From assembly GCA_963965975.1 (NCBI GenBank), contig OZ014411.1, positions 10,981,501-11,045,500 of the forward strand: a stretch of DNA of 64,000 nt, given 5' to 3'. This DNA comes from Xestospongia bergquistia (lineage: Eukaryota; Porifera; Demospongiae; Haplosclerida; Petrosiidae). The stretch's first letter is position 1. Each line of letters begins with the position of its first letter. The translations under genes and the position numbers were made by a program. The notes below the pieces were generated by a model. That model ran no database searches. It saw only the letters and a list, made by a program, of their open reading frames with translations, and was not told the origin of the DNA. Below, piece after piece: positions 1-64,000 of this stretch.

Positions 1-954
1 ACATTTTTCTATATACTTTCAGTGTTGTTCTAAACTAAGCAATGAATACCTTCAAACAATCTAGTCCTGGATAACTGCTGAGTGCAGTCTTCCAATCTAT
101 TTCTCGTTTTTCTGATAGTAAAAAAATAAGAACTTCAGTGCATAAAGTTAGGTATATGATTTACCTCTAAATACTGTATTTCGAAAGATAATCCTTTTCC
201 CTCGCGATACGTACAGACTATCTATCATCGTTCATTCTAAAGAGTTATTACTACTGTATAAGTCATGCCGATCAAGAGAGCTGAAATCTGTATTGAACAT
301 AAGGAGGACTTTAAGAGATCTAATGTCTTTAGTGAGCTGCCCAAGCTGTGTCGCGTTGGAACAAATCAATAAGGTGTGGCTGATTCTTTAATTTGGATAC
401 AAAGAAATATCTTTGTTAAAGGATTAGAGCTAAATAACTATATTTGGCAGCAATAAAGAGACATGGCTTCGTTGAGAATTGAAGTAATTATGAATGTCGC
501 TGCATATAACTACCGCTGCTTTCTTTGGTTCATCAGATCTGATCGCAGTTAGTCAGATATCTCTCAAATTGACTTCAATTTTACTTGTTCATTTGATGAT
601 GTTCTCAGGTACAACCGCATGATTTATATAGCACCTACATTTCTGTTTGGTCTTAATTATATAGGATCCAGAGTAGCATCATCTTTCTCAAACAGTTATA
701 AATTATGTTAATGAACTTATACTAGCAAGCAATTGGAATGTTCCATTCAACATGTATTTCAAGAAAATGAAACACCAACTAACAATGGCAGATATAATGA
801 ATTGTTTTGATTCTTTTTTACAAGTCCTCTTCATGGATAGTCAAAAGAGCACCAACAAAAACAAATTTTACCAGAACAATTGAGACTAGTTGTATAAGAG
901 TTCAGTTATATTGTGTAACTTTACATTAATACTTTTCAATGATAAAAGATCCTG

Positions 955-1501
955 GTGACAATTGAACTAGCTATTTAGGGACATCTATGTTTGGTCACAT
1001 GTACAGAAGACTACTAGTGGAACAAAAGGATACTTATCAATATGTTTCTTTAATTGAGAATTTACAAAATGAAGAGGTCTATATATATGGAGGTAATATA
1101 ACTACATTTGTTTGTTATTAATATTATGAAAACATCTATACTCCATTGTGATATTAATAGAACACAATATGTCTTGTTTAGGAGCTTATATAACTTAGTA
1201 TTAATTTTTGGAAGTTTAATACTCTTAAAATACCCATTGTTATATTGTATCTAATAATTATAGGTAACAAAGACATATGACAAGAACAGATAACAAAGTT
1301 AATGATATCTGTGATGAGTCTTACTTCAAACAGCATCCATTATTTAGTGGAAATCATTTGTCCTTACAACTTATAATCTATTATAATGAACTTAAAGTGT
1401 GTATTCCTCTTGGTCATGGATGTGGAATGCACAAATTAGGTATAAATGAAATAATATACTCAGTCATACAGCATAATACAAAGAGTGAGGCTATTTTCTA
1501 A
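955..1501 (+). pseudogene. Relic of a transposon-type protein (copy 1)
   Basis: Two broken plus-strand reading stretches look like pieces of one protein. The first, near 985-1085, reads roughly as a segment containing DTYQYVSLIENLQ. The second, 1277-1501, contains a stretch with YYNELKVCIPLG followed by HKLG. From memory, a motif of the form YYDE-x-E-V-x-NPLGS-x-HKLG is common in long uncharacterised transposon-borne proteins of cnidarians, sponges and fish. The pieces are separated by non-coding sequence and stops, so this is a relic. A near-identical relic lies at about 50830-51345. Assignment to a named superfamily is not attempted. Confidence 0.4.
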
Positions 1502-2611
1502 TGGGGATTACTCCAGTCAATAACATAATTAATTCAACTAAATAACAGTGACAGTCAATGCCTGTGACTCTATCATATCACACTAGATCAGTTTTACTAT
1601 ACTCTCAGTGACTTGGACCCAGAGCATCAGTCTTAAATTAATTGGATTTGAAAGTGTTTTAAAATGTCTTATCACTGATGTAAATAAACTAACTGAAATA
1701 AGTCACTTTATTTAGTAATGATTAAACGATGTGGTATTTCCATATTAATAGGTGTAAATATTATTATCCATGGTAACCTATCCTTGCGAGATGAACAGTG
1801 GTCACTATAGTAGCAGACACACTAGCTGTTCATCAAAATGAAAGGTCTAAAGTGTGGCCTTCTTGTTGTGTAAATGCAAATTGTGGTTAGTGACTAAGTC
1901 TGAAAAAGGTAATTATTATAGCAACAGTTATTTAAGTACTTAAATTACTTTCATGCACTTAGCTATAATTATTAATGATTTATATGTTTGATCAAAAATA
2001 TTAACTACACAGTAATAGTTTTATTTATAGTATGCAGCTTCTATAAAGACTAGCACATATTTAAACTACAGTAAGACAAAACCTAATGAGTCATTATACC
2101 AAGTTACTTTTAAAAGATCATAAATATGCAATTTACTTTAATTATGTAGTTTAGTGAGAGATTTCATATTCTGAACACCACACTTATGATTATCATTGCT
2201 CATTGTTGAGTGGACCATTGGGTAACCAAGACTCAGTAACTTATGTTATATTTGGAAATCCTTTAAATGACCTTTGGTACTTTTATATTGCAAATGTTGA
2301 TTTATTATAGAGAGATAATACAGAAGAAATAGGAAATGGAATGACTGTTCTCAGCTTCCATACTATTACTAGGATATAAATTGCAATACTGGCATTTACA
2401 CCTTATAACTGTGTATTGTAGCTCTTGTGAGTGTAAATTTGAAACTGTTTTAAAATTGAAGAAAAAACTACTTACACAGAAAGTAAGTTTAGAACTTCAA
2501 TAGTGATGACATAATACATATACAATATAATAAACTGTATATATATATAATAACTATGAGTTACTTTAGAATTACAAACTATTGTCCATCACAATCTCTA
2601 TGACAGCAGGT

Positions 2612-2815
2612 CTATAGTCCAAACACATAGTACTGGATCATCAATAGAAGTGAGTGGAAAGGTTTTAGGTATGCAATGTCATAAATAAAGTAAAAACCCA
2701 CCATGTAGATCAAGGGACTCTCAAAAGAATTCAGTTCACAGATAGCTTCTTCCTCTAATATGATATGGGAAGAGGTCTCTTCAACAGGTGTGATCATGTA
2801 TGAATCATTGAACAA
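2612..2815 (-). other. Conserved open stretch, possible exon
   Basis: An open minus-strand frame containing ITPVEETSSHIILEEE ends at a possible donor (ATG|GTGGGT). The same frame is kept at about 56755-56960 in copy 2, with a few substitutions. No acceptor or partner exon could be fixed, and conservation between two recent copies is weak evidence of coding. It lies downstream, on the same strand, of the two-exon gene at 57928-58417 and its broken twin. Confidence 0.2.
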
Positions 2816-3786
2816 AAATTAAGCATGTTGAGAGTAGTTCAATATATATAGTTATTAGCTTATCCTTTATACTTTGATCAGAAAATATTCAAAGTAACTA
2901 GTCTTGAGGTTCAAGTCCCGCTTACTGAATGACTAATATATATTACAGTTGGCTTATTATTCATGATAATAGACAACACTATCTACAGTTAACATTACCT
3001 TCATAAACTGTACTAGTCTCCTCAAGGCAGATTTTAGGGATCAACAGTTCATATAATAACTAAAAGCTATAAGAACATTATATCATACAACATTAATTTA
3101 ATAATAAAATACCTTAATTAATTCACAAGTTCTTTTGTTTCCTTGTCATCAAAAGTGGAGAAAAGTTGTTTCAATTTTTTTGGCCATGAGTGAATGGATG
3201 TTGATCCTTCATCCAACAGCTCTAAATTCCATCCCAAACATGCATGAATAGAGAGAAATTAACAGATGTAAATAATGATAATGATATTAACAAGTTTCAT
3301 TAACAACTCACTATTTTCCAAAACTCCAATGATGTGTATTGCTAAAGGATTTCCAAAACTAGAGGTTCAAATCCTGTCATCTATTTCCTGTCTAGAAAAT
3401 GTTCAAAGACTATCATCATCTTAGATCATCAACACATGCACTTGTGTCACTTCAAAGACATTTGAAAGTCTTTTGCATTTTGGATACAGAATCTTATATT
3501 AGGAGCAGATAGATGACATAGAAGCTTGACTTCATCCAATAGCTCTGTTATCCAAGCAAACTGAACAATTAAGAAATTCTTCATAACAAACTTACACAAT
3601 GAATAATACTTACATACACAGTAAAACCAATTTCATATTTTAATGTTTAGATATGTTTTAATCAGTTTATGACATACAGTATTGTATTGATCACTTGAAG
3701 AGTTTCTTGTATGTACCATTACCAAATTGATGTCAAGACTACTGTTTTCCTATTAATGATAATGTTATAATATTATCATAACATTA

Positions 3787-4060
3787 TTAACAAAAACAAC
3801 AACAGATCAATTTATTGACCTTCTCAATGGATCTTGCACTATCTATAATCATTTTCAGCTTGACACAATTAGGTATTTTCTCAGCAACTTCTTTGAGCTG
3901 TTTATCACTCATTGTAGGTCGTCCAAAATTTTTGAGGGATTCCTTTGAATAATAGAAACACAAATGGTCCATCAGCTGACAAATCTCCAACGCAACACTA
4001 CTCTCGAATCAGTGCAGTTGATGCAGTTGCAAAATTGTTATTGCGCATGCGTGTAAGTTG
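3787..4060 (-). pseudogene. Broken copy of the two-exon gene at 57928-58417
   Basis: Exon 1 is recognisable and nearly identical to the copy 2 gene. A 9-bp duplication and a C-to-G change create an in-frame TGA about 18 codons after the ATG. The second exon is almost entirely deleted: only its first few codons remain, near 3735-3750, before the break. The same GCGCATGCG motif near the start is retained at 4042-4051. Both lesions are absent from the second copy, so copy 1 is the damaged one. Confidence 0.6.
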
Positions 4061-4771
4061 GGCATTATTAAGAAATTAGAACTTATGCTAGAAGTGTCAG
4101 TCTACCTACTCTACTTGTTTAACTGTTAATCTTCATGTAATTGATTAAATATACCCGAGAGGTCCATGCACACAGACCTGGAATCTTTATCACCTGTTGT
4201 CAAAGTTTACAGAAACTATGTATATGACTTATAGAATCTGAGTATGTCCTTCCATAGATAGTAGATACTCTACTATCTATGGTCCTTCATTCTGTTTGTC
4301 TCCAATCTTTAAAGACAAACTGCAGATGACCCTGACCACTGGTTGCATTCTGAAACTGACTCATTCCATAAAGCTGACATGACCTTATCCACTTATGTCT
4401 TAAAGAAAAGGCTATTGCTACAAAGATTTTTAAAATCTAAAAGGTGTACAAAACAACTTCTTAAGATGTAACTGTTTTTATGAAAGTTACTTATAGAACT
4501 ACATAATAAATTGAAGTCCATCACAGATTTGCCTTAAGGTATTAATAGAACTGATATGATGGTGGCCATTTGTCTTTATATGCTCTTGTTACTTACTAGC
4601 TTTCTGCTAGTTTCTATTAGAGTTATAAACTGACCCATTTCCTCAGTCTAACACTCAGTACTTTACCTCTTGGTTTTCTGTTGGTTGGCAGAAACATTGT
4701 GTTTCTTCTTGTTCACCTTGCCACCAAAGATCTAACCTAAGACTAATCATTGTCATTTCTCTATCACTTAC

Positions 4772-5450
4772 TAAACTGGATATCATATCTAATACTTTTG
4801 ACCTTAAGCAAATTGTTAATGCTCTCACTCATATACAACATCCACTATTAATCTTTTTTTTCATTTAATGTTGATAATTCTTCCTGCAGTATTCTTCCTC
4901 CTGTCTCTTCTTCAGACCATTTTCTCTTCTCATTTCTCTTCCCATGGAATCTGTTAACAGTCCTCCCCTTCCTCTCCTCGCAAAACCTGGCTGTATCACC
5001 TCTCTGACTTTGAACTTCTTCATTCCCTTCAGAATTGCACAATCTCTCTACTTTCCCTCCTGAGTAAGATTCTGGAACATCACATCTTTAATTATCTGTA
5101 CAGCTTTTCTTCCATTCTTAGCATTCCTACTAATTGTCAGGTTTTTTTTTCTGACTTGGATTCTCAACTAAAACAACTCTACTATCTATTGTATATTCTT
5201 AGTTTTCTTTATCGGATCTCAAAAAAGCAGTCTGTGCTGTCAAGTCATCTCTGGTGTGCCCCAACAATCTATTCTTGTGCCTCTCTTATTCATCATTTAT
5301 ATAAATGTCCTTACCAAGCCCAAACTACCTCTCCTCTCTTCAGCCATCTTCACCCTTTATGCTAATGACATTTTTCTATCTCAAGAATTGTCTTCTCTAA
5401 TTTCAATGTCCACTGTTCAATCCAACATCAATCTCACTACATCATAGATT
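4772..5450 (+). pseudogene. Non-LTR retrotransposon remnant (EN end and RT), copy 1
   Basis: Fragments of a non-LTR polyprotein appear in order on the plus strand with stops and frameshifts. First comes an endonuclease C-terminal-like stretch (NTFDLKQIVN then LTHIQH, about 4785-4850). Next is an RT lead-in (SLLSKILEHHIFNYLY, about 5055-5105). Then comes QQSILVPLLFIIYINVL near 5260-5310, matching the GVPQGSxLGPLLFxIYIND motif of reverse transcriptases. Last is a degenerate YADD box (LYANDIFL) near 5355-5380. The elements resemble the CR1/L2 group. The 5' part carried by copy 2 (2A and PHD-like finger) is missing here. Confidence 0.7.
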
Positions 5451-7340
5451 AGCTTTGTCATCTTCCTGTCTCTTACATCCATCACAAGTAAAAGGAGATG
5501 TTGTTACATGAAAGACAAAGATAAAGGGTTTCTTTGAAGACCCCCATCTTATGACTACAACTTTACACTCTCCCACCAACCCAAGAAATGTTGTTATGAT
5601 CAGACAAAGAGGTAAGAATAGGATATGTAGGAATATAGAGAGATAGTGAGAGCTAGGGATGAATGGTTAGGATGACCAAATAAATAGACTGATTGAATAG
5701 AATTAGTCCAAGCCCAATAGAACTAAACAATTTTAAAACTTACAAGCTATCACTATGAAGTAAGTATGAGTCAGAGGTATATTAGGTTTACTGACTTCTA
5801 AATTATGTATTGTTCATTTGATCCATGACTCTAGCCAATTTAACAAATCTATAACAACACATGTTGAAGGAACTAGTGAGTAACTAAGAAAGTCCAGCAA
5901 GTACCTAAAATATAGTTATATCTGACCAATCAGATTGCTTGATTTAATAATTAGAAGTATGTACAATCTAATAGACATCTAGTGAGTTTAAGAATGAGAC
6001 TTGCTAAGACAAAAGTATATCTCTATATATTCAGTATAATGTACTGTACTTGGAGGGATTCATACTGAGGGCGGAGCCCTGGGATATCCCCCCCCCCAGG
6101 ATTTTCCATATATATTTTTTTATTTTTATAATTATTTAAGTTAAAGTTCAATGCGCATATTTTTTTTTGGAAAATATCCATTATTGCATTAAAGTCAACA
6201 TCTTTTAATGAAGGTCCTTCTATTACAACCTTCATTAAATGTTCAAGATTTGAATCATATAATCAACTACGTAGACATGTAATACAATAAGAGTTAATTT
6301 TCTAAAGAAAGAACAACAAAATACAGCATGATGCATACAGTACAATACTGCATGGTACATAAGAGAAGCATTGACCAAAAAAGTTCAAATCCTGTATGAA
6401 CCCCAACTTGTATTTATATTACATGTATAATGTGTAATAATTAATATAATAGACTAGATAATGTAATGATGTACTTGTATACAGGAGATAACCTATTGAT
6501 ATAAATATAAACTACACTATTTGGCTCTTGTTAAAAATGGAAATTGGTCCAAATTAAATAGAAACTAACATTAATTGTATTATATTATACTTTGTATTCA
6601 AACAGGTCTTTAGGAGATCAGTAATATACAAGAGAAACAAATCTGTGATGATATGGACAAACATAGATTTAAACAAGATGAAAGAGATTAGCAAACTATA
6701 TTTCCTTCTCATTCAAGTTTTAAATCATCTTGAGGTAAATAAATGACTACCTGTAACAGATCCCTCAATGCTAGCTACCTTTCTCTTACAGTACATGTCA
6801 ATTTATTATAGAATACCATCTTTTAAAGTCTTGAACTTATATTGTCTTTGATTGTCTCAAACTTCACTGCACCTTAAATTGCAAATGCAGATTTTTGAGC
6901 CACATCCACTCTAATTATTCAACTTATGGCTGTGTGTATGTGTAACTGTCTTTATACAGAGTTAAAGGACTCAGTTATATTATCATTTCTAATTTAGACA
7001 TTGTATCAATTTTATACAATTTTTAGAAGAGAAGCGTATTAAAGATTAAGCCTACTATTGAAGCTTTGTCAAATTTGTTTTTTCTTGCTTTGTATGACTG
7101 ATTCCAACTGTACAACACCCACACATGTCTTATAAACATTCATAGTAAGTGCAAACAGTCTGTTTGGAAGTTAAAGTGTCCAACTAGTCCTTAGGAAGTA
7201 GCACCTGCTATTGAGTCAAGCCTTAAAACTGTACATTTTGTAATCTGACATGAGGTCTATGATAAAGGTTCCTTTCAGTGGTTTAATTTTCACCTAAGTA
7301 ATGCCTCTTGGGAGATTTTGTGGTAGATATTTACTAAATA

Positions 7341-7397
7341 CAGGTATTGAACTCTTGACCATATATAAACACCACTCTACCAACTGAGCTACTTTCA
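7341..7397 (-). repeat. tRNA-derived SINE head, copy 1
   Basis: On the minus strand the sequence begins GTAGCTCAGTTGGTAGAG, a textbook tRNA D-arm/A-box. A degenerate B-box (GGTCAAGAGTTCAATACC) follows about 35 nt later. No acceptor stem can be formed from the flanks, so this is not a tRNA gene but a tRNA-derived promoter of a SINE. The same unit is at about 62645-62704 in copy 2. Confidence 0.55.
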
Positions 7398-7844
7398 TCC
7401 TAAAACCCAACTCTTAGCATACAATAATACTTTTATTTTATTTATAGTGATAAAAGGAAAAATATCCATAAAAATATAATTCATCTTGTTTTGTAGTTTG
7501 TGGTTGGCATATCTGACTCCAACTTTTTCTCATAAGATTAGAAAAAGTTAGAGAAGAACAGACACTATCAATTTCATTGGAAGTATGTATTTATACATTG
7601 TCTTAACAGCTCTGAGCTAAGTATATTTAATGATATTGATAGTGTAAACTTCAAAGAAGACTTAATGTTAGGGTGTGAATCAATAACATTATATTGCATT
7701 GTGTGGTTAGAGACCACTGTCAAAATATCACACCCAGAAGGTTACAAGTTGTTGGGTCAGCTGTCTTTGTGTCTTTAGTATACTATAATTCAGCTTACTT
7801 TGTGTTGTTGAGATGTTCTTATTAACTTTAGGGAATTGTGTACT

Positions 7845-7922
7845 ACAATAGTACAATAGCCATAGTATTGTAGTACAACAGTACAATATAGTACAATAGT
7901 ACAATGTAGTACTATAGTTTAA
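7845..7922. repeat. Short GTACAATAGT-type simple repeat
   Basis: Irregular tandem copies of GTACAATA/GTAGTACA units forming several small self-complementary blocks. A nearly identical stretch is at about 63138-63216 in copy 2. Confidence 0.7.
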
Positions 7923-8403
7923 CGATAGGTATGAGTGGTCAAAATCTTTTTACCACCTTATGTGGTTTCCTCTGTCATATTAATGTTCAAAAGTCTCCAC
8001 TGCTAATTTTAATTAAGTTGATCCATCTAATGTCTACTTACATTATGTGATGGATTGTGAACATTGCTTCTTTTGGTGGTAATGATTATCATAATTATTG
8101 TCCATCCCTTCATGCTAAGCATTTTAATGTGAGGTATCTAGTCTGAACAGTGTAGCAAAATGTCACCTTAGTTTTTATGTGTGTGTAGTTTGATCATATT
8201 TATGAATGTAATTGTTATTCTAAATGATGTGTACAAGATGTCAAGCAGTGTAAGATCAAAGACTAAAGCTAGAAATACAATAATTATACTACATATACTA
8301 GAGCTTACTTTATCTTGGATAGACTAAAGAAAGAGATCAAAGTTACATTTTTCATTAAATCTAGATAATCACTTAGTCTCTATCCAAGTTTTCTGAGAAA
8401 GAA

Positions 8404-9420
8404 AGGAACACCTGGTAACTACTGCTTGTGTATAATGACATCATAATTACATCATTTTAAAGAAAATAATAAAACAGTAGGCTGGGTTTATGTTAATGAT
8501 GTTTTATTCATTGCACAAGATTGTTGTTTGTTAAGAGATTTACTACAAGCAATAACAGCAATGCATTTGTTCAATACACTTGAGATCAATAACGAGTAAG
8601 CTTCATAATTAAAACAGCTCTTGTAAGTGTCAACAAGACCTAGCTTGAGATCCATCATGAATGGGAGGACTTGGAAACACATTCTTTTTCTCGTATGTAG
8701 TTGCAGTGGACAAGAGCTACTCTTTTTAAAGAGATACATTTGGTATTCGTAGCTGCTTTTGTGTGTAGAGTAGAACTATCTAAAAAAATCTATTTGGCTT
8801 AAATTACCTATTTTATTGCCTTTTAAGCGATATTTATAATTAATTTTAAGATTAAAAACATTGATTGCCCAGTAATTGTAATTATATAATATACATGTAT
8901 GTTGTTTATGACCATGATATGATCAATATAATAATATGATGATTATTGATTGTCACAGTTATTCTCTGTCCCTTAATACCAAGCATCTTAATGTGAGGTA
9001 ACTACTGAACAGTGCAGCAAAATCTCACCTTAGTTTCTTAGGAACACCTGGTAACTACTGCTTGTGTATGTACGTAATTATTATAATTTATGCAATATAA
9101 TGACATCATAATTACATCATTTTAAAGAACATAATGAAACAGTAACCTATGTTTATATTGATAACGTTCTATTCACTGCACAAGTTTGTTGTTTGTTTAG
9201 ACATTTAGTAGAAGCAATAACAGCAATACACTTGTTCAGTAATGATTAAGCTTCCAGAATAAAACATCTCTTGTAAGTGCTAACAAGACCTAGTTTGTGA
9301 TTTATTGTGAATTAGAGGACTTGGAAACACGAATTCTTTCGTGTCATAAGTAGCTTCAATGGACAAGAGCTACTCTTTTTTAAGAGATAGATTTGGTCTT
9401 CCTAACTGCTTTTGTGTGTA
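8404..9420 (+). repeat. Local direct duplication of about 640 bp
   Basis: The segment beginning GGAACACCTGGTAACTACTG at 8404 recurs at 9041. Similarity runs on for more than 300 bp, with a shared TGACATCATAATTACATCAT and a CTTGGAAACAC stretch. The lead-in with CATTTTAATGTGAGGTA near 8120 is echoed near 8985. The block is present in copy 1 of the segmental duplication but absent from copy 2. No coding content is supported. Confidence 0.75.
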
Positions 9421-9628
9421 GAGTAGAGCTATAGAGAACTTACTATCAGCACTACAGGTAGCCATTGCAGATCGTTGAACATTGTGGTAAAAGGAATTTT
9501 TATGTTGACGGCGGATTCCTAGAGTATACCATTTTCCAAGAAATCTGTGGAGACTATGTGTGCACAAGCAGTAACTCAATTTAATAATTATACACTTTAT
9601 AATACTTTATATTATTTCATGTTTATAG

Positions 9629-10830
9629 ATGAGTGATGTTGAGTTAGGTGGAGCAACTGTGTTCCCTCTAGTTGGAGCAAGAATTTCTACTGAAAAGGTA
9701 TAAGATACATTTAATATAATATATAGTAATATAATGTAATATTACTAATAATAATGAATGGAATACTCTTTTGTATTATTTTAGGGCTCAGCAGCTTACT
9801 GGTGGAATCTTAAAAAATCTGGTGATGGAAAAATCAGCTTGTCCAGTGCTAGTGGGATCAAAATGGGGTATGTCAATGTAATATAATAATATATATTAAC
9901 ATTTAAAGTGCTGTGATTCCTCAAAATATTTGCCTTAATAGGTACTTACAAAATAACCTTAAAGACAAATTAAAGTGGTTATTTAAATGGAATACCTTCT
10001 CATCCATATATATTAAGGAGGGCCTTACCATTTGATTAACTAGCAACTTTAAAGTGTGCTTTAGGATTGATTTGTTATGGGTTCCAAGCATACATAGATA
10101 TTTAAAAGAAAGGATAGCTGTCTTTTTGCCTGGCTCCTCTAGTCTTCTGTTCTAAGATCTAGTATACATGTTGTTGTAGTGTCTGTTGAAATAAGAATAC
10201 TTTTTAAAATTTACTTTCAGCTGAACAAATAAAGGGACCTTCCTCGTATATATAAGAAAATAATTATTTGTTTTTGAAATAGTATGGTCTTTTACAGAAA
10301 CTACAATATGTTTTTATTGTGAATAAAACCAATAGACAAACACTGTGTAAATATTACCTGAATAATATTATAGTCGTGTCAAAATTAGAATTGTTGAATA
10401 TCTTTTGTGATATAAATCATTGTGTAATGAGAACATAGTGTTCACAGTATTCATTTTAAAATCATGAACACTGACACTAAGAAATTTATTATAGAATAAT
10501 TATTATAGTCATTAGAATTGTTGAATATCTTTTGTGATCTAAATCATTGTGTAATCACAACATAGTGTTTACAGTATTCATTTCAAAATCATCACTGGAT
10601 ATTGGCACTAAGATAATATATTCCAAATGAAATGAGATATTTTATAGCACATATGGAAAGACCAAGTTTACCATACCTACATGTATAATCAATAATTATG
10701 TTATTATATACAATATATTTATTTTAGCAGTATTGTTATGTTGTCATTATCTCTTGTAGTTTATAACAAATGGATCCATGAGAGAGGACAAGAATTTAGA
10801 TATCCAAGTGGACTCGGTCGTGATGAGTAG
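9629..10830 (+). pseudogene. Prolyl 4-hydroxylase alpha-type C-terminal fragment
   Basis: Three exons match the C-terminal catalytic end of procollagen/transmembrane prolyl 4-hydroxylases, 2-oxoglutarate and Fe(II) dependent enzymes. Exon 9629-9697 reads MSDVELGGATVFP, exon 9785-9867 has SAAYWWNLKKSGDG, and exon 10760-10830 has NKWIHERGQEFRYPSG and a stop. In the family, the segment after the second exon's Ser-Gly-Asp carries the third iron ligand, in a RHAACPVLVG-type motif. Here it reads LSSASGIKMG, with no histidine. The exons sum to 223 nt, so exon 2 and exon 3 do not join in frame with the obvious splice sites. No upstream exons (His-x-Asp) are in the window. It is most likely a truncated, dead duplicate. 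The fragment lies in the segment missing from copy 2. Confidence 0.7.
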
Positions 10831-11214
10831 TAAAGATTTAACTGATATTTTTAATGTTATGATGTAACATTCATTAATTTCTCTAATGTTTTAATGTTGT
10901 TATTCAAATTTTTTGATTTCATTCTTAAACCTCATTTCTTTACATATTGAGTCAAACTAACTTGTCGTTGAATGTTTATTGTACTAGAATAGGTTTCTTC
11001 AATTGCACAATATTACTTACCTCTACCGAGCAGAAACATATTTTTGAAGCATTCTATTAAACTTATTGTTGAAATATCACAACAAAAAATTAGAGCCACC
11101 TACACATTCATTTATTTTTATATATATACTGCAGATTTTGTCTTCATGCTCTTGTGGGACGAACGTATTAACGATACTTATGAATTTGATTACCAATATC
11201 AACGCGCTTACTTC

Positions 11215-11356
11215 CTCGAGTCTTAAACCCAACCTACCTTCTGAGTCTCCACTTCCCACCAACTCTCCAACCATCTTGCCCTCTATCTCCTCCTTTTCAA
11301 CCCAATCCCCTATTACCTCCTCAACATTCGATTTTTCCATCCAATGCCCCTAACTT
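11215..11356 (+). other. C-rich Ser/Thr/Pro-coding patch
   Basis: A pyrimidine-rich strand bias makes a short open stretch rich in Ser, Thr, Pro and Leu, followed by another short open frame to 11548. The composition resembles the Thr/Ser/Pro linker of the retrotransposon fragment at 59590-60165, so it may be a small fragment of a related element. No motif confirms this. Confidence 0.25.
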
Positions 11357-11559
11357 GCAAGCTTGTCACTCTCCACTTCACTTGGTGACAACTTTTGGAT
11401 CAATTATTTGGACTTATACACTAAAAATGTTGCTAGGTTAGTTAAATCATCTTCAGTGTGTTCTGGTGCCATTAAGATATCCATAATTTTTAGACTACCA
11501 TTATCAATTCAAGCTACTGTATATCCTAATGCCTCCATTACTCCTTAAATACACTTATA

Positions 11560-12900
11560 TTATGCACATGTCAAGATTGATTCTTGAATGAGCTTGTGCA
11601 AATATATAATTAGTCTCAGACATACATGTATATGTACATGTATGTAACTGTCATTGTTATATTTTTAACAGATTTGGACTACTAAGACAACACTGGACCA
11701 TATGTTTTAGAAGCAAACTGACCCTACACCATCACTAACTTCATTACTATCATAAGATGAATAAGTTTGAGTGTTGTTCTGGAACATTCCAATATTGTTC
11801 CAGGTGACACCATATTTTCTCTTTGCTAAAAGTATTTATTGTTTCATCCCATTCATTTAGGCAATATTGTGTCCTCTATCATTGCTTTACTAGACTTAGC
11901 AGAGTGTTCAAATGACACTTCAAGGTTATTATAATTTTACTGTTTATATATTTAATATCATGTAAATTATACTGCATGTAACGAGATTGATGAATCCTGT
12001 GTTTATGAAGCTGTTTGATATAATTATTTATCATTAGTTGTTTAAACATATTAGAATTTGATTGTCATATCATTGTTTTGTTGTTAAAATATCCTCAGTG
12101 AAATCTACAATCAAGTCCAGACATTTTTTTCATATCTACCTCATCAGATTAGAAAATAATTGTTTTTATATCTTTCCAAATCATCACTTCACTTGTTTTT
12201 TTCCATAATTTATTTTCTTATACTTTATTGAAATAGGACAAGTACTATTATTAAAATGACAATATATGTTATTAATGTTGTTATAATACATATTAATTGA
12301 TTTTGTTTTAACTGCATGTACTTTCCTAAATGTCACCTAGTGTGCTAACTGGTTTGTTAGTCTAACAAAGTTATTAACCTTTCATAGTGGATTTTAACAT
12401 ACATAGTGATCATTATGACATGTTGTATTTGTTAGAAGGTCATCTAATTCTCCCTTTACGTCTAAGTAAAGGGAGAATTGTTTCAAGTACAGGTGCTGAT
12501 AGGAACTTGACAAATTAATTAAGTACTTTACAGCTGTTTTCTAATTTCCTTCAACTCTGCTATATATATATATAGTGGTAGAGAAAGTTAATCTCTTTTA
12601 AAGTGAAAGATGAGACCTTGCTACTTACAAGAATGTTTGTATAACCTGCTGTTTCATTTAAAACAACCTTTTCTTCTCTTAAAATAATCAAAATGATATC
12701 CATGCTGTTAAAGGAAACCTTACTAATTTAATTTTAAACTTTCATAGTGATAATGAGATTATAAGATTAATTAATAACTGAAAATAATTTTGAATTATTT
12801 TAGATAACGAATAATAAAGTGTTTAAACTGGAAATGAATATCAAACATTAAAACGTACACATACACAAATTTTTAATCTCTTTTGCTTTTCTTGTTATCA
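11560..12900. other. Non-coding stretch with one hairpin
   Basis: No supported exon. Contents are AT-rich unique-looking sequence, a short TA run near 12560 and the perfect hairpin listed at 12446-12479. Confidence 0.5.
12446..12479. repeat. Perfect 14-bp hairpin, 6-nt loop
   Basis: AATTCTCCCTTTAC and GTAAAGGGAGAATT are exact reverse complements separated by GTCTAA. The stem contains a GGGAG block, unusual in this AT-rich background. No flanking terminal repeats or poly-T tail were seen, so its role is unknown. Confidence 0.8.
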
Positions 12901-12910
12901 ATGATAGAGT

Positions 12911-13007
12911 CAGAGTCAGCTGGTTTCTTAGGAATTAGTTGTTTTGTACAGCTCTGTTTTATGATGACTTGGAACATTAATAACAGAAGTTGTAATCAAA
13001 GAAATTA
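12911..13007. repeat. Block shared with 32640-32732
   Basis: About 95 bp, starting at AGTCAGCTGG and running through AACATTAATAACAGAAGTTGTAAT, recur upstream of the Death/ZU5 gene at 32640-32732. Here the block covers the last codons, the stop and the 3' flank of the gene ending at 12977. A small piece of that gene's end has therefore been copied elsewhere, or the gene acquired its end from a repeat. Confidence 0.7.
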
Positions 13008-13635
13008 CACTGAGCTCTATGAGTATCAATCATTCTAAGTGGAGAGCTACGTTTGGGACAAGGTCTCAGACTAACAGTTGAATCTGTGGTGATAACCTTG
13101 AGAGTGACATTAAGAGACTCCATTGATACAGTAGTAGTGGCAATGATATTAATAGATATTGTTTCAAATGGTCTACAAGATTGTAGTACAGTTCGTGTTA
13201 GAAAATTAATATAGTGAAAAATTTCAGATCTTTCTTGATGAGTTTTCTGCAATTTTTGATCTTTTATACACAGTTCTTATTTGTGATAACAGCCTCCAAC
13301 TCTTACAGACAGTAAGACAATTGGTGAGATCAATTGGAGAGCAGAGATAGTGATACTTTAATAAATTGAACACCAACAGATGTGAATGGGAGAAATGTTC
13401 GTGTAATAAGATGTATTAAGGAAGAGGTCTCCTTGTTAGTTAAATACATGTGGACTTGACTATAAATAGCAAACATATTACATGTAAAAAAGTTACATCT
13501 TAACATAGCATACTGTACCTTAAGACCACAGCAAACATGAAGTAGTTGGGTGAGTTCTATAATTGTATTGTTGGTGAGTTGATGTGAAAGAGATACAGGA
13601 GGAAAGTCAATTTCTCGTTTTGCAAAGAAGAGTGT
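12977..13635 (-). CDS. Unrecognised gene, three C-terminal exons
   Basis: Three minus-strand exons join in phase 0 with canonical sites. Exon 13519-13635 (39 codons, TLFFAKREIDFPPVSLS start, donor GTACAG) is followed by 13357-13431 (25 codons, TFLPFTSVGVQFIK end, donor GTATCA). The last is 12977-13246 (90 codons including the stop, starting KTHQERSEIFHYINFL). The last exon contains alternating hydrophobic strands (INIIATTTVSM, LNVTLKVITT), suggesting a beta-rich domain. I do not recognise the family. The exons at 16766-17278 upstream on the same strand may belong to the same gene. The frames stay open across both junctions, which is the main evidence for coding. Confidence 0.6.
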
Positions 13636-14560
13636 CTACAACAACAAGAATAGTTTCCTAAGAAAGAGGGAGAGAGAGTTAAAGTGAGTAGATTCAGACT
13701 TGATGCTCTCTCTAAAGACTTATTCAATCACTTTCATCTTTCTATCAACTCAATTGTCACCTACATCTTCTTCGTTACCAGTCTTCTTTTCATGTCACTT
13801 ACTATAATCTCCAGCTGACCAACAAGTTCCAATGTCACAGTGTCCATTCCTTCATCTTCCTATTACTTCTCTTACATCCTTTCCGTCTCCTCACCAGTAA
13901 CACCTCATCTTCTGACAACTTCAATTTCCATGTACTCACAGTGTCTATAGGAGGTGTGGATTTGAGGGTGCAGTTAATGAAAGTTGACTAATTCTTCATG
14001 AGGTATTTTCTGAGTGACAATGATACAATACTAATGACAATGATGACAATACTAACAAATACATGGATAAATGGATTGATAAATGGATGAATTATTGAAT
14101 GAATGAACTAATTTAATAAAATTAATGGATTAATATCTAAATGGATGCATAAGTCATATTAATGGACAGATAGTCTACCTTTCATTGTATTAAACAAATC
14201 ATGATTTCATGTATTACAATGTTGCATGTTAATAACATGACTCCTCCTTCTTTGGCTCCATCCACTGCCTTACTAGTCCTCTGTTCGTGTTCTCTGTCCA
14301 AAGCAATGAATATTATTAAAGTAGGTAGTTTCTGATGAGTTTATGTCAACCACTGTATACATGAGGTCTGACTGGGACATGGAGAAACTAAGTCTCTTAA
14401 GTGTTAGATCTAAAATGACCTGATATTGATATTTCACTTAATGTTTCTCTTTTGATTACCACCAGTAAAGTGACAACTGAATGAGTGATAGAGAGAAAGA
14501 GAGAGGCATAAATTATTCCTATTATAAAAATTATATATAGAATTTAAACCATGTTATATC

Positions 14561-14760
14561 ACACTTAGATCTTATTATATTGTAAAGGACACATTTATAT
14601 AGAGTAATAATAGCACCATAAGTGTGGAAACAAACAACAATAGAATAAAAAATGTAAACTTTGCATTCAATACACTTAGAATTTATACATTGTTATATCA
14701 CACTTACATCCTATTATATTGTAAAGGACACATTTAAACGATGAGTAATGACCTTTTAAA
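14561..14760 (-). repeat. Two intron-shaped units with a 3-nt centre
   Basis: Two copies 139 bp apart. On the minus strand the upstream copy (centre 14708-14710) reads ATAATAG|GAT|GTAAGTG. The other, near 14567-14574, has lost the donor G (AAG ATC TAAGTG). Flanks resemble those of the 140-bp array at 39306-40845 and of the 21.3-23.2 kb array, including a TTGTTTCC tract and CAATATAATAG before the centre. The pair lies between exons of the unrecognised minus-strand gene(s) at 13.6 and 16.3 kb, so it would be intronic. Confidence 0.6.
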
Positions 14761-15699
14761 TTCTAGTAATGACTTCTTATGTTCATTTAATGATGTAGAA
14801 GTTTAACTAAAAGATAATAAAAGTATTACAGAAGGTTTTAACTTTAAAATATAACGTAATCATAAAGACTTGCAAAGTTATAAAGCTTTAACTAAATAAA
14901 GATAACACTAGCAATAAATCTAATTATTAATGTAACTGTCAAAGTGTTATTATTAATAGCATGTTACTATTTATAGCACAGATACATGGTATACAGTACA
15001 AATTTAAGGAGATCAGACATGTATGTGTTATTGTTGTGCATAAACATGGATATTTAACAATGGAGTATATAGACTGTATATTTTAGAACTGGGAAAGTGG
15101 AAAAGAGAGAGAGAATACAAGTTAATTTGCTTGTATTTGTTGTTAGGGTTGATAATAAAGGCTAAAGAGATCATCAATTAACAATTAAAGGTCATTATAA
15201 CAGTAATATCATTAAAGATAACTTCATAACTATTAGTTTATAGTTATACATGTAATATACATATATATTAGTTGACAAATAATTACTACAATTTAATGTT
15301 CTCTTATATTTCTTTCTACATATCTCATATCATCATATTCTCTATTTATCCATTCATTTTTTAATTCTCTCGGTCTTTCAGCTAAGGCTAATGAGTTAAG
15401 AGGGTAGACACACCCACTAATATGTCCACTAACAACAAAGGAAGCCCTGTCAATAAAACATTATATTATAAGAGAAGTATTATCAATGGAGGTCAGTTAT
15501 TACATGTAGTATTAGTATTAATGATTTAGAACACACATTACTATATACTATATAGTACTGTGTATTGTAAATATAATAATATAAGTAACTGTTATATTTT
15601 GTTTATCTCATCATTGATCTTAGTACATATTCATAGTAACTGAGGGTGTCCATATTACAATATCATATCATATATATTATTATATATTCATAGTCACTA

Positions 15700-16055
15700 T
15701 GGGAATATATATATATATATATATATTTATTACTAGTCACATGATCTATGAATATCATGTTCAATGTTAATTACTTGTTTACAGTAAAATCAAACTAAAG
15801 ATAAACAAACTTTTACTGAATAGTATACTGACTTACACAAAGACAATATACAATGTTATACAAACTTTTATTGAATAGTACTATTAGTATACTGACTTAT
15901 ACAAAGACAGCATATAACATTATGCAAACAAGTATACTGACTTATACAAAAACAGAATACAATATTATACAAACTTTTACTGAATAGTATACTGACTTAT
16001 ACAAAGACAACATATAACAAACAAGTATACTGATTTATACAAAAATAATACGCTT
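15700..16055. repeat. TA run and imperfect minisatellite
   Basis: 15703-15727 is a TA microsatellite. From about 15803 to 16050 the motif TATACTGACTTATACAAA recurs five times. It is interleaved with ACAAACTTTTACTGAATAG at irregular spacing of about 40-75 bp. No open frame is maintained. Confidence 0.7.
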
Positions 16056-16108
16056 ACTTATTTATAATAATGACCAAAGTGGACAGAGATTGTGGGTGTG
16101 TCAATAAT

Positions 16109-16440
16109 TTAGGTACCTTGATGAAATGTGTCTTGTTTTATCCAGTCCTCTGGAAAACAAAGATAAGGAAAATCCAAAATAATTAAATGAAATAGAGAAG
16201 AGTGAAATAGTCCAGTAACCTTCTGATTGTGTGTGTGTGTAAAAGAGATATAATGATTGTAAGTGATTTCATGCTTAAAGGCAATATAGGGTGTTGTCAT
16301 AGCAACCATACTGACCTGGTGAGTTGATACATGTTGTACTAGTCTCTTCACTGATAATTGTAACAAAATGTTGTACTATAAGTCATAAGAGAGGATGTAC
16401 CACAAGCTGTACTATTAATAGTTGAGAACATCTCTAGAAC
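16109..16440 (-). pseudogene. Possible disrupted exon
   Basis: An acceptor-like TTCTAG near 16440 and a donor CAG|GTCAGT at 16316 bound a segment that is open in two successive frames but not in one. The first half reads CSQLLIVQLVVHPLL before a TGA. The second half reads LLQLSVKRLVQHVSTHQ up to the donor in phase 0. The phase-0 end of the upstream exon 16766-16905 would fit the first half. Either an intron is hidden here or the exon has a frameshift. Confidence 0.3.
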
Positions 16441-16765
16441 AAAAATACAAATAGAAATATGTATCTTAGTTAATATGTAATGATCAATGGACATATGTCA
16501 TCACTACTATATAACAACTTTATCTATAATTCTCTTTATATGTCCATCGTCCATCTATCTACTCACATAATTGTTTCAAATTTCCAAGATGTACGTCCTG
16601 ATCAAAATAAAACAGAACATCAATATTTTGAGACAATAATTTTGTCCAGTGGGTGTGGCATCATATAAAAAAAACATTGAGCACCTCTTCAGCTGTAAAA
16701 GTAGTCTAGACATGAAAAATATTAAATTATTATACCACTCACTTTAAAAAAAGCTACATTCATAC

Positions 16766-17278
16766 CTTGACAACAGTCATGGAGGCAATGTCATTTGGTG
16801 CGTATGATGAAAAGAGAGACCCAAGAACAGTATGAACATTGTCTTCAATAAGTAATGGCAAGATAGGATGGAGTGATTCAGTAACAAAACATATTTGTTT
16901 GTATACTCAGTCCTATTAAAATGAACATCAGTAATTAACATAGTGACCCTAGGATAGCTACCATTAGCAACTTCTACACTAGTGAATGTCAGGAAACATT
17001 ATCTTTATTAACCTTGCTAAGACACCATGCTTTCTAAAGAACTTTGAACACATTAATGGATGTACACACTATATGGGAAGGAATCCTATCATGTGACCAT
17101 TTAGAGCTGTAGTAAGTGGAACACTAACCTCATGTGAACATATCACCAATGAATAAGACAATATAGGTCATATTGTGTTGTGTTGTGTTATTAATTTATA
17201 TAATTGACTTACACTTTCTTTGAAGACAATAAGGAACAGTTTCTTTACTGTTGAGAAATGTCCTGATCCAAGAGAATT
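16766..17278 (-). CDS. Unrecognised helical protein, two exons
   Basis: Exon 17215-17278 (64 nt) reads NSLGSGHFSTVKKLFLIVFKE and donates at A|GTGTAAG in phase 1. Exon 16766-16905 (140 nt) accepts in phase 1 and reads YKQICFVTESLHPILPLL, then SLFSSYAPNDIASMTVVK, ending at a GTATGA donor in phase 0. The pattern of leucine-rich amphipathic helices suggests a HEAT/ARM-like solenoid, but no family is recognised. The next exon downstream is probably the disrupted segment ending at 16316, and the C-terminal exons may be those at 12977-13635. Confidence 0.5.
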
Positions 17279-17639
17279 CTATATGATAAATAAATTACAA
17301 TAACAATTAATCCACATTCCTATATTGTTATGTTTTCAATCCCAATTTCTATAATACTTCATTCCACAGTCTTCATACCATTCAAACCTCATTTAATACT
17401 AGTACATTCCTTTCTAAAGTCTTCATTCCCAAGACTGAAGAAATGAGTTTTTCAATCTGTTTAAGATTTTTATCTTGTAAATGTATTATTATCAGAAACA
17501 TCATATCGCCATAGCAACACTCTTCCAGCAATGATCTATGATGCGTTAATTTTACATTAATTTAAGAGGAATCACAAAGTCTCTAAAATATACCATTTAC
17601 TTCTTAAACTCTACAAGGTCATCCAGTAACCAGTTTAAC

Positions 17640-18230
17640 AATCATACCACAGCTTGTTCCCCTTCTTTTTAGAACTAAGAGGTAACAGAAATGAAGACAG
17701 AATACATATGAAAAGAGAGTGGAAATGTGGACAATAGAAATAGGAATTAAAGTAGACTTCTAATACTCCTTTAATTAACTATTAATAATTGTAATTCTTC
17801 TACTCACTTAATTAGGAATGAACAAACAAGGAGCAGAGATAGTGCTACTTCAATAAATTGAACACCAGCGGATGTGAACAGGGGACATGCATTTTTTTAA
17901 CTCTTAACAAACTCTCAGACAAATGCGTGAGAGCTAACAAGACTTGTCATATCTAGTAAACAATATATAGAAGTAAAAAAAAATATCATTCTATTCTACT
18001 TAATCATACCTGTAATACATAGGATATCTATTACTAAGATAAATATGACATTGAATCAGATCTGATTGTTCCAACTGAAAAGATGACTTGTTCTAAAAAA
18101 AGAATATATTTTTTTCTAATCTATTACAATAGATATTATCTACTAATATATTCAACATAGTGAGTACACAGTTATATAACATATTGAGCACTTCAATATA
18201 ATATATAGCAGACATTTCATTATAATAATT
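17640..18230. other. Intronic or intergenic; partial exon copy
   Basis: No complete exon was identified. At 17830-17886 about 55 bp resemble the 13357-13431 exon and its flank (AATAAATTGAACACCAGCGG), a duplicated fragment. The rest is AT-rich unique sequence. Confidence 0.45.
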
Positions 18231-18372
18231 AAGTGTATTACTGTAACTTAATATCTAACTCATATTCAATATCTGACTCGTATTCAGAGTGTTTCTTTTG
18301 AAACTAAACGAAGTCATCTTTTTACACAGATTCATTCAAACTCTACTGTAACCATGTCCTCCATATTGGATA

Positions 18373-18576
18373 CTAAAGGACTTTCTCTTTTAGTCTGTCT
18401 ATATAATCTGGATAAAGTTTTTCTATAAGTTGTTGTTCTATTAATGGATTGTATCTGAGCTCAGCAAAATCCAGCAATAAATATTTCTTCAAACAAATTA
18501 CAACATCAAAGTCATAAAATAATGTGTGAAGGGCTTTTTGATATTGTGACCAGATTTCATCTTGACCTGGGATGCT
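18373..18576 (-). CDS. Unrecognised terminal exon
   Basis: A minus-strand stretch of about 65 codons is open up to a TAG at 18373. It contains DEIWSQYQKALHTLFYDFD, then KKYLLLDFAELRYNPL and EKLYPDYIDRLKEKVL. A pyrimidine-rich acceptor (CTCCTCCCAG) sits at its start. The composition is that of a soluble helical protein. The TAG may end the gene, or an upstream GTCCTT donor could carry it to the exons at 17.2 kb; the sequence does not decide between these. I do not recognise the family. Confidence 0.5.
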   Translation of the reverse strand, partial: SIPGQDEIWSQYQKALHTLFYDFDVVICLKKYLLLDFAELRYNPLIEQQLIEKLYPDYIDRLKEKVL

Positions 18577-18599
18577 GGGAGGAGTATGATCAAATGTTT

Positions 18600-19800
18600 A
18601 TGAATGAAAGAAATAACTTCACTTTTCTTCTTCAATGATCTCTAAAGTTTAGCAACATTTTCTGAAAAGAGAAAACAGGGAATTTTAAATTCCATAATTC
18701 AACACATGGGTGACAGACAAGGGGTTAATTTTGACACATGGGCATATTAACAAGTGGCGGGTAAATGGGAGGGAAACAAAACTGAAAGAGGCAATGGAAG
18801 AATGAGACTGCTGAAGACGGAAAAGATTAATTAAGTAGTCTGAGGGAGCTACTGTACAAAATCATTAAGTATAATGTCAACATATAATAGTCTCCTTTTC
18901 TTATTTCTTTATAGATCATTTATTTAGTAGATGTTAGATCTCATGTATTGAAGAGTTTTTATGAAGAAAGATAAAAGTTGTACTAAATCTAAAAATTTCA
19001 AACATGGTGATATATTTATATAATTATAATTAACTTTGAAACTTAAATAAGACAATTTGACATTTATATTTTTAAAATGTTTTTTCGGAGATTTCAATAT
19101 ATTAAATTAAAGACAATATGAATAAAATCTATAAGGAAAATATGTAAAAAATAAAATAAAATAAACAAACATAACTTAACAGTTTCAATAGTAAGAGTCA
19201 CCAAATAGAGAAAAGAGAATTCCCAAGAGTCCAGTCAGTCCACAAGTAGAGCCTGCAAGTCTGCAAAGAGAAGAAAATATAGTAGCTATTTACTGAAATA
19301 GTGGTAACAATGAATAATAGAGAGTGAAGAAAGACAGAGAAATGTTTATATATATATATATATATACAGACAGTGATATGGAAGGCCTATAAATAATTGA
19401 AAGTTATATGTGAGATTTGCTATAGCGATATATTGGCTAGTGCTGGAAGTACATGTCATTTAATAAGCTAACAAAGGGGCTATCAGTGTATGCTCAGACT
19501 TATTTTATTATCAAAGCTTGCAAACATAACTCTATTTATACTGAGGTTCCATCTAGTATAATGGTTTCATTTGCTCAAGGCCAACAATATAATTGCAAAG
19601 GTAAAAATGGAAAGATCTTAAAAATGTAATTATCTACTGTATAGTGAAGGAGAAATGCCACTCCAAACAGTAGGAAGTAAGGTTTCAAAGGAATATTTCA
19701 TAATATATAAACTTCCTAACTATAATTACATCTCTAGGACATCTCTGCTAAAGTTGTATGCTGTTACTAAGGATAGAGTCATGAAACAATTTAATAAAGT
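18600..19800. other. No gene seen
   Basis: AT-rich sequence with a TA microsatellite at 19348-19367. No exon with paired splice sites was found on either strand. Confidence 0.45.
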
Positions 19801-19804
19801 AGCC

Positions 19805-20110
19805 TAGTTCGCTCCTATTACTGACATTTTGTCCATCATAGTACTGACAATGGAGCAAATATTATAGTGGATGCTGATCAGTTGACGAAATTTCTTCTTT
19901 TGTAACGTCTACCTAGCTATATAACCAGTAATATGTTTATTCAAGACAATTGAATAAGAATTGCTCACAAAGTTGTTTTTCAACAATTTAAAAAAATGGA
20001 GAGATCTTTACCTAATTACTCATTGATTTCCTATTGCAAAAGATTTTGGGGAACAACTCACAAGATGATAGAAGGCTATTAAAACAAGGTCAAGCTATCT
20101 GTGTTGTATT
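19805..20110 (+). pseudogene. hAT-type transposase relic (first copy)
   Basis: The stretch starting near 19838 matches the better preserved relic at 23275-23610. It includes the DNA coding for a degenerate TDNGANIIVDADQL motif, with a changed first base block here. hAT (ZBED/Ac-like) transposases carry T-x-DNA-x-N before a CFAH box. Many stops and small deletions make it non-functional. Part of its 3' side (about 20010-20060) appears inverted at 23615-23660. Confidence 0.45.
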
Positions 20111-20139
20111 AAGTGCAGATAGAAAGGTATTTTATTCTG

Positions 20140-20640
20140 TACCAGTACTTACATGACAGGATGTTAATGTTTGGAAAGCAATAAATAAAGCTCTCGCCTC
20201 TTGTTCAATTCACTGATATCATTTATCATTTCAAGTAAACATTGACTACTACATATATAAATACAATTGTACATACATAGGTGACCACTATAACATCTCC
20301 TGCTATTATTCCAATTAATGACCAAGCTTCTTTGAGACGATGAAAAATGACTTGGTAATTACAATTAAGTGCTCAAACAAGCATAATAACTCTTTTTATG
20401 GAGTCAGTTTGAAAATCTTAAATCCATAGTTATAAATTGAATTTGGTGGCTATTTTTACAATGACATCAATTACATATTGGACACTACCATTGTCTTTGA
20501 TTTTTAATTTGATAAGGCAATAAGGTTAGGCAATATTGCAAAACATTATCACAATATTTATAGTTTTAATACCTTATATGACTAAATGTCACATGTGGCA
20601 CAAACATTTAAGGATACTCTCCAACTGATGGTACTGATTA
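20140..20640. repeat. Block duplicated at 23680-24120
   Basis: About 480 bp starting GTTTGGAAAG and including GGTGACCACTATAACATCTC, TTTATGGAGTCAGTTTGAAA and ACATTTAAGGATACTCTCCA recur at 23680-24120 with a few indels. Together with the neighbouring hAT relics this shows that a segment of about 0.8-0.9 kb was copied, roughly 3.5 kb apart. Confidence 0.75.
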
Positions 20641-21299
20641 TTGTTAGTGTGATACAATATATATTAGTATTTTGGTTGTTTGCCTTTTAATGCAATGTTT
20701 CAATGTTGAGAAACTAATATTTATTGCAATATTTACTGGAATTTTATATCCATTGTGGTTAATGTGAAGAAATAATACATCTTCTGGTAATCCCAATAAT
20801 GTTTCTAAATTGTTATACATCTTTAAAAGCACAATCAATATTACTTGTAGGGGGCAGTTTCCTATACTGAATGTATTTTATCTATGAAAGAATTATATGT
20901 TAGTTGTACTTCAAGATATCATCAGTAGAAGGTAGTACTCTTGTGTATGTATAATGCGTAAATTATTGTACCTAAAATTTTTGATACATCTTGAAGACAA
21001 AACACTATTCATTGTCTTTCTTGTTTGAACAGATATTTCATCAATTGCATGAGACCTTGTTTCTCAGCACACCAGTATATACATGCACATAGTGAACATG
21101 TGAAAAGATAGAGTGCAGACTCTTATGTTATACTTTCGAGGATACAGAAGCAATTATTTGCTTATGATACGGAAAGAAGAAGCCACAACATGCTCTCTTT
21201 CTCAGTAACTAAATGAATGTGCTTCAAAAAGTTAGTAACTAACAATTGTAATTGTAATTCCAGTGGTCAACTCCCTCCAAGACCAAGTAATAAGATATA

Positions 21300-23225
21300 A
21301 GCATTAGTAGTGATACACAATATCATATCATATGCAGTTAGTGTTTACAAAATTTATTGCTGATATAGGAATAAGCAGTTAAAGGATCCACTTTAATGTC
21401 ATTTGTTGATCTCATAAGCTGCAGTTACAATATAGTGAATAAAATTGCAAAAGTGGATACACATAGATATCACAAAATCCAAAACATTTATTGTACAACA
21501 TGACAACCATTCCGTGCAAGGCATTAAAAACCATTACTATCAATACAAATAATAGGTTAAATAAAATAACAATTGTTATTTTATTTAACCTATTATTTAA
21601 CATTCAATTCGAAAGACTTAGAATTTATACTACATTTATTACACTTACCAACTATTATATTTTAAATAACACATTCAGATGATAAGGAATCACAGCAACA
21701 TAAATGTGAGAAACAAAACAATAGAATAAACAAAATCACAACAGAACATTCAATATACTTTCAATTCATACTACATTCTATTAATAAAATTACATCCTAT
21801 AATATATTGTAAAGGAAACATTCGAGTGATCAGTAGCAGTTAAAAGATCCATGCACTTAATGTCACTTCTTGCTCTCATATGTTGCAATAACAATATAAG
21901 GAATAAAATTGCAAAAGTGGATGCACATAGATAGCACACAATCAAAATCAATTATACTACAGCCTGCTGAGCTTCCTATACAAGCATTAAAAACCATTAA
22001 CATCAATACAAACAATAGGGTAAAGAAATAACAACATTCAATTCAAAAGACTTAGAATTCATACTACATTATATTACACTTACCAGCTATTATATGTTAA
22101 ACATCACATTCAGATGAGAAGTAATAACAGCAACATAAATGTGGAAACAAAAAGCAATACTCTAAACAAAATGATAACAACACATTCGATATGCTCAGAA
22201 TTCATACTAGGCTATAGCTATAAAATGTTCAAAATATACATAAAAATAAACCTAGCAAAAAGTTTCAAGTGTTATTAGTAATAGATACATAATCTCATAG
22301 CAATCACAGTTTGTGTTAACAAAATTCATTGCTGATATAGGATATAGGAATCAGGAGTTAAAGGGTCCATGCACTTTCAAGTCATTTGCAAAGATGGATA
22401 CACATAGATACCACACAATCAAAACAATTATACTACAGCCTTCCAAGCTTTCTATGCAGGTATTACAAAAAAATAACATCAATACAAACAATAGGGTAAA
22501 TAAAATAACAACAATTAATTCAAAAGACTTACTACAATACATCACACTTACCACCTAGTATATTTTAAAAAACACATTCAGATGATTAGTAATCACAGCA
22601 ACATAAATGAGAAAAAAAAATAAAGTAAACAAAATCACAACAACACATTTAATATACTTTGAATTCATACTACATTATATCAAAATTACATCCTATTATA
22701 TTGTAAAGGACACATTCAAATGATAAGTAGTACATAAATGTGAAAACAAAATAAATTCATTAAAACATTACAACAATGCATTTAATAAGTTTAAAATTCA
22801 TACAAGACTATACCTATAAAAAGCTCAAAATATAGTTAGAGAAACAACTTAGCAAGAAAATTCAAGCATTGTTAGTGATACCCAATGTTGTATCACATGC
22901 AGTTAGGGTTAACCAAATTCGTTGCTGATATAGGAATAAACAGTTAAAAAGATGCATTTTAATATTATTTGTTGATTTCATGTGTTGCAATAATAATGTA
23001 ATATATAAAATTGCAAAAGTGGATACACATAGATACCACACAATACAAACCAATTAAGCACAGCCGGACAAGGTTCCCATGCAAGGCATTAAAAACTATT
23101 AATATCAATACAAACAGTAGGGTAAATAAAGTAACAACATTCAATTCAAAAGCGTTAGAATTTATACTACACTATTTCATACTTACCAACTATTATATTT
23201 CAAACAACACATTAAGATGATAATA
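21300..23225 (-). repeat. Complex tandem array of intron-shaped units
   Basis: Three to four diverged higher-order copies share the blocks TGCTGATATAGGA, AAAATTGCAAAAGTGGATAC, ACACATAGATA-CACACAAT and CAATACAAACAATAGGGTAA. On the minus strand each copy carries AG|NNN|GTAAG-like centres at 23187-23189 (TTG), 22690-22692 (GAT, donor GTAATT), 22552-22554 (GTG), 22084-22086 (CTG), 21794-21796 (GAT, donor GTAATT) and 21649-21651 (TTG). The sequence around the centres resembles the 140-bp array at 39.3-40.8 kb, but units here are larger and irregular. No adjoining exon could be fixed, so it may be inactive. Confidence 0.65.
21547..21598. repeat. Perfect 52-bp palindrome
   Basis: The left arm AAATAATAGGTTAAATAAAA and its continuation are matched exactly by the right arm, with the axis in the central AATT at 21571-21574. 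It lies in a copy of the repeat block that elsewhere reads only once (for example near 22490-22510), so one arm looks like a local inverted duplication. Confidence 0.85.
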
Positions 23226-23269
23226 AATTACAGCAACATAAATGTGAAAAACAAAACAATAGTACTCCT

Positions 23270-23610
23270 ACTACTGACATGTTATCCATCATGGACATAT
23301 TGTTATATACAAGCTACACTCTATATTTTATTGATGAAAGGTGGATACTTCAATCCCTTTCACTATGAACGCACTTCCTTCCTGATGACTATACTGCTCC
23401 AATATTATCTGAAGCAATGGAATCAACTTTAATCACAAGAGTAGAGTCTATAGGGTCTAACTAACAAGTCTGTTTAGCTACTAGTACTAGTACTGACAAT
23501 GGAGCGAATATTATAGTGGATGCTGATCAGTTGACTTGGACAAGATTTCTTCTTTTGTAACCTCTACCTAGCTATATAACCAGTAAAGTGTTTATTCGAG
23601 ACAATTGCTT
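23270..23610 (+). pseudogene. hAT-type transposase relic (second copy)
   Basis: Across changing plus-strand frames one can follow the core of a hAT transposase. First comes a CYPSWTY segment, then YIQATLY, then FIDERWILQSLSL (the YID-x-x-W-x-L box). LSEAMESTLI follows, and finally TDNGANIIVDADQLTWTRF (the T-x-DNxxN box and the WTR stretch). At least two frameshifts and stops interrupt it. It is a dead DNA transposon fragment. Confidence 0.6.
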
Positions 23611-24149
23611 TACTTGTTCCCCAAAATCTTTTGCAATAGGAAATCAATGAGTAATTGGGTAAATTTAGATTTTTTGTAATGTTTGGAAAGAAGTAAATAA
23701 AGCTCTCACCTCTTGTTCAATTCACTTATATCATGTCAAATAAACATTGACTACTACATATATAAATACATGTGCATACATAGATGACCACTATGTAACA
23801 TCTTCTACTGTTATACTAATTAGTGATCAAACTTCTTTGACATGATGAAAAATGACTTGGTAATTACAATTAAGTGCTCAAATAAGCCTAATAACTCTTT
23901 TTATGGAGTCAGTTTGAAAATCTTAAATCCATAGTTATAAATTGAAGTTGGTGGCTATTTTTTACAATGACATCATTACATATTGGACATTACCATTGTC
24001 TTTGATTTTAAATTCAGGCAGTAAGGTTAGGCGATATTGCAAATACATTATCACAATATTTATAGTTTTATTATCTGGATATGTCACTTGTGACACAAAC
24101 ATTTAAGGATACTCTCCAACTATCTAAAACACTTTAATCATATTAGTGA

Positions 24150-24790
24150 TATATTATTGCATTTAGTTATGCACCTGTCCTTTTTGTATAAGCACAAAAT
24201 GTAATCATGTGGTAACACATATATCACTTGTAATATTAATGTTGACATTTCTTTGAAGTATCTAGAAAATTGGTCCATTGTTAATGACTGATTAAACTGA
24301 ATGTTGCATATTATTGCTTTCAGAAAATTAACAACTTCTATGATGTCCTTACAAAATGCCCTAGCTATCTTGGTCCACTGATAGAAGTTCTATTAATGTA
24401 AGTACAGATATGGGTATAGCACATGTTCTGATTGAACATAAAGGTATATATATATATGAATAGTATAGTAATCTGGTTTATCTTATTAATAATTATTAAG
24501 TAATAAGGTTAAAAGACCTTATTAGATGGAAATTAAGGTAAAAACAAAAATGAAAATAATTATTATCTACAACTGTACTCATTTTCAAATTATTGGCATG
24601 ATAATGTAGCCTCACTATAAGACATTAAAGACATATATATTATCTAAAACTACATTATGGTGACACTACTACCATATTTCTTTGAATAATAAATATGTTT
24701 TTCATGATTCACGTGAGGGACACCAGTGCTTGTTTAAATATAAGATATTATGGACATTCTATTTATCAGTAAACAATGAAAATTTTGAAT
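24150..24790 (-). pseudogene. Decayed copy of the 3' end of the ROC-COR-Death gene
   Basis: This segment matches 33620-34560 over several hundred bases (for example TAATCATGTGGTAACACATATATCACTT, in part, and GGTCCATTGTTAATGACTGATTAAACTGAAT, in part). The Death-domain exon, which in the intact gene lies at 33682-33977 between those two blocks, is missing. Only a short unrelated linker (about 24235-24260) remains. It is therefore a truncated paralogue that has lost its effector domain. Confidence 0.65.
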
Positions 24791-25059
24791 GAAGAAAATT
24801 ATTTAGTTTTGTTAATAGCCAGTTTTTTTCTTAACAACATAAGAAGGTATGGTAGGCAATTTTTTGATCAAATATGGTTTACTTTTTAATTGTCATTTCA
24901 AACAATTAATATAATTTAACAGTGATATACATTGATACCATCATCAACAGCTCAGAGTTCATATATAATAGACAACAATATAATGACTACTAACTAGCTA
25001 CTTACATATACAAACATTAATAACTTATAAGTACATCATTTTACTGTTACTAAGTTCTC

Positions 25060-25235
25060 AAGTTTAATAATATATCAAATTCTTTGTTGACAGTTTTGTC
25101 TATTCTTGTGCTAAAACGCTTACAGCTGCTCCTTTTATTTGAACAGCTTGAATGGAAAGGCTGTCAACAACTATTTAAAAATATTCTCAAATCTATAACA
25201 CTTCTTAGGAGCTGCATTACATTTTGATATTTATC
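25060..25235 (-). pseudogene. Decayed copy of the C-terminal helical segment
   Basis: The minus-strand translation aligns weakly with the end of the ZU5/Death gene (27192-27556). The spacing of a Leu-rich helix, a Ser-rich turn and a lysine/arginine helix ending in an acidic-leucine tail before a stop agrees. Stops interrupt it. This would extend the decayed paralogue at 24150-24790 in a rearranged order. Confidence 0.3.
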
Positions 25236-25382
25236 AATCATAGTGCTATACATTGATACTTTATCAACAATATCTAAAATCAAATTATTGAGAAAAAAAT
25301 CGTCGTTATACTATATACTAGTACTAGACCACACCTAGAACATTCTAATATTTAACTACCTGAATCCACTCAATTGTACAAA

Positions 25383-25835
25383 TTATAATTGTGTATTTTT
25401 CGATTTTTGTGAAGTCTTGGTATCTGTAATGTAAGTAGAATGTCTTGTCATATTATAGTTTTTGGTATCAGATGCAATTTCAAGATCTCTGTGTCTTCTG
25501 CGTTGCTGTATGACTTGCTGTTCTAATTCCCCTATTACCCTATTACGACAAGAGTATGGTGATTCTAACAGTGCTAAATAGTGGTACTTCCCCCGGTTTG
25601 ATAACCAAGTAATGTGACATTGATGACTGATGATTTGGTAAGTTTTGGATGAAATTGTTTTAGAAAGTGAAATTAATTAATGATAAATTAATTCTATTTG
25701 TATACACAACCCTCTTGATAAGGGAACTATACATTGTATTAATCATTATAGTTTAGTAAACTGAGAGTCACCTTTACAGTACATTATTTCCTCTAACTCT
25801 ATCAACTTTAATTCATGTATCCATAACAATCTTGA
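25383..25835 (-). CDS. Unrecognised gene, two exons (coiled-coil end)
   Basis: Exon 25383-25626 (minus) runs open for 80 codons to a TAA. It starts with HQCHITWLSNRGKYHYL and continues with an arginine-, glutamate- and glutamine-rich helix (GELEQQVIQQRRRHRDLE), likely coiled coil, and a Thr/Lys-rich tail. Upstream, 25772-25835 reads SRLLWIHELKLIELEEIMYC between a TAAG acceptor and a GTGACT donor. The second exon leaves in phase 1 while the last needs phase 2, so at least one further exon or another site is missing. Family unknown. Confidence 0.4.
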
Positions 25836-25849
25836 CTTAGTTATAAAAA

Positions 25850-27190
25850 AGAAGGTTGTAGTTAACATAATTAAAATGCAAAATGTATACGTACAAGTAA
25901 ATAAAAAGTAGATTCTAAAAATGAAGTAGATGTAGAGATAACTAAGATAAGATTCATCAACCCTACACATTAATCGCAGTTACTCTTGCATCATTGTATC
26001 ACTAATGCTTATTTAAGTGATTTATATAGTTGGTGACTATTTTCAATTGTTCGTAAAAACTATTGCAATTATATAGGGTGATGCAATTGCCATCCTTATT
26101 ATCTTCTTTATGTTCTCACTATTGAAATGATATTAGCCATCTCTACATTTACTATTTATACAATGTTTATTTACTTGTTTGCTTTTATTGCAAATTTTCA
26201 ATAGTTAGTAGGAGAAAGTTGTAGCATGCTTAAAGGCAATGAAGTTCCATTTTCAACCAGAGTATAAAAAAGGCTTCATACATATTGTGATGAAGAAATA
26301 ATTGTTATTTTTTATTTATGACAAAAGTGTTAACAGGATATTAGGTGTGAACTTTGAATTGTTCCAACACAAGTTCTGGATAACAAGGATGTCAACCAGA
26401 ACACAATAAGAATGTTGTAATGATGGTCAAATTGCTGATCTTCACATGATTGCTATACAATTGGCTATATCCCCCCCCCCCCCCCATTTTATACTTTATG
26501 ATGAATGGGTTGAAATGTTTATCTTAAGACTATACTTGGCAAGATATAGTTAATATGGTTAATGTATCAAGAAGGCAGAATGTAATGCTTCAACAGAAGA
26601 CATATGGAATCTTTTGTGCCACAGCAATACAGCAGCCAACACTTCCTTCATCTTATTCTGATCTTCATAACTATTATGACATCGATTTTGATCACATCAG
26701 ACAGAGGGAGAGACTATATAAGAGGTGAACCAAACATAACCCTCTACATCATTTATATTAAGTTGTCTCTACATCATTTATTATTATTTATATTGCAATT
26801 TTCATTTTGATTATTCACATAAATAAATAATCCCCAATGATTTTTTTTGTTATTGTTGTTAATGATGACATAGATATTAGAGCATTCTGAACTAATATTG
26901 AAATTTTATTGTATCATGTATAATTCTTTTTGTGTAAGCGAAAAATCTTTGATGCTCACCAATTATGATGGACAGCTAGAACACAGCAGTACTTAAACTT
27001 TGTCCATGTTTGAGATTTCTTAAAAAATTGATTTTATTTAATCAAAATGAGAATTATATACTTGTTGTGAACAGCAAAACATAACAAAATCTTATATAAA
27101 TTTATTGCAGCAGTAAATTATACCTACACACATGCACCCATAAAATATATATATCAATAAAAGCACAACAGTAGGTGATATTGCAAAATT
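25850..27190. other. No gene seen
   Basis: AT-rich sequence. A poly-C run of about 16 bases sits at 26471-26486. A few short open frames have no splice context or motif. Confidence 0.45.
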
Positions 27191-27191
27191 A

Positions 27192-27809
27192 TTAGTAAAC
27201 ATTCAAGGTCAATGTTATTTTAAGTTCATTGCTGATTTCACTTTTCCAGTTTTCTGCTATAACCTTAGCTGCACTTTTCACTGGACCACGTTGACTGGAC
27301 AGGCTGTCCAGAAATAATTGACAATGGTTCTCTAATCCAGAAATATCTTTGAACACCATTTCATTTTCAAAATCATTTATAAGACTTATATACGTTGGGT
27401 TTTGATGAACAGACTTCGTGATTAATTCCTTAGCATACATTTCAGTAGCAACTTCTCGAAGACAACCAGATAACGAGCGAGACAAATTTGCTGACTGTTT
27501 CTGAAGTGCTCCCTTCAATATCACTATGACTCTTTCTGGGATTACAATATTAGCTTCTGTGTAAAAGATAACAGATTAATTATGATATTAACATTGATTA
27601 TTTACCTTGAGAGCAAATTGGTTGAATCATGGCTGCACATGTCCCTACAAAATACATTTAATAAAGACTTTGTATTAGTCTATAATAACACCCTTAGCCC
27701 ATGCATGTTTCTTATTTTTGTAGGGGGGAATAAGTGAATCTACAATTATAGCTACATAAACAATGTAGCATTCCATCACTGCAAAACATACTATATTGCA
27801 AATGTCAGT

Positions 27810-27840
<31 letters not shown>

Positions 27841-30800
27841 CATTGTAGCTTAAATGACAAGTATTGACATATTTAGCACATACATTGGCATTAATATTTT
27901 ATTTTGTTTGGTGAAAACTTTTAATATGAACACTGTCATATTAAGAACATAACCTGAACCAAATATCATAGCATATACTTTCTGTATGCAAATAATATAT
28001 TTATTAAGTCCTTAAAATTTTCCAAAAGTAGAGCTATAATATAGAGCTTGTGGATAGTTTTGAAAAAATATCAAAAATCAAACGCATTAGCCACATTGAA
28101 ACTTCTTAAAAGTGTATGAAGAGGATTACTATTGTTGAACTTGTATGTAGTACAGATTAGTAATGTTTCTTTGTGAACACAATCCTTTTATTAGAAATAT
28201 ACATGAGTTTTAACCTTTCTGATCAGCTTCCAGTCTGGCATAATTTTTATTTGACTAAACTTTGTGTAGTAATCACTTCATGACAATGCTTATATAGTAG
28301 TTAGTATATAGTAGATGTGATACTGTGCATGGACCCTCTTTCAAAACACATTTTGCATGTTGTGCTTACAACAATGATTCCTTTCTGCCTATAATAATTA
28401 TCCAGTGTAATATATGTGCATTGTTTAATTGCAGCAACAATATAACTTAAAAACTGACTTGGTTTTCTCAAAGTTATTATGTATGTTGGAGGATTGCCAT
28501 AATACGATATCCCATTAAGAGTAATTGTAATTTTAGTACTTGCGTTTTCACAATCATCATATTCAAACTTTATCTGGAAGCGAGGTGGGTATGACAGGCA
28601 ATCTTCTAGGACTTTAAGAGCCTCTTTCTTATCCTCAGTTACTAAACCTCCTTCACATTCCATCACTTTGTAAAAATCAATAGCATCCTCTGAAATCTAA
28701 AATGAAATTAATATTTAATGAAATCTCTCTTTAATTCTCTCTCTCACTGGAGTAATGTTTTTCAATAACACATGCCATCCCAGAACATCATCAGGTGTAC
28801 AGGTAATGGAAGCAGAGGATCCAGTAAATATTATAGGTTGAGGCCGTGTTAAAGTATATTTTTCCTTTTCATATTGTTTTTCAACCATCTGCATGTTATT
28901 GAAAAAATATTTACTTTGGCATTTAAATATCATGTTACCTCTTTGCATATTTGCTGTCGATACAATAAACAAAAGTCCACTAACAAAGTATGACCCTCAT
29001 CCAGAATTTTATCAGCTTGCATGATCAAGTACTGCTTTGGTATCTTGTCATACTCAGGTTTCTTTACTGCACAGCAAAGTGAACAAAAGTGACTACAAAG
29101 GATTTTCACTAATGATGACTGAATATTTATTTTGTATTCATGACTTTCGTTAAAAGCTAAGACATTGTCCATTATGAAGGACTTATCATATGCTTTGAGT
29201 AGATATAGTTGACTGTATGGATCCTTCACTTTAGACACATCAATGTGGTGAGGTATGTATATTTCTGCAGGCTTTATCAACCCACAGTCGATGTTTACCC
29301 ACACAATAGGAGAAACAGGAACAAATTCATTAGAAAATTTAAACTTTTGACTTAAAAGACAAGCTCCAATTCTTACAGTAGCTTTTTCTTTCACTGCTCC
29401 TTCTGGAATGATCAAAGCAACACCATATTGACTGGAGTGATAAGTTAAACCTGTTGCATCTACAGTTAACTCAGTCAACTCTTCAAATATGGCTAAAATA
29501 TGTACAAAAGATAAATATTACCACATAGCACAAATTCATATACCTCTAAATCTGTCTAGAAAGGCAAACACTGTATCAGTTGAACCTGTATTCTCAGAAG
29601 TAAAATGGACCTGTGCATTGGCTTCAATAACACTGCCATCAAATGTATCTGATAATAATAGATGTTCAAGATATTAATTTGTATTAGATAATACTCTTTT
29701 AATAAATTAAATAAAGAACAGTGTATGTTTGATGATTGGCCACACATACATTTTGAGCTATAATAAAATGCATTTTTTTGAACTTTTAGTCATTATAAAA
29801 AAACATGTATTAACATGCAGGTGAGACCACGTTTTGAGGGAATACAGTATGTGTAGTGTGATAACTGCCATTAAGAGTTACAGAATGATTACAAGATAAA
29901 ACACTATCTTAAGATTAAAATTAAAGATGTGTGCTAGTTGATTTACAAATCAAATAACCTAGAAAGTTCATTATTTATTGAACAATTATTATATAGAATC
30001 AGAATCTTTCTATCTTGTGAAGTTACACAAAATTATTGATAAATGTCAATAGTAATTATCTAAATCAAGGATTTTATTAGTTGTAATACTATGACTACAA
30101 GTTCATAATAAACAGTACATAGCTATGTATACTTACCTGTATTCGGATTATGACTAAATATATCCTTAATTTCTTCCTCATTACTGACATCATCTGGAAG
30201 AGCTAAATTAAAACAGTTTTAAAATCTATGTTATGCAAACAAAGTTAATTACAGAATTAGTTTAACAACAACTAGTGTTGAAGTAGTGCAGTAAAATGTC
30301 ACTTAGGAATTCAGCATATCTGTCTTGTTACACATGTTACATATATTGATATAGTATTTGGTCACTGATAACTTACTGAGTTGTGACCGTGAACTTTTAA
30401 AAGACTAAGCAAAAACATCAAATACAAACAATCAAGTTGACATATTGGAAGTAATACATGTTGTTTACATGGAAGCTACATGTAAACATTACTAGTAAAT
30501 GCAATGGAGGTTCTTGTTCCATTTCATCTACCTCCACTAAAGAACAATAAAAATTAATATTTAAATCCTTTCAATATGTCTGTTATTGAATATCTATCTT
30601 TTAGTCATTTTTCTTATTTAACATTATAGCTATATTGTTTTATACTTTTTGTCTCAGTAGGTTTTGGCAGAACTAGAGGGGAGAATTAAAAGTGGTAATC
30701 ACTTGACCCAGAGTATCTGTAGGATTACATGACTGTAAGGGAGCTTCTTGTTCCATTTCATCTGCCTCCACTAAATAACAATAAAAAATTAGTTTTTAAA

Positions 30801-31925
30801 TCTTTTCAAATATGTTTACTGTTACTGACAAGCATCTACAGCTTGTCAGGAGGTCCTATAATTGTTCTGAACAACATAATATCTGTATATAATTATGTCT
30901 ATTCAATTTGTTTGATTGTAGACTATTGCTATACATGACAATTGAAAGCAACCTATGCTATGAGCACTACAATGATGAGTATGTCTGATAAAGCTTCTCC
31001 AATAGCTTGTTTCAATTCTCTGATTTTATTTCTAAGATTCTATAGCTATAGTTTTCCACTAACACTGCTATTAATAATACTATTCATGTTGCTCTAGTCA
31101 GTGCTTTACTGTAAGGTCAGAATCTTCAAAACAATTATAAGATAATTATAATCATTTCAATTATACCAGGTTGATCAGAAAGGAGATATTCATTCATGAT
31201 CTCAGGTCTTGCTAAAAAATCACATATCGTATCAGCTACTCTCTTTTCTTCAACTGGAGGATCATTTATGACAGTGATGATCATTCTCCAAGATATGTCA
31301 CAAGTTTTCCTATCTATCCAATGTTGAAGGACTCTGGAGAGTTTTGTAGCATTAACAAATGGCAAAACAATTATGGACATCATATCAGCATATATTTGAC
31401 CTGAAGTTGTACACCAATAATATTCCACTTATAATTAATTGGATGAAGTAGTGTCATCAGATGATTTTTCTTTGGCACTTTACCTAATAAGGAAGGAAAA
31501 GGTGTTATCATAATATATGGATAACCAACATAACAAATCATTAGGAATTCCATTGTGGCTTTTTATTAATTGTAAATCATAACTAGGAATAGTTACAGTC
31601 TTTTCATCTCTCATTCCATTAAATGTGAGCTCCAAATCTGAGATATTCTCCTGTTTAGATTTAAGTGTGGCCTGAAACTTTAAGTAACAAAGAGCAGTGT
31701 CAGGACAACTATTATAGACATCTTCCTTTGTGACCTTGTAACAAATATAAATTCTAGCAATAGAGGAAAATTTTAGAACTTTACTTGACATGGAGTTATT
31801 AGTGGCTTAATGTCAAAGAAGTCATTTTCTAGTGAAGATGACACTTTATTAACCTCTGGATCAAAGTAAAAAGGGAATTGTTCCAACTTTTTCCAACTTT
31901 TAAAAACTCTGTCCGTGTTCACTCT
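27192..31925 (-). CDS. Death-domain / ZU5 multi-exon gene (possibly damaged)
   Basis: Minus-strand exons, 5' to 3'. 31785-31925 (VFKSWKKLEQFPFYFDPEV) joins in phase 0, across a 50-nt intron, to an exon starting at 31734. That exon runs through VTKEDVYNSCPDTALCYLKF (possibly UPA-like) to a Death-domain end (LSRVLQHWIDRKTCDISW) and a donor at 31167. Next come an acidic exon at 30708-30770 (VEADEMEQEAP), another at 30137-30202, and 29544-29648. 28939-29492 holds the ZU5 domain (YGVALIIPEGAVKEKATVRI). Then come 28748-28888, 28370-28696 and a last exon 27192-27556 with a leucine-rich helical segment; a 27-nt exon at 27606-27632 may precede it. ZU5 and Death domains co-occur in UNC5, ankyrins and PIDD, signalling scaffolds. 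The Death exon has two apparent frame changes (about 31400 and 31485), so the 5' part may be a pseudogene. The acidic exons are paralogous to those of the gene upstream. Confidence 0.6.
27817..27840. repeat. TA microsatellite
   Basis: About 12 consecutive TA units in an intron of the ZU5 gene. Confidence 0.9.
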
Positions 31926-32029
31926 CTAGATCAGAAATAACAGTAAACAATATTTATAGATGAGAATTATGTATAGACTAAAGACAGAACAATTTACTAT
32001 TGACAGAGTTTACCATCAAGTCCAAATCA

Positions 32030-32420
32030 ACATTTTTGCTTAATTTTACAAATGTATCCACTTCCTTAATGATATTTGAACTATTAGCTGGACTCCAATA
32101 TCATACAAAACTATTCCTGTTTGGGAATGGCTTGAAAATGATGTTCCAAAACTGAGTAGACCATTAATATTTGAGCTTATTTAGTTATGAAGTAAACATA
32201 AATATCATTCTAAAACCATAATGACTAAATCTCCCATATGAAGATAGGAAGTTGAGTTTTCCAATATGAAATGTTGAAGGAAGATTAAGTTGTTTAGGGT
32301 CATCATTGATATTACTAAGCACATTAGCTAGTAACTCAAGATCAAGAAAAAATAAGTCATCAGGTGATCAGGTAATCAGGTAATGTTAATACACATGATG
32401 AAATATTGATAGAATAATCA
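32030..32420 (-). pseudogene. Possible decayed 5' exons of the ZU5/Death gene
   Basis: On the minus strand, 32420-32230 is open and reads DDLFFLDLELLANVLSNI, then PSTFHIGKLNFLSSYGRF. After stops, a second stretch near 32035-32090 reads NIIKEVDTFVKLSKNVDLDL. The amino-acid composition is protein-like and the segment sits directly upstream of the Death/ZU5 exons. In-frame stops break it, which fits decay of that gene's 5' half. Confidence 0.35.
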
Positions 32421-32639
32421 AATGTGTTGGTGGAACTGGTATGTCTAAAAATGGAGACAGACAAATAATGTAGTAACAAAATGAAAAAAGTTACATTGAC
32501 CACACTATTAAGTATTATAACATACTGCATTCTGTGAAGGAAAAAAGAAACTCTTAAATATATAATAATTAATTTTCAATCATTGGACTTACAGAGGTCT
32601 GTATGATCTGTATCTTTATGCTTCTATAATACTTAACCA

Positions 32640-32732
32640 GAGTCAGCTGGTCTCTTAGAACTGTCTTGTACAGATCTGTTTATATGATGACTAGAAACAT
32701 TAATAACAGAAGTTGTAATTATGGAAATTACA
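32640..32732. repeat. Block shared with 12911-13007
   Basis: See the entry at 12911. The match includes AGTCAGCTGG and CATTAATAACAGAAGTTGTAAT and is embedded here in non-coding sequence upstream of the ZU5/Death gene. Confidence 0.7.
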
Positions 32733-33164
32733 AATAATTTTATTATGTTGCTTTGTACATAAGAAAATCATTAATAGTTTTCAAAAATAAATGCTTATTA
32801 TGACCTGACATTATTCATTTGACCTAAAGCATCAATCATAATAATATGAGCTGAAATAAGAACAGGTAATTGCTGGTATATTTCAGTCAAAATCTATATA
32901 CTAGGTTAAAATATGAAATAAGACTTTCGATTGTGCTTGGACATTTCAAAGCGAAATAAACGAGACACCATATCTGATTTAAAAGCCAGAAACAATGTGT
33001 ACAGTTGCTGTAAAAATAAAAAATCTAAAACACTGGTCTAGCAAACTATTTACGAGATCTACATGAAATAAAGATAGCGAGATGTGTGAGAGTCGACGTG
33101 GTAGTAGGCCTTAATTTGAGACCACTCCAACTACTTCCCTACTTACCATTTTACGAAGATGGAC

Positions 33165-33369
33165 ATTCCAATTCCAATTTCTTCCGTGCACCTTCGCATA
33201 TTTTGAAAATTCCAATTAACGATCGGTTGGTGATTTCTTTACATGAGCGCAATTTCTAATTTTTATTAGGCCTTTCTTACTAGAAATTTCCATTTTTAAC
33301 ATGTTGTAAAGGTTTATTATTAATTTTCAAAATATGTGAAGGTGTGTGGAAGAAATAGGAATTGGAATC
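33165..33369. mobile_element. MITE-like element with about 50-bp inverted ends
   Basis: The left arm (33165-33214) contains ATTCCAATTCCAATTTCTTCC and ends in CATATTTTGAAAAT. The right arm (33320-33369) is its imperfect reverse complement, from ATTTTCAAAATATG to GAAATAGGAATTGGAAT. The centre is about 105 bp with no open frame. Arm-like sequences recur near 42770-42840, 43080-43140, 43505-43570, 44020-44070 and 44105-44150, so this is a dispersed non-autonomous family. Confidence 0.6.
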
Positions 33370-33681
33370 TCTTTCCTTGGCTTCTGTATAGTAGATCTCA
33401 ATTCAAGACTAGTCTTCACATCACTATTTACTATTTGTCTTAACATTAATTCGAGTCTCAATACTGGGCCTCTATTTGAAATTCATAGAAATACAGTAAT
33501 ATTATATTCACGACCAAACTTTGACGTGAATATTTACAGAAAGACATTTTACACTAACAAACAGTAGCAAAATAGTAGCACTATGTCATAATAATAAAAC
33601 ATAAGTATCATGACATGTGGAAAAATGTTTTTAGTTTTTGCATAAGCACAAAAAGTAATCATGTGGTAACACATATATCAC

Positions 33682-36600
33682 TTAACATTGACTATAAAGG
33701 TAATCACGTATCTCCTTAGCCGTCTTTTTGCTATTAACAATAGGCCCCTCAATCACAGAAATCAATGTCTCCCAGGAAACAGGTGATAATGACTTAGATT
33801 CTATCCACAGATTTATTACTTGTGAAAGCTTGGTTGTTGTACTGTTGTGAGGATCTTGTAGGCCATCTAATTTATTGCGTGAAATGTTGAGGGCCAAACC
33901 AATTTCTTGCCATTTAGCATCAATATTTGTCAACAGTGAAACTGCATCCTTGAGATTAGGACATTCCTTTAAAATATCTAGAAAAAGTGGTCCATTGTTA
34001 ATGACTGATTAAACTGAATCTTATATATTATTGCATTCAGAAAATTAACAACTTCTACAATGTCCCTACAAAATGCCCTTATTAACTGGGTCCACTGATA
34101 GAAAGGTTTAGTAACATAATTATGGATATGGCACTTGTTCTGATTGAACATAAAGTTATTATATATGAATAGTATAGTAATATGGTTTATCTTATTAATA
34201 ATTATTAAGTAAAAAGGTTAAAAGACCTTATTAGATGGGAAATTGAGGTAAAAACAAAAATGAAAATAATTATTATCTACAACTGTAGTCATTTTAAATT
34301 ATTGGCACAATCATATAGCCTCATTATGAGACATTAAAGGTATGTACAATATCTAAAACTACATTATGGTGACACCTTGACACCTTGATAATCCTTAAAT
34401 ATATAGTAAATATGGTTTTCATGATTCACCTGAGGAAAGGCTATTATTCAAAGCTGTGTTTGTGTTGATATATAATATCATGAACATTCTATTTATCAGT
34501 AAGCAATGAAAATTTTGAATGAATAAAATTATTTAGTTTCTTTAATGGCCAGTTTAATTTTAATAACAGCAAATATGTTAATTGTGGTGAATTACATGAC
34601 AACTGTCATTAAAAGAGTTACAAAATGATTATAAGATGATAACACTATGTTAACATTAAAATTAAAGATATGAATAAGTTGATTTAAAAAATCAAAATGG
34701 CCTAGAAAGTTCAAAAATTTATTGAACAATTATTATATAGAATCAGAATCTTTCTTGTGAAGTTACACAAAATTATTGATAGATGTCAATAATAATTATC
34801 TAAATCAATGCTTTTATTAGTTATAATGCCATCACTACAAGTTCATAGTAAACAGATACATAGCTATGTATACTTACCTGTACTCATATCATGACTGTAA
34901 ATATCTTCAGTTTCTTCTTCATCACTGACATCTTCCAAAAGAGCTAAATAATATACAGTTTTAAAATCTATGTTATGCAATGAAACCAAATTAATTTAAC
35001 ACAACTTGGTTAAGGTATTGCAGTAAAATGTCACTTAGGAATTGAGCATATGTCTTGTTACACATGTTGCATATACTGATATAGTATTTGCTAACTGATA
35101 ACTTACTGGGTTGTGACCTTTTGTACCTAGGTTGTTGTGGCTTTAAACGTCTGAATAGTGAAGACAACCGACCTATTTTTTGAAAATATAGTATATGTAT
35201 TAATGTTAATCTAGATGTAATACATAAATGTAAAATAGAATTAAAAATACATAATAACAACAACTAGGCAATGTGAAATATCTCTGATTCAGTATATGTT
35301 AAGATATTTTTTACCTTTATTGGTCTTCTTTTGTCTAACCTATTAAAAATATATATTATTATAATTAATGATGTTAAAATATCTATAGCTAATTATCTTA
35401 GCGTCTTTCAGTCACCATACATATAGTCCTATCTAAAACTTATAAATCTAAATAAAAAGCCATACTTTATTGTAAAACTAATATTAGGTTCCAAGGTTTA
35501 TCGTATAGGGGTCTAAAGTACAGTATTAATTTATCATTGAAGTATTGTATTTTCTGTTAGGATTGTCTAAAGTTTTGTATAACAACTAATTTTTAACTCA
35601 CCATGTTTTCATGTGTATCTTCCTCACTAGCAATATGATGTTTGCTGTCAATTACTCTAAAATATAATAACATTAGCTAAAACTAATTAAAATACTCACT
35701 GTGAGGACTTCTGAATTGAATTTTCTTGAAGGATATGCTGTGTTTCCTAAGTACATAATTGTCAGAAATGAAACAATATTGACTTTTATGGTATACCTTC
35801 TGTATTGTCCTGTCATCTTTGAACCAGTATGCTTCCTCTACTGATAGTGATCGGTATGGTAATTTCTCTTCACTTTTTTCACAATAAACAAGCTTACTAC
35901 TAGTTTGCTCTGAAGATGTTTGTATGTAATGTCGATGATCTAGTTTATGAGCACATTCATCTGATTGACAAACATATTTAACTTCAAAAGTATTAATGGG
36001 ATAAGACATTTCTTCAGTAAACGTTGCTGTTGACCTACTAAGAGTTATTTCAACAGCTTTTGCACTCTTTACAATAAACATTTTGAGCTCTTGACAGAAT
36101 TGAGCAAATGACTTATTAGAATAATTTCGAACAGAGCTCACTACATCAACAAGTATAGCATTTTGAAGATCTGTGAAGGCAACAAATGGATCACCACAGC
36201 GAAAAGTCACATGGTTTCTAAAAACTCCATGATCAAAACAAAGCTGATAAGTAGGATCACTGGCAATAGTAGTGACAAAACGTGTAAAAAAACCTGGTGG
36301 TACAAAACCAGTTGAAAATGTGATGTGTAAAGGTGATGCATGTATGTAACAACCAGCCAAAACTTCATAAGGATCTCTAGGGAATGACTTCAGGATTGCA
36401 GGTACGAAATACTGCTTAACCTTAGGATCATGATGTATACTGGTACGGACTTTTGCAGCTATTCGAAAATCTACTAAGAGATCTATCAGAGCATCAGGCT
36501 GAAAGTCTTCACTTTGCTTCCATATAGAATTATACAAATGCTCAATTAAAATGCCATACTCTTGAAACTTTTTCCACATATCCTCTACATCGAATTTAAT

Positions 36601-38382
36601 ATCACAAGGATCTATGGTAAATAATTTACCAATAACATCAACAAAATATTTGGGACTAACAACAACTTTGTTTTGAAGACCTTTAATGTGAGGATAGAAT
36701 AATAAAGCCCCTAAATCATGATAAAAGAGAAGGACTTTTGGAACATCATTAGGTGAAATCTTGCAAGCACGTGCAATGATATGAGCTTCTTCAAGACTCA
36801 CAACATTTTCTTCTAAGGCTTGGATTACCTTACGAAAGAGTACCCAGCTTATAGGTGTCTTGACAATGAGCTTTTCATAAGTAAACTTACTAATGAGTCT
36901 TCGAATTAGTGCAAGATTAGGGTCTTCACACTGAGAACCAGATGTTGTATTATCAACTATGATAACATCTTCAATTAGCTCTTTGAATGCTTTTCCTTTT
37001 ATATGAGACTTTAATTCAGATTTAACCGCACTCCTTTGTTGTTTAGATTGTAGGCGATCTCCATGAGTGCCAACGCAAAGCATTCGAGGATAGCCAGGAG
37101 TGCTATTACCTTCATGACCTTGAGCAAGATGGCCATGAATATTTGCCATCCAACTAAACATAAGATCTAGAGTGGTCATGTTAACTTCTTCAAGGAACTT
37201 TTCATGACCAGCTATATTCTGCACAGACCTCCATCTTTCATTAAGCCCTCTTGATGCATCAAACATGAGAACAAACAACGTACGAGGAGTGAGAAATGCT
37301 GGTAGAATTTCAAGAAATACAGGTTGACCACCACAATCCCAAATATGTAAAAATGGTTGAGCTTCGGTATTCGTGGTTGTTAGAGAATCAATATAGTCAA
37401 TAGCCTCATAAAGAATCTTGTCTACTTTTCTTTCTTCCATTTCTTTAACTTGCTCCTCAGCAACATCAAGTGGCAACTGTGCACTAGTGGCATCATAAAG
37501 CAATGATGCTTTAATTGCATCACTTGGATTATGTACACCTAAATTATCTTTGTAGATAGATGACAGTAAGTGTGCCATTTCCTCCAGCTCATCTTCATAT
37601 GTGGCTACTTTCCATTGATGGTCCTTTAAAGTTCTCCACTCATGGCCAAAAGGACGAACACGATAAACATCTGAAAGACCAGTGCTGGTAGTGTCACGCT
37701 CAAATGGTAGTTTCATCAGTGATCGCTTAAAGGTAGTCTTCCCTACACCTGCTGTACCAAGAAGCATGACACGAGCATAAGGTATATTCCTTTCCCCACC
37801 AGCTAGAGCTCTTTTATAAGACTCTGTATTTTCAAACATATTAGAATTATATAAAAAATCTAAACTTTAGAATATAATAATTTTTTGTAGCAAAATATTA
37901 GAGTTGTGAAAATAGGAGAGCTGGCAACGATATTTATGGGGAAAGTATAGATCTAGGAAGCAAACTCTAACAGCAACCAATAAAATGAAAACATACTCAT
38001 ACATTCAGTACATGGCCCAAAACAAAATATATCATGCTATTTGTAGTAGGAAGTAATAGTTATTTAAATTTCTGATTAAGAATATAGTCAAGTAAAATAT
38101 AATATATTTAGCATTATTTTTTTTCAATACCCTAAGTTTAAGCTGTAATGCTATAGAGTGAATTATTAAAAGACTAAGCAAAAACATCACATACAAACAA
38201 TCATGTTGACATATTGGAAGTAATACATGTTGTTTATATGGAAGCTACATGTAATCATTACTAGTAAAAAGTATACTTTATCCTATGACTTTTGTGGTTA
38301 TAATCCATATAAAATTTAATTAATTGAGCTTAACAGTACCTACTATTTGTTGACTTCTATCAAGGCTATTGTTAAAGTTAAT
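33682..38382 (-). CDS. ROC-COR GTPase with C-terminal Death domain (5' end not found)
   Basis: Seven minus-strand exons join in frame with no stop: 38340-38382 (43 nt), 35700-37823 (2124 nt), 35602-35654, 35315-35339, 35107-35172, 34878-34943 and 33682-33977, for 890 codons plus the stop. The large exon has a ROC-type GTPase: a P-loop GTAGVGKT, then DCGGQP (switch II) about 140 residues later, then THGD at the TKxD position. A COR-like winged-helix region follows (VLLFYHDLGALLFYPHI, then VVVSPKYFVDVIGKLF). Three small exons encode a basic and then an acidic linker (LLEDVSDEEETEDIY). The last exon is a Death domain (KWQEIGLALNISRNKLDGLQ to SWETLISVIEG). ROC-COR-Death resembles the C-terminal half of DAPK1, but no kinase or ankyrin part is seen here. 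The N-terminal exon is missing: 38340-38382 starts in phase 0 and needs an upstream partner. The 140-bp array lies 0.9 kb upstream. Confidence 0.85.
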
Positions 38383-39305
38383 CTGAAAAAAAGTTTAACC
38401 TATTCAAACAGCCAAATCTTAATTTTTCTTCCATACAAGCAAATTGTTTGTGATACAAAAGTTGTTAATTTAGGAATTTGTTGTGTGATCTTGACAAATT
38501 ATAACCAAAAACTATGAAATGTTGTGTAAACCATAATATATAATTCCTAATAATCTGAAATATAATACTACACAAGAAGCTACAAGTTTATAATAGCTAT
38601 TAATATTTAGCAACACTGATAATTCTTAATAATCAGAGGTTTACTACATGTACATGTAATATTGACAAATGAGTAACAGCTTAATTCACAATTTCAGTTT
38701 ATTGCATAATCTTTTCTGACATACTTTAATCTAAATAGTTTAATTATAGGTGTTGTGAAAATATGTAGTTATTATTAAAATAGTTTGATCTTAATTAGGT
38801 ACTTTAATATTGGACTGATGATAATTGCTTTTTGGTTCTTGTTCTTATCAATACATACAAATTATCTGAGGCAATTAGTACTGACCTCTTAATTCCATTT
38901 TCTAGATAAAAGAGAATATAAAGATTAAAGTAAACATTATTACAGTATATATAATAATTAATATATACAAATATAGATCACAAATATTAAAATTTTAAAA
39001 TAATTAATGTCACGAAAAATTGAATACTAATAAAAGTTAATTTTCTGCAAAAAGTATGAAGCTCTAAATTTCTCAAAGCAAATTACAAAAGTATATTTTA
39101 TGATACTTTTTTAAAACTTATGATCTATTTTCTTACGAGATCATATTAATTCTTAATGTTACTGCTAACTTAATCATATGGAGTAGAATAAAAATTATCT
39201 GAATATAGACTAATATAAGTATGCATAAAAAATTGAACATAAAATTGTTATGTTACAACTAAAAACTACCTATATATACAGTATTTATTTCAGAAAGAAG
39301 TGTTA

Positions 39306-40845
39306 AACAAACTATGATAATAACCATATTTCACTAGTTAATTGTTAATTATTATACTACAATAGATCAGACTTACATCCTATTATATAATACATCCATG
39401 TGTCAGGTAGTAACATCAAATATAGAGAAGGAAACAAAAGGGTTAATAAAACTATGATAATAACCATATTTCACTAGTTAATTGTTAATTATTATACTAC
39501 AATAGATCAGACTTACAATCTATTATGTAATACATCCATGTGTCAGGTAGTAACATCAAATATAGAGAAGGAAACAAAAGGGTTAACAAAACTATGATAA
39601 TAACCATATTTCACTAGTTATTTGTTAATTATTATACTACAATAGATCAGACTTACATCCTATTATATAATACATCCATGTGTCAGGTAGTAACATCAAA
39701 TATAGAGAAGGAAACAAAAGGGTTAATAAAACTATGATAATAACCATATTTCACTAGTTAATTGTTAATTATTATACTACAATAGATCAGACTTACTCTC
39801 TATTATATAATACATCCATGTGTCAGGTAGTAACATCATATATAGAGAAGGAAACAAAAGGGTTAATAAAACAATAAAAATAACCTTATTTCATTAGTTA
39901 ATAGTTAATTATTATACTACAATAGATCAGACTTACAATCTATTATGTAATACATCCATGTGTCAGGTAGTAACATCAAATATAGAGAAGGAAACAAAAG
40001 GGTTAACAAAACTATGATAATAACCATATTTCACTAGTTATTTGTTAATTATTATACTACAATAGATCAGACTTACCAACTATTATATAATTCATCCATG
40101 TGTCAGGTAGTAACATCAAATATAGAGAAGGAAACAAAAGGGTTAATAAAACTATGATAATAACCATATTTCACTAGTTAATTGTTAATTATTATACTAC
40201 AATAGATCAGACTTACATGCTATTATATAATACATCCATGTGTCAGGTAGTAACATCAAATATAGAGAAGGAAACAAAAGGGTTAATAAAACTATGACAA
40301 TTGGTATATTTCATTAATAAATAGTTAATTAATATATTACAATAGATCAGACTTACCACCTATTATATAATACATCCATGTGTCAGGTAGTACAATCAAA
40401 TATAGAGAAGGAAACAAAAGGGTTAATAAAACTATGATAATAACCATATTTCACTAGTTAATTGTTAATTATTATACTACAATAGATCAGACTTACATGC
40501 TATTATATAATACATCCATGTGTCAGGTAGTAACATCAAATATAGAGAAGGAAACAAAAGGGTTAATAAAACTATGACAATTGGTATATTTCATTAATAA
40601 ATAGTTAATTAATATATTACAATAGATCAGACATACTTTCTATTACATAATATATCCATGTGTCAGGTAGTAACATCAAATATAGAGAAGGAAGCAAAAG
40701 GGTTAATAAAACTATGATAATAACCATATTTCATTAGTTAATAGTTAATTATTATACTACAATAGATCAGACTTACTCTCTATTATATAATACATCCATG
40801 TGTCAGGTAGTAACATCAAATATAGAGATGGAAACAAAAGGCTTA
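39306..40845 (-). repeat. 11-copy, 140-bp array of microexon-like units
   Basis: Eleven copies at an exact 140-bp period. On the minus strand each is a stretch with a pyrimidine-rich tract (CCCTTTTGTTTCCTTCTC), a candidate branch site CTGAC about 23 nt before ATAATAG, three variable bases, then GTAAGTCTGATC (GTATGT in one copy). Plus-strand positions of the triplets are 39377, 39517, 39657, 39797, 39937, 40077, 40217, 40357, 40497, 40637 and 40777, each 3 bp. In minus-strand order they read AGA, AAA, CAT, GTG, CAT, TTG, ATT, AGA, GAT, ATT, GAT. Flanks are near-identical between most copies. The array edges fall about 65-75 bp either side of the outermost triplets, in the middle of the intron-like part, as in exon duplication. 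Spliced units would each add one codon, and the next downstream exon starts in phase 0. It could also be a plain minisatellite. Confidence 0.9.
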
Positions 40846-40849
40846 ATAA

Positions 40850-42490
40850 ATTTCATTAAACATTAATCAGAACATTTCATTTTCAGTATCAATATAGCAA
40901 TGAAAGCAAGCATAATTATAACTTGATATATTATATAAACTAGTTCATATTATTAATTTGTTAATCTTGTTTCATAAACAATTCCATATATTATACAGGG
41001 GTGGAGAAAGCTTAAATGAGCTTCCCAGGCCATTGCAAATGAAGTGCTAAAAATTGCTGTAATTCATGATCATTGAAAAAAGAATAAAATAGATGTTTAT
41101 TGTATACACAAATCAAACGCTTGTAAATAGTTGTCCTCACATTATTGCCCAGGCCATGGTGAATCTCCAGGCCTGTTATACTTAACCTTCCATTATATTA
41201 GGTAGTGACAAGTTAGACAATGTAAGTATTCAATATAATGATTGGATTAACAGTTAAGAGGAACCTCTCAAAAAAATTAAGTTTGAATTATGGTCCAAAA
41301 AAGTTTATCCTACAAATATATATTTTTTAGAATGTGGTTGTAATATGTTAACTACAATATACATATGGTTTTGTAACTTGTTAATAAGTATAAAATATTG
41401 TTATTGACAATTATTCATTTGTGGTTTAGTTGTTAATTAGGTCAACTCTTTTAGCACAATGATTTGTCAATCATGTTTAACTTTAGTCTTTTGTTACTCC
41501 ACTTGTATTTAAATGGATTTCCCATTTAATAAAATATACACATTTAAGTTGATATTTAAGTGAAGTTAACAACATATCACAGTGTCTAATTAATTATTAC
41601 TGCTAACATTAATTTATTGCTGTCCTTTACATGCTTAAAACATCCATAAACACAATGAACAAGATTTAAAACACTAAGAAAGAGAGTTAGGCTGTCAGTC
41701 ATTTCAATTGCCCTGCAAAGATGTTTCATTAGTGATCGTAGTAAACCTTTTTATTTAAGAGACAAGAATATGGATGGAGTAAATGACACAGTAAGTACAA
41801 TGTAATATCATTAAAGCTTGATTGCAATAAAATAACATAAATCTTGAAAAAACATTATTCAGTGATTTTCATTATTATGGTAACAAGGATAAATTCCATA
41901 GGTATATATCTTTAGATTTGAACTTGACAGACAATAGAGCATACTTTCTAAAAGAACTAAAATTAATGTATTGTATATTTCTATAGAGAATACTGGTGTG
42001 AGTGGACAAGAATGTATTTTAGATATGACATCATTTATAATTTTGATTGATTGCATAATCAATCAAAATCATTATTTTGTTGTCTTAAAAGAAAAGTATT
42101 ATTAGTTATACCAGAGTACACTCATGTTCATACCTACAAACCAATGCCCATTCACTAGACCATTTGTTGAAATGGATCAATACTCTGGATGACCTCGTTG
42201 ACAGTTATTTCATTTAAAGGAAAAAAGGATAAAGCTAAAATGATCATTCTTATGATGTGATATCGGTTGCTTATTAAGATACATATAAACAAGTTTGTTG
42301 TGAATGCAGGGGTATGTGTATATTACAATTTTCATGCAATGTTTTATGGGGTTTATAACCAGTCACATATAATATTGATGTTCACAGTTTTAGATGCAAA
42401 ATTAAACTTTGAATTAGTAAACTTACAGTCCGTATATTTCCCTTCATTTTTAGTCTTGTAGCCATGTTTCTAAAAAAATGGAATGAGAAC
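40850..42490. other. No gene seen upstream of the array
   Basis: No exon ending in phase 0, as needed by the ROC-COR-Death gene, could be supported here. A CAGGCCAT motif is repeated near 41027 and 41150. A CACCATGGCCTGGG stretch near 41147-41160 on the minus strand has a good start context but reads only a few codons and leaves in phase 2. Confidence 0.4.
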
Positions 42491-42494
42491 ATTA

Positions 42495-43760
42495 TCAACT
42501 TAACTTGGTTGTGGCATTGAATCTTAAATTAAGAATCTTAATATGCTTATCAGTTAGTAAATCTAGCTAATAAAAGTTCTTCCTAGCTCTCTATTTGATT
42601 TTTTTGTTATTTATGTTTTTACCTTTGTTATAAAAAGACATTTTCTATCTTTAAAAACATTTTGGTACAATTAGAAAATGCTTGTGGCAGTGTTCATAAT
42701 AAGCATGATAATGTGATATCACAAGATACTGAAATATAAAAATGCTGATTATTTTATATTCTACAGAAGACAAGGGTGGACATTCCAATTCCTATTTCCA
42801 ATCAAATGAGGTTATACAAAGTTGGAATGTCCGTCTTCAGCTTCTGTAAATGACAAAGCAATAAGAGGTGGAAATGTCCATCCTTCATTTCCATATATGG
42901 CAGATTTTCAACATACAAACAAAATCAGCAAACCTAACCTAACTGGAGAAACATCTCACTGACGCTCAATTTTAAGAGTGACTTGTTGCATTTGCACCCC
43001 ACATTTATCAAATAATAAGAAAAGCAAAAAATTAGAAATGGTCCATCAACTGGTTTGTTAATTGGAATTATCAAAAATGCAAAAGGTGCAATGAAGAAAT
43101 AGGAATTAGAATGTGTTTCCTCGGATTCAATAGTATTCTTTTTTGGTCAGGCAGATTCAACATTTTATAGTCTAATGCATGAAGAGCCATCTGTAAACTA
43201 TATATATTAGCCTCGAACCCAGGCATTCGCGAAAGAACTTAACTTGGTTGTGGCATTGAATCTTAAATTAAGAATCTTAATATGCTTATCAGTTAGTAAA
43301 TCTAGCTTATAAAAGTTCTTCCTAGCTCTTTATCTGATTTTTGTGGTTTATGTTTTCACCTTTGTTATAAAAAGACATTTTCTATCTTTAAAAACTTTTT
43401 GGTACAAATAGAAAATACTCGTGGCAGTGATCATAATTAGCATGATAACGTGATGTCACAAGATACTGAAAAGCAAAAATGCTGATTACTTTATATTCTA
43501 CAAAAGACAAAGGTGGACATTCCAATTCCTATTTCCAATCAAATGAGGTTATACAAAGTTGGAATGTCCGTTTCAGTTTCTGTAAATGACAATGCAGAGG
43601 TGGAAATGTCCGTCCTTCATTTCCATATATGACAGATTACAATATACAAACAAAATCAGCAAACCCAATCTAACTGGAAACATCTTACTGACACTCAATT
43701 TTGAGAGTGACTTGTGGTACTTGTGGTACTCACACTCCACATTTTATTAAGTAACAAGAA
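42495..43760 (+). repeat. Direct duplication, about 740-bp period
   Basis: 42495-43020 recurs at 43235-43760, starting AACTTAACTTGGTTGTGGCA and including the TGGACATTCCAATTCCTATT stretch. Each copy contains a short inverted repeat GGACATTCCAA ... TTGGAATGTCC spanning about 60 bp, related to the MITE-like arms at 33165. No coding content is seen. Confidence 0.8.
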
Positions 43761-44154
43761 AAACTAAGAAAAAGTTGAACTGATGCACATCCCAAGATAT
43801 TGAATTTCCACATTCATGATGAATCACAAGTTTAGTCTGGTTGACGCTGATAAGAGCTGTTCTATATTTAAAATAAGTCCTTTAGTAGCTCTAATGATGG
43901 TTCTACTAGTTATTTGCGAAGCCCGATCATTTTGGATCCTAATTATACTGAACAAGTTTTTGCTTGCACTAGTACTAAATCTCTACGCAAATCAACTGTT
44001 GTTAATTGTAAATTAATACACGAAGGTGTGTGGAAGAAATAAGAAATAGGAATTTGAATATCTGTCCTTTGGCTTCAGTAGGGTTATTTGATTTTTTTAA
44101 AAAGTAAAGGTGTGCAGTAGAAATAGGAAATAGGAATCTGAATGTTTGCCATGG

Positions 44155-44408
44155 GAAACATCACACTGACTCTCGATTCTAAGAGACAACTTGTGGTACT
44201 TGCTCTCTACATTTTATTTATTGTGCATGTGTCATAGTATATGATTCTAGCATCAAAAATAGTTTACAGATAGTGCTTCATATGAAGTGGCATCTGTAAA
44301 CTAGTATCACATAGTATATATGACGCATGCATAATAAAACGCTGAGTACAAGTACCAAACCTGTCTTTTAGAATTACGAATCAGCAAGATGTTTCTAGTT
44401 AGAGTTGC
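44155..44408. mobile_element. Foldback element (long imperfect palindrome)
   Basis: Arms of about 120 bp are imperfect inverted repeats around an axis near 44281. The inner stem GTTTACAGAT/ATCTGTAAAC (44262-44271 and 44292-44301) is exact. Outer matches include ACTTGTGGTACTTG against CAAGTACC and GAAACATC against GATGTTTC. There is no open frame. It is probably a snap-back MITE related to neighbouring repeats, since the CATTTTATT and ACTCTC blocks also occur near 42980 and 43700. Confidence 0.55.
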
Positions 44409-44409
44409 A

Positions 44410-46385
44410 TGGCTACCTAGTTTTAGGTGTAGGAGCCTTTGTAAACTTTAGAGCTGAGTGATTTTTACTTGCTTTGAGATAACATTTAATCTTCAAAAAA
44501 ATCACTTCCAAAGTCATACACTCTCTTTGTTTGGGTAAAGAAAAAAAGAAAAATTGAATCAAACAATGTAGTGTCACCAATTTACTGCATCCAGAAAACT
44601 GTTTTAGGAAATTAACATTAGATTAACAGAAAAGGATAATTAATTTATAACATTGTCTGATGTCATTGCCCACATCAAAAAGAAAGTGGTCTAGGATATT
44701 ACCATATATCATTTATACATCCAATCAGAATGTAGCATTCAAAATAACACAATTAAAAGTCACATTACAATAAGTTTAACACTTCTGTATATTTAAGTAC
44801 TGCAGTAAGTCTTGGTTATAAAGTACTAAAAGAGAAGCAGTCCAAATTTTAATAGACACTAAGAATTAATTTCTTGTCTAGAAGCAATGTGTTTGCTGTT
44901 TTGCAAATTGGCTATGAGAAGAGTTTATGAACTACTTGTCTTTTGAAAGTATCTTTCTATAACTATTATATATTAATAGTTGTAACCGATAGCACAAACA
45001 TTTTCTTCTATAAAATATTACTCTTTCATATATCCTTTATATTCAATCAACAAAGCACTACCTAAAACAAACCGACATTCCATTTTGACACAAACTATAT
45101 AACATATTGTGTGATGGTTGTGCATATGTCATCATCACATGATCTTGATTGGAAAAAAGAATGCAATTAACAAATTTTGTTAATTATTGTAAGAATCAAA
45201 AATTACAATACATCTTCCTTGAAATATCATAAAAGAAAAGAAGGAAATGTACTATCAAGTTGATAAAGAAAACTTATAAAGGCTTGAATTTTTAACTTTT
45301 GATTGTAGTCTATATCACTACTCATCAATGGACTGTAACTTACAATGGTTAAGAGAATGACTTATATACTAGTTCATCTAACAGGATACAGAAACATTAA
45401 GGATTTTATATACAAACTATTCCTGCACGGAGAGTTTTCTTTGCTGGTTAAACTTATTAGTTTTTACGCGTGCACACCCGTACCGACCAGCGAAGGGGCG
45501 GCAACGCCAAAGGTCATATATTCTTGACGCGCACGGATGCAAGGATTCTTTACCAGATACCAGATTTATAAATATTGTAACACCCAAAATTATAGAACTT
45601 ACATATTTTCAACGTTTATCGTCCGTTATAGTTTAAAACGTAATTGCCAAAGGTATATCAGTGCTACCAACCTTCACTAGTCGTCTCGCCCAACGGAGGA
45701 ATTCTATTATAAGATTTGTTCATTACGTCTTACATGGAATAATGAATATTTATAAAACATAGAAAAAAAAGAGATATGCGTTAACATTATAAGACCACGG
45801 TAATATAAAGGACCTTTCATCAATGAAAAATGAAATGAGAGACAGCCATGATTATAGTCACCAGCTGAAATGATACAGAAACCTAAAATGATGAATGATG
45901 GACTTGATTTTTCTCCTTTCTTTATGACATCAATGTTGGAGGTGATGTTGTAATAATAATTAAATTACAAAAAAAAGGAATTTTTGCTATGTTTCAATCC
46001 AAGCAAAACATGACATCTATTTATGAATGTAGATCATGAAGAGGAGTGCAGTGATGAAGGGAACACGAAACTTTATGTATATTATCTATCTTTATATATG
46101 TATATATGCATACTCCTTAGATTTGTTTTTCATTAAAAAGATGTAATTAAGCAGCAGGTTATTCTTGATTCAATGTATTTGTACTTGTTACTTAAGTATT
46201 TTCCCTAGTGAATATTTGTAGCAAAAGGTTCATTGCTAACTAACTCGAATTTTCAAGATGACTGACACAGTCAAGCGTCAAAGAAAAGCTGCGTTTCATA
46301 GTTTTTAGCTTGCTATTAGCAGTAATTAACTGTCTCTTCCCATTATATGACAATCACAACTTCCTCTGACGCTTTGGAAGACTGT
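44410..46385. other. No gene seen; locally CpG-richer patch
   Basis: Mostly AT-rich unique sequence. 45465-45540 and 45610-45705 contain many more CG dinucleotides than the surroundings (TTTTTACGCGTGCACACCCG, GACCAGCGAAGGGGCGGCAA). These might mark a promoter for a gene on either strand, but no adjoining first exon was found. Confidence 0.35.
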
Positions 46386-46392
46386 GGGTCAT

Positions 46393-46439
46393 AACCCTCG
46401 CCGCTCATCGAGAATGCGAGGGTTAGATAGAATACTGGC

Positions 46440-46479
<40 letters not shown>

Positions 46480-46510
46480 GGTGGGTGTGGGTGTGGGTGT
46501 GCGCGCGTGT
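46393..46510. repeat. GC-rich hairpin and GT microsatellite
   Basis: 46393-46401 (AACCCTCGC) and 46416-46424 (GCGAGGGTT) form a perfect 9-bp stem with a 14-nt loop. From 46442 to about 46510 follows a (TG)n run that turns into (TGGG)n and then mixed TGTG/CGCG steps. Apparent open frames across it are products of the repeat. Confidence 0.85.
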
Positions 46511-46599
46511 GTCCGTGTGTGCGAGTATGTACATGTGCTGAATCTAGACTATTCAAAGAAAGTACAGTCAAGATGTAACAAGTTTTTGCTTCAATAAAA

Positions 46600-49500
46600 T
46601 TACTATGTGTAAAAAATACAAATATGTACAATTTCAATGAAGGAATTTTTTGTTAACATATATAAAGTTTTTTGATTTGAAGTCATGATAAATTTTACTT
46701 GACAACCTTCCTTGTCAACAATTTAAACCAAAGTAGATATATACATGTAGAAGGAGATGTTGCTGACTATTGATAAAGTAAATATTACAAAAGATGGAAC
46801 TGATCAAGATTGTTGCTTATAAACAAACGGAACATAAAATAATGTTATCATAATAAATAAATAGTACTTTTAATTTAGACAATATTTCACTCCAAATATT
46901 TATTATGCAGTGGTATCATGGTAATTCCAAACAAACTAACATCACTAGAGAAAATGCAGCATGGATTCTGCACTTTAATTGCTTTTATTAACTCTAGACA
47001 CTCATTGTGTGAGCATGGGGACCAGTACTTAGTTTGTGTGTCTATTGTTGTCTTTCTGTTAGATGTGATGCAGTTTGAGCTGCTCTAACTCAGCAATGAC
47101 AGCATCTATATCTATAAAACTTTTTAGAATTAACATCATTTACCACTTGCAATCAATTGCATAAAATAAAGAAATTTAATGCAATCCTGTTGCCTATTTT
47201 ATTCTAAGTATTTAGTAAGTTTTCATGCAGTATTATTGGCAGCATGACAAACTATCACTGCAGAAACTGTGGTGAGGGTTCTACACTTAGACTGACAATG
47301 GCATAAGTTTATGTTAAACTAAACAAATGTTATGAGCTATAACAGAACATATTATGATTGTTATATTTCAAGTGTATGAAATATTTGCTTAGCAAACTTG
47401 CTGTTAAAAACAACTTTGTCATAATTGTTACATTCATTTGTTAGAATAGAATTTTTTCAGAGTCAGCAAAACATTTATAAAAATTAATTGTAAAAATAGT
47501 AAATTGTACTAAACTTTTATTTAAACTATTAACTGTTTTTCTGAGTAGCTAAAAGTTTCAAGATCAAATATCCATCTTGTTATCCTTTATCAATGACTTA
47601 TTTTGTTGATCCATCCCAGACACATGAGTACCAACTACTGCGTCCCACTTGAAACTGACTTGAGGAAGTGACTTTGTAACCTTGTGTTGGAGAAACATTA
47701 GGACATACTTTGTTGCAGAATGATATGCTATATTAAATATATAATAAGGAGCAAACACAAAGAAGATGGCCAAAATCTCAATACTGTATTGCATCAATAG
47801 ACATTGCTCAACTGCTGTGAAGTAATGTTTTAATGGTCATCATAGTCATATGTATTATTATCTATAAATATCATAATGTGTGGTTGATTATTAATTACCA
47901 CATTCTGTAGCCTCTGATCAGAATGTTCTGTGCTGTGTTAATGAAAATAATGAAGATAAGTAAGAATGAAATGAACATTAATGACAAAATATCGTCATTA
48001 ATGATAACTTAAACTTATACCTAATATATAGACTAATAATAATTAGTTACTTATAATTTAAAAATTTACCATATTATATACTATAAGACACTTCACAAGA
48101 AAACATACAATAAACGAGCTTTTTTTAATATGATGACACTATCAATAATACCTATCCCATACATTAGGAATACTGGAATAAGGTTAAAGCGTGGGAATAT
48201 CTCACAACAAACTATAGAATCATCTTTTGGAAATAAGGTTAAAGCGTGGGAATATCCCATAACAAACAATAGCATCGGCTTTTTGGAAATAATATTCATA
48301 ACTAATTAGTGGTAAGGAGGCAGGTTGACACATTTCTATTAAATACCCTTCCTAAGACTATCTATAAAACATCAATAGTTCTACGTCTACTAAAAGCTCT
48401 TTTTTATGGGGCGCAGTTTGTGTCAAAATTGGAAAATTATTATTTAATAAATAAGTTATTATTTATTAAATAACTGTTGATTTACTTCATATTTATTTAA
48501 TAAATCATGTATTATTTACTAAATCATACATTATATAATATATCATACATTATTTAGTAAATCATAAGTTATTCAACAAATAATAAGCATTAAAAAGTAA
48601 ATCACAACATGTAAAATATACCAATGAATGCATTTAATTTTGACACAAACAGCACCCTATACTTTTTGTAACTATCAGCAAGTGTATTGACTACAAAGAC
48701 AAATTCATACCTGTACAAAACTTGACTAAAACGGAACATTCCCATCACACTCCCTAGATTAATGGCCAATCAACAAGAGCACTAAACATTTTAGTGACAA
48801 TAAAGCAGACTCATCTACATAAAGGTTAGTCATGTTATATTATAGTATACCTTAACAGAATTTACCTTTAGAAGCTTATCACTATAGCCTGAAGTGACCT
48901 GTTTTAAAGCAGTATTCTTGACTTGAGCATTTTTTAATAGAGTAAAACTGCAGGAATTCATTTCAGATAACTTCTTCAAAGTCATCTCTCACTAGCATTT
49001 TCTCAATGCACTATTAGTGCAAACTTCTGAACAACTTAGATATAATGTATAAAATGAATGCAAAAAAAAGGAAACTTACATACAATCTTTGTTAGAAGTG
49101 GATACTCTAGTGCTATATGATATTAATATTCATTTATTATCCAATTCAGTTAGTGTCCACACTTGTTTAATTGTGATAAGTTGTAAAGAAATATGAATTT
49201 TTTAAAGACAATGATGGAACTGCAAATGTAATATTGTATTGATTGTTATTTTTGTTAATTTAGTTCTTATTTCATAATAACCATTTCACTATTTCATATA
49301 ATATATAAAAGAACATAACTCAAGGAAGCATTTTATAATTAACAGAAATTCAGAATGTGAACTGACCTGAACCTACCTATAGTTTTAAGAGATGTACATG
49401 ACCAGACTAGTCCTTCAGAACAAAAAACAATAAGAAACATGTATATTCTGCATTCTTCTGTCATGTGATAATGAACGTTTGGTCATGAGCATTGTTGCAA

Positions 49501-49855
49501 GAGTCTGATGAATGTAGGTTCAATCTGTTTCAAGTGCAAGATTTTTATCAGTTATTTGACAAAACACAGTAATGGGAAAGGGGTCTAGAATACTATATAG
49601 CTACCTGTGTCTTTACATTATAAAGACATGTTTCGATAGATAGATAGCACTCAAATAAGTTATAAATATGATCACTTCATTTTATAATTATCATTCCAAA
49701 TCTTTAAATTTCCCTGCAATGCCCTCCCCTTCACAAGATAAGGCATATGACATCATGTATTATCAATATTATAATTCACCTTTTTGACTTGAATCCTGAC
49801 TATCAATCATCATCCATGGACATAACCTGTAATATGACATTGTTCATATTACAAA
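46600..49855. other. No gene seen; short tandem and palindromic repeats
   Basis: 48181-48235 and 48236-48292 are a direct duplication (AGGTTAAAGCGTGGGAATAT). 48435-48600 is a run of overlapping small palindromes built from TTATTTAATAAAT units. No exon with splice support or protein motif was seen on either strand. Confidence 0.5.
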
Positions 49856-50829
49856 GATTTTTCTATATATACTTTCAGTGTTGTTCTAAACTAAGCAATG
49901 AATACCTTCAAACAATCTAGTCCTGGATAACTGCTGAGTGCAGTCTTCCAATCTATTTCTCGTTTTTCTGATAGTAAAAAAATAAGAACTTCAGTGCATA
50001 AAGTTAGGTATATGATTTACCTCTAAATACTGTATTTCGAAAGATAATCCTTTTCCCTCGCGATACGTACAGACTATCTATCATCGTTCATTCTAAAGAG
50101 TTATTACTACTGTATAAGTCATGCCGATCAAGAGAGCTGAAGTCTGTATTGAACATAAGGAGGACTTTAAGAGATCTAATGTCTTTAGTGAGCTGCCCAA
50201 GCTGTGTCGCGTTGGAACAAATCAATAAGGTGTGGCTGATTCTTTAATTCGGATACAAAGAAATATCTTTGTTAAAGGATTAGAGCTAAATAACTATATT
50301 TGGCAGCAATAAAGAGACATGGCTTCGTTGAGAATTGAAGTAATTATGAATGTCGCTGCATATAACTACTGCTGCTTTCTTTGGTCATCAGATCTGATCG
50401 CAGTTAGTCAGATATCTCTCAAAATGACTTCAATTTTACTTGTTCATTTGGTGATGCTCTCAGGTACAACTGCATGGTTTATATAGCATCTACATTTCTG
50501 TTTGGTCTTAATTATATAGGATCCGGAGTAGCATCATCTTTCTCAAACAGTTATAAATTATGTTAATGAACTTATACTAGCAAGCAATTGGAATGTTCCA
50601 TTCAACATGTATTTCAAGAAAATGAAACACCAACTAACAATGGCAGATATAATGAATTGTTTTGATTCTTTTTTTACAAGTCCTCTTCATGGATAGTCAA
50701 AAGAGCACCAACAAAAACAAATTTTACCAGAACAATTGAGACTAGTTGTATAAGAGTTCAGTTATATTGTGTAACTTTACATTAATACTTTTCAATGATA
50801 AAAGATCCTGGTGACGATTGAACTAGCTA

Positions 50830-51345
50830 TTTAGGGACATCTATATGTGGTCACATGTACAGAAGACTACTAGTGGAACAAAAGGATACTTATCAATATG
50901 TTCCCTTAATTGAGAATTTACAAAATAAAGAAGTCTATATATATATGGAGGTAATATACTACATTTGTTTGTTATTAATATTATAATCATGAAAACATGT
51001 ATACTCCATTGTGATATTAATAGAACACAATATTTCTTGTTTAGGAGCTTATATAACTTAGTATTAATTTTTGGAAGTTTAATACTCTTAAAATACCCAT
51101 TGTTATATTGTATCTAATAATTATAGATAACAAAGACATATGACATGAACAGATAACAAAGTTAATGATATCTGTGATGAGTCTTACTTCAAACAACATC
51201 CATTATTTAGTGGAAATCATTTGTCCTTACAACTTATAATCTATTATAATGAACTTAAAGTGTGTCTTAGTCATAGATGTGGAATGCACAAATTAGGTAT
51301 AAATGAAATAATATACTCAGTCATACAAAGAGTGAGGGTATTTTC
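50830..51345 (+). pseudogene. Relic of a transposon-type protein (copy 2)
   Basis: Counterpart of 955-1501. It differs by small deletions (the PLGHG block is shortened here) and substitutions, confirming that neither copy is under coding constraint. Confidence 0.4.
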
Positions 51346-52390
51346 TCATGTGGATTACTCCAGTCAATAACATAGTTAATTCAACTAAATAACAGTGACA
51401 GTCAATGCCTGTGACTCTATCATATCACACTAGATCTGTTTTTCTATACTCTCAGTGACTTGGATTTAAAAGTGTTTTAAAATGTCTTATCACTGATGTA
51501 TAATAACTGAAATAAGTCACTTTATTTAGTAATGATTAAACGATGTGGTATTTCCATATTAATAGGTGTAAATATTATTATCCATGGCAACCTATCCTTG
51601 CGAGATGAACAGTGGTCACTATAGTGGCAGACACACTAGCTGTTCATCAAAATGAAAGGTCTAAAGTGTGGCCTTCTTGTTGTATAAACGCAAATTGTGA
51701 TTAGTGACTAAAGAATCTAAGTCTGAAAAAGGTAATTATTATAGTAACAGTTATTTAAGTACTTAAATTACTTTCATGCACTTAGCTATGATTATTAATG
51801 ATTTATATGTTTGATCAAAAATATTAACTACACAATAATAGTTTTATTTATAGTATACAGCTTCTATAAAGACTAGCACATATTTAAACAACAGTAAGAC
51901 AACCTAACGAGTCATTATACCAAGTTACTTTTAAAAGATCATAAATATGCAATTTACTTTAATTATGTAGTTTAGAGAAAGAGATTTCATATTCTGAACA
52001 CCACACACTTATGACTATCATTGCTCATTGTTGAGTGGACCATTGGGTAAGTAACTTATAATGTTATATTTGGAAATCCTTTAAATGACCTTTGGTACTT
52101 TTATATTACAAATATTGATTTATTATAAAGAGATAATACAGAAGAAATAGGATTTGGAATGACTGTTCTCAGCTTCCATACTATTACTAGAATATAAATT
52201 GCAAGACTGGTATTTACACCTTATAACTGTGTATTGGAGCTCTTGTGAGTGTAAATTTGAAACTGTTTTAAAATTCAAGAAAAAAAACTACTTACAAAGA
52301 AAATAAGTCTAGAACTTTAGATAGTAAAACAAAAATACTTGAAGACTTAAATTGTGATAACATAATACATATACAATATAATAAACTATA

Positions 52391-52426
52391 TGTGACCGGA
52401 TTTGCGAAAAGGGACCACTTCTGTCA
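52391..52426 (+). repeat. Left terminal inverted repeat
   Basis: Begins TGTGACCGGATTTGCGAAAA and continues to CTGTCA. It differs from the right end at three positions. Confidence 0.9.
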
Positions 52427-52690
52427 AAAACAAAAATTTCAGTATGGACAGAAAAAGTGATGATTTCAATATTTTGGGTAAATTGAGTTAAACCAAAAAA
52501 CGAAGAGAACAGTTCTTGACAGTCATTTTGAAGCGTGTAGAAAGCCAAAGATCTTTCTAGCTTTGCACGTAGAAGCATTCGCGTTCTCAGGATAAGATGA
52601 ATACGATAAATACACGGAGTATATGACACGAGCGTGTCCAAAGATATTCGATAAACAGTTCGCGGCAATAAATTTCTAGAAAAGATTCGA

Positions 52691-55600
52691 TGGCTTCATC
52701 AAGGGACGTTGCGAAGGCTTTAAACATGATTGGAGCAGATTTTCTCTCCTCGAGTGATAAAAAAGCACTCGATGACCTGATATACGAGTACTTTGACCCT
52801 CGAAGTAAGTGTGATATCATGAATTTCATTACATAACAATGAATACAATTTGCATTTTAAAAGGCAATGATGATTCTGATGATTCTGATGATTCAGATGA
52901 ATTTGAAGATTTCTTCCAAACAGAAGGTAATTGAGTCTCTAATATACATAATTCTCAGTGATGAAAAAAAAGTTCTAACTAACAGCTGCTCTAAATTTTA
53001 AAATCTTGTTGTCGACTTTTAGCACATAAGACCTCTCCAGCTGACAAGAATAAACTGACAGACAACAGTAATTATCTAGCTTGGGGTAGGAATAAAAGTA
53101 TGATAACATTAACTATACCTTTGGTCTTACATTAGAGCATACCACCCCTCCAACTTATGAGAATCTCCTGGAGGAAAGCAGTGATTCTTTAGCTAGTGGT
53201 AAAGACTAAAGTGTGCTAATATTATGTTAACTTCACCTTTTGTCACTTGTTAGCACACGTGAACTCTACAGTTGGCCAACAAGTCGAAGAAAACAGCCAT
53301 TTCATCATTACAGGTAAAAACTTAAATATTCTAACCTTTTCTAAAACAATAGAAAATACGACATCTACATCTGGACAACAACTTGGAGAAACTAACCGTT
53401 CTCTCACTAGTGGTAAGACTTTAAGTGGTCTAATATTATTTAAACTTCTGCCAAATGTTAGGATGTGTGACCTCTCAAATTGGTGAGCATCTCCTTGAAG
53501 AAGACACACATTATCCAACTAGTGGTAAAAATGAAAATGTGCAAATTTTAACTATACCTTTTGTCAAATGATAGCACATACAACTACTCCACCTGGACAA
53601 CATCTTGTTGTTGGAGACAACAGCCATTATCCAACTAGTGGTAAGAATGAAAATGTGCAAATATTAACTAAACCTTATGTCAAATGATAGCACATACAAC
53701 TACTCCAGCTGAACAACATCTTGTTGGAGACAACAGCCATTATCCAACTAGTGGTAAAAATGAAAATGTGCAAATTTTAACTATACCTTTTGTCAAATGA
53801 TAGCACATACAGCTGGCCAACATAATGAAGTGCTGATTGGTGGAAGTGAGAGTGATGGACACCCAGTTCTAGAGAGTAAGTATTGAATATGTAATACAAA
53901 AAATAACAACAAAACCTATAATTAGTTGGTGGTGAAGTCTTGATTGGTGGAAGTGAGAGTGACGACAGTGATGATGAAAATGAACGTGAGTGTTTTTTTA
54001 CTTACAACTTTTGAATCTATAATTCTACAGCTATTATACCATCTACTGTTGCTCTTGATGTCCGTACCATTGATGTAAATGAGGAACTGAAAATACAAGA
54101 ATTTGCTAAGAATGGGTGTACTTGTCAACAAGGAGAAAAACAACAACCTTGCTGTACATCCATTACTTCTGATGAATATAAGAGTTACAGGATGAGCATA
54201 TTTGAGCTGACAAAGAAGGAATTGGATTTGGTAGTCATTGGTCAAATAGCAGCTATGACTAACTTCAGTGACGTAAAAGTTAACCACCATTTCTCTCAGA
54301 CTCGGAAACACCAGCACTCTACATTTCTACATGGAGGAAGACGGGTCTGTTTAAAGACCTTTCTGTTTTTACATGACATCAGCATTAAGAAATACAAGGC
54401 GCTAAAAAGGCATTACCATGAAAATGGTATTGCTACACGACAACATGGCAACGAGGGAAGGTTACCAGCTAATACCATGACAAGAGATGATATCAACAAC
54501 TTATTGAGATTCCTGGACAACTACAGCGAAGAGAACGCAATTCTTTTACCAGGTAGAATTCCAGGATACAAAAGGGATGACTGTAAGCTATTACCATCAA
54601 GCAATACAAAGAAAATGATTTGGATGAAATACAAAGACTCAATTGAACAATATGGAGGTCGATGTGCTGCTTACACTACTTTCTGCTGTTATTGGAGGAA
54701 GCTTCGACCAACTCTTTGTATTACAAAACCTATGGCTGACCTTTGTGCCATTTGCCACAAGAACAGCTCTCTTATCACTAGTTCCTTTAGATTTGGGACA
54801 CCAGAAAGTGAAAAAACAGAGGTAATATTACAAGGAATGAGTGGATATATTACACTACAATATAAACATTATATTAATTACATAAGTACTTGAACTTTAG
54901 GTTTTAAAAAAGGCTAAGGAACATCTAGAGTTAGTCAAAACAGAGAGAGACTATTATCGTCTTGTGACAAAAGAGGCACATCGTATTTCAGTGGAGCATT
55001 TTTCCATCAATAACAAGTACTCACCTCCACAACCAGGTCTATACAGTCAACCTCAATCTGGGCCTAGCCTGGCCCATTACAGCTTTGATTTTGCTCAACA
55101 GGTTCTATAAAATGAAACATGATAAACCTAATTTAACATAATTTATAGGTGCACTTTCCATGTGACCCATGGCAGCCTGGACCACTCTATTTCAAAACAC
55201 CTCGGAAGTGCGGTATCTTTGGAGTGCATTGCGAGAGTATTCCAATGCAGATGAATTACCTAATTGATGAGTCAGCAGTAACAGGAAAAGGGGCTAATGA
55301 AGTCATCAGTATGCTCCACCACTTCTTTGAGACACATGGTCTTGGAGAAGCACATTGCCATCTACATGCTGACAATTGCGTTGGGCAAAATAAAAACAAC
55401 ACAGTAATTCAGGTACTATAATAAGCTACTTTCAAATTAACAATAACACTCAAATTTAGTACCTTTTATGGAGAGTTCTTGTCGGTCTACACAGTTGCAT
55501 CACTCTCTCTTTCCTTCCAGTCGGACACACAAAATTTTCCCCAGACTGGTGTTTTGGACTTCTGAAACAAAAATACAGAAGAACAATAGTTGGTTGCTTA

Positions 55601-56168
55601 AATGACATTCACCATCTTGTTGAGCAATCAGCTGAAGTCAACCAGGCCCAGTTAGTTGTTACCCAGGATGGAGAGATGATTGTAAAAATGTATGACTGGT
55701 CAAACTTTCTCAACCCTCACTTTAAAAAAATTCCTGGTATAAAAAAATTTAAACATTTTCACATCAATACAGACAAACCAGGTATTTTCTAAAATTTTTT
55801 TTAACTTCTTATCTATACCTATTATAGGAAAGATAGCAGTAAAAACTTCTTCATTTTCTACTGTACATACATTTAATGCACTAATTACTCCGTGGACTCC
55901 GTCTCAAGACAGCCTACCACTTATAATTATCCCTAAAGGGTTAAATTCCAAGAGACAGTGGTACCTTTATGATCATATTAGGGAACACTGCCCTAATGAA
56001 TTTTGTAAGAACGCTGTCTGTCCTCATCCAACTGTACCACGGCCACCTGAGAGCACCAGCAACAAGACCATGCCTCTGTCTCCAATTACTAATGCCGAAC
56101 CACCATCAAAAAGATGTAGGATATGTCAAGAGACAGGACACAATTCACGTAGCTGTAATAACAAGTAG
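52691..56168 (+). CDS. Transposase of the TIR element, 16 exons
   Basis: The start at 52691 (MASSRDVAKALNMIGADFLS) is followed by exons joining in phase with GT/AG sites: 52691-52804, 52864-52926, 53023-53085, 53136-53198, 53254-53313, 53353-53412, 53462-53524, 53575-53640, 53691-53753, 53804-53875, 53926-53985, 54031-54821, 54901-55101, 55149-55412, 55460-55781 and 55828-56168. The N-terminus is acidic, then Thr/Ser/Pro-rich from tandemly repeated exons. A Cys cluster (NGCTCQQGEKQQPCC) follows, then KKELDLVVIGQIAAM and a CAICHK pair. HADNCVGQNKNN lies in the 14th exon, and WCFGLLKQKYRR and DWSNFLNPHFKKI in the 15th. The last exon ends with a CCHC knuckle (CRICQETGHNSRSC). The H-x-DNCxGQNKN motif is typical of a widespread uncharacterised family (DUF7869-like, from memory), probably an RNase H-fold DDE domain with D as a catalytic residue. 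No in-frame stop was found. Confidence 0.8.
53023..53875 (+). repeat. Tandemly duplicated exon-intron units in the transposase
   Basis: Eight consecutive exons of 60-72 nt, all phase 1 at both ends, are spaced about 100-120 bp apart. The best preserved pair (53575-53640 and 53691-53753) encodes AHTTTPPGQHLVVGDNSHYP and a close variant. Others keep the frame ending PTSG or TSG before the donor, and a start AH or EN. The introns also match (ATGAAAATGTGCAAATTTTA in three of them), so whole exon-intron units were copied. The products would form a variable-length hydrophilic N-terminal repeat. Confidence 0.8.
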
Positions 56169-56641
56169 TTAGTCATATTAATAAAAGAAATCTTTTAAGT
56201 TAATACAATTCACGTACTTTCACAATTTTTCAATTACACGATAAAAGTAACCTCGAGAGCTATTGAGAGTTTATGCTCTTTCTTGTAACGATTGTAGATC
56301 ACTACAATAGTTCCTTCGCCAATTTCAGATCAAATTAAACTTTAAAGGTAATGAAAACAGCAGGATTGTAGAGGATTCCTTGTCCCTTAGAAAAGCTACT
56401 AAAAATTTACTGTGCTAAAATGTGCTTTTCTGGATCACGTGATTTGCGGAAAAAATTAGTATACGGTATGCGTGGGCGGAAAGATTAAATTCCTTATTTC
56501 TCAAAATTAACTTTTTGTAATAGCCAATGTCTTTTCGTTTATACATTGTTACTTTAACAACGCATGCGTCTACCAAAGGTATCAACAAATTCAGCGTGTA
56601 GAATACTTTAAAATGGTATGAAAAAGTCAAAATGACAGAAA

Positions 56642-56677
56642 TGACGGAAGTGGTCCCTTTTTGCATATCCGGTCACA
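56642..56677 (-). repeat. Right terminal inverted repeat
   Basis: Reverse complement begins TGTGACCGGATATGCAAAAA and ends CCGTCA, pairing with 52391-52426. Confidence 0.9.
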
Positions 56678-57927
56678 TATATATATAATAACTATGAGTT
56701 ACTTTAGAATTACAAACTATTGTCCATCACAATCTCTATGACAGCAGGTATATCTTTTTGTGAGTCTTTAGTCCAAACACATAGTACTGGATCATCAATA
56801 AAATTGACTAGAGAGGTTTTAGGTATGCAACGTCATAAATAAAGTAAGAACCCACCATGTAGATCAAGGGACTCTCAAAAGAATTCAGTTCACAGGTAGC
56901 TTCTTCCTCTAATATGATATGGAAAGAGGTCTCTTCAACAGGTGTGATCATGTATGAATCATTGAACAAAAATTAAGCATGTTAAGAGTAGTCAATATAT
57001 ATAGTTATTAGCTTATCCTTTATACTTTGATCAGAAAATATTCAAAGTAACTAGTCTTGATGTTCAAGTCCCGCCTAATGAATGACTAATATATATAACA
57101 GTTGGCTTATTATTCATGATAATAGACAACACTATCTACAGTTAACATTAACTTCATAAACTGTACTAGTCTCCTCAAGGCAGATTTTAGGGATCAACAA
57201 TTCAGATAATAACTAAAAAGCAATAAGAACATTATATCATACAACATTAATTTAATAATAAAATACCTTAATTAATTCACAAGTTCTTTTGTTTCTTTGT
57301 CATCAAAAGTAGGGAAAAGTTTTCAATTTTTTTTTGGCCATGAGTGAATGGATGTTGATCCTTCATTCAACAGCTCTAAATTCCATCCTATACATGAATA
57401 GAGAAGAAATTAACAGATGTAAATAATGATAATGATATTAACAAGTTTCATTAACAATTCACTATTTTCCAAATCTTCAATAATGTGTATTGCTAAAGGA
57501 TTTCCAAAACTAGAGGTTCAAATCCTGTCATCTATTTCCTGTCTAGAAAATGTTCAAAGACTATCATCATTTTAGATCATCAACACATCCACTTGTGTCA
57601 CTTCAAAGACATTTGAAAGTCTTCTGCATTTTGGATAAGTAGTAACAGAATCTTAGGAGCAGATAGATGACATAGAAACTTGACTTCATCCAATAACTCT
57701 GTTTTCCAAGCAAACTGAGCAATTAAGAAATTCTTCATAACAAACTTACACAATGAATAATTGTCATACACTTACATAGACAGTAGAACCAATTTCATCT
57801 TTTAATATTTGGATATGTTTTAATCAGTTTATGACATACAGAGTTGTACTGATCACTTGAAGAGTTTCTTGTATGTATCATTATATCAAATGTTGAGAGA
57901 GATGAAATAATCTCTGTTCTTACTCTT

Positions 57928-58417
57928 CTAGTGAATTGTGGCTAATGTTTCCTCTGTTCTAAAAGAGAGAGCAGAGGTTATCACAAATGTATGATCCCAA
58001 TTTTGCAATGGAATATTTGAAGTTAAGGAACAAGGATCAGATATTTGTAGCACAACATTTGGTATAGTTGACTGGTGATCCAGACTATTGATGTCAAGAC
58101 TACTGTTTTCCTATTAATGATAATGTTATAATATTATCATAACATTATTAACAAAAACAACAACAGATCAATTTATTGACCTTCTCAATGGATCTTGCAC
58201 TATCTATAATCATTTTCAGCTTGACACAATCAGGTATTTTCTCAGCAGCTTCTTTGAGCTGTTTATCACTCATTGTAAGTCGTCCAAAATTGTTGAGGGA
58301 TTCCTTTGAATAACAGAAACGTAAATGGTCCATCAGCTGACAAATCTCCAACACAACACTACTTTCGAATGAGTGCAGTTGCAAAATTGTTATTGCGCAT
58401 GCGTGTAAGTTGGGCAT
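57928..58417 (-). CDS. Small two-exon gene, intact in copy 2
   Basis: Exon 1, 58181-58417, begins MPNLHACAITILQLHSFESS and continues with SDKQLKEAAEKIPDCVKLKM, ending at AAG|GTCAAT in phase 0. The intron is 70 nt. Exon 2, 57928-58110, begins ENSSLDINSLDHQS and contains NVVLQISDPCSLTSNIPLQN then FVITSALSFRTEETLATIH before a TAG. This gives 139 residues: an N-terminal helical half and a C-terminal half that looks beta-rich. I do not recognise the family, and further upstream exons are possible. The first codons overlap a TGCGCATGCG motif, so the true start may lie downstream. The paralogue at 3787-4060 is truncated. Confidence 0.6.
58394..58403. promoter_or_regulatory. NRF1-like motif
   Basis: TGCGCATGCG matches the core of the palindromic NRF1 site found in many animal promoters and is one of very few CpG-rich decamers in this region. 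It sits at the 5' end of the two-exon gene. The same motif is present in copy 1 at 4042-4051. Confidence 0.35.
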
Positions 58418-59142
58418 TATTAAGAAATTAGAACTTATGCTAGAAGTGTCAGTCTACCTACTCTACTTGCTTTAACTGTTAATCTTCATGTAATTGATTA
58501 AATATACCCGAGAGGTCCATGCACACAGACCTGGAATCTTTATCACCTGTTGTCAAAGTTTACAGAAACTATGTATATGACTTATAGAATCTGAGTATGT
58601 CCTTCATTCTGTTTGTCTCCAATTTTTAAAGACAAAATGCATATGACCCTGACCACTGGTTGCATTCTGAAACTGACTCATTCCATAAAGCAGACATGAC
58701 CTTATCCACTTATGTCTTAAAAGAAAAGGCTATTGCTACAAAGATTTTTAAAATCTAAAAGATGTACAAACTATCTCAGTCTACAATGGAACAACTTCTT
58801 AAGATGTAACTGTTTTTATGAAAGTTACTTGTATAACTACATAATAAATTGAAGTCCATCACAAATTTGCCTGAAGGTATTAATAGAACTGATATGATGG
58901 TGGCCATTTGTCGTTATATGCTCTTGTTACTTACTAGCTTTCTGCTAGTTTCTATTAGAGTTATAAACTGACCCATTTCCTCAGTCTAACACTCAGTATT
59001 TTACCTCTTGGGTTTCTGTTGGTTGGCAGAAACATTGTGTTTCTTCTTGTTCACCTTGCCACCAAAGATCTAACCTAAGACTAATCATTGTCATTTTTCT
59101 ATCACTTCCTCTTGTGCTGTCTTTTCTCTACTTACACTTCTA

Positions 59143-59190
59143 TTGTTACTGTTACTACTTTGTGGTGATGTAGAATCTAACCCTGGCCCT
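59143..59190 (+). other. 2A-like ribosome-skipping motif
   Basis: The frame reads a run of leucines, then CGDVESNPGP, matching the D(V/I)ExNPGP consensus of 2A peptides, at which the ribosome omits a peptide bond between Gly and Pro. The leucine run upstream, beginning near 59117, resembles a signal-like leader. 2A motifs at the N-terminus of APE-type non-LTR retrotransposon polyproteins are known from several marine invertebrates. Confidence 0.8.
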
Positions 59191-59815
59191 CCAAATAATA
59201 CTGTAAAGTGTGTTTGCTCATCCTATGATAAGTCTGGGCTGATAGTTCAGTATGAAATGTGCTCAAACTGGTCTCATTGTGACTGTGTCAAGATTTCTTC
59301 AGTCATCGTTGACAATCTCCCTTCTAACTGTCCCTTTTATATCAAGTCTTACCTCTTACTTTTCTTTGACCCAAGATCAGACATTTCTAACCTCAAAGTT
59401 CACATTATCAGGCTTGAAAAATCCTGTTCTCGCAGGTCTCAACCCCTAGTTATTTAGCTCTCTTTTCTACCTCCTCCTCATCTCCTCTTCCCATCTCCAG
59501 TACTAGCCTAACCACTCTTCCATTATCATTACCTAATAATTTTAATCATCCTCTGCCATATCATCCCACTTCATCACTCCTTTACTTCCTTGTCCTTTTC
59601 CTCTGCTGTTACTACATCCTCTCTACTTCATTCTACTACTACTACTACCTTATCCTCATCCACTTCCAGCACTACATCACTTCCACTTAATCATTCTACT
59701 GCTCCTCTTGCTATTATCACTGCTACTCCTACTATAACCACTCCCTCTTCCTCTGGTACTTCTCTACCTGAATCTTCACAACCTCCTTTTTTAGCAAAAG
59801 TCATCACCCTCTACA

Positions 59816-59837
59816 ACCCCCCCCCCCCCCCCCCCAC
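59816..59837. repeat. Poly-C tract
   Basis: About 21 consecutive C residues inside the retrotransposon linker, likely length-variable. Confidence 0.9.
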
Positions 59838-62644
59838 TCTTTTCCTCCACACTTTCCACATCCACCACCTTCCATTTCTTCCTCCTCATCCCAGTCTTCA
59901 ATCCATTGTACAGTTACCTCCTCCCCTACCAAGTCTTCCATCCAACTTACCAATATCTTGCCCTACCTCCAAGTCTCCTACCCAACTTACCTCTACTTCT
60001 CCCACCTCCATTACTTCATCACAACATACCATTACCTCTTTTTCCAAATTGCCAATCCAACCTACCATTACTTCCTTCTCCTCTAAGTATTCAATACACA
60101 ACCTACCTCCACCTCTGACTCCACCAACTCTTCAATCCGATCTACCATACTCTAACCTTATCATTTAAGACTAAACTGGATATCATATCTAATACTTTTG
60201 ACCTTAAGCAAATTGTTAATGTTCTCACTCATATACAACATCCACTATTAATCTTTTTTTTCATTTAATGTTGATAATTCTTCCTGCAGTATTCTTCCTC
60301 CTGTCTCTTCTTCAGACCATTTTCTCTTCTCATTTCTCTTCCCATGGAATCTGTTAACAGTCCTCCCCTTCTTCTCCTCACAAAACCTGGCTGTATCACC
60401 TCTCTGACTTTGAACTTCTTCATTCCTTTCAGAATTGCACAATCTCTCTACTTTCCCTCCTGAGTAAGATTCTGGAACATCACATTTTTAATTATCTGTA
60501 CAGCTTTTCTTCCATTATTAGCATTCCTACTAATTGTCAGTTTTTTTTTCTGACTTGGATTCTCAACTAAAACAGTTCTATTATCTATTGTATATTCTTA
60601 GTTTTCTTTATTGGATCTCCAAAAGCAGTCTGTACTGTCGAGTCATCTCTGGTGTGCCCCAAGGATCTATTCTCATGCCTCTCTTATTCATCATTTATAT
60701 AAATATCCTTACCAAACCCAAACCCAATCCAACATCAATCTCACTACATCATAGATTAGCTTTGTCATCTTCCTGTTTCTTACATCCATCACAAGTGAAA
60801 GGAGATGTTGTTACATGAAAGACAAAGATAAAAGGTTTCTTTGAAGACCTCCATCTTATGACTACAACTTTACACTCTCCCACCAACCCTAGAAATGTTG
60901 TTATGATCAGACAAAGAGGTAAGAATAGGATATGTAGGAATATAGAGAGATAGTGAGAGCTAGGGATGAATGGTTAGGATGACCAAATAAATAGAATGAT
61001 TGAATAGAATTAGTCCAAGCCCAATAGAACTAAACAATTTTAAAACTTACAAGCTATCACTGTGAAGTAAGTATGTGTCAGAGCTATATTAGGTTTACTG
61101 ACTTCTATATTATGTATTGTTCATTTGATCCATAACTCTAGCCAATTTAACAAATCCATAACAACACATGTTGAAGGAACTAGCGAGTAACTAAGAAAGT
61201 CCAGCAAGTACCTAAAATGTAGTTATATCTGACCAATCAGATTGCTTGATTTAATAATGAGAAGTATGTACAATCTAATAGACATCTAGTGAGTTTAGGA
61301 ATGAGACTTGCTAAGACAAAAAGTATATCTCTATATATTCAGTATAATGTACTGTACTTTGATGGATTCATACAGAGGGCGGAGCCCTGGGATATCCCCC
61401 AAGGATTTTCATATATATTTTTTATTTTTATAATTATTTAAGTTAAAGTTCAATGCGCATATTTTTTTTGAAAATATCCATTATTGCATTAAAGTCAACA
61501 TCTTTTAATGGAGGTCCTTCTATTACAACCTTCATTAAATGTTCAAGATTTGAATCATATAATCAACTACGTAGACATGTAATACAATAAGAGTTAATTT
61601 TCTAAAGAAAGAACAACAAAATACAGCATGATGCATATAGTACAATACTGCATGGTACATAAGAGAAGCATTGACCCAAAAAGTTCAAATCCTGTATGAA
61701 CCCCAACTTGTATTTATATTACATGTATAATGTGTAATAATTAATATAATAGACTAGATAATGTAATGATGTACTTGGATACAGGAGATAACCTGTTAAT
61801 ATAAATATAAACTACACTATTTGGCTCTTGTTAAAAATGGAAATTGGTCCAAATTAAATAGAAACTAACATTAATTGTATTATATTATACTTTGTATTCA
61901 AACAGGTCATTAGGAGATCAGTAATATACAAGAGAAACAAGTCTGTGTTGATATGGACAAACATAGATTTAACCAAGATGAAAGAGATTAGCAAACTATA
62001 TTTCCCTTTCACTCAAGTTTTAAATCATCTTGAGGTAAATAAATGACTACCTGTAACAGATCCCTCAATGCTAGCTACCTTTCTCTTACAGTACATGTCA
62101 ATTTATTATAGAATACCATCTTTTAAAGTCTTGAACTTATATTGTCTTTGATTGTCTCAAACTTCACTGCACCTTAAATTGCAAATGCAGATTTTTGAGC
62201 CACACCCACTCTAATTATTCAACTTATGGCTGTGTGTATGTGTAACTGTCTTTATACAGAGTTAAAGGACTCAGTTATGTTATCATTTCTAATTTAGACA
62301 TTGTATCAATTTTATACAATTTTTAGAAGAGAACCATATTAAAGATTAAGCCTACTATTGAAGCTTTGTCAAATTTGTTTTTTCTTGCTTTGTATGACTG
62401 ATTCCAACTGTACAACACCCACACATGTCTTATAAACATTCATGGTAAGTGCAAACAGTCTGTTTGGAAGTTAAAGTGTCCAACTAGTCCTTGGGAAGTA
62501 GTACCTGTTATTGAGTTAAGCCTTAAAACTAGCTGTACCTTTTGTAATCTGACATGAGGTCTATGATAAAGGTTCCTTTCAGTGGTTTAATTCCCACCTA
62601 AGTAATGCCTCTTGGGAGATTTTGTAGTAGATATTTACTAAATA

Positions 62645-62704
62645 CAGGTATTGAACTCTTGACCTTATGTAGACACCACTCTACCAACTGAGCTACTTTC
62701 ATCC
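62645..62704 (-). repeat. tRNA-derived SINE head, copy 2
   Basis: Same D-arm/A-box (GTAGCTCAGTTGGTAGAG) and degenerate B-box as at 7341-7397. Confidence 0.55.
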
Positions 62705-63137
62705 TAAAACCCAACTCTTAGCATACAATAATTATTTTATTTTATTTATTGTGATAAAAGGAAAAATACCTATTAAAAATTATAATTCAGTTTGTTTTGT
62801 GGTTGGCATATCTGATTCCAACTTTTTTCTCATAGGATTGATCTACGAGAAAAAGTTGGAGAAGAACAGACACTGTCAATTTCATTTGAAGTATCTATTT
62901 ATACATTGTCTTAACAGCTCTGAGCTTAATACATGTAATAATATTGACAGTGTAAACTTCAAAGAAGTTAGGGTGCAAATCTATAACATTATATTGCATT
63001 GTGTGGTTAGAGACCACTGTCAAAATATCACACCCAGAAGGTTACAAGTTGTTTTGACAGCTGTCTTTGTGTCTTTAGTATAATATAATTCAGCTTACTT
63101 TGTGTTGTTGAGATGTTCTTATTAACTTTAGGGAATT

Positions 63138-63216
63138 GTGTACTACAATAGTACAATAGCCATAGTATTGTAGTACAACAGTACAATATAGTACAATAGT
63201 ACAATGTAGTACTATA
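63138..63216. repeat. GTACAATAGT-type simple repeat, copy 2
   Basis: Matches 7845-7922 almost base for base. Confidence 0.7.
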
Positions 63217-64000
63217 GTTTAATGATAGGTATGACCAAATATGGTCAAAATCTTTTTTACCACCTTATGTTGTTTCCTCTGTCATATTAATATTCAAAAG
63301 TCTCCACTGCTAATTTTAATTAAGTTGATCCATCTAATGTCTACTTACATTATGTGATGGATTTGTGAACATTGTTTGTTTTAGTGGTAATGATTATCAC
63401 AATTATTGTCCATCCTTTAATACCAAGCATTTTAATGTGAGGTAACTACTGAACAGTGTAGCAAAATCTCACCTTAGTTTCAATGTGTGTGTGTGTATGT
63501 GTGTGTAGTTTGATCATATTTAGGAATGTAATGATTATTCTAAATGATGTGTATACGATGTCAAGCAATGTAAGATCAAAGACTAAGTACACAATAATTA
63601 TACTACAAATACTAGAATTTACTTTATCTTGGATAGACTAAAGAAAGAGATCAAAGTTACATTTTTCATTAAATCTAAATAATCACTTAGTCTCTATCCA
63701 AGTTTTCTGAGAAAGAAAGGAACACCTGGACATATAAAAAAAAGCTAACTGTCTGGCTCCTCTAGTCTTCTGTTATAAGATCTACTATACATGTTGTTGT
63801 AGTGTCTGTTGAAATAAGAATACTTTTAAAAATTTACTTTCAGCTGAACAAATAAAGGGACCTTCCTCGTATATATAAGAAAATAATTATTTGTTTTTGA
63901 AATAGTATGGTCTTTTACAGAAACTACAATATGTTTTTATTGTGAATAAAACCAATAGACAATAAATATTACCTGAATAATTATTATAGTCATGTCAAAA

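Follow-up and report, generated by a model that had tools for sequence, protein, structure and literature searches.

A candidate bank of single-codon exons upstream of a Roc-COR open reading frame in the sponge Xestospongia bergquistia

The locus described here raises the question of why three bases should change from copy to copy in a tandem repeat whose remaining positions hardly differ, and whether those three bases could be exons of a single codon. It lies in a 64,000-nt stretch of Xestospongia bergquistia DNA (contig OZ014411.1, positions 10,981,501 to 11,045,500 of the forward strand), called the window throughout, which is AT-rich (GC 24-38% in 2-kb windows). We favor, at a probability of about one half, the reading that the repeat, array 1, is a bank of eleven tandemly duplicated 3-nt cassette exons that would be spliced stepwise and feed a Roc-COR transcript.

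Eleven exact modules with a variable triplet

Array 1 consists of eleven units of exactly 140 bp on the minus strand, about 1.4 kb 5′ of the Roc-COR open reading frame (ORF). TRF on the window returned a period of 140, 11.1 copies and 0% indels at 39298-40850; the spacing from triplet to triplet is exactly 140 bp for all eleven, and modules drawn from -66 to +73 about the triplet tile 39306-40845. In minus-strand order a module comprises TTAAC, a pyrimidine tract, an AG-free stretch with CTGAC, (A/G)TAATAG, the triplet, GTAAGT and 65 nt.

39306-40845, minus strand: array 1, eleven exact 140-bp modules
40777-40779, minus strand: triplet 1, AGA (Arg); the unit carries TTAAG, not TTAAC
40637-40639, minus strand: triplet 2, AAA (Lys), unit 40639; donor GTATGT
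40497-40499, minus strand: triplet 3, CAT (His), unit 40499
40357-40359, minus strand: triplet 4, GTG (Val), unit 40359
40217-40219, minus strand: triplet 5, CAT (His), unit 40219
40077-40079, minus strand: triplet 6, TTG (Leu), unit 40079
39937-39939, minus strand: triplet 7, ATT (Ile), unit 39939
39797-39799, minus strand: triplet 8, AGA (Arg), unit 39799
39657-39659, minus strand: triplet 9, GAT (Asp), unit 39659
39517-39519, minus strand: triplet 10, ATT (Ile), unit 39519
39377-39379, minus strand: triplet 11, GAT (Asp), unit 39379

The triplets thus run AGA AAA CAT GTG CAT TTG ATT AGA GAT ATT GAT, seven distinct values encoding seven distinct residues. A preliminary description of this DNA had reported eleven exact 140-bp units, seven triplet values and the residue order Arg, Lys, His, Val, His, Leu, Ile, Arg, Asp, Ile, Asp, all of which the repeat analysis and the triplets bear out. 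Concatenated in order, the eleven codons are open in frame 0 alone, which is a weak point, and the lack of stop codons among them (0 of 11) is near chance expectation and hence uninformative.

The same description had placed most of the change in the triplet, and this proved correct. Of the 140 alignment columns 31 vary, and pairwise differences average 0.70 per site within the triplet versus 0.057 outside it; under shuffled columns, the best three-column window reaches the triplet level with P 0.0002. When the changes are placed on a flank-based tree, the three columns of the triplet require 5 + 5 + 5 of the 46 parsimony steps (15), and the 137 other columns share 31, with at most 2 in any one. 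This excess is 22-fold, with a binomial P of 2.5e-14 that ignores exchange between units and is to be read as an order of magnitude only. Among the 23 unit pairs with four or fewer flank differences, the triplet differs in 21 and is the same in 2; units 39659 and 40079 differ at 1 of 137 flank positions and at all three triplet positions, as do units 39799 and 40219. Flanks said to be near-constant are so at the average of 0.057 differences per site, but not everywhere, as units 40359 and 40639 have a cluster of flank changes in common.

Two explanations that involve no splicing bear on these figures. An assembly or sequencing artefact might have inflated or scrambled the array, given that near-identical repeats assemble poorly and that units 40219 and 40499 are identical in sequence. 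The exact 140-bp period, the different pairings of flank variants with triplet variants and the existence of a diverged second set of units speak against this, and we hold it to be very improbable. Alternatively, array 1 might be a minisatellite-like array, intergenic or in a 5′ intron, whose splice-like motifs were inherited from an old exon and are not spliced now, the triplet diversity being a residue of earlier selection or of some unknown local mutational process. Within the array, 280 bp and multiples of it are the most frequent offsets, so local unequal exchange is evident, as a minisatellite would have it; the exact three-base excess between AG and GTAAGT is left unexplained. We judge this second alternative unlikely, though far from implausible, and return to it as further evidence arises.

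Splice-site motifs and an older set of units

Are the borders of the triplet those expected of the single-codon exons that we favor? The preliminary description had read them as splice sites on the minus strand, and the motifs are real: AG|NNN|GT framing is present in 11 of 11 units. The conservation claimed for ATAATAG immediately before the triplet and GTAAGT immediately after it holds in 10 of 11 units each and breaks down in unit 40639, which has GTAATAG and GTATGT. Its candidate branch site, CTGAC, occurs as a sequence motif at -27 in 11 of 11. To these signals we can add an AG-free run of 60-83 bases before each TAG (11 of 11), a pyrimidine tract at -59 with 13-14 pyrimidines in 15 (11 of 11) and an adjoining TTAAC (10 of 11). 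Across the window the median AG-free run is 10, and 1-3% of its 7,369 AGs match the array-1 acceptors in this respect. The candidate branch site would be either the distant TTAAC or, as an alternative, CTGAC. The hallmark of distant-branch-point exons, according to an excerpt of PMC1431707, is this arrangement, in which branch site and tract lie near the distal end of the AG-free zone; the excess of alternative splicing is demonstrated there for zones of at least 100 nt. That cut-off defines the large human zones of the excerpt, whereas the zones of array 1 span 60-83 nt in an AT-rich genome.

Scored on a generic and approximate splice matrix, the array-1 donors rank in the top 0.35-8.1%. The acceptors score poorly and do not pass as good ones by this standard, 40-82% of all AGs in the window doing as well; because the acceptor part of the matrix reads only the last 18 bases, a distant tract is invisible to it, and the poor scores count against splicing unless the distant tract is used. 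Weak acceptors are what a minisatellite would be expected to carry, but donor, AG-free zone and tract are still found together in 10 of 11 units of a recently homogenized array, which a minisatellite does not readily account for.

We also scanned both strands for AG-N0..30-GTRAGT preceded by 55 AG-free bases. The minus strand gave 18 matches, of which 14 are 3 nt long, all 14 in array 1 and the second set; being related copies, these are not independent. The plus strand gave a single match of 16 nt. Six lone AG-N3-GTAAGT sites (5746, 61053, 4599 and 58937 on the minus strand; 2480 and 53873 on the plus strand) were set aside: their AG-free stretches cover only 2-16 bases, and the unit model matches none of them at an E value better than 3. 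Two of them, the AG-CTT-GTAAGT sites at 5746 and 61053, lie in two pieces of a large direct duplication (3-8415 and 49857-63729, 92.8-96.4% identity in pieces, offsets of about 49.8-55.4 kb), and the plus-strand AG-AGA-GTAAGT at 53873 follows a 116-bp tandem repeat of 2.6 copies at 53509-53811.

The same motifs might be put to other uses. A spacing of three bases between AG and GTAAGT would lend itself to stepwise splicing, and the intact donor after 10 of 11 triplets would be in keeping with ratchet points of recursive splicing, or with decoy sites acting as regulators, in a long 5′ intron, the bases between them having no protein role. A noncoding role, however, gives no cause for the triplets to be hypervariable, and the recursive splice sites known to us have zero exon length; we consider this reading improbable. 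Spliced-leader genes form tandem arrays with a GT donor, and the units could in principle be tandem genes for a spliced leader or another structured small RNA, with GTAAGT as its donor. One array-1 unit folded as RNA shows a local AATAG/CTATT hairpin, but its fold is no better than those of shuffled sequences (z-score 0), the second set, judged by eye in the alignment, has not kept the partner strand of the hairpin, and a leader RNA would have no use for signals on the acceptor side. A search of the whole window for Rfam families at gathering score and for tRNAs found neither. Small-RNA genes are the least probable of the explanations weighed here.

The window also holds an older, second set of six units that have diverged from array 1, together with two outliers that belong to the family:

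21598-23248, minus strand: second set, six units, diverged from array 1
23187-23189, minus strand: triplet TTG
22690-22692, minus strand: triplet GAT, donor GTAATT
22552-22554, minus strand: triplet GTG
22084-22086, minus strand: triplet CTG
21794-21796, minus strand: triplet GAT, donor GTAATT
21649-21651, minus strand: triplet TTG
14525-14754, minus strand: two outlying units of the same family
14708-14710, minus strand: outlying triplet GAT, GTAAGT donor
14569-14571, minus strand: outlying triplet GAT, both splice sites degenerate

Units 23189, 22554, 22086, 21651 and 14710 were found through a search for the motif TAG NNN GTAAGT, and units 22692, 21796 and 14571, with weak or broken donors, were added by reading the nearby sequence. 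Intact TAG|NNN|GTAAGT is present in 5 of the 8 units and the donor is imperfect in the other 3, a partial degeneracy that would suit a minisatellite. Three of the seven spacings are close to the array-1 period (138, 145 and 139 bp); the rest are 290, 468, 497 and 6,941. A perfect 52-bp palindrome lies at 21547-21598, about 50 bp downstream of the last main unit.

An HMM made from second-set units only recovers 11 of 11 units of array 1; E is 1e-7 to 3e-5 for ten of them and 0.67 for unit 40639. One interval pair, array 1 against second set, aligns globally with a score of 38.5 (500 shuffles: mean 8.1, maximum 23), and the intron middle of that pair scores 6.0 (shuffles: mean 3.2, sd 3.6, maximum 14.5), so that in this pair the junctions align and the middle does not, a pattern expected of introns. 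One array-1 unit was also aligned with seven second-set units, all but the most degenerate one (14571). Of 134 placements in that alignment, AG plus GTAAGT is the best conserved, and the triplet columns fall to a conservation of 0.39-0.46 against a mean of 0.55. A conserved AG plus GTAAGT with a dip at the triplet has the look of introns around a changing exon. Within the second set alone, the splice placement ranks third of 125 (eight units) or eighth of 121 (the four NTG units), a conservation partly ascertained because most units were found by the TAG NNN GTAAGT search.

The second-set triplets are not hypervariable, four being NTG and four GAT. Among the NTG units GTAAGT is 100% identical, versus 64-66% just downstream, and positions -60 to -41 also reach 93%; among the GAT units the donor has 81% identity and the triplet 100%. 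Acceptors were scored on the generic matrix for seven second-set units, and 15-78% of the AGs in the window do as well. Array 1 also carries TTG, GTG and GAT, three of the four different triplets of the second set (P 0.0086 with a simple composition model), which would fit long-lived codon lineages but is no more than a hint. In neutral simulations run to 40% divergence, 0.1% of 4,000 runs kept both AG plus GTAAGT and an AG-free zone of 55 bases; since that motif is how most of the second set was found, the figure does not serve as a P value.

The Roc-COR context

If the triplets are exons, the question becomes which protein they would enter. The relevant features are as follows:

42427-42465, minus strand: candidate first coding exon, found by eye, ATG...ACT followed by GTAAGT, phase 0, MATRLKMKGNIRT
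38340-38382, minus strand: candidate downstream exon, INFNNSLDRSQQIV plus 1 base, T-rich acceptor
35686-37866, minus strand: Roc-COR ORF, 727 codons from stop to stop
33685-34008, minus strand: Death-like ORF, 1.7 kb downstream of the Roc-COR ORF

The preliminary description had assigned the array to a ROC-COR-Death protein, and the first two domains stand. In Pfam the 35686-37866 ORF matches Roc (1.2e-9) and COR-A (2.6e-11), both above cut-off and in the order that marks a Roco protein, a Roc GTPase followed by COR; against PDB its matches are LRRK2 chains (best E 4e-5). The Death part is less secure: the downstream ORF matches Pfam Death at E 0.0013 with 19.3 bits, below the gathering score of 22.6, and FADD at E 0.057, and it is perhaps the 3′ part of the Roc-COR gene. 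A second ORF like it, at 31138-31428 (43% over 46 columns), falls below notice in Pfam.

The two candidate exons on either side of the array are in phases that would read the triplets as codons. The donor of the first ranks third in 40860-43500, with two scoring better, and the acceptor of the second, an exon put forward in the preliminary description, is in fitting phase but ranks only sixth in 37800-39290, where the best are at 39044 and 38901. Neither exon is unique in this sense, and we therefore do not use them as evidence; tblastn of both within the window found no further copy at E below 1. The Roc-COR ORF moreover has its own ATG 3′ of array 1 (the M of YNSNMFENTES), which would be in order if the array were a minisatellite outside the coding region. 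With better-scoring donors and acceptors available and an ATG of its own in the ORF, the link from array to protein is one that we infer.

Several duplications surround the gene. A 490-bp direct duplication (42497-42986 and 43236-43715, 92%) lies just upstream of the candidate first exon. Segments 30389-30499 and 29859-30388 resemble 38158-38268 (95%) and 34597-35118 (85%), respectively, and these segments, contiguous at 29.9-30.5 kb, match the two flanks of the Roc-COR exon as if from a paralogue without that exon; a ZU5 ORF follows them at 28930-29517. Taken together, the Roc-COR, ZU5 and Death-like ORFs point to an animal source. Searches of viral contigs and of bacterial and archaeal genomes gave no match to the Roc-COR protein, nor did viral contigs match the 25-base unit core or bacterial and archaeal genomes the donor-side core; the collections being viral, bacterial and archaeal only, this absence of relatives says little.

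A proposed mechanism and known systems

Tandem modules with intact acceptor, codon and donor lead us to take stepwise splicing of single codons as the likeliest reading of array 1. Each 140-bp module would bring a branch-like site, a tract, a TAG acceptor preceded by an AG-free run, a codon and a GTAAGT donor, and one or more modules would be spliced into a transcript running on to the Roc-COR ORF. Inclusion would probably be sequential, module after module, because a 3-nt exon is too short for simultaneous definition from both sides. Joined in phase 0, every included module would keep the frame and lengthen the protein by a single residue, N-terminal of the Roc domain. The preliminary description saw in such insertions a possible source of receptor-like diversity. 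The intronic part of the modules may be kept alike by gene conversion and unequal crossing-over, and selection may keep or renew differing codons; selection for codon diversity together with homogenized introns would explain the contrast between triplet and flanks.

A stronger version of this mechanism, possible though doubtful, is that codon-by-codon combinatorial splicing writes a short, hypervariable peptide barcode on the N-terminal side of the Roc-COR (probably Roc-COR-Death) protein. The barcode would be written through the choice among units, with as many as 2^11 subsets, and through changes in copy number; it might serve immune recognition or self/non-self marking, and diversifying selection would keep codon identities while the introns homogenize. 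If so, the animal could vary a protein of innate-immunity type residue by residue. Known alternative exon banks swap tens of residues at once, and a one-codon exon bank would, to our knowledge, be the finest-grained splicing diversity yet described. With eleven near-isogenic copies made by nature, a bank of this kind would also test how small an exon can be and still be recognized. Exons so small easily escape annotation and read mapping, as an extract of PMC8831610 has it, so similar banks elsewhere could have been overlooked.

How far, then, does the proposed bank resemble systems already described? In a mutually exclusive cluster of the Dscam type each transcript takes exactly one exon; in array 1 any number of inclusions would keep the frame. 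Arthropod Dscam, a recognition-type gene, has tandem duplicated alternative exons, as array 1 would, but these exceed 100 nt and diverge throughout. The exons of the schistosome micro-exon genes (MEGs) are longer than those proposed here and dissimilar to one another, whereas in array 1 each candidate exon is one codon and the introns are copies of one 137-nt sequence. In MEGs, very small symmetrical exons make up most of the coding region, alternative splicing yields a pool of similar proteins a few residues apart, and dN/dS is above 1 in some families (PMC4350168, in excerpt). Small exons are not the majority here, the downstream coding sequence being one long 727-codon Roc-COR ORF.

Regulated gain or loss of one codon, tied to local protein evolution, is described for NAGNAG acceptors (PMC3250501); these, however, are a choice among neighboring acceptors of one intron, whereas the triplets of array 1 would be separate exons. 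That 3-nt microexons exist, as the preliminary description stated, is borne out by isolated cases in Drosophila homothorax and troponin T and in mammalian NCAM (excerpt of PMC7392893). In plants, single 1-nt exons are reported; APC11 and VPS55 are the plant cases among the isolated 3-nt and 1-nt exons, and the donor of the 1-nt exon in VPS55 is a conserved GTRAGT (excerpt of PMC8831610). Array 1 would share with these the exon of one codon or less, which real spliceosomes splice there. Two plant microexons lie in tandem in PMC7714060, and the term "microexon clusters" in PMC7821500 refers to classes of expression rather than to arrays in a genome. Among the matches listed for tiny exons, microexon clusters, sponge microexons and sponge Roco/Death, whose titles and abstract openings were covered and with most subscription papers and bioRxiv preprints falling outside, no tandem bank of 3-nt exons appeared. 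Isolated microexons such as those of homothorax, NCAM and VPS55 are single and conserved, whereas array 1 is tandem and hypervariable, and what sets the array apart from known microexon genes appears to be the size of its candidate exons and the restriction of variation to the codon.
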